DNA of 41,028 bases from Oscillospiraceae bacterium (lineage in GTDB: Bacteria > Bacillota > Clostridia > Oscillospirales > Ruminococcaceae): NCBI GenBank assembly GCA_031253495.1, contig JAIRWC010000026.1, positions 1 through 41,028 on the forward strand, in the 5' to 3' direction. The translations under genes were made by a program, and so were the position numbers. Under the pieces are notes generated by a model, which saw nothing but the letters and a program-made list of their open reading frames with translations, was not told where the DNA came from and searched no databases. Of the stretch, positions 1 through 41,028 are shown piece by piece (positions within the stretch are counted from its first letter, which is position 1; the number at the start of each line of letters is the position of its first letter).

Positions 1-189
1 GTGAGGTACCTGCACCTGCAATCCGGTTCAAACGCCAGCGGTACGGTATCGACATCAACATTGCTTGGTCTTACGGGCGACACCGGTACAACGGTAGCCG
101 CGGGAGATTATCATTTACATCTTGACGTAACGGTTGGCGCAAGCAGAAAAAATCCCTCGGGGATGTTCCCAAACAACACATTCAGATAA
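1..189 (+). CDS. M23-family peptidase, C-terminal end (partial, runs off the left edge)
   Basis: This is the last 62 or so codons of a gene that begins outside the window; the frame is open from base 1, so the GTG there need not be the start. The fragment holds the end of a lysostaphin-like M23 domain: a YLHL segment where family members have the Y-x-HL strand, then a G-x-TGDTG turn, then YHLHLDV, which matches the metal-binding HxH strand near the end of M23 domains. M23 enzymes are zinc endopeptidases that cut peptidoglycan cross-bridges outside the cell. The glycine/serine/threonine-rich insertion between the two strands is longer than usual. The gene lies 11 bases before the lipoprotein gene and is probably cotranscribed with it. 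Whether all zinc ligands are present cannot be judged from the fragment. Confidence 0.72.
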   Translation: MRYLHLQSGSNASGTVSTSTLLGLTGDTGTTVAAGDYHLHLDVTVGASRKNPSGMFPNNTFR

Positions 190-200
190 GGAGAATTACC

Positions 201-977
201 ATGAAAAAAACAATATCGCTAATCTTATCGGCGGCGCTGCTGATAACCCTTTGCGCTTGCGGGGCGCAAGCCGACCGCGGAAATTCCGGCGACCCGACTG
301 ACGCCGCGGAGCAGTCCCCTTCGCAAACCGATTTTACGGAAACCGAAATGCCTTCCCCCTTTGAATACGACGGCGGGGACGAAAACAGGGATTTTAACCA
401 ACGTTATGACAGACGAATACTTGGCGGTATGATAATTCCCGATGTGTTCGCAGAGTATTTAAAACTCTCGGAAGAGGATTTCCTTCATGCCCGTGAGGAA
501 AAATGGGACTTGGATTTTCAAAATTCGCTCGACAAAAGCGGATTAACGGAAACCTGCAACGTATATTCGCTTATGGTTGAGTTTGATATTCCCGACGAAG
601 TGGTGGCGGACGCCGTAAAAAAGAACAACGAACATTATGAACGGGTTATTGAACTGCAAAACGGCGACGACTATCACAGACAGGATATTTTTTCAAGCGC
701 CGACCTTGAAGCTCTGCTATCACGCGATGAAAAAATAATTACGGCTCAATTCGCCGCCAAACAGGCAATAGTAATCGGCGACAGGGCTTATTCGCCGAGA
801 TGGTTGTATTCGCATTCTTCCGACGATTATAAAGCGGCGGGCATAACGCCGGGTATGATTGAGGATAAGTCGGAGCTTTACGGCGAGTTTAACTTCACCG
901 CCGAAGCCGCCGAAGCCTTCGGGAAAAAACTGTCCGCTTTCACGGGGACGGACATATCGCTTGCCGGCGCTTCATAA
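201..977 (+). CDS. Putative lipoprotein of unknown function
   Basis: A 258-residue protein with a classical lipoprotein signal: a positive MKK start, a hydrophobic stretch to about residue 18, and the lipobox LCAC, so lipidation at Cys20 is expected and the protein should sit on the outer face of the membrane. After it comes a low-complexity Asp/Ser/Pro/Thr-rich linker (to about residue 55), typical of a tether, then a charged, mainly helical domain with no motif I recognise. The start is supported by AAGGAG at 188-193, 7 bases before the ATG. It follows the M23 peptidase fragment closely, which suggests a cell-envelope role, but no function can be assigned. The stop codon lies in the loop of a predicted terminator hairpin. 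Confidence 0.8.
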   Translation: MKKTISLILSAALLITLCACGAQADRGNSGDPTDAAEQSPSQTDFTETEMPSPFEYDGGDENRDFNQRYDRRILGGMIIPDVFAEYLKLSEEDFLHAREEKWDLDFQNSLDKSGLTETCNVYSLMVEFDIPDEVVADAVKKNNEHYERVIELQNGDDYHRQDIFSSADLEALLSRDEKIITAQFAAKQAIVIGDRAYSPRWLYSHSSDDYKAAGITPGMIEDKSELYGEFNFTAEAAEAFGKKLSAFTGTDISLAGAS

Positions 978-993
978 GCGGCGGCTTTTATTT
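963..993 (+). terminator. Rho-independent terminator after the lipoprotein gene
   Basis: A 10-bp stem (963-972 with 976-985, one G-G mismatch) has a 3-base loop and is followed by TTTTATTT. The stem overlaps the last codons and stop of the lipoprotein gene. The T-run lies only on the plus-strand side, so it would stop plus-strand transcription; it extends a few bases into the 3' end of serA on the other strand. Confidence 0.6.
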
Positions 994-2154
994 GCTTATC
1001 ACCCTTGCCGAAATAACCTTATCTATCCCGCCCACCTTCTCCGCGAAGCCGTCGGATTTGCCTTTCACGTCAAGCACGGTATAGGCGTAATCGCCTTTTG
1101 ACTTGCTTTCCATATTCTCGATGTTGCGGTTCGCGTCGGCGGCGACTTTCGTAATTTGCGTCAAAATGCCGTCCGCGTTCTTGTGGATTACGCAGACCTT
1201 GAAATCGCCCGTCCTCGCCATTGAAAGGTTGGGGAGGTTGACGGAATTGACGACGTTGCCGTTTTCGATAAAATCAATCAGCTGCCTCGCCGCCATAACC
1301 GCGCAGTTCTCCTCGCTTTCGGGGGTGGAAGCGCCGAGGTGCGGAACGGCGATTACGCCTTCCGCCCCGATAAGCGCGTCGGTGGGGAAATCGGTAACGT
1401 AAGCCGCCATCCCCCCGTTTTTCAAAGCGCCGATAACCGCTTCGTCGTCGACCAAATCCCCCCGCGCGAAATTCAGCAGCCTGACGTTCTTTTTCATCCG
1501 GGCGACCGCCTCCGCGTTAATCATCTTCTCGGTATCGGCGGCGGCGGGGGCGTGCAGGGTGATATAATCGCAATTTTCGTATATTTCCCGCGTGCTTTTG
1601 ACGTAGCGCACCTTCCTTGAAAGGGACAACGCGCCGTCAACCGACAAAAACGGGTCGTAGCCGAAAATTTCCATCCCGAGGCTTGCCGCCGCGTTCGCGA
1701 CGAGCGCGCCGATTGCGCCGAGCCCGATAACGCCCAATTTTTTCCCGTATATTTCCGGTCCCGCAAAGTCGCTTTTGCCTTTTTCCACCAATTTCCCGAC
1801 TTCGCCGCCCTTGCCCTTGAGCGTTTTCGCCCAGTCGGCGGCGGCGAGGATTTTACGGCTTGAAATCAAAAGCCCCGCGATTACCAGTTCCTTAACCGCG
1901 TTGGCGTTGGCGCCCGGGGTGTTGAACACCGCTATCCCGGCTTTTGAACATTTCTCGACGGGAATATTGTTCACGCCCGCGCCCGCCCGCGCGATTGCCA
2001 GCAATTCGGGATTCAGGTTCATGTCGTGCATGGACGCGCTCCTCACCAAGACCGCTTCGGGCGCGGCCTCTTCAAGGCTGACCGCGTATTTGCCCTTATC
2101 GAAGAGCGCAGTCCCCGCGGGCGAGATTTTATTTAAAGCGAGTATTTTGTACAT
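988..2154 (-). CDS. serA: D-3-phosphoglycerate dehydrogenase with C-terminal ACT domain
   Basis: SerA oxidises 3-phosphoglycerate to 3-phosphohydroxypyruvate with NAD+, the first committed step of serine synthesis. The 388-residue protein has a substrate-binding N-terminus, a Rossmann nucleotide fold with GLGAIG at 144-149, the active-site Arg in NFARGD (Arg231), the catalytic His in PHLGAST (His272), and an ACT regulatory domain from about residue 318. It belongs to the short-type enzymes with no extra intervening domain. The usual DVFxxEP segment reads TDFPTDA, so the catalytic Glu position appears to hold Asp259; I recall similar segments in other clostridial enzymes, so this is probably a lineage variant. 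The serC stop overlaps its ATG by one base, so the two are translationally coupled. The ACT domain suggests serine feedback, as in other SerA proteins. Confidence 0.95.
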   Translation of the reverse strand: MYKILALNKISPAGTALFDKGKYAVSLEEAAPEAVLVRSASMHDMNLNPELLAIARAGAGVNNIPVEKCSKAGIAVFNTPGANANAVKELVIAGLLISSRKILAAADWAKTLKGKGGEVGKLVEKGKSDFAGPEIYGKKLGVIGLGAIGALVANAAASLGMEIFGYDPFLSVDGALSLSRKVRYVKSTREIYENCDYITLHAPAAADTEKMINAEAVARMKKNVRLLNFARGDLVDDEAVIGALKNGGMAAYVTDFPTDALIGAEGVIAVPHLGASTPESEENCAVMAARQLIDFIENGNVVNSVNLPNLSMARTGDFKVCVIHKNADGILTQITKVAADANRNIENMESKSKGDYAYTVLDVKGKSDGFAEKVGGIDKVISARVISK

Positions 2155-3233
2155 TAAAGGTTTTCCTCCTCGAATTTTTTCATAAACGCGACCAACTTCT
2201 CCACGCCCTCGACGGGCATGGCGTTATAAATCGAAGCCCTCATCCCCCCGACGGAACGGTGCCCGCCGAGGTTTACGAACCCCGCTTCTTTGGCTTCTTT
2301 GATAAACTTCTTGTCTAATTTTTCGTTTCCGGTAACGAAAGGCGCGTTCATGAGCGAGCGGAACTTTTTCTCAACCGTGCTTTTAAACAGCTTCGACGAA
2401 TCGAGGTAATCATACAAAACCGCCGCTTTTTTCTCGTTTAGGCTTTTCATCGCGGTCAACCCGCCCTTTTCCTTAATCCATTTAAGGACGAGCCCGCACA
2501 TATAAATCGCGAAAGTGGGCGGCGTGTTGTAAAGCGAATTGTTTTCGGCGTATATTTGGTAACGGAGCATGACGGGGACTTTCGAGCCGCTTAAATCGCG
2601 GATTAAATCCTCGCGGATTATCACGACGGTAACCCCCGCCGGACCCATGTTCTTTTGGGCGCAGGCGTATATCAGACCGTATTTCGACACGTCGACCGGC
2701 TCGGACAATATGCAAGACGACATATCGGCGACCAACGGAACGCCGCCCGTTTCCGGCAATTCCGGGAACCTCGTCCCGAAAATCGTGTTATTTTGGCAGA
2801 TGTGGAAATAGTCCGCGTCTTTATCGAATTTTGAGGAATCAAGCGCGGGAATGTAGGAAAACGTCTTATCCTCGGAAGAGGCGACGAGATTGGCCGCGCC
2901 GTATTTTTTCGCCTCCGAATAGGCTTTCCCCGCCCATTGCCCCGTTACGACGAAATCGGCTTTGCCTTTTACCATAAGGTTGAGCGGAACCATCTCAAAC
3001 TGCATGTGCGCCCCGCCCTGCGTGAATAAAACTCTGTAATTGCCGGGAATGGCCAACGTCTCGCGCAGTAACGCCTCGCACTCGTTTTGAACGGTTTCGT
3101 ACTCTTTGGAACGATGGGACATCTCCATGACCGACTGCCCCGAACCGCCCTGTTCGAGCATCTCGCCCGCGGCTTTTTCCAACACCTCTTCCGGCATAAC
3201 CGCCGGTCCCGCGCTGAAATTGTAAACTCTCAT
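2154..3233 (-). CDS. serC: Phosphoserine aminotransferase
   Basis: SerC is a PLP enzyme that converts 3-phosphohydroxypyruvate and glutamate to O-phosphoserine and 2-oxoglutarate, the second step of serine synthesis. The 359-residue protein begins with the family hallmark MRVYNFSAGPA; the ATG at 3233 is preceded by AAGGAG at normal spacing, which favours it over an in-frame start 33 bases upstream. The PLP lysine is in AQKNMGPAG (Lys194), and the GGHRSVGGMRAS segment near the C-terminus matches the phosphate-binding end of the family. Length is normal. It lies between gyrA and serA in one operon. No serB phosphatase is seen in the window, so the third step must be encoded elsewhere. Confidence 0.96.
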   Translation of the reverse strand: MRVYNFSAGPAVMPEEVLEKAAGEMLEQGGSGQSVMEMSHRSKEYETVQNECEALLRETLAIPGNYRVLFTQGGAHMQFEMVPLNLMVKGKADFVVTGQWAGKAYSEAKKYGAANLVASSEDKTFSYIPALDSSKFDKDADYFHICQNNTIFGTRFPELPETGGVPLVADMSSCILSEPVDVSKYGLIYACAQKNMGPAGVTVVIIREDLIRDLSGSKVPVMLRYQIYAENNSLYNTPPTFAIYMCGLVLKWIKEKGGLTAMKSLNEKKAAVLYDYLDSSKLFKSTVEKKFRSLMNAPFVTGNEKLDKKFIKEAKEAGFVNLGGHRSVGGMRASIYNAMPVEGVEKLVAFMKKFEEENL

Positions 3234-3283
3234 TGTTTGTCTCCTTAGTTTTGTATATTTTATCAAGGGGCGCGTTTGCGCTT

Positions 3284-5878
3284 TTATTCCCCCGTTTCCT
3301 CGGTTTCTTCCTCTTCGTCGTCGGGGGGCGGCTCTTCTTCGATAATTTCCGCTTTTTCCGCCTCTTCCGCCGCGAGGATTTCCGCCTCGTCCGCCTGTTC
3401 GACCTCTTCAAGCTCCGCCTGTTCGTCGTGTTCCGTCCGTGTGAACGTTACCACCCTGCCGTCGGGCGAAAGGCGCATAACCCGCACGCCCGTCGCGTAT
3501 CGGCCCATAACCCGCAAATCGTTCGCCCTTATACGGATAATCACGCCCTCGTCGTTTATAAGGATAACGTCGTCGTCCGCGTAAAGCGTCTTTATTCCGC
3601 AGACGCGGCCCTTTTCCGCGCCGGTTTTATAATTCGTCAAGCCGCTGCCGCCCCTGTTTTGCTTGCGGTAGCTCGAAAGCGCGGCGCGCCTGCCCATGCC
3701 CCTGTCCGTAACCGTCAGAACCGTCGAGGTTTCGTCGAAAATCTTGGTGGCTCCAACCACGTAATCGTTGTTCTTCAACCTAATCGCGCGAACTCCCCGC
3801 GCGGTTCTTCCGGTGCCGCGAATCCGCGATTCCTCGAAATGGATGGCCATGCCGTTGCGGGTGGCGATAATCACCGAACTGTCGCCCTCGGTCAAATGCG
3901 CGGAAGCTATTTCGTCGCCGTCGTTGAGGGTAACGGCGCGAAGCCCGTTCTTGCGGACGTTCTTGTACATCGAAAGCGCCGTCCTTTTTATCAGACCTTT
4001 TTTCGTAACGCAGACGAAAAACTTATTTTCGGCGAAATCGGCCGTTTTCATCATGGCGGCTATGCGTTCCTCCGGCTGAAGCTGCAAAAGCCCCGCTATA
4101 TTGGTTCCGCGCGACTGGCGGCTGCCTTCCGGAATTTCATAGCACTTGAGCTTGTACATATTGCCGAGGTTCGTAACGAAAAGGATATTGTCGTGGGTGG
4201 AAGCGATGAACATATCCTCCACGAAATCCTCGTCGCGCCGCTTCATTCCCGAAACGCCCTTGCCGCCGCGTTTTTGCAGGTTATAAACCTCGACCGCCTG
4301 CCTTTTTATATAGCCTATGTTGGTATAAGTCAGCACGCTTTCCTCTACGGGGATTAAATCCTCTATATCCACTTCGCCGCTTACCGCTTCTATACCCGTT
4401 CGCCGCTCGTCGGCGAACTTTTTCCTTATCGCCGCCAACTCTTCCGAAATAACCGCGAGTATCTTCCCCCTGTCGGAGAGCAACAGCTCGTATTCGCCTA
4501 TTTTTTCCCGCAGAGCCGCCAACTCGTCCATTATTTTCTCGCGTTCCATACCCGTCAGCTGCCCTAAACGCAGGGAAACAATCGCGTCGGCCTGTTCTTC
4601 GGACAAGCCCTTGTCCGCGAAACGCTCGATAAGCCTTTCCTTGCCTTCGGGAATGTTTTTGGACGAACGCAGCACGGCCATTACCTCGTCTATGAAATCA
4701 ATGGCGACGGCGAAGCCCTCGAGCACGTGAGCGCGGGTTTTCGCCTTGTTTAAATCATACCGCGTCCTTCGGGCTATCACCTGTTCTTGAAACTTTATAT
4801 AATGCTCCAGCGCCTGCCGAAGCGTCAAAATTTTCGGCTCGCCGTCCACCAAGGCGAGCATAATCACGCCCACGGTTTCCTGCAGTTGGGTGAAGCTGTA
4901 TAATTTGCTTAATATAACCCCCGCGTTGGCGTCGCGCTTAAGCTCGAGAACGATTTTCATGCCGTTGCGGTCGGATTCGTCCCGAAGCGTCGAAACGCCG
5001 TCCAGCCGCTTATCCCGCATAAGCGCGCCTATGCTTTCAAGCAGGCGCGTTTTGTTGACCATATACGGGATTTCGGTTATGACCACGCGGGTATGGCTTT
5101 TCTCCTCGACGATATCCGCCCGCCCCCGAAGGGTGATTTTCCCTTTTCCCGTGTAATAGGCGGAACGGATGCCCGCGTGCCCCATAATTATCCCGCCGGT
5201 GGGGAAATCGGGCCCCTTCACGACCGCCATAAGCGATTCAACCGGCGCGTCCTCGTTTTCCAAAAGGAGCTGCAGCGCGTCGATTAACTCGCCTAAATTA
5301 TGCGGGGGGATGTTGGTCGCCATCCCCACGGCGATGCCCGTCGAACCGTTCGCGAGCAGGTTAGGGAAGCGGGAGGGCAAAACGACGGGTTCTTTCAGCC
5401 GGTCGTCGTAGTTGGGGACGAAATCCACGGTTTCTTTCCCTATATCCGAAAGCATTTCGGCGGAAAGCCGCGACAGCCGCGATTCCGTATAACGGTAGGC
5501 GGCGGGGGAATCCCCGTCGACGGAACCGAAGTTGCCGTGCCCGTCTATCAAAGGGTAACGCAGGGAAAAATCCTGCGCCAACCGTACCAAGGCGTCGTAA
5601 ACGCTGGCGTCGCCGTGGGGGTGGTAGGAGGCGAGAACCGAGCCCACGGTGTCGGCGCATTTATGGAACGGCTTGTCGTGGGTCAGCCCTTTTTCGTGCT
5701 TGGTGTAGAGGATACGCCTGTGAACGGGCTTCAACCCGTCGCGCACGTCGGGCAGGGCGCGCGCGACGATTACAGACATCGAATATTCCATGAAAGAACG
5801 CTTCATTTCCTTTTCGATATCGACTTGAATAAGTTTTTCGTCGGGGTGGAGTTTTACGTCCGGTTCATAATTGCTCAT
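3284..5878 (-). CDS. gyrA: DNA gyrase subunit A
   Basis: GyrA is the DNA breakage and reunion subunit of the type II topoisomerase that supercoils the chromosome; it works as an A2B2 complex with GyrB. The 864-residue protein has the winged-helix/tower region, the catalytic tyrosine in AAYRYTES (Tyr130), and a C-terminal beta-pinwheel containing the GyrA box QKRGGKG, which separates it from ParC. The quinolone-contact helix reads YHPHGDASVYD, with Ala91 where E. coli has Ser83 and Asp95 where it has Asp87. The last 50 or so residues form a very acidic tail rich in Glu; acidic GyrA tails are known to tune supercoiling in some bacteria. gyrB is not in the window. The gene follows galE after 10 bases with a weak Shine-Dalgarno (AAGGAC). 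Confidence 0.97.
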   Translation of the reverse strand: MSNYEPDVKLHPDEKLIQVDIEKEMKRSFMEYSMSVIVARALPDVRDGLKPVHRRILYTKHEKGLTHDKPFHKCADTVGSVLASYHPHGDASVYDALVRLAQDFSLRYPLIDGHGNFGSVDGDSPAAYRYTESRLSRLSAEMLSDIGKETVDFVPNYDDRLKEPVVLPSRFPNLLANGSTGIAVGMATNIPPHNLGELIDALQLLLENEDAPVESLMAVVKGPDFPTGGIIMGHAGIRSAYYTGKGKITLRGRADIVEEKSHTRVVITEIPYMVNKTRLLESIGALMRDKRLDGVSTLRDESDRNGMKIVLELKRDANAGVILSKLYSFTQLQETVGVIMLALVDGEPKILTLRQALEHYIKFQEQVIARRTRYDLNKAKTRAHVLEGFAVAIDFIDEVMAVLRSSKNIPEGKERLIERFADKGLSEEQADAIVSLRLGQLTGMEREKIMDELAALREKIGEYELLLSDRGKILAVISEELAAIRKKFADERRTGIEAVSGEVDIEDLIPVEESVLTYTNIGYIKRQAVEVYNLQKRGGKGVSGMKRRDEDFVEDMFIASTHDNILFVTNLGNMYKLKCYEIPEGSRQSRGTNIAGLLQLQPEERIAAMMKTADFAENKFFVCVTKKGLIKRTALSMYKNVRKNGLRAVTLNDGDEIASAHLTEGDSSVIIATRNGMAIHFEESRIRGTGRTARGVRAIRLKNNDYVVGATKIFDETSTVLTVTDRGMGRRAALSSYRKQNRGGSGLTNYKTGAEKGRVCGIKTLYADDDVILINDEGVIIRIRANDLRVMGRYATGVRVMRLSPDGRVVTFTRTEHDEQAELEEVEQADEAEILAAEEAEKAEIIEEEPPPDDEEEETEETGE

Positions 5879-5888
5879 CGCACAGTCC

Positions 5889-6881
<993 letters not shown>

Positions 6882-6921
6882 ACCCGACCTCCTGTTACTA
6901 TGTAATATTCTTCCTTAAATG

Positions 6922-6950
6922 ATTTTACCATTTTTTTATAAAAAAGTCAA
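6922..6950 (-). promoter_or_regulatory. Promoter of the galE-gyrA-serC-serA operon
   Basis: On the minus strand a TTGACT -35 box (6945-6950) and a TAAAAT -10 box (6922-6927) are separated by 17 bases, giving a start site near 6915 and a leader of about 35 bases with AGGAGG. The spacer is very A/T rich. No further promoter is obvious before gyrA, serC or serA. Confidence 0.75.
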
Positions 6951-6996
6951 GTTTCGTGAGATTTCGGGGAACGCCGCCGCCCGCCGCCCGCAAGGG

Positions 6997-7025
6997 TTGC
7001 TTTTTTCGGAATATTGTGGTATACT
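6997..7025 (+). promoter_or_regulatory. Promoter of the parA gene
   Basis: TTGCTT (6997-7002) and TATACT (7020-7025) are 17 bases apart, with the predicted start about 20 bases before the ribosome-binding site AAGGAG at 7037-7042. It is divergent from the galE promoter, about 47 bases away. The DNA just before it (6972-6990) is a GC-only run. Confidence 0.7.
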
Positions 7026-7052
7026 TAAAAAAAATCAAGGAGAAAAGGCGAA

Positions 7053-7826
7053 ATGGGAGCGATTATCACGATTGCCAATCAAAAGGGCGGCGTGGCGAAA
7101 ACCACAACCGCCATTAATTTATCCGCGGCGCTCGGGCAAACGGGGAAGAAAACGCTGGCGGTGGATTTGGACCCGCAGGGAAACACGACGACGGGCTACG
7201 GCATAAAAGCGGCGGAAAAAAGGGCGCTCAAGCCGACCACCTATGACGTGATAATGGGGGAAACCCGACCGGTCGAGGCGGTCAGAAAAACGCGCTTCAA
7301 AAACGTGTGGCTCATGCCGTCCACGCAGGAACTCGCCGAAGCGGAAATACGGCTTTTAAAGTTCGAGCATAAGACCCTGCAGTTAAGGAAAGCGCTTTTG
7401 CAAATCAAAGACGATTACGACGCGATAATCGTGGACTCGCTGCCTTCCTTGGGCGTCCTCGCCCTGAACGGGCTGGCGGCGTGCGACAGCGTGATTATCC
7501 CCATGCAGTGCGAACCTTACAGCTTGGAGGGCGTGGCGGAGCTTTTCGCCACGGTTAAGCGGATAAAGAAAAGCGTGAACAAGAGCTTGCAAATCATGGG
7601 CGTCGTTTTTACGATGACGGACAAGCGGCTCATGGTCAACCGCGAGGTTATGAAAACCATCCGCCGCGAATTTCCCGACGACGCGATTTTTAAGACCGAA
7701 ATCCCCCGAAACGTGAAAATCGCCGAAGCGCCCAGCCACGGGGAACCCATCGTCTATTACGACCCGGGCTCGAAGGGGGCGCAGGCGTACGCGTCGTTCG
7801 CCAAAGAGGTGTTGAAAAGGTTATAG
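7053..7826 (+). CDS. parA: ParA/Soj family ATPase, solitary
   Basis: A 257-residue ParA/Soj-type P-loop ATPase. Such proteins bind DNA as ATP dimers and, with ParB/Spo0J on parS sites, move origins or plasmids; Soj also acts on DnaA in some Firmicutes. The deviant Walker A motif is KGGVAKTTT (11-19), with Ala in place of the usual Gly before the second Lys; Asp40 of VDLDPQGN and the IIVDSLPSLG strand (Walker B region) follow. The C-terminus (TEIPRNVKIAEAPSHG) is typical of chromosomal Soj. Length is normal. Start: ATG at 7053 with AAGGAG 10 bases upstream. No parB is next to it; the gene stands alone between divergent galE and the convergent PHP gene, whose 3' end it overlaps by 6 bases. Chromosomal Soj is the likeliest role, but an orphan with another cargo cannot be excluded. 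Confidence 0.9.
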   Translation: MGAIITIANQKGGVAKTTTAINLSAALGQTGKKTLAVDLDPQGNTTTGYGIKAAEKRALKPTTYDVIMGETRPVEAVRKTRFKNVWLMPSTQELAEAEIRLLKFEHKTLQLRKALLQIKDDYDAIIVDSLPSLGVLALNGLAACDSVIIPMQCEPYSLEGVAELFATVKRIKKSVNKSLQIMGVVFTMTDKRLMVNREVMKTIRREFPDDAIFKTEIPRNVKIAEAPSHGEPIVYYDPGSKGAQAYASFAKEVLKRL

Positions 7827-8579
7827 CCGCCCGCCGTCCGCCGCCCGCCGTCCGCCGCCCGCCGCTTTGCTTAACGCGGCGATTACCCCTTTCGCGCTTT
7901 TTTCTTCCGTCTCGATAAAATTCACGGGGAGTGAGATTCCGTCCAGCTTGTGCGCGTCGGAATTATGGATTATCCGACACTCGTTAAGATAAGGATACCG
8001 CGCCTTTAAGTTTTCGACGGCCTCTTTCCCCCGGACTTCCACGCAGTCGAAGCCGCAGTCGCCCGGAACGTCGCCCAAAACGCTGATTACCCCCCACGAA
8101 AGGCGGTTTATATGGGCGGGGACCATTATCCCGCCGTAAGCCTTTACCTTTTCCGCCAGCGAGTACAGCGGAATGGGGGTCGCGGGGGCGAGCCACAGCG
8201 GCTCCCTCCCGGTAATGTCGTCGTTCTCGTCCATGACGAGCTGTTTCCCGTTTTTGTCTTCTCGGTTTTTAAACCGCATAAGCGACGGGTAAACCACTTC
8301 GTCGTCAAACGCCAAAGCCGCCCGCAACTCGGGGAAAAGACACAGGGTGTGAATCTCTTCCTGTGTGTTTAACTCCATTCCGGCTATGGGGATAATATCG
8401 GTTTTCTCCGCCGCTTTAAAGAAAGCGGCGGCGTTTTTGCACGAGTTATGGTCGGTCAGCGCGACGGCGTTAAGTCCCAGCATATCCGCCAAAAACGCTA
8501 TGTTCCGCGGCGTCATCTCGTCTTGGGCACAAGGCGAAAGGCAGGAGTGGACGTGTAAATCATAGGACAGCCTAATCAT
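7821..8579 (-). CDS. PHP-domain metal-dependent phosphoesterase
   Basis: A 252-residue protein of the PHP family (polymerase and histidinol phosphatase fold), which uses two or three metal ions to hydrolyse phosphate esters. The metal-ligand motifs are all visible: DLHVHS (His9 and His11), TDHNS, the GMELNT strand, PAHINR and HNSDAH near the C-terminus. The substrate is not known; stand-alone members next to DRTGG proteins are frequent in anaerobic Firmicutes. Its ATG overlaps the stop of the DRTGG gene (ATGA), so the two are coupled. The last dozen residues (Gly/Arg/Ala/Asp-rich) come from a 14-bp GC-rich tandem repeat and look like a late addition to the protein. Confidence 0.88.
   Translation of the reverse strand: MIRLSYDLHVHSCLSPCAQDEMTPRNIAFLADMLGLNAVALTDHNSCKNAAAFFKAAEKTDIIPIAGMELNTQEEIHTLCLFPELRAALAFDDEVVYPSLMRFKNREDKNGKQLVMDENDDITGREPLWLAPATPIPLYSLAEKVKAYGGIMVPAHINRLSWGVISVLGDVPGDCGFDCVEVRGKEAVENLKARYPYLNECRIIHNSDAHKLDGISLPVNFIETEEKSAKGVIAALSKAAGGGRRAADGGRL
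7826..7865. repeat. 14-bp GC-only tandem repeat at the parA/PHP junction
   Basis: GCCGCCCGCCGTCC occurs twice in tandem (7826-7839, 7840-7853), followed by a third partial copy to 7865. It starts at the last base of the parA stop codon and encodes the C-terminal tail of the PHP protein on the other strand. Because 14 is not a multiple of three, the reading frame rotates through the copies. A similar GC-only run lies upstream of parA at 6972-6990. Confidence 0.75.
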
Positions 8580-8917
8580 TTCGCGCCCCGCGTTAATTCC
8601 GCGTGGATTTTAAGCCCCGCCTCAAACACGGGGAGCGCCGTTTTAAGCACCGCGACGCCCTTTTGTTCGGCGCGTTCCTTGGCCGCGTCGTCCAACGGAA
8701 CGCCTTCCGCCAAAACTATGCAGGACGCGTCCGCGAGAACCGCGACCGCCACGCTGTTTACGCTGCCCATAACCGTTACCCACGCGCAGCCGGCTTTCGC
8801 GCGGCCCATAACGACGCTTAACAAATCGCAGCAGTAAACGCTCTTTATTTCCCGCGCCAAATCGGCGGAAACGGCGGGGGTAAAATCGCCGATTTCCTTC
8901 AGTTCTTCAACAGTCAT
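8576..8917 (-). CDS. DRTGG-domain protein
   Basis: A 113-residue protein that looks like the small stand-alone DRTGG-domain proteins of anaerobic Firmicutes: an N-terminal MTVEELKEI helix, the VYCCDLLSVVMGRAK segment matching the SDLLSDVM-type signature, a WVTVMG strand, and a C-terminal part alternating strand and helix (VAVLADASCIVLAEG, KGVAVLKT). The DRTGG domain occurs next to CBS domains and in phosphotransacetylase; its biochemical role is not established, ligand sensing being the usual suggestion. It is coupled to the PHP gene by a 4-base overlap and follows the DHHW gene after 18 bases. In related genomes such pairs often lie near iron-only hydrogenase genes; none is visible here. AGGAGG lies before the ATG. 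Confidence 0.75.
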   Translation of the reverse strand: MTVEELKEIGDFTPAVSADLAREIKSVYCCDLLSVVMGRAKAGCAWVTVMGSVNSVAVAVLADASCIVLAEGVPLDDAAKERAEQKGVAVLKTALPVFEAGLKIHAELTRGAK

Positions 8918-8935
8918 ACCGGACGCCCTCCTAAT

Positions 8936-10117
8936 TTATTTGACCGCGTTGAGTTTTATCAGGTCGGTCTCTTCGGAAAAAGTTATCGCGTTGTATATGA
9001 ACAAAACCTGGTCGTATTCGGTCAAATCCGTGAAATACCTGATGTCGGTGTTGATGTACCGCATATCGAGAACGGTTATCCTCTTATAATGGTTGACCAA
9101 AAACGGGATAAGGCTGTGCGCGTAGCTGTCTTTGAAAATCAGCAGGGCTTTTTCGTTGTTTTCCAAATCCGTGAAGATGTCAGTTATGGGCGCGTTGGGA
9201 CCCAAAAACGCCGAATACTTATCTTTTTTGTCAAGATATTCGCGGAAATAAAGGGAACCGTACTCGTTGATTTCCGCGCCCGTATTGATTTTTAGCGTTA
9301 TGTTCGGCGGCGGGAACTTCGCGAGGGTATAAAAAGATATGACGTCCGGCGTTATCTTTGAATTGAGCGTTTTTGAATAAAGCGTTCCCCTGAAATCCGA
9401 CGAGGCGTGTTCCGCGTTGAACGCGCCGGACTCGAACGGCGTCAGCTCCATCCGCGAACAGGCGGCGTAATACGCCAGATACGCGCCGAAAGTCGTCCAA
9501 TGATGGTCGGTGCGGTAGTATATATAGCTCTCGCGGTTTTCATAAAGCGGGGCGTACGCGTTTATCGGGGTTACGCTCCCCATGTTGTCGTAACAAAATT
9601 TTATGAACGCTTCTTGATTGCCCGCCCCGGCGTTCGGGGGAAGGGTGTCTTTATAAATTTCCTGAGAGGTGGGGGCGAGGATAAAATAGCAGGAGAGTTC
9701 GGGGTTGCGCTCCGCGAAGCCGTTAACCGCGCTCAAAACCTTGCCGACCGCGTCCGCGTCATAATCGCGCCATACCTGCATCATTCTGCCGCCCCGTGTG
9801 AAGACGCCGTTGATTTCGGTTTTTCCCGCCGCCGCCTGAATACCGTTGTTGAGGACAATCCAATCCTTCCTCATTACAAATCTGTCGGCGAACCACAAAT
9901 CGAAATAGTCCATGAAGCTTTTGGGTTTGTCCGCCGGGTTTTCCGCGCGGGCGAACAGGTTTTTCCCCGTCGGCTTGACGAACGGGGAGAGGAAGCGGTT
10001 TTCGTCCTCGGCGAAAGGCATGGCTTCTTTAGGCATAAGGATAAACGTCGCGGCGGGAAGGGCGAACATCATCGCCGCGAAGATTGTTACAAGCAATTTT
10101 TTGTGTAAGTCTTTCAT
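8936..10117 (-). CDS. DHHW-family protein (AlgJ/AlgX-like SGNH-type partner of MBOAT acyltransferase)
   Basis: A 393-residue membrane-anchored extracellular protein: a single hydrophobic segment at about 9-27, then a long soluble domain. The family motif TDHHWT is at 203-208 and the serine motif FKDSYAHS lies near residue 337, both matching the DHHW/AlgX-like group within the SGNH hydrolase fold. Proteins of this kind are paired with MBOAT membrane acyltransferases and complete transfer of acetyl (acyl) groups onto exported polysaccharides. The MBOAT gene is directly upstream with an 18-base gap, so the two are probably one O-acylation module. A G-run (GGGGGG) about 8 bases before the ATG serves as ribosome-binding site. 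The acceptor glycan is unknown. Confidence 0.85.
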   Translation of the reverse strand: MKDLHKKLLVTIFAAMMFALPAATFILMPKEAMPFAEDENRFLSPFVKPTGKNLFARAENPADKPKSFMDYFDLWFADRFVMRKDWIVLNNGIQAAAGKTEINGVFTRGGRMMQVWRDYDADAVGKVLSAVNGFAERNPELSCYFILAPTSQEIYKDTLPPNAGAGNQEAFIKFCYDNMGSVTPINAYAPLYENRESYIYYRTDHHWTTFGAYLAYYAACSRMELTPFESGAFNAEHASSDFRGTLYSKTLNSKITPDVISFYTLAKFPPPNITLKINTGAEINEYGSLYFREYLDKKDKYSAFLGPNAPITDIFTDLENNEKALLIFKDSYAHSLIPFLVNHYKRITVLDMRYINTDIRYFTDLTEYDQVLFIYNAITFSEETDLIKLNAVK

Positions 10118-10135
10118 AAAACCACCCCCCGTCCG

Positions 10136-11545
10136 TCAGAAATTAAAATACAAGAACGGGTTGTACCCCGCCGTTACCAGATTGGATACGGAAGCGACGA
10201 ACAAGGCGACCGTAACGGGGACGGCCCCGTAGTTCACGATAAACGGCAGGCGCTTGAAAATCGCGCCCTTGAGCCGAACCCACGAGTCGGTGCAGGCGAA
10301 TATGCAAACGGCGAAGATTATCCCGTAATTCGCCGTGTGATAAGCGGCTTGCGCGTCTAAAACCGCGCCGCTGCCCCCGACGTTGAACATTACGCCGATG
10401 AAGCTCCCCGCGCTCTTTATATCCGGCAAACTGAACAGCACCCACCCCAGCGTTACCAAAAACATGGTGTAAGCCATTGAAATCAACGACGGAAGTTTAC
10501 CGAGAAGCCCGCCCAAAAACAGCTTTTCCGAAATTATCGCCAGACCGTACAGCGAACCCCATAAAATGAAGTTCCAGCTCGCGCCGTGCCATATCCCCGT
10601 TAAAAGCCACACGACAGCCAGATTGAACACCGTGCGCCCTTTTCCTTTGCGGCTGCCCCCCAGCGGGAAATAAACGTAGCTTTTAAACCAGTTGCCCAGC
10701 GTCATGTGCCACCGCCGCCAAAATTCCGAAATACTGCGGGAGGTGTAAGGGTAATTGAAGTTTTTCGGGAAGTTGAAGCCGAGGATTTTGCCTAAGCCAA
10801 TCGCCATGTCGGAATACCCCGAAAAGTCGAAATATATCTGAAACGTGAACGCCAGTATCCCGAGCCACGCCGTCGCCGCGGAAAGGGAAGAAAAATCAGA
10901 GGTCTTCACCGTATCCCAAAGGACGCCTATGCCGTTGGCGAGCAAAACCTTTTTCCCCAAGCCCGTAACGAAGGTTATTATCCCGTCGTAAACCATATCG
11001 AGGGAAACCCTGCGTTCGTTAAGCTCTTTTTCGATTTCCTCGTAGCGCACAATCGGCCCCGCCACGATTTGGGGGAACATGGTTACGAAAGCGCCGAAGT
11101 TAATCGGGTTTTTCTGCACTTTTATCCTGCGGCGGTATACGTCGATTGTATACGACATGGTCTGGAACGTGAAAAAACTGATTCCTATGGGGAGGTGGAG
11201 CTTGGGGTCGGGGATGTTCAGCGAAAGCAGAGCGTTTATGTTGGTTACGATAAAGCCCGCGTATTTGAACAGCCCGAGAAGCATGACGTTCATCACCACG
11301 GAAACGATTAAGCCTATTTTCCTTACGGCCGGCCTGTCGTCGAATTTATGGATGAACAGCCCCGCGAAATAGTCAATCAGCGTCGAAAAAATGAGTATAA
11401 AGACGTAGAAAGGCTCGCCCCACGCGTAAAAAACCAGCCCGCTCAAAAACAAAAAGGTATTGCGGAGCGGCTTGGGGGCGATAAAATAAAGCGCGAAAAA
11501 CAGGGGCAGGAAAAGGAAAAGGCAGGTTAGGCTGGAAAAGACCAT
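10136..11545 (-). CDS. MBOAT-family membrane O-acyltransferase (AlgI/PatA-like)
   Basis: A 469-residue polytopic membrane protein with roughly ten or more hydrophobic segments, of the AlgI/DltB/PatA branch of the MBOAT family. These enzymes pass an acyl group, usually acetyl, across the membrane toward extracellular glycans. Key family features are present: WRRWHMTLG (His280), the strictly conserved His in TGIWHGASWN (His320), the FPQIVAGPIVRY segment and the FDFSGYSDMAIG stretch. The start overlaps nothing: 3 bases separate it from the rnmV stop, and AAAGGA inside the rnmV end is the ribosome-binding site. Together with the downstream DHHW gene it forms an O-acetylation pair. Length is typical. 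Nothing in the sequence identifies the polysaccharide acceptor. Confidence 0.93.
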   Translation of the reverse strand: MVFSSLTCLFLFLPLFFALYFIAPKPLRNTFLFLSGLVFYAWGEPFYVFILIFSTLIDYFAGLFIHKFDDRPAVRKIGLIVSVVMNVMLLGLFKYAGFIVTNINALLSLNIPDPKLHLPIGISFFTFQTMSYTIDVYRRRIKVQKNPINFGAFVTMFPQIVAGPIVRYEEIEKELNERRVSLDMVYDGIITFVTGLGKKVLLANGIGVLWDTVKTSDFSSLSAATAWLGILAFTFQIYFDFSGYSDMAIGLGKILGFNFPKNFNYPYTSRSISEFWRRWHMTLGNWFKSYVYFPLGGSRKGKGRTVFNLAVVWLLTGIWHGASWNFILWGSLYGLAIISEKLFLGGLLGKLPSLISMAYTMFLVTLGWVLFSLPDIKSAGSFIGVMFNVGGSGAVLDAQAAYHTANYGIIFAVCIFACTDSWVRLKGAIFKRLPFIVNYGAVPVTVALFVASVSNLVTAGYNPFLYFNF

Positions 11546-11548
11546 AAA

Positions 11549-12103
11549 TCATATATCCTTTAAAACTTTTTCGTATCCTTTTGCTTTGCAAACCGCGTTT
11601 AAAAATTCCAAAAGCGCGGTCGCCGACAAGTTTTCCGGCATGTTTAACCGGCGAAGCAGCTTCTTTCGCCTTTCCGCCGCCAGCGGAACGCCGATTAAAC
11701 CGTCGCGGTAAAGCCGTTCGCGGGTAATCGGTTCGGATTCGCCGTTCGCGGGGGGCGGTTCTTCCCCCGCCACGCCCGCGTTCACAAACGCTTCGCGGAG
11801 GATATCGGCGCTCGCGTCCTCCGCCTCGACGAGCGACGGGACGTACACGTGATAAACCTCGCCTTTCGTCACGGCGTTTTTGATATAATTCCTGATTTGC
11901 CGCCCCGCGTCGTCGCCGTCGGTGAGAACGGCTATCCCCGCCGAAGCCGCGAAAGCGCGGATTAACGCGAGTTTTTCCTTGTCCCTGTAAACGCCGAAGC
12001 CGTTCACGGGGATAATCACGGCGTCGATAACGCTTTCGAGTTTGATTTTGTCGTATTTGCCCTCCACGACGACCGCCTGTTTGATTTTCAGCCTGTTCAA
12101 CAT
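11549..12103 (-). CDS. rnmV: Ribonuclease M5 (toprim + DUF4093 type)
   Basis: RNase M5 matures the 5S rRNA precursor in low-GC Gram-positive bacteria. The 184-residue protein has a toprim domain with the invariant Glu in VVVEGKYDKIKL (Glu14) and the acidic pair in LTDGDDAGRQIRNYI (Asp62, Asp64), followed by a C-terminal domain of the DUF4093 kind (DGLIG, RRKKLLRRLNMPENLSATALLEFLN). The usual motif is TDSDGAG, so the DGDD order is a small variant. Length matches the family. In Bacillus rnmV sits beside ksgA; here it is locked to holA, whose stop overlaps its ATG by 7 bases, and is followed at once by the MBOAT gene. It should act in the cytoplasm on 5S precursor with ribosomal protein L18. Confidence 0.88.
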   Translation of the reverse strand: MLNRLKIKQAVVVEGKYDKIKLESVIDAVIIPVNGFGVYRDKEKLALIRAFAASAGIAVLTDGDDAGRQIRNYIKNAVTKGEVYHVYVPSLVEAEDASADILREAFVNAGVAGEEPPPANGESEPITRERLYRDGLIGVPLAAERRKKLLRRLNMPENLSATALLEFLNAVCKAKGYEKVLKDI

Positions 12104-13134
12104 CGCAGCAACAGTTCGGCGACCGCTTTTTCCATCAAAATCCTGTCGCCGACGGGGGATGATTTCAGCTTATAATCCGTGTCGGCAAGGATTTTCAGGC
12201 ATTGGCGAAGTTTATCCAAGCCGACGCGGCCGACCGCGCCCATCGCTTTCCCCACGGCCCAGGCGCGGTTTTTCGGGTAATTAAAGTCGGCGGCAATCTC
12301 TTCCGCCCTTTTCCCGGCAGCCGAGACCGCGCCGAGCTTGGCGCGGTAAAAGTCGATAAACGCCGTCGAAAGCGCCGACATAATCATTACGGGGGGGGTG
12401 CCGAGCGCTATCAGTTCGTCAAGCAGGCGCAACGCCCCCGAACCGTTTCGGTTCGTGATTTGCGCCGCCAAGGCGAACACCCCCGCGTCAAGCTGTTTCA
12501 CGGAAAGCAGGTCAATCGCGCCGCTCGTTATTTCGCCGCCGTACCCGGCGTAGGCGCACAGCTTATCCGTTTCCCTTGATATAAGCGTCAAGTCGCACAG
12601 GGCCAGCCGCGCCAAATAAGCGGCGTTGGAACGCGAGATTTCACACCCCGCCCTTTTGGCGCGCTTAATAATCAATTCGGCCGTCTTGGCTTCGGAAAGC
12701 CGCCCGAACTCGCAGACCGCGCCGCGCTTTTCCGCGCAGGCGAGCAGTTTTTTGGTTTTCGCCTTTTTCGCGTCGACGGAAAAACCGGTTATCCTTATGA
12801 TAACCACCGTCGTTTCGGGAATGTCGGAAAGCGCCCCGATAAATCCGGAAAGGCTGTCGCCGTCAAGTTTTTCGGGGTCGGGGTCGTTGATGACGACGAC
12901 CCTTTTTTCCGCGAAAACAGGCAAAACCTCAATCGCTTCACACAGCCGGGAAAGGTCGGGGTTCCCCGTGAATTTGATTAGGTTGAAGCCGCGTTCCTCT
13001 TCGTTAAGGCACTTGTCCAAAATTTTATCCGCGTAGGTTTCGGTAAGGAAAACCTCTTTGCCGTACAGGAAATACAGCCTGTTCGGCGCGTTTTGCCTCA
13101 ACTGTTTTGAAAGGTTTTCCGCGGTTAAAATCAT
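12097..13134 (-). CDS. holA: DNA polymerase III subunit delta
   Basis: HolA is the delta subunit of the clamp loader; it binds the beta sliding clamp and opens it during loading at primed sites. The 345-residue protein has the expected YFLYGKEVFLTE N-terminal motif (delta proteins start with a degenerate P-loop region), the FNLIKF strand, the EVLPVFAEKRVVVI segment that precedes the clamp-binding helix, and a C-terminal helical collar domain. No functional Walker A is present, as normal for delta. It is coupled to both neighbours: its ATG overlaps the comEC stop (ATGA) and its end overlaps rnmV by 7 bases. comEC-holA adjacency is common in Firmicutes. Length is normal. Confidence 0.92.
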   Translation of the reverse strand: MILTAENLSKQLRQNAPNRLYFLYGKEVFLTETYADKILDKCLNEEERGFNLIKFTGNPDLSRLCEAIEVLPVFAEKRVVVINDPDPEKLDGDSLSGFIGALSDIPETTVVIIRITGFSVDAKKAKTKKLLACAEKRGAVCEFGRLSEAKTAELIIKRAKRAGCEISRSNAAYLARLALCDLTLISRETDKLCAYAGYGGEITSGAIDLLSVKQLDAGVFALAAQITNRNGSGALRLLDELIALGTPPVMIMSALSTAFIDFYRAKLGAVSAAGKRAEEIAADFNYPKNRAWAVGKAMGAVGRVGLDKLRQCLKILADTDYKLKSSPVGDRILMEKAVAELLLRC

Positions 13135-15119
13135 TTGCTTTCCCCTATTAAAAATCTCGCGTTTTCATAATACGCGTTTATTTCGCCGCCGTTATCCGCG
13201 TCCATCCTGCCGCTGACGTAAACGGTCAACCCCGAGTTCATGTCGCGGCGGTTCTTAACCCAGCCGTAAGCCGCGGTTAAATCGGCGTAAGAATCCCTGT
13301 CGTTTTTCGCGGGGGACAAAGCGACCGTATAATCCCCGCAGGAGATTACCGCCTCGCCCTCCCGCGTTTCAAGCGTGAATTTCCCGCTTATATCATAAAC
13401 GGCGCCGGGGGAACCGGGCGGCACAAACTCGCCGGCGGGCAGTTTTTCGTATAAGGGCAGGGCGTTGTTCGACGAACCGAGCAGACATAAAAGCGTTATA
13501 TCCCCGTTTATCGCGTTAATCTCGGAATACGCCTTCGGACCGTCCGCCGTTACGACGACCATTTGCGTCTTCCCCCGGCGCAAGACCGCCCAGCCCGCCG
13601 TTCCGTCGGAACGGATTTCAAGGTATGTTTCGCCGAAAGTGAGCGCGTTATGGGAACAAATCATAACGGCGAGGGCGCCAATCGCGATAACGGCGGCTTT
13701 AACGGCTTTAACGGCATTTTTGTAAAAGAGCCAAACCGCGAAAACGGCGATGCCCGCGAACATTATCCAATAGGGGACGAACGCGTAATCGAGATTGACC
13801 CACGCGGCTTTCATACCGCCGAAAAACCTGATAATCCCCTCCATTATTTTTGACATGATTCCGGCGGTCAACAGGAGAAACCCGCCGTTGCCGCCGATTA
13901 TCGCGAATATGATAAGCGCGACCGCCGCGACCGAGAAAAACGGCGAGAGGATAACGCTCGTCAAAGGCGACGTTACGCTCATCCCCTTAAAGTAAAGCGC
14001 GGCGGGCGGCAACACGCACAAGCTCGCGCAGACCGAGGCGACCGACGCCTCGAAAAAGCGGCCGCCCTTACGTTTGGCGAGGGCGGGGGCCAACACCCCC
14101 ACGCCGAAAGTCCCCGCGACGGAAAGTATTAAACCCGCGTCAAGGCAAGCGTAAGGCTCAAGGATTAAAATTACCAAAAGGGCGAACCCCAGCGAGTTGA
14201 ACACCGAGCCTTTCCTGTAAAACAGTTCCCCGCCGTAACAGACAATCAACATAATCCGCGCGCGCGCCACCGATTTGGACAGGTTGAAAAACACCATGAA
14301 AACGAGGATTATACAAAGCAGCAAAACAAACTTCAGCCGCCGTTTGTTTTTTAACGGGGTAAGCCCCAAACCTATGAGAAAAAAATGCGAAATCAGCGTC
14401 AGGTGCAAGCCCGACACCGCCGTATAATGCGCCGTTCCGCTGATTTTTATGTCCGAATCCAACCCCGGGGAAACCAACGACGTGTCCCCGAGGAAAATCG
14501 CGCACAGCAAGCCGCCGGTATCGTTCGGGAAAGCGGCCGTGATTTTGCCTTTTATATATTCGTTGTATTTGAGGATATAATAAACCGGCGTTTTAACGGC
14601 GGCGCTTTCGGTTTCGATAACGCCCCGCGGTTGGGCGCCGAGCAGTATCCCCTTGGAACGGTTGTAAGAGCGTTCGGGGAAAAGCGCGTTGTCCCGCAAC
14701 GCCCTCAGCTTCGCCTCGAAGGTAATCGCGTCCCCGTATTCGGCGGCGACGTCCTCCCCGAACATTTGAATTTTCACGGGGACGCCCTTTATTTCGGTTC
14801 GCACCGTATAAGCCGCCAAATCGCCGGCATATTCCGTTTTGCCGACTATAACGCCCTTTACGGTCGCCGTTTCCCCGTTCGCGGACAGGAGCGGCAAAAC
14901 CGCGTAAACGTTATAAACCGCGAAAACCAAAGCCCCCGTTCCCGAAACGAACAACACGGCGCCTAACGCCGGGGCTTTGCGCAGAACGCCGAGCGCGACC
15001 CCGGCGGGGACAAACGCGGCGCACATTATAAGCGCGGGGATGACGCCGGCATATTCCGAAACGGCGAGCCCCGCGAAATAAGAAAACCCGACTGTCGCGG
15101 CTTTGTTCCTTATCCGCAA
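13131..15119 (-). CDS. comEC: ComEC/Rec2-family DNA uptake channel with degenerate C-terminal domain
   Basis: ComEC forms the inner-membrane channel for single-stranded DNA in natural transformation. The 662-residue protein has two or three N-terminal membrane segments, an extracellular OB-like domain (about 85-185), and the multi-pass Competence domain with the signature AHYTAVSGLHLTLI, where most homologues have LAVSGLH. The family usually ends in a metallo-beta-lactamase nuclease domain; here the last 150 residues keep strand-like spacing (YLEIRSDGTAGWAVLRRG) but contain no HxHxDH and almost no histidine, so nuclease activity is doubtful. The predicted start is TTG, 2 bases after the HIT stop, with only a modest GGGGA ribosome-binding site; an undetected start further upstream is possible. 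Its stop overlaps the holA start. Confidence 0.88.
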   Translation of the reverse strand: MRIRNKAATVGFSYFAGLAVSEYAGVIPALIMCAAFVPAGVALGVLRKAPALGAVLFVSGTGALVFAVYNVYAVLPLLSANGETATVKGVIVGKTEYAGDLAAYTVRTEIKGVPVKIQMFGEDVAAEYGDAITFEAKLRALRDNALFPERSYNRSKGILLGAQPRGVIETESAAVKTPVYYILKYNEYIKGKITAAFPNDTGGLLCAIFLGDTSLVSPGLDSDIKISGTAHYTAVSGLHLTLISHFFLIGLGLTPLKNKRRLKFVLLLCIILVFMVFFNLSKSVARARIMLIVCYGGELFYRKGSVFNSLGFALLVILILEPYACLDAGLILSVAGTFGVGVLAPALAKRKGGRFFEASVASVCASLCVLPPAALYFKGMSVTSPLTSVILSPFFSVAAVALIIFAIIGGNGGFLLLTAGIMSKIMEGIIRFFGGMKAAWVNLDYAFVPYWIMFAGIAVFAVWLFYKNAVKAVKAAVIAIGALAVMICSHNALTFGETYLEIRSDGTAGWAVLRRGKTQMVVVTADGPKAYSEINAINGDITLLCLLGSSNNALPLYEKLPAGEFVPPGSPGAVYDISGKFTLETREGEAVISCGDYTVALSPAKNDRDSYADLTAAYGWVKNRRDMNSGLTVYVSGRMDADNGGEINAYYENARFLIGESK

Positions 15120-15121
15120 TG

Positions 15122-15463
15122 CTATTCCCCGAAACGCCCGAGCCGCGCGCCGCCCAACAGGTGAAAATGCAGATGAGAAACCGTCTGCCCGCCGTTTTCC
15201 CCGACATTCGTAACGACGCGCCAGCCGTCGTCAAGACCGTTTTCCGCGGCGAGCCGTTTGGCGGTAAGCAAAAGCTCCCCCGCGAGGGCGGCGTCCCCGT
15301 CGTTAAGCGCCTGAGCGCCGCTTATGTGCCGCTTCGGAATTATCAGCAGGTGAAGGGGCGCCTGCGGGGCGATATCCTTGAAAGCGACGATTTCCCCGTT
15401 TTCGTATACCTTTTCGGAAGGGATTTCCCCGTTCGCGATTTTGCAAAATAGGCAGTCGTTCAT
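15122..15463 (-). CDS. HIT-family nucleotide-binding protein
   Basis: A 113-residue histidine triad protein of the Hint/protein kinase C inhibitor branch, which hydrolyses adenosine phosphoramidates or related nucleotide conjugates. The HIT motif is SHLHFHLLGG (His97, His99, His101); the N-terminus CLFCKIANGEIPSEKVYE and the PLHLLIIPKRH segment are typical of the family. Cys4 and Cys7 recall the zinc site of some members. The ATG at 15463 is preferred over one 27 bases upstream because the family starts exactly with MxxCLFCKI. It is the first gene of the HIT-comEC-holA-rnmV run and has a leader of about 120 bases with a 9-bp hairpin next to its ribosome-binding region. Confidence 0.93.
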   Translation of the reverse strand: MNDCLFCKIANGEIPSEKVYENGEIVAFKDIAPQAPLHLLIIPKRHISGAQALNDGDAALAGELLLTAKRLAAENGLDDGWRVVTNVGENGGQTVSHLHFHLLGGARLGRFGE

Positions 15464-15467
15464 ATGA

Positions 15468-15514
15468 CCATGCCGCCTCACCCTGCACAAAACTCAATGA
15501 AAATTGCGGCATGG
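15468..15514 (-). other. Leader hairpin upstream of the HIT gene
   Basis: CCATGCCGC (15468-15476 on the plus strand) and GCGGCATGG (15506-15514) are perfect inverted repeats in the transcribed leader. On the RNA the distal arm lies directly beside the weak ribosome-binding region (GAGGCGG) and 5 to 13 bases before the HIT start; the proximal arm contains an ATG preceded by AAGGACT that opens a frame running into the HIT gene. Fold strength is modest because the loop is 29 bases. Confidence 0.4.
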
Positions 15515-15588
15515 CGAGGAGTCCTTTCTTGTTTTTCAAACTTGGCTTTGTTCCTTCGGTTTAAATTTTTGACGCCGTTTCCCGTTCA

Positions 15589-15617
15589 ATTGTAGCACAA
15601 TAAAGGGCGGTTGTCAA
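15589..15617 (-). promoter_or_regulatory. Promoter of the HIT-comEC-holA-rnmV operon
   Basis: On the minus strand a consensus TTGACA (15612-15617) and TACAAT (15589-15594) are 17 bases apart, placing the start near 15582 and about 120 bases before the HIT ATG. It is divergent from the LCP-gene promoter; the two -35 boxes are about 45 bases apart with a GC-rich segment between them. Confidence 0.8.
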
Positions 15618-15661
15618 TTATCCCGGGGCGGCGGGCGGAAAAAAATACGCGGCGGCAAAGG

Positions 15662-15690
15662 TTGTAATTTTCTTTCTTATGTGCTATAAT
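15662..15690 (+). promoter_or_regulatory. Promoter of the LCP-like gene
   Basis: TTGTAA (15662-15667) and a perfect TATAAT (15685-15690) are 17 bases apart. The predicted start is near 15697, just before a 20-bp dyad, leaving a leader of about 55 bases. Confidence 0.75.
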
Positions 15691-15700
15691 TCTTTAAAAT

Positions 15701-15720
15701 GAAAGCTCCCGGGAGTTTTC
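15701..15720 (+). promoter_or_regulatory. 20-bp dyad at the start of the LCP-gene transcript
   Basis: GAAAGCTCCCGGGAGTTTTC is palindromic except for one base pair and has a perfect 10-bp core CTCCCGGGAG. It begins about 4 bases after the predicted transcription start. It could be a repressor operator or a short 5' hairpin in the RNA. No run of T follows, so it is not a terminator. Confidence 0.5.
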
Positions 15721-15751
15721 GCCTTAAAAAGTTCGTTAACCGGAGTATGCT

Positions 15752-16648
15752 ATGGCGACGATAAAAAAGAGGCTCAGGCGGAGGAGCAACTGGTACATAT
15801 ACCTTATCAGCTTCGCGGCGGCGTTCGCGGCGTTAAGCCTTTTTATACTGGCGTACAGGGACGTCTTCTTCCCCGAGGTCGGCGCGCCCCCCGCGATAAA
15901 CAGGCAGGGTTATATAAACTATGTCCCGAGCGAGGATTTAGACGTTACGGTTTTGCTTATGCTGAGCGAAACGACGGGGGGGACGCCCGGTTATTTCATG
16001 CTGATGAACTATCGCCCCCGCGACGAAAGAATCGTCCTCGTCCCGTTAAAGGCGGAAACGTACGTTTCCGGCGGCGGCAGAAGCGGGAAACTCGCCTTCG
16101 TATACGGGCAGGGGGGCGCCGAGGCGGTTATGCGCGGCATAAAAGAGACCTTCAGGATTGAGTGCGGGTTTTATATCAAATTCGACAGAACCTCTTTTGT
16201 CAACTTTGCCGAACTGATGGGGGACACGCCCGTAAAAATCCCGTACGATATCAGCGAGGGCAATATTTCGTTCGCTTCCGGCTCCGCCATCCTTTCGGGC
16301 GCGGATTTGTACAATTACATCACTTTCAGGAATTTCAAGGACGGCGAGGATTATCGCCTCGTGGCGGCGGGTTCTTCCTTAGCTTCGTTCATTAACAGCA
16401 ACGGCCGGAACCTTACGACGGAAAAAATCCAAAACCTTTTCAACAAGATTCTCAACAACGCCGATACCGACATGACCTTCAAGGACTATAAGAACTATCA
16501 GCAGGCCCTGTTCCACACTTCCGAGAACGCCGACGCCCCCGCCGTCTTTTATATCCCTTACGGCGAGACCGACGGTTCCGGCGCTTTCATAATCGCCGGG
16601 GACTCCGCCGATTCCATTCTCGAAAAGTTCAACATCAGCATTTTTTGA
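15752..16648 (+). CDS. Divergent LytR-CpsA-Psr (LCP)-like membrane protein
   Basis: A 298-residue protein with a basic cytoplasmic N-terminus, one membrane segment at about 17-37 and an extracellular domain resembling the LCP fold: a VLLMLSE strand, YFMLMNYRPRDERIVLVPL (matching the DxxMLxxxNPKTKKVxxxSIPRD region), KLAFVYGQGGAEAVMRGIKETF, and YIKFDRTSFVNFAELMGDTPVKIPYDI. LCP proteins transfer glycan polymers such as teichoic acids or capsule to peptidoglycan. The usual Arg-Asp of SIPRDT is replaced by PLKAET, and other pyrophosphate-binding arginines are not obvious, so the transferase activity is uncertain. It has its own promoter with a dyad and overlaps or nearly abuts the ComFB-like gene. 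A non-catalytic LCP homologue is a real alternative. Confidence 0.7.
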   Translation: MATIKKRLRRRSNWYIYLISFAAAFAALSLFILAYRDVFFPEVGAPPAINRQGYINYVPSEDLDVTVLLMLSETTGGTPGYFMLMNYRPRDERIVLVPLKAETYVSGGGRSGKLAFVYGQGGAEAVMRGIKETFRIECGFYIKFDRTSFVNFAELMGDTPVKIPYDISEGNISFASGSAILSGADLYNYITFRNFKDGEDYRLVAAGSSLASFINSNGRNLTTEKIQNLFNKILNNADTDMTFKDYKNYQQALFHTSENADAPAVFYIPYGETDGSGAFIIAGDSADSILEKFNISIF

Positions 16649-16701
16649 CCGGCGATAACCCGAGGTTCGCCGCAAAATTCACCGCAAGGGGGGTGGCGCG
16701 T

Positions 16702-17259
16702 TTGCCGCGCTCGAATAAAACGTCGCAGGTTATGCGGCTCATAGCTTCGGACGACCCCGCGCTTTTCAAAGAGGAGGGGCGTTCCGAAACCCCGCCCGAC
16801 GCCCCGCAAAACGGCGGCGCGAAAGACCGCCCTTCCGCCAAGCCCGTAAAAAAAAGCCGCCGCCGCGCGATAATCAAGAATATGGAGTTTAAGTCCGAAG
16901 GGGGCATCCCCCCCGGCCTGAAGCTCCCGCAAAAAGGGGGGCGGCTCGTTTACGTAAAGCCGGCGGGCGAACGGCAGGTGGTGAACGTCGTTTCCCTGCT
17001 CGTTAACGAACAGCTGGGCGCGGCCCTCGAACGCTTCAACGTCTGCGCCTGCGGGGTATGCTGCCTTGAAATTACGCAAAGGACGATGAGCGAGCTCCCG
17101 CCGGTGTTCGTACACGTAAGCTCGGTTATCGACGCGGACGAGGTAAACGAGAAAATCGCGCGGTTCCGCCCCGACGTGATAAAGGCGATTACGAAAATCG
17201 TGCTGTCGGCGCGAAACTCGCCGTTTCATAAAAACAAAAAAAACGAAGACGAAACTTAG
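16702..17259 (+). CDS. ComFB-like protein (late competence development family)
   Basis: The C-terminal 95 residues match the ComFB family: a helix NVVSLLVNEQLGAAL, the cysteine cluster CACGVCC followed by LEITQRTMSELPPVFV, and a final helical segment. ComFB is encoded in the comF operon of Bacillus; its role is unknown, and related domains elsewhere bind cyclic di-nucleotides. The four cysteines could bind zinc. The N-terminal half here is an extra Pro/Lys/Arg-rich, probably disordered segment. The start is unclear: I chose the TTG at 16702 because AAGGGGGG lies 8 bases upstream; a TTG at 16645 overlapping the LCP stop and an ATG at 16732 are alternatives in the same frame. A terminator follows directly. 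Confidence 0.7.
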   Translation: MPRSNKTSQVMRLIASDDPALFKEEGRSETPPDAPQNGGAKDRPSAKPVKKSRRRAIIKNMEFKSEGGIPPGLKLPQKGGRLVYVKPAGERQVVNVVSLLVNEQLGAALERFNVCACGVCCLEITQRTMSELPPVFVHVSSVIDADEVNEKIARFRPDVIKAITKIVLSARNSPFHKNKKNEDET

Positions 17260-17268
17260 GGTTTTGGG

Positions 17269-17315
17269 ACAATCGCGCCTCGCAATTCGTATTATTGGCG
17301 AGGCGCGTTGTTTTT
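17269..17315 (+). terminator. Rho-independent terminator after the ComFB-like gene
   Basis: An arm reading ACAATCGCGCCTCGC pairs with GCGAGGCGCGTTGT (10-bp core plus 4 bp beyond a one-base bulge), with a 14-base loop and a following run of five T. It lies 22 bases before the sigma-factor start, so it may end the LCP unit or act as a leader attenuator for the sigma gene. Confidence 0.75.
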
Positions 17316-17336
17316 CGGGCATGGGGGGTGATTTTC

Positions 17337-17834
17337 ATGGGGCGCGAAGAATTCGCCGAAAGCGTCAGAAAATACCGCGACACCGTTTTCAGGGTCGCTT
17401 TGGGCTACGTCAAGAACGTTTACGACGCGGACGACATAGCGCAGAACGTATTCTTCAAAATGTATAAAAAACAAAAGAGTTTCGTTACGGAGGAGGCGGA
17501 AAAGGCGTGGCTCATCCGCGTCGCGATAAACGAATCGAAGGACCTGCTTAAATCCGCCTGGAAAAAAAACGCGTCCGATTTGGACGAAAGCGTCGCCGCC
17601 CCCTCGAACGGCGACACGGGGCTTATCGATTATGTTAAAGGCCTAAAACCCAAATACCGCACCGTGATTTATCTGTTTTACTATGAAAGGTATTCGTCAA
17701 AGGAAATAGCGCGTATTCTCAAAATGCCGCAGTCTACCGTAACGACGCAGTTAAACAGGGCGAGGGAACAGTTGAGGGAGATAATCACAAAGGAGGAGAA
17801 CAGATATGGAGAGGCGTTACAGAGAAATGTTTGA
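17337..17834 (+). CDS. ECF-type RNA polymerase sigma factor
   Basis: A 165-residue group 4 (ECF) sigma-70 factor with only regions 2 and 4. Region 2 covers about residues 5-70 (YRDTVFRVALGYVKNVYDADDIAQNVF, the DAxDxxQ-type core-binding helix; AWLIRVAINES). Region 4 covers about 100-152 (LKPKYRTVIYLFYYERYSSKEIARILKMPQSTVTTQLNRAREQL, a helix-turn-helix for the -35 element). ECF factors direct polymerase to stress or envelope regulons and are held by an anti-sigma factor. The ATG at 17337 follows a G-run ribosome-binding site and fits the family N-terminus better than the in-frame start 42 bases upstream. The next gene overlaps its end by 29 bases and encodes a membrane protein in the position usual for an anti-sigma factor. 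Confidence 0.88.
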   Translation: MGREEFAESVRKYRDTVFRVALGYVKNVYDADDIAQNVFFKMYKKQKSFVTEEAEKAWLIRVAINESKDLLKSAWKKNASDLDESVAAPSNGDTGLIDYVKGLKPKYRTVIYLFYYERYSSKEIARILKMPQSTVTTQLNRAREQLREIITKEENRYGEALQRNV

Positions 17835-18966
17835 CATAGCCCCCCCGGGGAGCCGCGAGGACTTTATCGAAAAGGTTCTGTCGAGAAAAACCGCCGGGCG
17901 GCGCTATCGTTCGGATAACCGTTTTTGCGCGCTTTCGGCGGCGCTGGTCGCGGTTACGTTTGTAACGGCGGGCGCGGTTTTCACTTTGAACTTCGGAAAA
18001 TCCGGCGTTGAAGGCGGGCTTGAATACGGCAATACCCCCGGCAATATAACCAGCGGCGGCATCACCGCGATTAAGGGCGGCTGGATTTATTACAGCAACG
18101 ATAACGACGGCGGCCGTCTGTATAAAATGCGCGAGGACGGCTCCGAAAAAACGCGCCTGTCCGACAGGGCGGGCGGGTATGTCAGCGTCGTCGGAAGCTG
18201 GGTTTATTACGGCGGGAGCGAGGGCATCGGGAGAATCCGCGCCGACGGTTCGAAAGAAGAGCTGATAACCGACGACAACGCGCCCGACGCGTGCCTGAAC
18301 GTGGTCGGCGACCGGGTTTATTATAAACACGCCGACGGCGGGCTTTATAAAATCCGCGCCGACGGCTCGGAAAAAATGCGGTTAGACGGCGAACCCGTCT
18401 CTTTAATCAACGTTTACGGCGATTGGGTTTATTACACGGTCAGCAACGGCAGTTATATCGACGAGAACAAAAAAAGACGGTTCGTTTACAACAAGAAAAC
18501 CGGCGAATACATGGCGAACTGGTTTTATGACAAAGGGAACGGGATTTATAAAATCCGCAAGGACGGTTCCGAAAAAACCAAAATCCTAAGCGGGGACCCT
18601 TTCGCCGTTAACGTCGAGGGGGACTGGATTTATTATACCATCGAGGTTGAAAACAACCTTTCCAACCTGTTTAAAATCCGGACCGACGGCACCGGAAACA
18701 CGCAGTTGAGCGACGACAACATCTACAGGTTTAACGTTGACGGGGACTGGATTTATTTCCAGAATTACCGGGACGGCGACAACGCGTATCTGTATAAAAT
18801 CAGCACCGACGGTTCCGAGGTGAGATACCTCTTCGACGATTTCAATTTCAAGAACATAACCGTGCTGGGGGATTGGATTTATTTTCAAGTCAATAATTTT
18901 TCGGACAACACGCCCCTTTATAAAATCAGCGCCGCCGACGGCACGGGGCTGAAGGTGATGAATTAA
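17806..18966 (+). CDS. Membrane-anchored DUF5050-like beta-propeller protein, candidate sensor/anti-sigma partner
   Basis: A 386-residue protein with a cytoplasmic N-terminus of about 40 residues, one membrane segment (about 40-62) and an extracellular domain made of about seven or eight repeats with the pattern GDWIYY...LYKIRADGSEKTRL, spaced 35 to 50 residues. This matches the DUF5050 repeat, predicted to form a beta-propeller. The start has a strong AAGGAGGAG site inside the end of the sigma gene. Its position and topology suggest that the short cytosolic part binds the sigma factor while the propeller reads an external signal; I see no recognisable anti-sigma domain, so this is inference. 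A bidirectional terminator follows. It could also be an effector simply cotranscribed with the sigma factor. Confidence 0.78.
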   Translation: MERRYREMFDIAPPGSREDFIEKVLSRKTAGRRYRSDNRFCALSAALVAVTFVTAGAVFTLNFGKSGVEGGLEYGNTPGNITSGGITAIKGGWIYYSNDNDGGRLYKMREDGSEKTRLSDRAGGYVSVVGSWVYYGGSEGIGRIRADGSKEELITDDNAPDACLNVVGDRVYYKHADGGLYKIRADGSEKMRLDGEPVSLINVYGDWVYYTVSNGSYIDENKKRRFVYNKKTGEYMANWFYDKGNGIYKIRKDGSEKTKILSGDPFAVNVEGDWIYYTIEVENNLSNLFKIRTDGTGNTQLSDDNIYRFNVDGDWIYFQNYRDGDNAYLYKISTDGSEVRYLFDDFNFKNITVLGDWIYFQVNNFSDNTPLYKISAADGTGLKVMN

Positions 18967-18982
18967 ACCGGTACGCCGGAAC

Positions 18983-19022
18983 AAAAAAACAGGTTCGCGG
19001 GCGTATGCCCGCGAACCTGTTT
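18983..19022. terminator. Bidirectional terminator between the propeller gene and tRNA-Ala
   Basis: A perfect 16-bp stem (18987-19002 with 19007-19022) has a GTAT loop. On the minus strand it is followed by seven T, so it is a strong terminator for the tRNA, whose 3' end is 1 base away; on the plus strand the T-run is short, but it probably also stops the propeller-gene transcript. Confidence 0.88.
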
Positions 19023-19023
19023 A

Positions 19024-19096
19024 TGGAGATAAGCGGATTCGAACCGCTGACCTCTCGGATGCGAACCGAGCGCACTCCCAACTGTGCTATACCCCC
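19024..19096 (-). tRNA. tRNA-Ala (anticodon CGC)
   Basis: The 73-base cloverleaf folds with no mismatch: 7-bp acceptor GGGGGTA/TATCTCC, 4-bp D stem GCAC/GTGC, 5-bp anticodon stem CTCGG/CCGAG with loop TTCGCAT, 5-bp variable loop AGGTC, and T stem AGCGG/CCGCT with loop TTCGAAT. The anticodon CGC reads the GCG alanine codon, and the G3-T70 pair, the alanine identity element, is present. The discriminator is A. The 3' CCA is not encoded (the next bases are TAA), so it must be added after transcription. It is a single gene with its own promoter and terminator. Confidence 0.95.
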
Positions 19097-19115
19097 CGAC
19101 AAAGATTTGATTGTC

Positions 19116-19144
19116 AGTATATCAGAATTTTAATATTTTGTCAA
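19116..19144 (-). promoter_or_regulatory. Promoter of tRNA-Ala
   Basis: On the minus strand TTGACA (19139-19144) and TATACT (19116-19121) are 17 bases apart, giving a start near 19109 and a 5' leader of about 12 bases before the tRNA. Confidence 0.85.
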
Positions 19145-19217
19145 TACAAAAATCCGAAATTCGCGCAATGAATACGGCAATTGGGCGTTTCACACGGGGT
19201 CGCCGTTTTTCGTTTCC

Positions 19218-19766
19218 TCACGGCTTCAGCTTTTCCGAAAGCTCGTCAAGCGTCAAAAGCGCCTTCGTCCGAACCTCCCTCGAGGCGTAAATCCCTTCCG
19301 CGCCGTAATCGGCGGCATAACGCGCGCAGCTTACGGCGGACTTCGGCTTGTTTGACTCCGACAGGATTTTCGCCATATTGAGATAAGCGCGGGCGAGCAG
19401 GGCGACCCCCTCGTCGTAAAAGAAACGGCCCTTATCCGACAAATCGGCGGCGCGTTCTGTAACGAAAGCGTATTCCCCGCGAAGATACGCGCTCTTGCAC
19501 TTGACAAACAAGTCGTCGCCGACCGCTCCGGAAGCTTCCGGCTCATGGGCGGCAACCTCCGCGTTTTCATCGGGAATAAGATAGTGCATGGGGATTTCAA
19601 GCGTTTTGGCAAGATATTCAAGCGTGCGTATGGACGGGAAAGCCGCTCCGCTTTCAATCTGGCTTAGCATATTGCGGGTTATGAACGTGCCCACCACGTC
19701 CGACTGCGTCATTTTTTTGGCTAACCGCGCCTCTTTCAGCTTTTTCCCGAGCTGCGCCCCGTCCAT
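19218..19766 (-). CDS. XRE-family transcriptional regulator with C-terminal helical repeats
   Basis: A 182-residue regulator. Residues 5-62 are a Cro/C1-type helix-turn-helix (LGKKLKEARLAKKMTQSDVVG...TRNMLSQIESGAAFPSIRTLEYLAKTL); the rest is helical with TPR-like pairs (FYDEGVALLARAYLNMAKIL, SAVSCARYAADYG) and may bind a ligand or peptide. It is divergent from the NfeD-flotillin-lipoprotein operon, and the 231-base space between them has two copies of the palindrome GTAAAT-N3-ATTTAC, one at each promoter. The simplest reading is that this protein binds both and controls itself and the operon. Start: ATG at 19766 with AAAGGGG upstream. A solitary XRE without a TPR function is possible, since the repeats are degenerate. 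Confidence 0.88.
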   Translation of the reverse strand: MDGAQLGKKLKEARLAKKMTQSDVVGTFITRNMLSQIESGAAFPSIRTLEYLAKTLEIPMHYLIPDENAEVAAHEPEASGAVGDDLFVKCKSAYLRGEYAFVTERAADLSDKGRFFYDEGVALLARAYLNMAKILSESNKPKSAVSCARYAADYGAEGIYASREVRTKALLTLDELSEKLKP

Positions 19767-19787
19767 ACGCCCACCCCTTTCATGTCG

Positions 19788-19802
19788 GTAAATCCCATTT
19801 AC
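19788..19802. promoter_or_regulatory. Palindromic operator copy 1, at the XRE-gene promoter
   Basis: GTAAATCCCATTTAC: two perfect 6-bp half-sites with a 3-base spacer. It begins 3 bases past the -10 box of the regulator's promoter and covers its predicted start site, a position suited to repression. Its half-sites are identical to those of copy 2 at 19963-19977. Confidence 0.72.
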
Positions 19803-19805
19803 AAC

Positions 19806-19834
19806 ATTGTATCATTTGTTTATTTAAATTGCAA
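19806..19834 (-). promoter_or_regulatory. Promoter of the XRE regulator gene
   Basis: On the minus strand TTGCAA (19829-19834) and TACAAT (19806-19811) are 17 bases apart; the start is predicted near 19799, inside operator copy 1. Confidence 0.72.
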
Positions 19835-19923
19835 CATATTTTTAAAAATTTATTGAATTTTAACAATTAAGACCGTTATTTTATGTATAGTTCGCCAAAA
19901 TTCACAAACAGCTCGAAAAAATA

Positions 19924-19952
19924 TTGACTTTATGTGAAAAGACTGTTATAAT
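19924..19952 (+). promoter_or_regulatory. Promoter of the NfeD-flotillin-lipoprotein operon
   Basis: TTGACT (19924-19929) and a perfect TATAAT (19947-19952) are 17 bases apart, with the start predicted near 19959, just before operator copy 2. The whole intergenic region 19767-19997 is far more A/T rich than its surroundings. Confidence 0.85.
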
Positions 19953-19962
19953 TTAAGCGTAA

Positions 19963-19977
19963 GTAAATTCAATTTAC
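19963..19977. promoter_or_regulatory. Palindromic operator copy 2, at the NfeD-operon promoter
   Basis: GTAAATTCAATTTAC: the same 6-bp half-sites and 3-base spacer as copy 1, placed about +5 to +19 relative to the predicted start of the NfeD operon. A protein bound here would block promoter escape. Confidence 0.72.
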
Positions 19978-19997
19978 AGCCGAAAGGGGGAAAGACA

Positions 19998-20588
19998 ATG
20001 GCATGGTTCGGTGATTGGTGGAGCGGGCTGAGTTTTGCGGAACAGGCGCTTTATTGCGTCGCGCTTCCGTCGACGCTGCTGCTGATAGTGCAAACGATAC
20101 TTATGGTTATCGGCGCGTCGGACGGCGACGCGGGGGGGGACATTTCCGATTTGGGCGGCGGCATCCCCTCGGACTTCGGGTTGGGGAGCCTGTTCACCTT
20201 GCAGGGGATTGTTTCGTTTCTGTGCGTGTTCGGTTGGACGGGCGCGCTGATGATAGGCGGGGGGGTGCCCGTTTTCCTGTCTTTGCCCGCGGCGTTTCTG
20301 CTCGGGTTCGCGGTTATGTACGGCGTGGCGAAATTCATACGCTTTACGTCGAAAATGGCGCACAGCGGCAACTTGGACGTCAAGAACCTTCTTGGCGAAC
20401 TCGGCACGGTGTACCTCGTTATCCCCCCGAAAGGCGAAGGCTACGGAAAGGTTATGGTACAGACCAGCGAACGGTACGTCGAGTTTGACGCGGTGAGCGA
20501 GGAAGAACGGCAGATTCCCGGGGACACGCCGATAAGGGTCGTCGATATCCTCGGCGGGAACGTGCTCGTGGTGGAACGGCAGAAATAA
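19998..20588 (+). CDS. NfeD-like membrane protein (YuaF type)
   Basis: A 196-residue membrane protein with about three hydrophobic segments (around 17-38, 66-85 and 88-112) and a C-terminal soluble OB-fold-like domain (about 130-196: LLGELGTVYLVIPPKGEGYGKVMVQ...TPIRVVDILGGNVLVVE), the usual NfeD arrangement. NfeD proteins are encoded beside flotillins or stomatins and are thought to help organise membrane microdomains; in Bacillus the yuaF-yuaG (floT) pair is the model. The flotillin gene follows after 47 bases. The Gly/Asp-rich loop between the first two membrane segments is also seen in YuaF-like proteins. Start: ATG with AAAGGGGG upstream. Confidence 0.85.
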   Translation: MAWFGDWWSGLSFAEQALYCVALPSTLLLIVQTILMVIGASDGDAGGDISDLGGGIPSDFGLGSLFTLQGIVSFLCVFGWTGALMIGGGVPVFLSLPAAFLLGFAVMYGVAKFIRFTSKMAHSGNLDVKNLLGELGTVYLVIPPKGEGYGKVMVQTSERYVEFDAVSEEERQIPGDTPIRVVDILGGNVLVVERQK

Positions 20589-20603
20589 CCGCGTTTCGCG
20601 GTT
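20587..20603 (+). other. Short intergenic hairpin between the NfeD and flotillin genes
   Basis: AACCGCG and CGCGGTT form a perfect 7-bp stem with a 3-base loop, directly after the NfeD stop codon. No T-run follows, so it is more likely a processing or partial stop signal than a full terminator. Confidence 0.4.
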
Positions 20604-20635
20604 GTTAAAATAATAACCAAAGGAGATTGCTCATA

Positions 20636-22261
20636 ATGGATAAGGCTGTTATTTTCCTAATCGGCTTCGGCGTGTTGCTCGCGTTCGCGCTGTTTATGGG
20701 GATACTTTCCCGTTACAGAAAGTGCCCGTCGGACAAAATTCTCGTAAAATACGGTAAAATCGGCGCCGACAAGGACGGGCAAGCGAGGAGCGCCAAGTGT
20801 ATTCACGGGGGCGCGTCTTTTATATGGCCCATTTTCCAGGCGTATCAATACATGGACTTGACGCCTATCTCAATAAACGTGGATTTGAAAAACGCGCTTT
20901 CCAAGCAGAACATACGCGTTGACGTGCCCAGCCGCTTCACCGTCGGAATATCCACGGAGGCGGGGGTTATGCAAAACGCCGCCGAACGCCTTTTGGGGCT
21001 TCGCATGAGCGAAATCCAAGATTTGGCGAAAGACATCATATTGGGTCAGCTCCGTTTGGTAATCGCCACCATGGACATCGAGGAAATCAACGCCGACCGC
21101 GACAAATTCCTCGCGGCGGTTTCAAGCAACGTGGAAAGCGAACTGAAGAAAATCGGTCTGCGTTTGATTAACGTAAACGTTACCGATATAAACGACGCGG
21201 CGGGTTACATCGACGCGCTGGGGAAAGAGGCCGCGGCGAAAGCCATTAACGACGCGAAGAAATCCGTCGCCGAAAAAGACCGCGACGGCGAGATAGGGCA
21301 GGCGAACGCCCACCGCGACCAACGTATCCAGGTGGCTTCCGCCAACGCGAGCGCCATTCAGGGGGAGAACACCGCCCAAGTGGAAATCGCGCAATCCGAG
21401 GCCTTACGCCGGCAAAAAGAGGCGGAGGCGATAGCCAAAGCCGAAAACGACGCGAAAATCGCCATAGCCCAAACCAACCGCGACGGTGAAATAGGGCAGG
21501 CGAACGCCCACCGCGACCAGCGCATCCAAGTGGCGGCGGCCAACGCCACCGCAATCGAGGGCGAGAACTCCGCGAAAATCGCCGTGGCGCAATCCGAAGC
21601 CCTGCGGCGCGAGAAAGAAGCCGAGGCGTTAAGGATAGCCACCGCCGCCGAAGCCGTTCAAGCGGCAAAAGCGAAAGAAGAGGCTTATGAAGCGGAGAGG
21701 CTCGCGGAGCAGGCGCGCGCCGAAACGGAGCGCGCAACCCAGCAGGCCGACGTTATCATAAAAGCCGAGATAGAAAAACAGCAGGCGGTTATCGCGGCGC
21801 AGGCGCAGGCGGAAGTTACCCGCCAGGAAGCGAAGGGCGAAGCCGACGCTATCTTCGCCAAGATGGAAGCGCATGCGAACGGCGCGAAAGAAATCCTTTC
21901 AAAGCAGGCGGACGGCTTGAGGGAGGTCGTCAGCGCGGCGGGCGGCAAAGCGGAAGACGCGGTTAAGCTGATTATCGCCGACAAACTTGAAGAGCTTATG
22001 AAGGTTCAAGTCGAAGCGATTAAGAACATCAAGATAGATAAGGTTACGGTATGGGATACGGGAAGCGCCGCCGACGGGAAAAATTCCACCGCGGATTTTA
22101 TCAGCGGCATGATGAAAGCCGTTCCCCCGCTTAGCGAGGTGTTCAAACAGGCGGGGATGGATTTGCCCAAATTCCTCGGGGAGGAAAGCGGGGTTAAAAC
22201 GCCCGATTTCGTGTCGCGCGAGGACAAAAAGACCGCCGACGAGTTATTCGGCAACCAATAA
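20636..22261 (+). CDS. floT: Flotillin-family protein (FloT/YuaG type)
   Basis: Flotillins are membrane scaffold proteins that mark functional microdomains and affect fluidity and complex assembly. The 541-residue protein has an N-terminal hydrophobic hairpin or anchor (about 4-24), an SPFH/PHB domain (about 30-190) with the flotillin features FIWPIFQAYQYMDLTPISI and LGKEAAAKAINDAKKSVAEKDRDGEIGQA, and a long alanine/glutamate-rich coiled coil (about 195-430) before a C-terminal oligomerisation region. Residues 216-281 and 282-347 are a near-exact 66-residue tandem duplication in the coil. The ATG at 20636 has AAAGGAG upstream and is preferred over an in-frame TTG 9 bases earlier. The NfeD partner precedes it; a lipoprotein gene follows after 30 bases. 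Confidence 0.92.
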   Translation: MDKAVIFLIGFGVLLAFALFMGILSRYRKCPSDKILVKYGKIGADKDGQARSAKCIHGGASFIWPIFQAYQYMDLTPISINVDLKNALSKQNIRVDVPSRFTVGISTEAGVMQNAAERLLGLRMSEIQDLAKDIILGQLRLVIATMDIEEINADRDKFLAAVSSNVESELKKIGLRLINVNVTDINDAAGYIDALGKEAAAKAINDAKKSVAEKDRDGEIGQANAHRDQRIQVASANASAIQGENTAQVEIAQSEALRRQKEAEAIAKAENDAKIAIAQTNRDGEIGQANAHRDQRIQVAAANATAIEGENSAKIAVAQSEALRREKEAEALRIATAAEAVQAAKAKEEAYEAERLAEQARAETERATQQADVIIKAEIEKQQAVIAAQAQAEVTRQEAKGEADAIFAKMEAHANGAKEILSKQADGLREVVSAAGGKAEDAVKLIIADKLEELMKVQVEAIKNIKIDKVTVWDTGSAADGKNSTADFISGMMKAVPPLSEVFKQAGMDLPKFLGEESGVKTPDFVSREDKKTADELFGNQ

Positions 22262-22291
22262 GAAAATTATTTTAAAAAGGGGAAAAACAAA

Positions 22292-23026
22292 ATGAAAAAA
22301 TTGACAGCGCTTTTAATCTGCGTCGCGATGGCGACGGGCCTTGCCGCGTGTAACTCGGACGAAAATTCGGTGAACCGCGAGGAGCCCCCGCCGAGAACCG
22401 AGAAGTCCGACGAGACGACGACGACCCCGCCGGAAACGACAACCCCGCCCACCGAGAAAGAAACACTGCCGACGGAAACGGACGACGACGCCACTTCCGA
22501 TTATGGCGGCGACGACGACGGCGACGACGATACCGTCGACGGGGACGGGGACAGCGGTTCGCTGGCGCCCGACGAGACAAAGTCGATAAGCACGGATTAT
22601 TATTCCGTTGTGATAACGGGCGAATGTACCTATGAGTTGACCAATTCGATGGGGATGGATATCCTTATGGCGATTTACGGGGAGAACGCGGTGTTTATGG
22701 TTATGACGCTGCCTTTCGACGTGAACACGCTCCTCGAAGGCTCGGGGGTGTCCGAAGGGGATTTTTTGCAGATGATGGCGGACGAAATGGCGGCGGGGAA
22801 TTTCGGGGACGACGCGGTTCTTGTATCGGGCGAATTTGTTCAGATAGACGGCAGGGACGCGTATAAGGGATATTTCGCCACCAATCAGATGGGGGTGGAC
22901 GTAAGCGTTATAATGTATATCTTTTTCGACGACAAAAATATGCACATGATAGCGTTAAGCGATTTGAACGGCGATTATGAGGGGTTGCTTAACGACACGA
23001 TGCAAACGTTCAAACTGAAAGGCTAA
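22292..23026 (+). CDS. Putative lipoprotein with acidic/threonine-rich linker
   Basis: A 244-residue protein with a lipoprotein signal ending in LAAC (Cys20), so it should be lipid-anchored outside the cell. Residues 21-100 are low complexity: Thr/Pro/Glu-rich, then a run of Asp and Gly, probably an extended wall-spanning tether. The C-terminal domain (about 105-244) has a strand-helix pattern (YYSVVITGECTYELTNSMGMDILMAIYGENAVFMVMTLPFD..., DGRDAYKGYFATNQMGVDVSVIMYIFFDD), similar in layout to small cargo- or stress-related lipoproteins; I cannot name the family. It is the last gene of the NfeD-flotillin operon, with AAGGGG before the ATG and a terminator behind it, and so may work in the same microdomain. 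Confidence 0.8.
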   Translation: MKKLTALLICVAMATGLAACNSDENSVNREEPPPRTEKSDETTTTPPETTTPPTEKETLPTETDDDATSDYGGDDDGDDDTVDGDGDSGSLAPDETKSISTDYYSVVITGECTYELTNSMGMDILMAIYGENAVFMVMTLPFDVNTLLEGSGVSEGDFLQMMADEMAAGNFGDDAVLVSGEFVQIDGRDAYKGYFATNQMGVDVSVIMYIFFDDKNMHMIALSDLNGDYEGLLNDTMQTFKLKG

Positions 23027-23033
23027 AAAAACC

Positions 23034-23068
23034 GAAAGGGCTGCCGCGAGAAGCGGCGGCCCTTTTTT
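23034..23068. terminator. Bidirectional terminator between the flotillin operon and the transport operon
   Basis: AGGGC-T-GCCGC pairs with GCGGC-G-GCCCT around a GAGAA loop, followed by six T on the plus strand; on the minus strand the stem is followed by TTTCGG and a further run of T. It closes both convergent operons. Confidence 0.85.
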
Positions 23069-23081
23069 ATCGGGATTTAGG

Positions 23082-24248
23082 TTATCCCACTATACCCGAA
23101 CGCTCTATTCCTTCCACGAAATATTTTTGCAAGAAGACGTACATTATCAGTATCGGGAAAAGCGCCATAAGGCACCCCGCCTGCACCCACACGATGAACT
23201 GCGTGGGCCCGCCCTCCACGCGCCCCGCGTTGAAATACTGCGACATAATCCTCCAAAGGTTGTCTATGGCGAGGGCTATGGTATCGGAACCGTTGAAGAA
23301 CATACCCGAAACGTAGCTGTCGTTCCAGTACCACACGACCGAGAATATGAACACCGTCAGATAAGAGTTCAAGGCGTTCGGTATCATTATACGGACGAAA
23401 GTGGATATGGGGCCGCAGCCGTCAAGGTGCGCCGCGTCTTCCAGCTCTTTGGGCAGCCCGCGGAAAAACTGCCTAAACAGCAGTATGAACAGCCCCGCCC
23501 TTATCCCGTTGCAGAAAAACGCCTGCATAAACAGGGCTATCGGGTTGTCCACGAGGTTAAGCGGACCGCCCCCCAACGCGTTGAAAATACCGAAAATGTC
23601 AAAATATCTGAACTGAACGTACAGCGGAATAAGGATAATCTGCACGGGAACTATCATCTGCAAAATCACTATGCCGAAAAGCAGCCCCCTGCCCCTGAAC
23701 TTAAACCGCGCGAACCCGTACCCCGCTATGGAGCAGGTTACGACTTGAATAACCGAACACCCGACGTTAATCAAAAGCGTGTTGGCGAAAACCTTAGGAT
23801 ACTCCATAGCCTTGAAGGTTTCCACGAAATTTTGCAGTCTGATGGTTTTGGGTATCCACATGACGGACGGGTCGGCGGTTTCAAACTGCGGCTTTACCGA
23901 CGAGGTCGCCATGTACAAAATGGGATAAAGGATAATGAACGAAAGACCTATCAAAATCACATAATGGAAAAAGGGCCACACCGCCTCGGTTATCCTCCGC
24001 CCGAAAATATAGCGGTAATGCTTTTTCTCCGATTCGGAATAATTTTTGAAATTCTTTAATATCTGCCAGTTGCTGATATGGTATTTTTTGCGGATTTCTT
24101 TGTTCCTTTTGTCAATCGCCTTTTGTTCCTTGCGGCTTAACCGTTCCTTGGGCATACCCATATCGAAGTCGGTTTCCCTGCGCGCGGCGGCGGCGGCGGG
24201 TTCGGCTTCGATTGTTTCTTTCGTTTTGTTTTCGTTGTTGTCAGACAT
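23082..24248 (-). CDS. ABC transporter permease, MalG type (second pair)
   Basis: A 388-residue permease of the carbohydrate uptake family (binding-protein-dependent transport, MalG side). After a charged cytoplasmic N-terminus of about 100 residues, far longer than in MalG, come six membrane segments. The loop that contacts the ATPase reads ELEDAAHLDGCGPISTFVRIMIPN, a recognisable EAA motif. It is the last gene of the ten-gene run and is paired with the MalF-like gene upstream (22 bases apart). The ATG at 24248 is preferred over a TTG one codon earlier; AAAGGGGG lies upstream. Its first eight residues, MSDNNENK, are the same as in the paired MalF-like protein. Substrate unknown, probably an oligosaccharide. 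Confidence 0.9.
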   Translation of the reverse strand: MSDNNENKTKETIEAEPAAAAARRETDFDMGMPKERLSRKEQKAIDKRNKEIRKKYHISNWQILKNFKNYSESEKKHYRYIFGRRITEAVWPFFHYVILIGLSFIILYPILYMATSSVKPQFETADPSVMWIPKTIRLQNFVETFKAMEYPKVFANTLLINVGCSVIQVVTCSIAGYGFARFKFRGRGLLFGIVILQMIVPVQIILIPLYVQFRYFDIFGIFNALGGGPLNLVDNPIALFMQAFFCNGIRAGLFILLFRQFFRGLPKELEDAAHLDGCGPISTFVRIMIPNALNSYLTVFIFSVVWYWNDSYVSGMFFNGSDTIALAIDNLWRIMSQYFNAGRVEGGPTQFIVWVQAGCLMALFPILIMYVFLQKYFVEGIERSGIVG

Positions 24249-24270
24249 CAAACACAGCCCCCTTTCCCCG

Positions 24271-25611
24271 TTAATCTACTTGATAGAACACGAACCGCGA
24301 CACAATCGCGACGATTACCGCCAGCGCGACGGCGATAATGGCGAAATATATCCAAGCTATCGCCGCGCTGTAACCGTATTGCAGGTTTTTAACCTGGCTC
24401 ACCACTATTCTCATGACGGCGTTTTCAGAATCGCTGAAAGTGTCTATAACCGTGTATATGAGGTTCGCCAAAATCATGGGGCTTATGGTGGGGAACGATA
24501 TTTTCCAGAAGAACTCCCACCCGGACGCCCCTTCCATCGAAGCGGCTTCTTTCGCGGATACGGGAATTTGCTGGAGCGCCGCCAAGAAAATCAATATTTG
24601 GATACCGGATTTCCAGATTAGGTTGAATATGTCGCTTGTCGCTTCCGACACGAAAGTGGTGAAACCCTCGCTCAGGTTATACAACCCGAGGAACCGCATG
24701 AACCCGTCCACCAGGTCGGTCTTGAACAGGGTGCTGAACTGCGCCGCCCCGCCCGAAGCCCCCTGCGACATAATATCGCCGTTGATAACCGATATTATGG
24801 GACCGGTGGCAATCAAAACGGGCAGGAAGAAAATGGCCCTCATTACCGTTCTTCCCTTGAATTTTTGATTTAACAAAATCGCGATAAACAGGCTGAACAC
24901 CAAAATCAGCAACACCCTCGGAACCATGTTGCCCAAAGACGCGAACAACTCGACCGGGTATTTGCTGTCCGTTAAGAAAGCGTATTTATAATGCGCGAAG
25001 TCGTTCCACCTCAAGTGGATGCCCGCGGAATTCATCCCGTATCTTTCCGCCTGGTCTTCGCTGACGATTGTCGTGTCGTTCAGCGAATAATTGACGGACT
25101 GCCCCAGCGGGAGTATAAACATATACAGCACGCCTATCAGCCACAACCCGATAAAGCCGTAACCGTACAGCTTTTTCTTCCGCTCGTATGACAGGCGGGT
25201 TCCCGTCGAACACTCGATTTGCCTGCGCTTATGCCTGATTTCATCGTCAAGCTCGGCGCGTTTTTCGCGGCATATTTTTTGTATTTGCTTCTTTTCGGTT
25301 TCGTCGTCGGTCTTGTTTACGGCTTTTTCTTCGTCCCTGTTAAGCTCGGCGTGCTTTTTTTCGGAATACGCTTCAAGTTTTTTCAGGTTTTTTTCAATAA
25401 GGTATTTGCGGCGCTCCTCGAACCTTTCTTGCGCGAGCGCCTCTTTTTTCGCCTTTTCCTCGAGTTTTAACGCTTCGGCCTTCGCCTTTTCCTCGAGTTT
25501 TAACGCCTCGGTTTTTTCGGCTGCGGCGAGCGTTTCCGCCTCGGTTTTTTCCGGCGGTGCCTTGACGGCGGGTTCTTCTTTTACGTTTTTGTTTTCGTTG
25601 TTATCCGACAT
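24271..25611 (-). CDS. ABC transporter permease, MalF type, with long charged N-terminus (second pair)
   Basis: A 446-residue MalF-like permease. The first 155 or so residues are a highly charged, probably coiled-coil region with internal repeats (EALKLEEKAKAEALKLEEK), unlike normal MalF; six membrane segments follow. The EAA loop reads AKEAASMEGASGWEFFWKISFPT. The gene starts inside the end of the DUF5696 gene (11-base overlap) with GGGGAGGT as ribosome-binding site, so the two are translationally coupled. Together with the MalG-like protein downstream it should form one import channel. Both proteins begin MSDNNENK, which suggests that the N-termini were copied from one gene to the other. 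No ATPase of the MsmK/MalK type is encoded in the window. Confidence 0.9.
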   Translation of the reverse strand: MSDNNENKNVKEEPAVKAPPEKTEAETLAAAEKTEALKLEEKAKAEALKLEEKAKKEALAQERFEERRKYLIEKNLKKLEAYSEKKHAELNRDEEKAVNKTDDETEKKQIQKICREKRAELDDEIRHKRRQIECSTGTRLSYERKKKLYGYGFIGLWLIGVLYMFILPLGQSVNYSLNDTTIVSEDQAERYGMNSAGIHLRWNDFAHYKYAFLTDSKYPVELFASLGNMVPRVLLILVFSLFIAILLNQKFKGRTVMRAIFFLPVLIATGPIISVINGDIMSQGASGGAAQFSTLFKTDLVDGFMRFLGLYNLSEGFTTFVSEATSDIFNLIWKSGIQILIFLAALQQIPVSAKEAASMEGASGWEFFWKISFPTISPMILANLIYTVIDTFSDSENAVMRIVVSQVKNLQYGYSAAIAWIYFAIIAVALAVIVAIVSRFVFYQVD

Positions 25612-28153
25612 CGCCGTACCTCCCCGCTAACCCGTAATCGCCGAAGTCGACGGTCCGCCCGTTCACCTTAAGCTCGCCCGTGTCGGTGTTTACATAAAAC
25701 GTTTTGCCGCCCTCGAAAACCGTTTCGACTTCATAAACCGACAGCCGTTTGTGCCCGATGATTCTTTCGCCGGAAATGTCGGCTATCAAATCCTTGAACA
25801 TAACATACTCGTTTATGGATTTTTCCGTCCAGCCGACGTAATTGGCGTAGAACTTTTTGTTATAGTCGCTGTCCGTGAACTTGCTCGGGTTTTTGTAAAT
25901 AAAATCGTAATGCAGGGGCGTTCCGGCGGAGAGCGCCAACAGCCTCAACGTGTCGGAGTCGGCGCTGGCGTTGAACGCTTTCGCCGAATAGGGGATATAC
26001 CCGTGTATGATTATCTGATAAAGCGGGATGTCGTAATCGAAAATATCATAGTTCGAGGAATACAGGGGAACGTTCGTTATCTCGCTGACGTAAGGCAGGG
26101 CGTAGGCGTTCGCGGACTGCGCGAGTATTGAAATCCCCTCGTCGTTCAGTTTTTTATACCCCTCGGTGAGGATTTGAACCGTATCCCTGCGGTTGAACTG
26201 GGTTCCGCCAAAGGGGTTCTTCCTTGAAAAGTCGCTGTAAAGCAGATAAGTCGCCTTATCCAACGAAACCGACGTTATCCCCTCGTTTTTGAGGGAGGCG
26301 GTCAATTTATCGAAGACGCCGGGGAAATAAAACGGGGAAAGGATAGTCCACGAATCGGCCAAGCCGTCGGGGGTTCCGAACGCGTATTCGTACTTCCTTT
26401 GCGCGGCGTAGGCTTTCGTTACCTGTTTCGAGGAGTTCAGCAGATAGGAATACCCGTTGCCCGACTTATAATATTCCATGAAATTGAAACTCGGGTACAT
26501 CGTGAAATTATTTTGCGAAACATAATCGGAAAGTTCTTTATACTTGCTTTTCCCGCCTAATTTTGACGAATACTGCACGGTCGGCGATATTTCGCGCTTG
26601 ATTCCGGCGGTGTTGAAGTCTTTGAAAGTAACGACGATATCGTCGACGCCGCCGCTCTTAAGCAGGGCGAGAATCTCTTTCGCCTGCCGATAGGTCGTTC
26701 CGTCGGTCTGTAAATCAACGGGGAACCCGCCGATTGAATGGGTTTTAACCGTGCCGCCGTTCAGCGTCAGATAATACGGGGCGTAGCCGTCCTTCGTCTT
26801 TTTGGTTAAGCCCTTGTGTTTTTCCAGATAACCGCGGTAGGCGTCGGCGACGTCGACGTAGTCCAAATCGTCGCCCGCGAGGGGATAGTACCGTATCGCC
26901 AAATCGCCGGTTTTGATTTTCCCCTGTTCATAAATCGAAAGCTCGTTGTTCCTTGTCCCTATATAATAAGAATCCGTGGTGCGGGTTCTGAAGTCGAACC
27001 ACGCCGCGTTATACGAGGTCGCGCTCTGGCGCGAGACGTTCGCTTTGATAATCGCGTTTTCATCGCCTTTTTCGGCTATGGCGAGGAGGGCGTTATCGCC
27101 GCCGTCGCCGCTCGTGTTCTTCCTGACGATGGAATACATGGGAAAATACACCTGCTCGTTTACGGGGGGGGCGAATTTTTGCGAAACCGTGAAATCCCTG
27201 CCGTATACCTGCCCGGTATAGGGGGCGGAGTTCACCTTCTTGTTGTCAAACTCTATTATCGCGCCGGACCCGTCGGGAACGACTATATACCCCTCCTCCC
27301 CTTCCGGCGCCGCGCCGAAGCTGCTCAACACCGAAAGCGTCAGCATCACGCTGGCGTCGTCCTCGCCCCTTTCGGCGGTGATTTTATTCTCAATGATTTT
27401 ATCCTGCGGAATTTCAACCAGCACGCTGTCGCCGTCAAGCGTAACGTCCATCGTGACGGAGGTGTACTTCGACTCGAAATTGAAAGTGAAACTCACGCCG
27501 CCGTCGTTCTTCGACGTCGGTTTAATGACGGTATTGTTCTTGACGGCGCCCCTCGACTGGAAGTTGGCGCTGTCCTTTTTCGAGCGGACGGGCATGGTGG
27601 TGTAGGAAGACGGGTTCCCCGCCTCGAAAGTCAGCGCGGACATCATGTTTTCCCGCTGGGCGCCCTTAGCCACGGAATCGGTCATGGCGTTCACGGGGGA
27701 CGACCACCAAACGAAACCGTTTTTCTTGTTATAGACGGCGAACATGGTCTCGTTGTCGGTATATTCGACGACGTTCTCGACTTCTTCGGTGAGCGGCTGG
27801 TATTTTCCGCTTTCGTCCTGAACCATGACGGGCTTGCCCTCGCCGTCAAGGACGGAAACCGTTTCCCTCACGGTTTTGACGTAATCGGAGGTTTCGACGA
27901 CGTAGAGGATAAAGTTATCGTTTTCCGCGTACGGCTTGGCTTGGCTCAAAACGTCGCTTTCTTTCCTCGTGTGAACCCGTTCCCTCTCGTCGGCGGCGGA
28001 ATCCCCTTCTTCCGTTTCGTCCGCGTTTTCGCCCTCGCCCTCGGAAAGGGCGGTTTCATCCTCCCACTCTTCCGACCGGACGGGCTGCCCGAAAGACGCC
28101 AGGAGCGCCGCCGTCAAGAACGCCGCGATAAGTTTATTCCTTAATTTAATCAT
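25601..28153 (-). CDS. DUF5696-family secreted protein
   Basis: An 850-residue protein with a cleavable signal peptide (about 1-27), an acidic linker, and a large extracellular region that matches DUF5696 proteins: an N-terminal beta-rich part (about 75-400) resembling the beta-sandwich of glycoside hydrolases, then a TIM-barrel-like part (about 450-800; KSGGVDDIVVTFKDFNTAGIK, YPSFNFMEYY, GITSVSLDKATYLLYSDFS, GISILAQSANAYALPYVSEI). The shape suggests glycan binding or hydrolysis, but the activity and catalytic residues are unknown; acidic residues at barrel strand ends are candidates. It is encoded between YIP1 and the second permease pair and overlaps the latter. Start: ATG with AGGGGTG upstream. 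I know of this family only as an uncharacterised one. Confidence 0.82.
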   Translation of the reverse strand: MIKLRNKLIAAFLTAALLASFGQPVRSEEWEDETALSEGEGENADETEEGDSAADERERVHTRKESDVLSQAKPYAENDNFILYVVETSDYVKTVRETVSVLDGEGKPVMVQDESGKYQPLTEEVENVVEYTDNETMFAVYNKKNGFVWWSSPVNAMTDSVAKGAQRENMMSALTFEAGNPSSYTTMPVRSKKDSANFQSRGAVKNNTVIKPTSKNDGGVSFTFNFESKYTSVTMDVTLDGDSVLVEIPQDKIIENKITAERGEDDASVMLTLSVLSSFGAAPEGEEGYIVVPDGSGAIIEFDNKKVNSAPYTGQVYGRDFTVSQKFAPPVNEQVYFPMYSIVRKNTSGDGGDNALLAIAEKGDENAIIKANVSRQSATSYNAAWFDFRTRTTDSYYIGTRNNELSIYEQGKIKTGDLAIRYYPLAGDDLDYVDVADAYRGYLEKHKGLTKKTKDGYAPYYLTLNGGTVKTHSIGGFPVDLQTDGTTYRQAKEILALLKSGGVDDIVVTFKDFNTAGIKREISPTVQYSSKLGGKSKYKELSDYVSQNNFTMYPSFNFMEYYKSGNGYSYLLNSSKQVTKAYAAQRKYEYAFGTPDGLADSWTILSPFYFPGVFDKLTASLKNEGITSVSLDKATYLLYSDFSRKNPFGGTQFNRRDTVQILTEGYKKLNDEGISILAQSANAYALPYVSEITNVPLYSSNYDIFDYDIPLYQIIIHGYIPYSAKAFNASADSDTLRLLALSAGTPLHYDFIYKNPSKFTDSDYNKKFYANYVGWTEKSINEYVMFKDLIADISGERIIGHKRLSVYEVETVFEGGKTFYVNTDTGELKVNGRTVDFGDYGLAGRYGDVG

Positions 28154-28165
28154 AAAATCGCACCC

Positions 28166-28801
28166 CTAACTTACCCTGTACAATATTTCCGTGTAAATCG
28201 TGTAAAAGAACACAAACACCTGCTGAAACAAAACGACCAGCAAAACGGCAAGGAATACGATGACCACCATCGCCGCCAGCGTGAAAAACATCGCGATAAG
28301 GGTTTTCGGCACGGAATACTGGTGTACCGCTTTCATTCCCGAAACCATCAAGGCGAACGACCACCCTATCCCCACGACCGAAATAAACGACAAAAACCCC
28401 TCTTCGGTCTGTAAAAGGACGTTGCTCGCCACCGTGTTAATCACCACCGAAAAGAGGTACGGCACCAAGGCGTAGGCGCTTACGCAGCATATATTGCGCA
28501 TGGTTCCCTCGCCGTTAAAGAGGGTGCACAGCGACCAGTTCGCCACCACCCACGTGAAGAACAGCACGATTGTCGAGGAAACGTACGGCACGACGAAAAA
28601 ATATTTCGTCTGCAGCCGGTTGAATATGAACCCTGTCATTTGGCTTTCAGCCACCGCCGTGAGGAAGAAAAGCAGCACGATTACAAGCGCGACTTTCATA
28701 TTATAGCCTTTTTTCCACCTTAAATCCTCGTATCCCTCGATAGGATGCCGGATAATGTAAAACGGCCACTTCCAGGCGGGTAAATTGATGTCGTATACCA
28801 T
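28166..28801 (-). CDS. YIP1-family membrane protein
   Basis: A 211-residue protein with five hydrophobic segments in the arrangement of the YIP1 (Yip1 domain) family: a soluble start ending PIEGYEDLRWKKGYN, then membrane helices around 37-57, 68-92, 103-128, 132-155 and 168-198. In bacteria these proteins are uncharacterised and often lie beside MalFG-type permease genes, as here, between an NHL-repeat protein and a DUF5696 protein. A role as a membrane scaffold or accessory channel part is inference. The ribosome-binding site is weak: GAAAGGA lies about 17 bases before the ATG, longer than usual, so expression may depend on upstream translation. Confidence 0.82.
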   Translation of the reverse strand: MVYDINLPAWKWPFYIIRHPIEGYEDLRWKKGYNMKVALVIVLLFFLTAVAESQMTGFIFNRLQTKYFFVVPYVSSTIVLFFTWVVANWSLCTLFNGEGTMRNICCVSAYALVPYLFSVVINTVASNVLLQTEEGFLSFISVVGIGWSFALMVSGMKAVHQYSVPKTLIAMFFTLAAMVVIVFLAVLLVVLFQQVFVFFYTIYTEILYRVS

Positions 28802-28842
28802 AGATGCAACGGGCGTCCTTTCCGATGTTCTTCAGCGGCGCG

Positions 28843-30378
28843 TCAGCGCGCCGCCGCCAATTTCGCTTTCTTCCTTTTGCGGCGCTTTAAAAATTTGCTC
28901 AATACGGTGAGAACCACGACGACGATTAAAATCGCCGCTAAAAAATTGTTAAAGTTCTTTCTTATAAAATCTATTCTGAAGTCCTTGAAAGCGCGGTTAT
29001 ACCCGCCGCGGGAGTGCATATGGAAATAATCCAGCGATTCTTTAAACTCGCCCAAACTTAACAGCGCGTTCCCCATGCCGATATACGCCATATAATAATT
29101 GGCGTCGCGGCGGAGGATTTCCTCCCACGGTTCCCTTGACTCGGCGTACAGCCCGCGGTTGAACAGCCCCATCGCCTCGTTCACGAGCATACCGAATTCC
29201 GTGAGCTTATAAACCGTTATGGAGTTTTTAACGCCGTCGAGTATATAAACCTTGTCGTTGTAGGTTTCAATCGCGTTAGGGGTTTTGAAGAGCCCTTTCT
29301 GCTCCCCTATCCCGCCGAAAATGAACATCAGCTCGCCTTCGTAGCTGTACTGGAATATTTTTCCGGAGGTGGCGTCCAACAGGAAAATATCGCCCTTTTT
29401 GTCCACCGCCACGCCGACGATTGAGGACTTGTAGCTTTTGCCGTGGACGTAGGGGGAGTTAAAATCGCCCCATATCATATCGTCGTACCCCTGCTTGGCG
29501 AAAACGTTCCGCCCGGCGGGGTCAAGTTTCTTTAAAACGTCCAAATCCGCGCTCTTGGCTTCGGTAACGGTGTAGATAAAATTGTCGTCGTCGATGGCGA
29601 AGTTGGAAAATTCGACGGGGACGGGGCGCGTGCGCTGTTCCATCTGTTCGCGGGTCAAAATGAACTTGAGAAAATAGTTAAGCATCGTGTTGAAGGTTTT
29701 TTCCACGCGGTTCGCGCCGTAGTAACCGTTGAACGAGCCGTTCTCGGAAAAGACGACGGCCCCCCTCGTAATGGACTTTATACATATATAGACGTTGCCC
29801 GCGTTGTCGACGATTACCTTTTTCGGGTTGAAGGTTACGTTTTGGTCGTAAAGGTTCGACGCGGGGCGGGTATATTCCATCCACACGTCGCCGTCGGCGT
29901 AGCACGCCAAGACGCGCTCGTTGTCATGGTCGGCTATGTAGATTAACGTTTCGCCGTTCCTGTCCTCCGTAACGAAAACGCCCTGCGGCTTGTTCAAAGA
30001 CGTGTAGTTCCCGATTTTCTGTTCGTCCAACCGGAAATCCTCGCCGTATCTGAAAGTCTTCATCTCGCGGACGTTCTGAAAGTCGGAATCGCAGATGACC
30101 AAACGGCTGTTCCCCGTGTCGGCGATATAGATTTCGCCCGTTTTATCGTAGACGAAAAGGTCTGACGGATTCTTCAGCCCGTCGGCGATTTTCAAATCCG
30201 CGCCCGTTACCACCCTGTCGACGATATAACCGTTCTGCACGGGATAGGTTTCCGCCCACCAGTCGTAATCGTAGGCGACGTAAGGCTCGTCGGCGGAAAC
30301 GAGCGCGGCGACCGTCCCCGCCGCGATTACCGCCGCCGTAAACGCCGATATAAGAATTTTAACCCTTTTTTTTATCAT
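28843..30378 (-). CDS. NHL-repeat/TPR membrane protein
   Basis: A 511-residue protein with an N-terminal signal or anchor (about 9-28), an extracellular beta-propeller of NHL-type repeats (about 60-395; LKNPSDLFVYDKTGEIYIADTGNSRLVI, LNKPQGVFVTEDRNGETLIYIADHDNERVL), a short TPR-like pair (about 410-465; ANYYMAYIGMGNALLSLGEFKESLDYF) and a C-terminal membrane helix (about 478-497) with a basic tail. It is probably anchored at both ends with the propeller outside, suited to hold or sense a polymer. Its start codon lies at the end of a 4-copy tandem repeat of ribosome-binding site plus ATG, so its translation may be controlled by small upstream frames. It belongs to the DUF5696/permease cluster. 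Confidence 0.82.
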   Translation of the reverse strand: MIKKRVKILISAFTAAVIAAGTVAALVSADEPYVAYDYDWWAETYPVQNGYIVDRVVTGADLKIADGLKNPSDLFVYDKTGEIYIADTGNSRLVICDSDFQNVREMKTFRYGEDFRLDEQKIGNYTSLNKPQGVFVTEDRNGETLIYIADHDNERVLACYADGDVWMEYTRPASNLYDQNVTFNPKKVIVDNAGNVYICIKSITRGAVVFSENGSFNGYYGANRVEKTFNTMLNYFLKFILTREQMEQRTRPVPVEFSNFAIDDDNFIYTVTEAKSADLDVLKKLDPAGRNVFAKQGYDDMIWGDFNSPYVHGKSYKSSIVGVAVDKKGDIFLLDATSGKIFQYSYEGELMFIFGGIGEQKGLFKTPNAIETYNDKVYILDGVKNSITVYKLTEFGMLVNEAMGLFNRGLYAESREPWEEILRRDANYYMAYIGMGNALLSLGEFKESLDYFHMHSRGGYNRAFKDFRIDFIRKNFNNFLAAILIVVVVLTVLSKFLKRRKRKKAKLAAAR

Positions 30379-30452
30379 AAAACCCGCACCCCCGTCATAA
30401 AACCCGCACCCCCGTCATAAAGCCCGCACCCTTCATAAAGCCCGCACCCCGT
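30376..30452 (-). repeat. Four tandem copies of a ribosome-binding-site/start-codon unit
   Basis: The entire space between the MalG-like gene and the NHL gene consists of four head-to-tail units (30376-30395, 30396-30415, 30416-30433, 30434-30452; 20, 20, 18 and 19 bases). On the coding strand each unit is CGGGGGTGCGGGTTTTATGA or a close variant, with a G-rich ribosome-binding site and an ATG. The first ATG of the NHL gene is the last copy. From the neighbouring copies, short frames coding MTGVRVL end in TTATGA, so the stop overlaps the next start by two bases. Confidence 0.85.
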
Positions 30453-31318
30453 CAGTCTTTCAGGCCGCTTTGCGCCATAGTTTCGATTACGTTGCTTTGG
30501 CAGAACACGAATATCGTCATCGGCGGCACCATAATGAAAACCGAAGCCGCCGCCGCTATCCCCATACGCTGGATACCCGAAAGTTTTATCTGTTCCATAA
30601 CCGTCGGAATGGGCTTTAACGCCTCGTTGTAAATGAAAGAATAGCCCGTCATCTGCCACGCGCCGTTAAAGGCGAAGATAATCAGCGTTATCCAAGCGGG
30701 CTTTACGTTGGGCATGACGACCTGCCAGCAAATGCGCATATGCCCCGCGCCGTCAAGCTGCGCCGCCTCAATCATCGAATCGTGGATTTGCCCCATGAAC
30801 TGCCGCATAAAGAACAGCGAGAGCGGCGTCGCGATAAAGGGCAGGGTAATCGCGAAATAGGTGTTAATCATCCCGAGCTTCGCCATTACCAAATACACCA
30901 TTACGAAAGTTACGGTGGACTGGAAAAGCAGGGATATTTCGATAATCTTGTTGAGAATCTTTATTCCGGGGGCCCTCACCTTCGCCAGCACGTAAGCCGC
31001 CGACGACGCGAACATGAGCTGAGACACGGTTATTACGACGGTTACGAACACCGAGTTAAACAAATAACGGGAAAACGGCACCCACATATTCCCCGCGACT
31101 TGAAACAGCTCGGTATAGTTTTGGGTCGTGGGGCGGATGGGATAAAGCCTCGGCGGGAAAAGAAAAAACTCTTCCCTCGGTTTGAGCGACTGCACCACCG
31201 ACAGATATATGGGGAAAAGCATGAAAACCCCCACTATCGCCAAAAGCAGAAAAATCATTATGTCGCCGCCGACGGAACCGCTGTATTTCTTCCTTTTTCC
31301 GATTTTAAACTTAGCCAT
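30452..31318 (-). CDS. ABC transporter permease, MalG type (first pair)
   Basis: A 288-residue sugar-uptake permease of usual MalG length with six membrane segments and the EAA loop DSMIEAAQLDGAGHMRICWQVVMPN. The N-terminal PREEFFLFPPRLYPIRPTTQNY segment is characteristic of MalG-type subunits. The start ATG has AAGGAG 8 bases upstream. It pairs with the MalF-like gene 58 bases upstream. Its stop codon is the first base of the tandem repeat before the NHL gene. With MalF and the solute-binding protein it should form an importer whose substrate is likely a sugar or glycan fragment, judging only by family. Confidence 0.92.
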   Translation of the reverse strand: MAKFKIGKRKKYSGSVGGDIMIFLLLAIVGVFMLFPIYLSVVQSLKPREEFFLFPPRLYPIRPTTQNYTELFQVAGNMWVPFSRYLFNSVFVTVVITVSQLMFASSAAYVLAKVRAPGIKILNKIIEISLLFQSTVTFVMVYLVMAKLGMINTYFAITLPFIATPLSLFFMRQFMGQIHDSMIEAAQLDGAGHMRICWQVVMPNVKPAWITLIIFAFNGAWQMTGYSFIYNEALKPIPTVMEQIKLSGIQRMGIAAAASVFIMVPPMTIFVFCQSNVIETMAQSGLKD

Positions 31319-31376
31319 ACGCCAAACTCCTTATACCGTTTCCCGTTTCAATCGCGTTAAGCGAGAAACAAAGACT

Positions 31377-32354
31377 CTACCCGTCGAGGTATTTTCCGAG
31401 TAACTTTTTTATCCCCCAGTTCGCCAAAAGCATGGACAGGAACAACACGAAACAGATTGCCGAGGCGTAACCCATCTCAAACCGCAGAAAACCGTAGTCG
31501 AAAGCGTGGTTCATAATCGAGTGGGCGCGGTAGTCCGTCGTCGGGAACGCCGTCAGGAACCGCGAAACGTCGCCCGCCGCGAAAGACGTCGTTATCTGTA
31601 TTACCGCCGCGAATAAAAGCTGAGGGCCCATCGCGGGAATGGTTATCATCAAAAGCTCTTGGGCGCGGTTCCTGATTCCCTCGATGGCCCCCGCCTCGTA
31701 CCGTTCGCCGGGGATGCCCTGCAGCCCCGCGCGGATTGCCAAAAAGCCCGTTCCGAGAGAAATCCAAAGCTGAACGACTATAACCACGCCCAAAATATAG
31801 TTGCCGTCGGTCAGCCACTGCCTCGAACCGTTGATAATCCCCAAATCAATCAAGTATGAATTGGCTATGCCGTAGGTGTCGCCGGAAAAGATTAACTGCC
31901 AGGTAGTATACAGGTTCCCCGCCAGCGTGGGAGAATAAAAGATAAAGGTGAAAATCGTCTTCAAATGCCCGGGCAGCTGGTTAATAAACCAAGCGAGCAT
32001 AAAACACATCATGTAGCTCACCGGTCCGGTAATCACCGCGAAAACGAGCGTGTTCTGGATAGAAATGAGGAAAACCTCGTCTTCCATGAGCAGGGTGTAA
32101 AAGTTATTGAACCCCACCCATTTGGGGAACGTTACCATGTTAAAGTTGGTGAACCCCATGGGCAAAGCCATGACGACCGGAACCGCCGTCATCACCAAAA
32201 AGAGGATAAAATACGGCGCTATCATGGCGTAGGCGCTTCTGTGGCGTTTCATCTCTTTCAGCGTATATCTGAACCTGCTGTCTTCCACGCGCTTTTTCTC
32301 GGGTATTAACGGGCTTTTCTGTTTGTCGGGATTTTTTACCACGATTCTTTCCAA
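31377..32354 (-). CDS. ABC transporter permease, MalF type (first pair)
   Basis: A 325-residue permease with a basic N-terminus of about 40 residues and six membrane segments, of the MalF side of carbohydrate importers. The ATPase-contact loop is degenerate: GERYEAGAIEGIRNRAQELLMITIPA (EAGA in place of EAA), while the downstream partner keeps EAA. The start is TTG, with GGGGGT 8 bases upstream. It lies 23 bases after the solute-binding protein gene and 58 before the MalG-like gene. No periplasmic P2-like loop is present, as usual in Gram-positive MalF proteins. Confidence 0.9.
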   Translation of the reverse strand: MERIVVKNPDKQKSPLIPEKKRVEDSRFRYTLKEMKRHRSAYAMIAPYFILFLVMTAVPVVMALPMGFTNFNMVTFPKWVGFNNFYTLLMEDEVFLISIQNTLVFAVITGPVSYMMCFMLAWFINQLPGHLKTIFTFIFYSPTLAGNLYTTWQLIFSGDTYGIANSYLIDLGIINGSRQWLTDGNYILGVVIVVQLWISLGTGFLAIRAGLQGIPGERYEAGAIEGIRNRAQELLMITIPAMGPQLLFAAVIQITTSFAAGDVSRFLTAFPTTDYRAHSIMNHAFDYGFLRFEMGYASAICFVLFLSMLLANWGIKKLLGKYLDG

Positions 32355-32377
32355 AACTTTTTACCCCCGTGTGATGT

Positions 32378-35350
32378 CTAATCGTTTATCCAGCTCGCGA
32401 TTTCCGCGTTTTTACGCGTTATTTCCGCGTTGATGTCCCGGTTATAGCTGCTAATCGCGTAACGCGGCAGCCAGTTGTCGTTCACGACGGCCCTGAACGC
32501 GTTCTTGATATGGCGCGTCGAGGCGTAGTTAGCGGGAATCATCGGTATCTCGACCAACGCGTCGCGCTGTTCGACGAGTTTGCGCAACTCCACCGCCGAC
32601 CATGAAAGGTTTGGCAGCGCGTTCACGTTCGCGGTGTCGAAACGCCCTATGGGCCCTACCAACGCTTCCATCGACCTGCCGAAACGCGTCTGCGTTTCGT
32701 CGGACGTGTACCATTTCAAAAATTCCCAAGCTATGGCTTTGTCCTTGGTTTTATTGAATATCACCGCCCCCATGGAGGAGCTCGAGGCCGCGATGTCAAG
32801 AAACTCGTTCCCGTCGGCGTCTTTGCGGACGGTCCCCGGAACGTGGGTGAAATCCCACAGCCCCTTCAGCTCGGGGGCGGCGGCGTAAATCTGGTTATAG
32901 AAGGTGTACGGCTGGATGACGATGGGCATTTCCCCCGTTCTGAAACGGGTGAACGGGTCGTAGGTCTGCTCGAATTGATAAACGGTATAGAACTTCGTCC
33001 ACATGGTGAAGGCGGCTATGCTTTCCTCGGTGTCGAACATAGTCCTCGTCAGGTCTTCGGTGTAGAAATTTTGCCCGGTCTGAAGCTGGAGCATGGTAAA
33101 CGTTTCGCCCGGCTCAAAAATCGTGCTCGACAGGTTCGACGTCGGGGGGAGCAACCCTATTTCAAGGTAAGCGCGGTTCAAAATCGCAATCGTCTTTACG
33201 AAATCGTCCCACGTCTTCGGCGGTTCCACCCCCAGCTCGTCAAGAATGTCCGTTCTGTAAAACATCACGGGGAAAACCTGCGAAATGGGCAACCCGTAAA
33301 CCCCGCCCCGATAGGTGAAGAATATCGGCAGCTGTTCCGTAAACCTCTTTTCCGCGATTTCCTCATAATCCCGGAAAGTCGTCAAATCCACCGTCAAGTT
33401 TCTCGCGGCAAGCTGAACGGGGAAATCGCCGCCTATGAAGGTCGCCACCTCCGGCCCTTTTCCCGCCAGCGTCGCTTCCAAGATGGAACCCTGCACAAGG
33501 TTGATTGTTACGGGGGTGTCCTCGTGCTTCAGATTGAAGTCGTTGTCCACGAGCTCTTTTACAAGCAACGCCTGGTCGCGCCCCAAGCCGACCCACACGT
33601 TGATGCCCTTCCCGTCGTCGAGTTTGGTGTAATCGTTGAAGAAAGAGCCTATGAACGCCCTCCACCCGAACACCAACTCTTCAAAGAAATTGGCCCTCTC
33701 TCTGCCGAACTTCTCGTGGACCGTCGCGATTTCGACATAATCTATCTCAAGCGGCTGAAAACTCTTTTCCCTCATCCACGCCGAAAGGGCCGAAATGTTG
33801 TCCTTGAGCGTCCTTCGCATCATCGGGATTTGGTCGGGCTTGTTCACGCAGCGTTTCAGAATGACCGCCATCGTCTCCAGCGTGGACGCTTCCGAACCGG
33901 TGGAGGAATATCTTTCCACCCGCGCCTTCTCGGCGTAAAGCTGCGCTATTATATCCTCGAACGTGGGCAAAAGCTCGGGTATTTGTTTATCGACGTAATA
34001 GGGGTTGAACTCGTCGGGGTTAGGTCCCGTTATCATCAATATGCGCCTGTAATAATAGTTGAGGGTGTACACGATTTCCTCAAGCCTTTGCATGGTTTCC
34101 CCTATTTCCCCGGGGACCGCCTCCAACGTGATACGGTGGGTTCCGCTCTTCAGGAATATATATATGTCGTCGCCGTTTTCGTCGACTAAGTTCTGGCGGT
34201 ACCACCTCGGGCTGTATTTGAACTGCTGGCAGTTAAACTCCGCCACGGGCACCTCCCCGTCAATCAAGACGCGGCGGTTGGAATAAAATCCCCTCATCAT
34301 ATTTTGCTTTACCCGCGCCGAAAACCGATAATACCCGTCGTTTTGCACGGTAAATTCCCACGTCGCCGACTGTCCCGCCTTCGCCCAGGTTCCGTTTGAG
34401 CCCATGGTGTTATAACGCATTTTTACGGGGTGGCTGGGGCTGACCAAATACGTCGCCCTGTCATAGGTGGGCACAAGCTCGGACGACGACTTGTAAAGGG
34501 GAGTCTGCCCCTCCAACAGTATGGTGCTCGAACCTATTTCGTTAGGCACGATGGGGTTAAGCTCGGGGGTGGAATTTATCTGCTCTTCCGTCGGCTTTAC
34601 CTCGGAATAGGGGGTAAGCTCGGGATAATTTTTAAAGGTTATGGATTTGAACACGGTTTTTACTTTTATTCCCTCGACCGTAAGGGTATGGCGCCCTTTC
34701 TCAAAATAAAAGAAATACGGTTCGTTGAAAAGCCCCTCCTTATCCTTTACGGGGTAGACCATCCAAGTGTCAAATTCCACCTGCAACGGCAAAATCTCGT
34801 TGTCGTTCTTGTCCTTGCTTATGGAGCCGTCGTTTTTCCACAGACGGTCAAGCTCTATGTTCTTCGCGGCGGAAAAGGGATACTCCCCGTCAATCAGAAG
34901 CCCGACGTCGATGGAAATGCTCCCCCCCGATATCGGGTGGTAGTAAAACTCCATGTTATATATGCCGCTCGTTTTCACGTCGAAAACATAATTGACGCGC
35001 CCCAAGTCGTTTTCCCATAAAAGGCAGTCGTTTACCGACATGTGGTTTCGCCTCGCCACCTGCGGGTATTCCCCGAAGTCCGAATCCGGCAGCAGTTCGT
35101 CGTAATCGACCGCTTCTATATAAATTTCTTCCGAAGGGCGCGGCTCGCCCTTGTGTTTTTCATAATAATACTGGTATAAGTCCGAACGGGTGGAACCGCC
35201 CATTATGCCTTCGTTCACGTCGCCGACGACCGCCTCGCCGCCGCCCCCTCCTTGCGCGAAAACCGTAAACGCCGGACAGACGCAAGTAACGAACACCGTT
35301 CCGGACACAAACAGCGCCGCCGCTCTTTTTAACGCTCGAAAATGCCTCAT
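32378..35350 (-). CDS. Very large extracellular solute-binding protein with carbohydrate-binding-like N-terminal modules
   Basis: A 990-residue secreted protein, about twice the usual size for family-1 solute-binding proteins. After a signal peptide (about 1-33, cleavage after VFA likely; no lipobox) come two beta-sandwich-like regions (about 45-240 and 270-430) with strands resembling carbohydrate-binding modules (SGIYNMEFYYHP, NDGYYRFSARVKQN, SGTHRITLEAVP), a helical segment (about 430-580) and a C-terminal periplasmic-binding fold (about 585-985; KGPEVATFIGGDFPVQLAARN, GLPISQVFPVMFYRTDILDELGVEPPKTWDDFVKT). It is the only solute-binding protein for two permease pairs. The ATG at 35350 has CGGAGGA upstream and fits the signal peptide better than an in-frame TTG 24 bases earlier. 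Being without a lipid anchor it may bind another wall component. Confidence 0.88.
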   Translation of the reverse strand: MRHFRALKRAAALFVSGTVFVTCVCPAFTVFAQGGGGGEAVVGDVNEGIMGGSTRSDLYQYYYEKHKGEPRPSEEIYIEAVDYDELLPDSDFGEYPQVARRNHMSVNDCLLWENDLGRVNYVFDVKTSGIYNMEFYYHPISGGSISIDVGLLIDGEYPFSAAKNIELDRLWKNDGSISKDKNDNEILPLQVEFDTWMVYPVKDKEGLFNEPYFFYFEKGRHTLTVEGIKVKTVFKSITFKNYPELTPYSEVKPTEEQINSTPELNPIVPNEIGSSTILLEGQTPLYKSSSELVPTYDRATYLVSPSHPVKMRYNTMGSNGTWAKAGQSATWEFTVQNDGYYRFSARVKQNMMRGFYSNRRVLIDGEVPVAEFNCQQFKYSPRWYRQNLVDENGDDIYIFLKSGTHRITLEAVPGEIGETMQRLEEIVYTLNYYYRRILMITGPNPDEFNPYYVDKQIPELLPTFEDIIAQLYAEKARVERYSSTGSEASTLETMAVILKRCVNKPDQIPMMRRTLKDNISALSAWMREKSFQPLEIDYVEIATVHEKFGRERANFFEELVFGWRAFIGSFFNDYTKLDDGKGINVWVGLGRDQALLVKELVDNDFNLKHEDTPVTINLVQGSILEATLAGKGPEVATFIGGDFPVQLAARNLTVDLTTFRDYEEIAEKRFTEQLPIFFTYRGGVYGLPISQVFPVMFYRTDILDELGVEPPKTWDDFVKTIAILNRAYLEIGLLPPTSNLSSTIFEPGETFTMLQLQTGQNFYTEDLTRTMFDTEESIAAFTMWTKFYTVYQFEQTYDPFTRFRTGEMPIVIQPYTFYNQIYAAAPELKGLWDFTHVPGTVRKDADGNEFLDIAASSSSMGAVIFNKTKDKAIAWEFLKWYTSDETQTRFGRSMEALVGPIGRFDTANVNALPNLSWSAVELRKLVEQRDALVEIPMIPANYASTRHIKNAFRAVVNDNWLPRYAISSYNRDINAEITRKNAEIASWIND

Positions 35351-35370
35351 AAAAAAGGGTCCTCCGTTTA

Positions 35371-36321
35371 TCAAGGGTTGCGGGGCAGAATAATTATCCT
35401 GTCCCCGTCCAACTCGACTTTTACTTTGTCGCCGCCTTTTATTCCCAAAGAAGCGAGGTATTCTTTCGGGATTTGCAATCTGCCCGCCCTGTCGAAAACG
35501 GCCAATTCCTCGTGCGCCCCGCCGATTTCCGGCGGCGCGCTCTCCGCGCCGGCCAGTTCCTCCAACGAAACGGCGTCAATCTTTTTGCGAATAAACTCGG
35601 ATGAGGTCTTGCCGTCCCTTATCGCGACGACGCGGTCGATTTCTTTTGAAAGGTTTACGTCGTGCGTAACTATGATAACGGTAACGCCGGTTTTTCTGTT
35701 AAGCGCCCGAAACGCCTCGAGAACCGACTTCGCCGTTTTGGAATCCACGGAACCCGTCGGTTCGTCCGCCAAAAGCAGCTTCGGGTTCCCCGACAAGGCG
35801 ACGGCAATCGCCGCCCTTTGCTGTTCCCCGCCGGAAAGCTGTCCGGGCAGCGAGCCTTTTTTATGGGAAATCCCCGCCATTTCAAGCGATTCTTCCGCCC
35901 GCCTTCTCCTGTCGTCGCCGAACCCCGAAAGCAACAGGGGCAGTTCCGCGTTTTGCAGAACGGTCAGATAAGGGACGAGATTCCTCGCGGAGTTCTGCCA
36001 TACGAAACCGACGGAAACGCGTTTATACCGCGTAAGCTCTTCGTCGCCGAACTTCAGCATATCGCGCCCGTCCACAAAAAGCGAACCGGCCGTCGGCACG
36101 TCCAAGCCGCCCAACAAGTTAAGCAGGGTGGACTTGCCGGAACCCGACGAGCCGACGATACCTATCAACTCGCCCCTGTTCACGGTTAAATCAAGCCCCT
36201 GCAGAGCCATAACCTCAACGGACGGAAAGCGTTTGCCGCCCTTTTTCTTGTATATCTTAACGAGGTTGTCGCACCGCACCATAACGTTTTCGGGCGGCGC
36301 GAGCAATACTTTCTTCGGCAT
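35371..36321 (-). CDS. ABC transporter ATPase (LolD/MacB type) with C-terminal AbrB-like domain
   Basis: A 316-residue ATPase. Residues 12-240 are a complete nucleotide-binding domain: Walker A GSSGSGKST (57-65), Q-loop in FVWQN, signature LSGGEQQR (162-169), Walker B LLLADEPTG (182-190) and the switch His in TTH-like VTHD (His220). It is closest to the LolD/MacB/FtsE branch, not to MalK/MsmK. A linker and then an AbrB/SpoVT/MazE-type hairpin domain follow (about 272-314; AVFDRAGRLQIPKEYLASLGIKGGDKVKVELDGDRIIILP). Such domains normally bind DNA or dimerise. It starts 2 bases after the other ATPase gene ends and lies 20 bases before the solute-binding protein gene, so it belongs to the same operon. 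No FtsX/MacB permease is encoded nearby. Confidence 0.88.
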   Translation of the reverse strand: MPKKVLLAPPENVMVRCDNLVKIYKKKGGKRFPSVEVMALQGLDLTVNRGELIGIVGSSGSGKSTLLNLLGGLDVPTAGSLFVDGRDMLKFGDEELTRYKRVSVGFVWQNSARNLVPYLTVLQNAELPLLLSGFGDDRRRRAEESLEMAGISHKKGSLPGQLSGGEQQRAAIAVALSGNPKLLLADEPTGSVDSKTAKSVLEAFRALNRKTGVTVIIVTHDVNLSKEIDRVVAIRDGKTSSEFIRKKIDAVSLEELAGAESAPPEIGGAHEELAVFDRAGRLQIPKEYLASLGIKGGDKVKVELDGDRIIILPRNP

Positions 36322-36323
36322 TG

Positions 36324-37022
36324 TTACCTCTGAACGTCAACCGACGTGATTTCACCGTCTTCCAGCGTGTATGTAACGTCGGCGGATTCCATCATGGCCT
36401 CGTCGTGGGTCGTCATCACTATCGCGCGACCGAACTCGCCCTCTTTTACCAAATCGCGGAAAAGCCTCATAACCGCGAGCCCGGTAACCGTATCCAACTC
36501 GGCGGTCGGCTCATCCGCGAAAATCACCTTCGGGTTATGGCAAATCGCGCGGGCAATCGCCACCCTTTGCTGTTCCCCGCCCGAAAGCTCGGCGGGGCGA
36601 TGCCCCGAACGCTTTTCAAGACCCACGCGCGCCAAACATTCCGAAACGCGCCGCGCCCTTTCCCCCGCCGGAACGCCCGCCAGCCTCAACGCCAACTCCA
36701 CGTTCTCGAAAGCGGTCATGCTCCCGATTAAAGCCACCGACTGGAACACGAACGCCATCTCGTAACGGCGCAACCTATCCCTTTTGGCTTCGGAAAGGGC
36801 GGTTATATCCTCGCCGCCGAACATAACCGAACCTTCCGTCGGCATATCCAACGCGCCCAGAATATTGACGAGGGTAGTCTTCCCCGAGCCGGAACGCCCC
36901 CTGAAACAAACGACCCGCCCTTCCTCGACGTCCGCGCTGACGCCGGAAAGCGCGCGGACGGCGCCCGTCCTGCCCGCGGCAAATTCTTTCGATATATTCC
37001 GCGCGGCGAGTATAACGGCCAT
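36324..37022 (-). CDS. ABC transporter ATPase, LolD/MacB type
   Basis: A 232-residue stand-alone nucleotide-binding subunit: Walker A GRSGSGKTT (42-50), Q-loop FVFQS (Gln94), signature LSGGEQQR (146-153), Walker B VIFADEPTA (166-174), D-loop ELDT and H-loop MTTHD (His206). The FRGRSGSGKTTLVNILGALDMPTEG and RRYEMAFVFQSVALIGSMTAFENVELALRL segments place it in the LolD/MacB/lipoprotein-export group. It is the first gene of the ten-gene transport operon, behind a consensus promoter, and is followed at once by a second ATPase of the same group; the two probably form a heterodimer. Whether they power the MalFG-type permeases in the same operon is an open question. Confidence 0.92.
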   Translation of the reverse strand: MAVILAARNISKEFAAGRTGAVRALSGVSADVEEGRVVCFRGRSGSGKTTLVNILGALDMPTEGSVMFGGEDITALSEAKRDRLRRYEMAFVFQSVALIGSMTAFENVELALRLAGVPAGERARRVSECLARVGLEKRSGHRPAELSGGEQQRVAIARAICHNPKVIFADEPTAELDTVTGLAVMRLFRDLVKEGEFGRAIVMTTHDEAMMESADVTYTLEDGEITSVDVQR

Positions 37023-37061
37023 TTGTCGTCAAATCCTTATCGGTTTTATCGTACACAGAAC

Positions 37062-37090
37062 ATTATAACAAAGCGAAAGTGCTTTGTCAA
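37062..37090 (-). promoter_or_regulatory. Consensus promoter of the ten-gene transport operon
   Basis: On the minus strand a perfect TTGACA (37085-37090) and perfect TATAAT (37062-37067) are separated by 17 bases, the best promoter in the window; the start would be near 37055, about 33 bases before the first ATPase ATG. The promoter lies in the 109-base space behind the helicase-like gene. Confidence 0.9.
37068..37087. promoter_or_regulatory. Dyad inside the transport-operon promoter
   Basis: ACAAAGCGAAAGTGCTTTGT: 7-bp perfect inverted repeats (ACAAAGC and GCTTTGT) around a 6-base centre. It fills the -10/-35 spacer and part of the -35 box, where a bound repressor would shut the promoter. 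No regulator gene for it is seen in the window. Confidence 0.6.
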
Positions 37091-37131
37091 CAAAAAAAAT
37101 ATTATTATACCCGTTATTTTTTGTGAAATTT

Positions 37132-38658
37132 TTACACCTTTACCTTCGCGTAACCCGTAATTTCCAATCCCAGCCAAATCCGCGATTCCCTGAACCTCGC
37201 GGGGAGCGTGGCGTCGTCCCTGTCGCCCACGCAGGTGATGATGTTCCTGACATAAACCCCGCCGAACGCGCTGAAATCTTCGGGGAAACCGTCAATTTCG
37301 CGGATTTCGCGGATTGCCGCCTCGGGAAAGCCGCCAAGCGCGTTCCCTTTATGATAAAAGGAGTACCCGCCCGTAACGGCGTTTTTCTCGATGGTAAGCT
37401 CGTCCCCCGCCTTGATGTTTTCGGCTATGTATAATTGCAGGCGTATGGCGTCGCCCGTTTCATCCGCGAGGAAGCTTTTGCAGTCCACGTCCCCCCACAA
37501 CCCCAGTTCCACGTTAAGGCAGCGCGAATGTTCGCCCCTGTAATTTCCCCGAACGACCCTGTAACGCCTTCCGGCGGGGCTTTTCCCGAACACCCAGTTA
37601 GCCGGGTCGCCTTTCTTGATGACCGTGGCGGAACCGTCGCCGAAACGTTCCTTCGAATACGGCGCGAACGACAACGGGGCGTTCGCCCCTTCCAGCGCCA
37701 GCACCTTATCGTAAACGCCGTCCGTCTGACCGCCGAGGGTGGCGATTGTTACGGGGCAGTCGGGGTCTTCCATATTCAGCATACGTTCGCTGACCGTGCC
37801 GGAGCCGCTCAGCGCGTCGGCGAGAACGTCTATCCTCAGCGTTTCGGTTTCGGGATTCCCGCACATTTCAAACAGCGCGCGGTAAAACTCCCTCGCTTCT
37901 TTGTAAGAGGCGTCGGCGCGGACGGCGTACCTGTCAAGGAAAGCCTCCCTCTCTATTTCCTCGCCGCAATAATCCCAGAAAACGTCGGCTATCCTCCTGT
38001 GCAGGGTATAACCCTCCGAACACAGGGAGCGGTGCCTTATCCCCTCGCCGTAAAGTATCGTCGAGAGGAACCCCGCTTCCTGAACGCTTTCACAGATTAT
38101 CAGCGTGCGGATATTCGGGTCGAACGCGGGCTTTTCCGCCGGATGGGGGAACACGCCGTAGCTCGCTTCAACCGGGACGGCGGCGATTTCCCCGCCGCGA
38201 TATTTTTCGGGCTTTTCCGCGACTTTGGAAACGGGCGGCTCAAAACTGCACCTGTCGTAATCGAAGCCGTATCCGTTCGGTTCGGCGGGGATTTCCCCCT
38301 CGCTCGCCGCGCCCCGTTTTATGCGCAGGGCGTTGGGCAAGCCCATACAGCGCTCATAGGCGTAGCAGCCCGTGTTCTCGCAGCGGCACGACCAAACGAT
38401 TTTATTGTTTGCAAGGGCTTTCCCGTAGGCGTGCTCCCGCGTTTTCCCGGCGCGGCAGACGACGTTTTGCTTCATTTCCTCTATTTGGGCGCGGGTAAGC
38501 CTCGAGGCGTAGCTTTTGGGGAACCGCGATTTTAAAATATTCAAGGCCCGGTGCCCGTACACGCTTTTGATAAAGGCGTCGTCGCCCTGCAGCGCCGGCG
38601 CGGTTCGGACGTATATGTTCGAGGCTACGGTAACGTTCGGTTTTTCTGAGTTGGTCAT
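37132..38658 (-). CDS. Protein resembling the C-terminal part of UvrD-type helicases, with an N-terminal cysteine cluster
   Basis: A 508-residue protein I cannot name firmly. An N-terminal region carries the cluster C-x-C-x4-C-x5-C (Cys91, 93, 98, 104), a possible zinc or iron-sulphur site. A middle part (about 185-330) resembles the second RecA-like domain of superfamily 1 helicases (RTLIICESVQEAGFLSTILYGEGIRHRSL; VTIATLGGQTDGVYDKVLAL at the place of motif V). No Walker A or motif II is present, so it cannot be a complete motor. The C-terminal region (about 355-508) has strands and the segment LNVELGLWGDVDCKSFL, which I recall from the tail of clostridial helicases. It overlaps the Hsp70-like gene by 4 bases (ATGA). 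The stop lies about 70 bases before the start site of the transport operon. Confidence 0.5.
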   Translation of the reverse strand: MTNSEKPNVTVASNIYVRTAPALQGDDAFIKSVYGHRALNILKSRFPKSYASRLTRAQIEEMKQNVVCRAGKTREHAYGKALANNKIVWSCRCENTGCYAYERCMGLPNALRIKRGAASEGEIPAEPNGYGFDYDRCSFEPPVSKVAEKPEKYRGGEIAAVPVEASYGVFPHPAEKPAFDPNIRTLIICESVQEAGFLSTILYGEGIRHRSLCSEGYTLHRRIADVFWDYCGEEIEREAFLDRYAVRADASYKEAREFYRALFEMCGNPETETLRIDVLADALSGSGTVSERMLNMEDPDCPVTIATLGGQTDGVYDKVLALEGANAPLSFAPYSKERFGDGSATVIKKGDPANWVFGKSPAGRRYRVVRGNYRGEHSRCLNVELGLWGDVDCKSFLADETGDAIRLQLYIAENIKAGDELTIEKNAVTGGYSFYHKGNALGGFPEAAIREIREIDGFPEDFSAFGGVYVRNIITCVGDRDDATLPARFRESRIWLGLEITGYAKVKV

Positions 38659-40151
38659 AATTCAAAATCGTCCTCGCTCGGCGTTTCGTTCGGCAGCCCC
38701 GCCAAATCGTAATAAAACCTCAACTTGTTGATTTCAATTTTTTTGTTATAATCCTCGCCCATGTAACGGTTCCTCACGAAAACCGACGCCGTCTGGTCTT
38801 CGTCGATTTTCGCGGCCAACTGCAGGTTTTCCTGCAGGAAGCCTTTCGCGTTCACGTTCAGCTTGCCGTAAACGACGGTGTTGTTCTTGTTCGTGAAAAT
38901 AAAATGCGCGCTTTGCGCGTCTTCGCAAAGCGAAAAATTAACCGGTCCCGCCTTGCTCCCCACATGGTCGGCGTTTTTCCTGAAAATCGGATAAACCGTG
39001 CCGTCGGAAAGCAAAACCCCCAAATCGTCGTTAAGGAAATATTCCCCCCCCGCGGAGGCGAGCAAAGCCGCCCCCGAACCCACCGACCATTGCGCGTTTT
39101 CGGGGAGGATAACCTTCTCTTTTCCGAAGATGTTGGCGATGGCGTTGGCGAACGGCTTCAACCCCGAACTCCCCCCCGCCATAATCACCGCGTCGATGCC
39201 GGAAGCGCTTACTTCCGCCTGTTTCATGGCGTTGCTGATTGCCTTCAAGGCCCGGGATTTTATTATCGGAACCACTATGTCCTTAAACGTCGCGTAGGAA
39301 AGCGTGATTTGCGCGTCGCCGAAAGGACCGTACCTTTTAAGGACTATAATCGCGTCCTCTTCGCTGAACGAAAAGCTGATTTTCGCCCTTTCGCACATGG
39401 AAATCATTTTATCCCTGTTGCCCGCGTCCATCTCGTCGAACGTCAGGTCAATCCCGTGCTTCGCGGCTAAGCGCGCGTGCAGGCGATAGGCGATTTCGCG
39501 GTCTATGTCGTCGCCGCCGGTTCTTTCCCCGTAGACGGAATTTTCATAAACCCGCGTGCCCTTTAAATCCAGTATGCTTATATCGAGCGTGCCGCCGCCC
39601 CAATCCGTTACCATTACGCGGCGGAAAGCGCGGTACACCTCTTCCGAACTGCGGTTGGCTATATACGCGGCGGTGGATTCCACCGAAAACCCGGTGAAGC
39701 GCATCCCCGCCTTCTCGGCGGCGCGTTTAAGGGAGCGCCTCGCTTTGGCGGAAAAATCCACGGGAAAGGCGAGCGCCGCCTCTTTAATGTCTATTTTATA
39801 GTTTTTTTGTATATGCTTTTTTATGTATTTGAAAAACGCGCAGGTTACGTCCTCGCCCGAATAGCGGTTCTTGCCGGAAACGACCTCCCTGTCCGAACCG
39901 ACGTAGGTTTTCAGCGAGGGGATTATATAGTGGGTTTCGGAAAGCTCGAGCCGCCGTTCCCGCACTTCCCTCCCGAAGACCAGTTTGCCCCCCTCTTTGG
40001 GGATGGCGATAATGGACGCGAACGGGGCGTTTCCGTTTTCGCCGAGCGTTTCCGTAACGACGCCGGCGCCGTCCGAGGTTATTCTCACCACGGCGGTGTT
40101 GGTGGTGCCGAAATCTATCCCTATATACGTTCCGGTTTTTCCGGGCTTCAT
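38655..40151 (-). CDS. Hsp70-family protein (DnaK-like, non-canonical)
   Basis: A 498-residue Hsp70-fold ATPase, shorter than DnaK (about 610-640). The nucleotide-binding domain (about 1-368) is complete: phosphate-1 GIDFGTTNTAV (11-21), the TDWGGGTLDISI phosphate-2 motif (182-193), the TGGDDID segment (211-217) and the adenosine motif IMAGGSSGLKPF (323-334). The C-terminal part (about 370-498) is beta-rich and ends in an acidic tail; the helical lid and the DnaK EEVD-like end are missing. Such proteins occur outside dnaK-dnaJ-grpE loci with special partners. Here its stop overlaps the start of the helicase-like gene, and the acidic-protein gene is 20 bases upstream, so the three act together. 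A strong GAGGGGG lies 8 bases before its ATG. Confidence 0.85.
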   Translation of the reverse strand: MKPGKTGTYIGIDFGTTNTAVVRITSDGAGVVTETLGENGNAPFASIIAIPKEGGKLVFGREVRERRLELSETHYIIPSLKTYVGSDREVVSGKNRYSGEDVTCAFFKYIKKHIQKNYKIDIKEAALAFPVDFSAKARRSLKRAAEKAGMRFTGFSVESTAAYIANRSSEEVYRAFRRVMVTDWGGGTLDISILDLKGTRVYENSVYGERTGGDDIDREIAYRLHARLAAKHGIDLTFDEMDAGNRDKMISMCERAKISFSFSEEDAIIVLKRYGPFGDAQITLSYATFKDIVVPIIKSRALKAISNAMKQAEVSASGIDAVIMAGGSSGLKPFANAIANIFGKEKVILPENAQWSVGSGAALLASAGGEYFLNDDLGVLLSDGTVYPIFRKNADHVGSKAGPVNFSLCEDAQSAHFIFTNKNNTVVYGKLNVNAKGFLQENLQLAAKIDEDQTASVFVRNRYMGEDYNKKIEINKLRFYYDLAGLPNETPSEDDFEL

Positions 40152-40171
40152 GCTTTTGACCCCCTCGCGTC

Positions 40172-41028
40172 CTAATCCTTAAATTCTATTTCCAGCTCGT
40201 TCCTCGGATAACCGCAAAGCTCCAGCAGTTTTTTGCACAGCATAACCGTGTCGTCGGGGGTGCGGCCGACCTCTATCCACAGACCGTTGGACAGCTTTCT
40301 CCCCATATGCTTGACGTCTTTTTCGTTATAGCTGAAATAGGTTTGCCTAACGGAGTTTAAGTCTTGGTATTTGTCGAACTGCGCGACGATATACGGGCTT
40401 TTCAATATAAGCAGCTCGCATATCTTCACCAACATATCCTGCCAGTCTGACACCTCGGTTTTCTTTCCGAACATCGTAAAGTTCAAAGGCTGCCTGTTGG
40501 TGTAGATACCCACGTCCGGCACGGAAAAGCCGAAATCCCCGCCGTCCCCGCCCCTGATATCGCCGTAGCCGTCGTCTATGCCGTTAACGCCGCCGATGTC
40601 GTTAAACGCGCCGAGGTCGTCAAGGCTTATATCCGGTTCGTCGTCGGGCGGCGAAGCGGTTTCGGCAAAAGGCGCGTAAACGGGAACGGATTCCGCCGTC
40701 GGGCGGGCTTCCGCGGGGACGCGCGCGCGCTCCCTCTCATAGTCCGAAGGTATTCCCGCTTCTTCATACTCCGTTTCGGAAACGCTTTCGATGTCGTTCC
40801 CGAAAATTATATCGTCGTCGTTGCCGAACAGGTTTTCCTCAAAAATCGGCGGGACGCCCTCTTTCCCGTCAACCTCTATCCCCGTCGAGCCGCCGTAAAA
40901 ATTGCTGTCGTATGAAAATTCTATCCCGCTGATGATTATGTCTTCGCCGCCGTCTTCCGCCGCCTCCTCCTCGAAAACGGGGATTTCAACCTCTTGCGGT
41001 TCTTCCGAGAAAGGCATAAATTCCGGGG
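40172..41028 (-). CDS. Acidic protein of unknown function (partial, runs off the right edge)
   Basis: The frame is open to the edge; the first ATG inside the window is at 41017 but has no ribosome-binding site, so the gene probably starts further upstream. The first 170 residues seen are strongly acidic, rich in Glu, Asp, Gly and Pro, and likely disordered. The C-terminal 100 residues are a folded domain (SDWQDMLVKICELLILKSPYIVAQF ... MGRKLSNGLWIEVGRTPDDTVMLCKKLLELCGYPRNELEIEF). I remember a very similar tail (with GxxIYVETNLSANxIVKLCRKLL) at the end of varied clostridial proteins, often nucleic-acid enzymes, but cannot name the family. It leads the cassette with the Hsp70-like and helicase-like genes and could be its substrate adaptor. 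Confidence 0.6.
   Translation of the reverse strand, partial: PEFMPFSEEPQEVEIPVFEEEAAEDGGEDIIISGIEFSYDSNFYGGSTGIEVDGKEGVPPIFEENLFGNDDDIIFGNDIESVSETEYEEAGIPSDYERERARVPAEARPTAESVPVYAPFAETASPPDDEPDISLDDLGAFNDIGGVNGIDDGYGDIRGGDGGDFGFSVPDVGIYTNRQPLNFTMFGKKTEVSDWQDMLVKICELLILKSPYIVAQFDKYQDLNSVRQTYFSYNEKDVKHMGRKLSNGLWIEVGRTPDDTVMLCKKLLELCGYPRNELEIEFKD

Follow-up and report, generated by a model that had tools for sequence, protein, structure and literature searches.

The described systems closest to the locus presented here are CUT1 importers served by a multitask MalK/MsmX ATPase, such as those of Bacillus subtilis, with PMC7658222 and PMC5730181 as background literature on MsmX. With these importers it shares a solute-binding protein (SBP), MalF- and MalG-type permeases with EAA loops, and a probable ATPase partner encoded outside the operon, whereas it differs from them in that one operon encodes two permease pairs, the SBP is 998 residues long and includes a CBM-like part, and three further proteins are present. 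To our knowledge, these three (NHL, YIP1 and DUF5696 proteins) belong to no described CUT1 system. The two LolD-like ATPases of the operon recall MacAB and LolCDE, transporters with an FtsX-fold permease, through their LolD/FtsE/MacB-type scores and through an FtsX permease and an HlyD-like lipoprotein encoded in trans; yet, unlike in those transporters, the two ATPases here differ from each other (a MazE/AbrB-like tail is present on one) and head a sugar-importer operon. The DUF5696 protein resembles DagB (a GH129-like 3,6-anhydro-D-galactosidase), the GH129 enzyme NagBb and GH101, but the acids used for catalysis in that group are not conserved in it. Finally, modules of other Bacillota are accompanied by GH genes, regulators and extra SBPs (some recognized by eye), as in Gram-positive polysaccharide utilisation loci, whereas the operon studied here contains neither a GH nor a regulator gene.

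The operon and its conserved core

The window, i.e. the whole analysed stretch of 41,028 nucleotides from an Oscillospiraceae bacterium, carries a ten-gene operon that is genuine, yet is not one ten-part machine. Its 10 ORFs lie on the minus strand between positions 23082 and 37022, with intergenic distances of -11 to +73 nt:

37062..37090, minus: sigma-70 promoter, TTGACA-17-TATAAT with TG before the -10 (12/12 match), just upstream of LolD1
36324..37022, minus: LolD1, ABC ATPase of the LolD/MacB type that probably forms, with LolD2, the ATPase pair of a distinct FtsX-type transporter (Pfam ABC_tran, NCBIfam, context)
35371..36321, minus: LolD2, LolD/MacB-type ABC ATPase with a C-terminal MazE/AbrB-like tail, partner of LolD1 (Pfam ABC_tran, PF04014)
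32378..35374, minus: giant SBP with an N-terminal part bearing a CBM35-like domain, a coiled linker and a C-terminal SBP fold; core (profiles)
31377..32354, minus: MalF1 permease, EAA motif EAGAIEG; core (weak NCBIfam, EAA motif)
30452..31318, minus: MalG1 permease, EAA motif EAAQLDG; core (Pfam BPD_transp_1)
28843..30378, minus: protein combining an NHL propeller with TPR, with a signal-like N-terminus and a single hydrophobic segment at the C-terminus; core (Pfam NHL)
28166..28801, minus: YIP1-domain membrane protein with five hydrophobic segments; core (Pfam Yip1, 4e-16)
25601..28153, minus: DUF5696 protein, presumably secreted, GH101/GH129/DagB-like, probably a non-catalytic glycan receptor; core (Pfam DUF5696, 4.5e-148)
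24271..25611, minus: MalF2 permease with a charged N-terminus of ~150 residues, EAA motif EAASMEG; core (Pfam BPD_transp_1)
23082..24251, minus: MalG2 permease, EAA motif EDAAHLDG; core (Pfam BPD_transp_1)
23025..23065, minus: terminator-like hairpin, possibly bidirectional, G+C-rich and followed by a T-rich tail, past the last stop (by eye)

A first-pass annotation had described a single operon on one strand with short gaps or overlaps, one consensus promoter and a terminator at its end, and this architecture was confirmed, with 10/10 ORFs found where it had placed them. The 13 further listed sigma-70 sites score 9 and, because the 14 sites in total compare with 10.5 expected by chance, carry no meaning. 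A terminator scanner, whose terminator rate is not above chance, reported a stem at the operon end on the plus strand only. MalF1 is without a Pfam match and has weak NCBIfam matches to PhnU2-, UgpA-, PotB- and MalF-type models; MalF2 scores 25.6 bits against BPD_transp_1, slightly below the 26.4 cut-off. The LolD2 tail, the CBM-like part of the SBP and the position of the LolD pair outside the conserved unit were absent from the earlier annotation.

The conserved unit is a Bacillota module of eight genes, encoding the giant SBP, MalF1, MalG1, the NHL propeller, YIP1, DUF5696, MalF2 and MalG2. With core genes required on one strand and intervening other genes tolerated, the core order is retained in 78 of the 97 fetched DUF5696 loci (73 with all labels, 5 with one missing or split), partial in 16/97 and absent in 3/97; 99 loci were fetched, two of which (L145 and L151) are without DUF5696 through placement of the stretch. 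The order is identical in Butyrivibrio fibrisolvens and Paenibacillus cellulosilyticus. The analysis supports the idea of a glycan importer that is centred on DUF5696 and includes two MalFG pairs, NHL and YIP1. This idea had been made dependent beforehand on gene order being conserved in related genomes, and for these eight genes it is, far beyond the genus.

Among 398 phylum genomes, the giant SBP is strong in 39, 37 of which also carry DUF5696 (G397 and G447 have no DUF5696 match), and the strong DUF5696 carriers all (37/37) fall within these 39, in counts that, like all association counts given here, ignore phylogeny. As for all association and order sets and coordinates, the counted matches were compiled by hand from profile-search listings: 37 of 46 for DUF5696 (G300, G301, G365, G420, G527, G544, G545, G594 and G616 dropped) and 39 of 48 for the giant SBP (G023, G301, G348, G373, G386, G420, G450, G645 and G665 dropped). 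DUF5696 occurs in 161 of the 295 genomes of the order (153 above the family cut-off, 144 at E < 1e-50) and, at the latter strength, in 37/398 of the phylum, which indicates that the module is common in Bacillota. Given the conservation counts, the gene set is not due to chance. DUF5696 relatives were not found in viral_contigs. Our literature search found no paper naming DUF5696 and nothing on this module linking NHL, YIP1 and sugar permeases; the available part of a Clostridium cellulovorans proteome paper (PMC4441647) contains 0 mentions of NHL and YIP1.

The LolD-like pair and the probable motor of the importer

LolD1 and LolD2 reach their best NCBIfam scores with LolD/FtsE/MacB-type models, and at 195.3 and 204.9 bits against the LolD equivalog they remain under its 307.75 cut-off, being LolD-like, not LolD proper; the tail of LolD2 is MazE/AbrB-like (PF04014, 2.1e-7). 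Their earlier assignment to the import machine was not supported: among the fetched loci, the operon includes the pair only in part of the window's own family, and the pair tracks an FtsX-type permease instead. Among the 119 family genomes, the LolD2 tail is strong in 19; the FtsX-type permease is present in 19/19 of these LolD2 carriers versus 1/100 non-carriers, and DUF5696 in 12/19 versus 25/100, so that 25 of the 37 module carriers of the family are missing the pair. These figures rest on 19 of 23 LolD2 matches (G700, G727, G741 and G746 dropped), 20 of 24 FtsX matches (G695, G727, G768 and G780 dropped) and 37 of 46 DUF5696 matches (G191, G703, G704, G714, G743, G758, G760, G772 and G774 dropped, at E 1e-3 to 1e-16), with G749 scored as lacking DUF5696 though its LolD2 adjoins, on a contig of small size, part of a giant SBP gene. 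Five of the nine weak DUF5696 matches dropped here were scanned, and 4 also match GH101 or DUF6259 models.

The fetched loci from outside the family yielded no LolD pair. Candidates there were rejected: ABC ORFs near the module, such as those of L059 and L063, do not exceed 298 bits for LolD2 or 79 bits for LolD1 (complete family pairs score 322 bits or more); by eye they resemble ABC-F, UvrA, exporter or generic ATPases, and they are without a LolD1-type partner. Five same-genus loci encode ABC proteins of 565-647 residues upstream of LolD1, one of them ABC-F-like by eye.

In the window genome, the FtsX-type permease (935 residues) is encoded away from the operon, on contig G000:C40, beside a gene for an HlyD-like lipoprotein (HlyD_3, 3.4e-7), a MacAB-type adaptor. 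In five relatives without the module, the FtsX gene directly precedes LolD1-LolD2 (PF02687 confirmed on three). Judging from these sequence data, LolD1 and LolD2 are most likely the ATPases of this different, MacAB-like transporter, with the HlyD-type lipoprotein and the FtsX-type permease encoded elsewhere in the genome. A single branch sets the operon LolD2s apart in 92% of 200 bootstrap trees. The pair would have entered the operon, probably a single time, in an ancestor of some of the family's members, and would now be co-expressed with the importer.

Two observations count against this reading and point to a functional link of some kind: operon copies of the group keep the pair in first position, and in the window the end of the pair and the start of the SBP gene share 4 nt. 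One form of such a link, which we regard as possible though doubtful, is that the ATPases are shared by the FtsX-type transporter and the importer, or that both transporters are co-expressed for one substrate or surface structure; the position retained across the group would fit this, as would three genomes (G258, G273 and G744) in which the lipoprotein and FtsX genes closely follow the operon in the same orientation, but the FtsX gene of the window genome is on another contig, and the sequences give no sign of a second partner for the ATPases.

For the importer itself, a MalK-type ATPase is a better motor candidate than the LolD pair. None is encoded in the window operon; the genome's own (380 residues) lies in trans on contig G000:C45 and, as a point against it, has only two of the four MsmX multitask residues published in PMC7658222 (D77 and R104, with Q at 110 and 154). 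MalK is present in 35 of the 37 module carriers among the 119 family genomes, and a long-OB subtype, defined by profile-match length alone, in 33/37 versus 6/82 of the other genomes; among LolD2 carriers having a MalK, this subtype occurs in 11/11 with the module versus 0/6 without it. In P. cellulosilyticus, ugpC is the first gene of the module operon. The EAA-loop glycine is present in all four permeases in 20/20 LolD-bearing and 6/6 LolD-free family loci, with no EAA-loop change seen in the former, and in the other loci in 70/70, 67/67, 78/80 and 79/79 for the four permeases. The motor is thus likely a MalK/MsmX-type ATPase acting in trans, which would drive both MalFG pairs.

As a MalFG motor, the LolD pair was set aside as first choice because it tracks FtsX, not DUF5696, and the loss of the FtsX permease in module carriers, which would have favoured that role, was ruled out by its presence. 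That a LolD1/LolD2 heterodimer replaces MalK and drives both MalFG pairs in one ten-part machine is highly improbable despite the predicted tight co-transcription, the overlap with the SBP gene and the constant position within the group, given the far better match of LolD2 to FtsX than to DUF5696, the MalK of nearly all module carriers, the module carriers and fetched extra-family loci without the pair, and EAA motifs that are the same with or without LolD.

DUF5696 and the putative surface proteins

The DUF5696 protein is related to GH101/GH129-type glycosidases: its profile matches DagB (3.9e-13) and NagBb (3.6e-6), covering the N-terminal part, barrel and C-terminal part of DagB (domain boundaries as in the available part of PMC5698469), and hhalign aligns it with GH101/GH129-like proteins along the barrel at a probability of 99.6. 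Homology thus upholds the hydrolase-like fold assigned at first pass, but, as the residues that act as catalytic acids in these relatives are not conserved, hydrolysis itself is questionable. At the nucleophile position on barrel strand 4, whose register is uncertain, D/E is found in 16/110 or 23/109 sequences in two registers, and position 632 is D, T or N within the window's genus alone; the acid/base candidates on strand 5 (positions 679-682) are D/E in 50, 9, 0 and 1 of 110. A structure model was unusable (pLDDT 32.7).

Three acids are still conserved, D294 in 103/110, D320 in 98/110 and D641 in 85/110, which, with the clear homology to DagB, NagBb and GH101/GH129-like barrels, leaves room for unusual catalysis. 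An active glycosidase or lyase trimming the glycan before import is accordingly conceivable, but we think it unlikely, as the nucleophile and acid/base positions vary even inside the genus and 25/110 sequences have no D at 641, a residue that could serve as the strand-4 catalytic aspartate only in a third register. Rather than a hydrolase, DUF5696 is probably a receptor for glycans, and this glycosidase fold minus the usual catalytic acids would tether the glycan chain to the cell surface.

The giant SBP carries SBP_bac_8 at residues 622-898 (1.9e-24), matches sugar SBPs among PDB profiles (best 3e-34, a MalE-like SBP fold) and has a CBM35-like domain at residues ~310-406 (2.5e-10). It would capture the glycan via its CBM-like part and pass an oligosaccharide on to the MalF1G1 pair. 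MalF2G2 would receive a related ligand from a second SBP, an ordinary lipoprotein of the kind that adjoins the module in many other bacteria. The window operon encodes none, and its part may here be played, probably, by three orphan SBP paralogues on contig C5 of the same genome, which score 133-146 bits to the SBP family adjoining the module elsewhere, compared with 87 bits reached by an SBP that has permeases of its own. NHL and YIP1 are fused in 51 of the 99 fetched loci; as a single polypeptide in many species, the propeller and YIP1 may anchor or scaffold the importer parts.

Proposed substrate class and implications

We infer that the substrate is plant cell-wall oligosaccharides. GH26 lies near the operon in five loci (two within the family) and GH43 near the module in Butyrivibrio, while other Bacillota have GH2, GH35 and melibiase genes close to the module. 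This GH context argues against recycling of the cell's own wall or exopolysaccharide, a reading we hold to be improbable even though the module is present in one copy in the window genome, behind a strong consensus promoter, and no GH or regulator was found among the scanned flanking genes of the window.

Taken together, the eight-gene set looks like a surface machine importing complex sugars that has been uncharacterized so far. On balance we favour a CUT1-type double-permease importer of complex-carbohydrate fragments with a MalK motor and a non-catalytic DUF5696, the LolD pair coming from a separate MacAB-like transporter. More speculatively, and with distinctly less confidence, DUF5696 may found a class of surface receptors for glycans derived from a dead GH101/GH129-type glycosidase, placed in a double-permease complex with a propeller-YIP1 scaffold, effectively a Gram-positive counterpart of SusCD: DUF5696 and the SBP with its CBM would hold the end of a polysaccharide, the two MalFG channels would import different fragments of it, and in part of one family the module would have become wired to the MacAB-like transporter via the place of its ATPases in the shared operon.

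If our interpretation is correct, it would show which genes of an unnamed set work together and give a testable role to DUF5696 and to a bacterial YIP1 protein. It would also serve as a warning that operon neighbours, here the LolD-like ATPases, may be mistaken for parts of the same transporter.

The eight-gene importer module and its conservation

The eight genes from the giant solute-binding protein (SBP) to MalG2 constitute a variant of the CUT1 importers that is widespread and uncharacterised; it combines two permease pairs with three unusual proteins of the surface or membrane. In literature searches covering few subscription journals, no paper containing the word DUF5696 was found, nothing on the module came from YIP1 or NHL combined with sugar transporters, and nothing on the system came from LolD with sugar permeases, GH129 pseudoenzymes or AbrB with ABC/FtsX.

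The operon proposed by the first-pass annotation was borne out, as were its single consensus promoter and, by eye, its terminator: ten ORFs (23082-37022) all lie on the minus strand with intergenic gaps of -11 to +73 nt, a sigma-70 promoter with an extended -10 (12/12 match) stands immediately 5′ of LolD1, and a G+C-rich hairpin and T-rich tail follow MalG2. Pfam and NCBIfam models assign the products as LolD-like ATPases, SBP_bac_8, permeases, NHL/TPR, Yip1 and DUF5696, with MalF1 recognized weakly. MalF2 (24271-25611) and MalG2 (23082-24251) carry charged N-terminal extensions, with ~150 and ~95 residues, respectively, preceding the first hydrophobic segment; both proteins are long in loci of the same genus too, and in other loci they are mostly shorter. 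The source assembly (1.67 Mb, 98% complete) has as its closest named relative found an Oscillospiraceae MAG, with 78% identity in the best DUF5696 segment.

Elsewhere in the window, three co-directional genes lie upstream of the promoter (37135-41017), a 498-residue Hsp70-like protein being encoded between two without a Pfam match. An SPFH/Band 7 protein of 544 residues (20627-22258) shows, by eye, internal QSEALRR(Q/E)KEAEA-type repeats, and a DHHW/AlgX-like gene adjoins an MBOAT gene (8939-11545), a pairing as in polysaccharide O-acetylation.

DUF5696 occurs in 161 of the 295 genomes of the order (153 above the family cut-off) and in 46 of 398 phylum genomes (39 above the cut-off, 37 strong). 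Of the 48 matches that the N-terminal 600 residues of the giant SBP gave across these 398 genomes, 39 are strong, and the genomes with strong matches include all 37 strong DUF5696 carriers. Around selected matches, not every match, we fetched 99 distinct stretches, labelled by profiles made from the window's proteins; 97 contain DUF5696. The order SBP-MalF1-MalG1-NHL(-YIP1)-DUF5696-MalF2-MalG2 is kept on one strand in 78 of these 97, with all labels present in 73 and one missing or split in five. A further 16 are partial, some cut by a contig end and some with the SBP half downstream (e.g. L137, L141, L144), and three have DUF5696 alone. As far as gene order goes, the proposal of one machine thus stands for the eight core genes, and the LolD pair falls outside the conserved unit. 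NHL and YIP1 form a single polypeptide in 51/99 loci and separate proteins in 38/99.

Among annotated records, Butyrivibrio fibrisolvens plasmid pNP243 has the module with GH43, a histidine kinase, a response regulator and two more SBPs, and Paenibacillus cellulosilyticus has ugpC directly 5′ of the giant SBP. In the latter (L247:20126-29349), the module is directly followed by several genes for LLM-class flavin-dependent oxidoreductases and another two SBPs.

The LolD pair and the MalK ATPases

LolD2 (35371-36321) is an ABC ATPase whose MazE/AbrB-like C-terminal tail is kept in relatives beside FtsX-type permeases. Across 119 family genomes, kinship being ignored, this tail is strong in 19, DUF5696 in 37 and the 935-residue FtsX-type permease, encoded away from the operon in the own genome, in 20. 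LolD2 and the permease occur together in 19, the permease alone in one and LolD2 alone in none, whereas LolD2 accompanies DUF5696 in only 12, with seven genomes having LolD2 alone and 25 DUF5696 alone. The earlier inclusion of the LolD-like ATPases in the importer was therefore dropped as first choice, and both are best assigned to another transporter.

In five genomes with the pair and no module in the fetched stretch (L200, L203-L206), this FtsX-type permease lies directly 5′ of LolD1, with PF02687 confirmed on three of the five. A strong permease copy was found in 29 of 33 chosen genomes, all 29 LolD carriers, and in none of the four LolD-free module carriers among them (G201, G688, G793, G705). 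A lipoprotein-like protein of 326-359 residues, HlyD-like in the own genome, precedes the permease in 10/10 loci examined, and in G258, G273 and G744 the lipoprotein and permease genes are found a short distance 3′ of the operon. No LolD1/LolD2 pair stands 5′ of the SBP in any fetched locus from beyond the family of the window; the ABC ORFs there reach no more than 298 bits against LolD2 and 79 bits against LolD1, and resemble other ABC proteins. Because the operon LolD2s group apart from the FtsX-linked ones (support 81/86; 92% of 200 bootstrap trees), a single relocation of the pair to the operon would be the simplest history.

The motor of the permease pairs is more probably a MalK-type ATPase encoded elsewhere in the genome. 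The EAA motifs of all four permeases do not differ between LolD-bearing and LolD-free loci. MalK, the sugar-importer ATPase with an OB domain, was found through that domain in 65 of 68 chosen genomes. The remaining three are without the module as well: one (G170) has no DUF5696 match and two (G209, G237) have a lone DUF5696-type gene (L089, L093). Within the family, MalK is present in 35 of 37 module carriers, and the other two genomes are 70% and 75% complete. A long-OB subtype, by our own definition an OB match of at least 195 nt, is present in 33/37 module carriers versus 6/82 other family genomes; of the LolD2 carriers that have a MalK, all 11 with the module and none of the six without it have this subtype. 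In genus g2 (L182), the subtype lies a few genes 5′ of LolD1. The own genome has one MalK-type ATPase (380 residues, contig C45). Of four residues tested as part of a multitask signature (PMC7658222), it has D77 and R104 and, by manual counting, Q at 110 and 154, which counts against a motor role.

The DUF5696 protein

A 47-sequence DUF5696 profile matched two GH129-type relatives in the PDB, DagB (5opq, 3.9e-13) and NagBb (5wzn, 3.6e-6). The DagB study describes a beta-sandwich, a TIM barrel and an Ig-like domain, inactivity on mutating D486, E517, E531 or D202, and correspondence of D486 to NagBb D435 (PMC5698469). Proteins of ~640 residues caught by DUF5696, GH101 or DUF6259 models (L209-L214) align to DUF5696 across the barrel (hhalign 99.6% and 97.1%) and have YLDVF and SSEE in 6/6. 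From the GH101/GH129 pattern, we take these motifs to hold the strand-4 nucleophile and the strand-5 acid/base.

The strand-4 position of DUF5696 is D/E in 16/110 sequences (our strand-end register) or 23/109 (hhalign register). Of the positions aligned with SSEE, the first is D/E in 50/110 and the second in 9/110. Acids are kept elsewhere, at D294 (D in 103/110), D320 (98/110) and D641 (85/110). Since the strand-4 and SSEE acids are unconserved and the conserved acids lie elsewhere, DUF5696 is, judging from these alignments, probably not a GH101/GH129-type hydrolase; other chemistry is possible. An AlphaFold model from three sequences had a pLDDT of 32.7, and no conclusion was drawn from it. 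L209-L214 themselves represent a distinct GH101/GH129-like family, also caught by the DUF5696 Pfam model.

Binding proteins and the likely substrate

The giant SBP has its SBP fold at residues ~570-900, and residues 310-406 match residues 434-520 of cycloisomaltooligosaccharide glucanotransferase (2.5e-10), presumably the CBM35 of that enzyme. On contig C5 of the own genome (L248:4558-11292), three paralogous SBP lipoproteins are 66-68% identical; no permease was found on that contig with the PF00528 model, which fails to recognize MalF1 too. Against an SBP-like family beside the module (22 proteins in 20 fetched loci), the three lipoproteins reach 133-146 bits, compared with 87 for the contig C9 SBP, which has its own permeases, and are candidate binding-protein partners of MalF2G2. 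A SASA-type carbohydrate esterase accompanies these three orphans.

A scan of ten hand-picked genes, which is not an enrichment test, placed GH26 beside the module in five loci (L047 and L048 from genus g9 of the window's family, L049, L127, L132), along with CBM65, GH35, GH2, melibiase and one CotH kinase; pectate-lyase-like, GH30-like and GH3-like neighbours were noted by eye. The scanned flanking genes of the window operon include no such glycan enzyme. GH26 and the other neighbours of the module point to plant cell-wall glycans as its substrate, with mannan the first candidate for the window's family.
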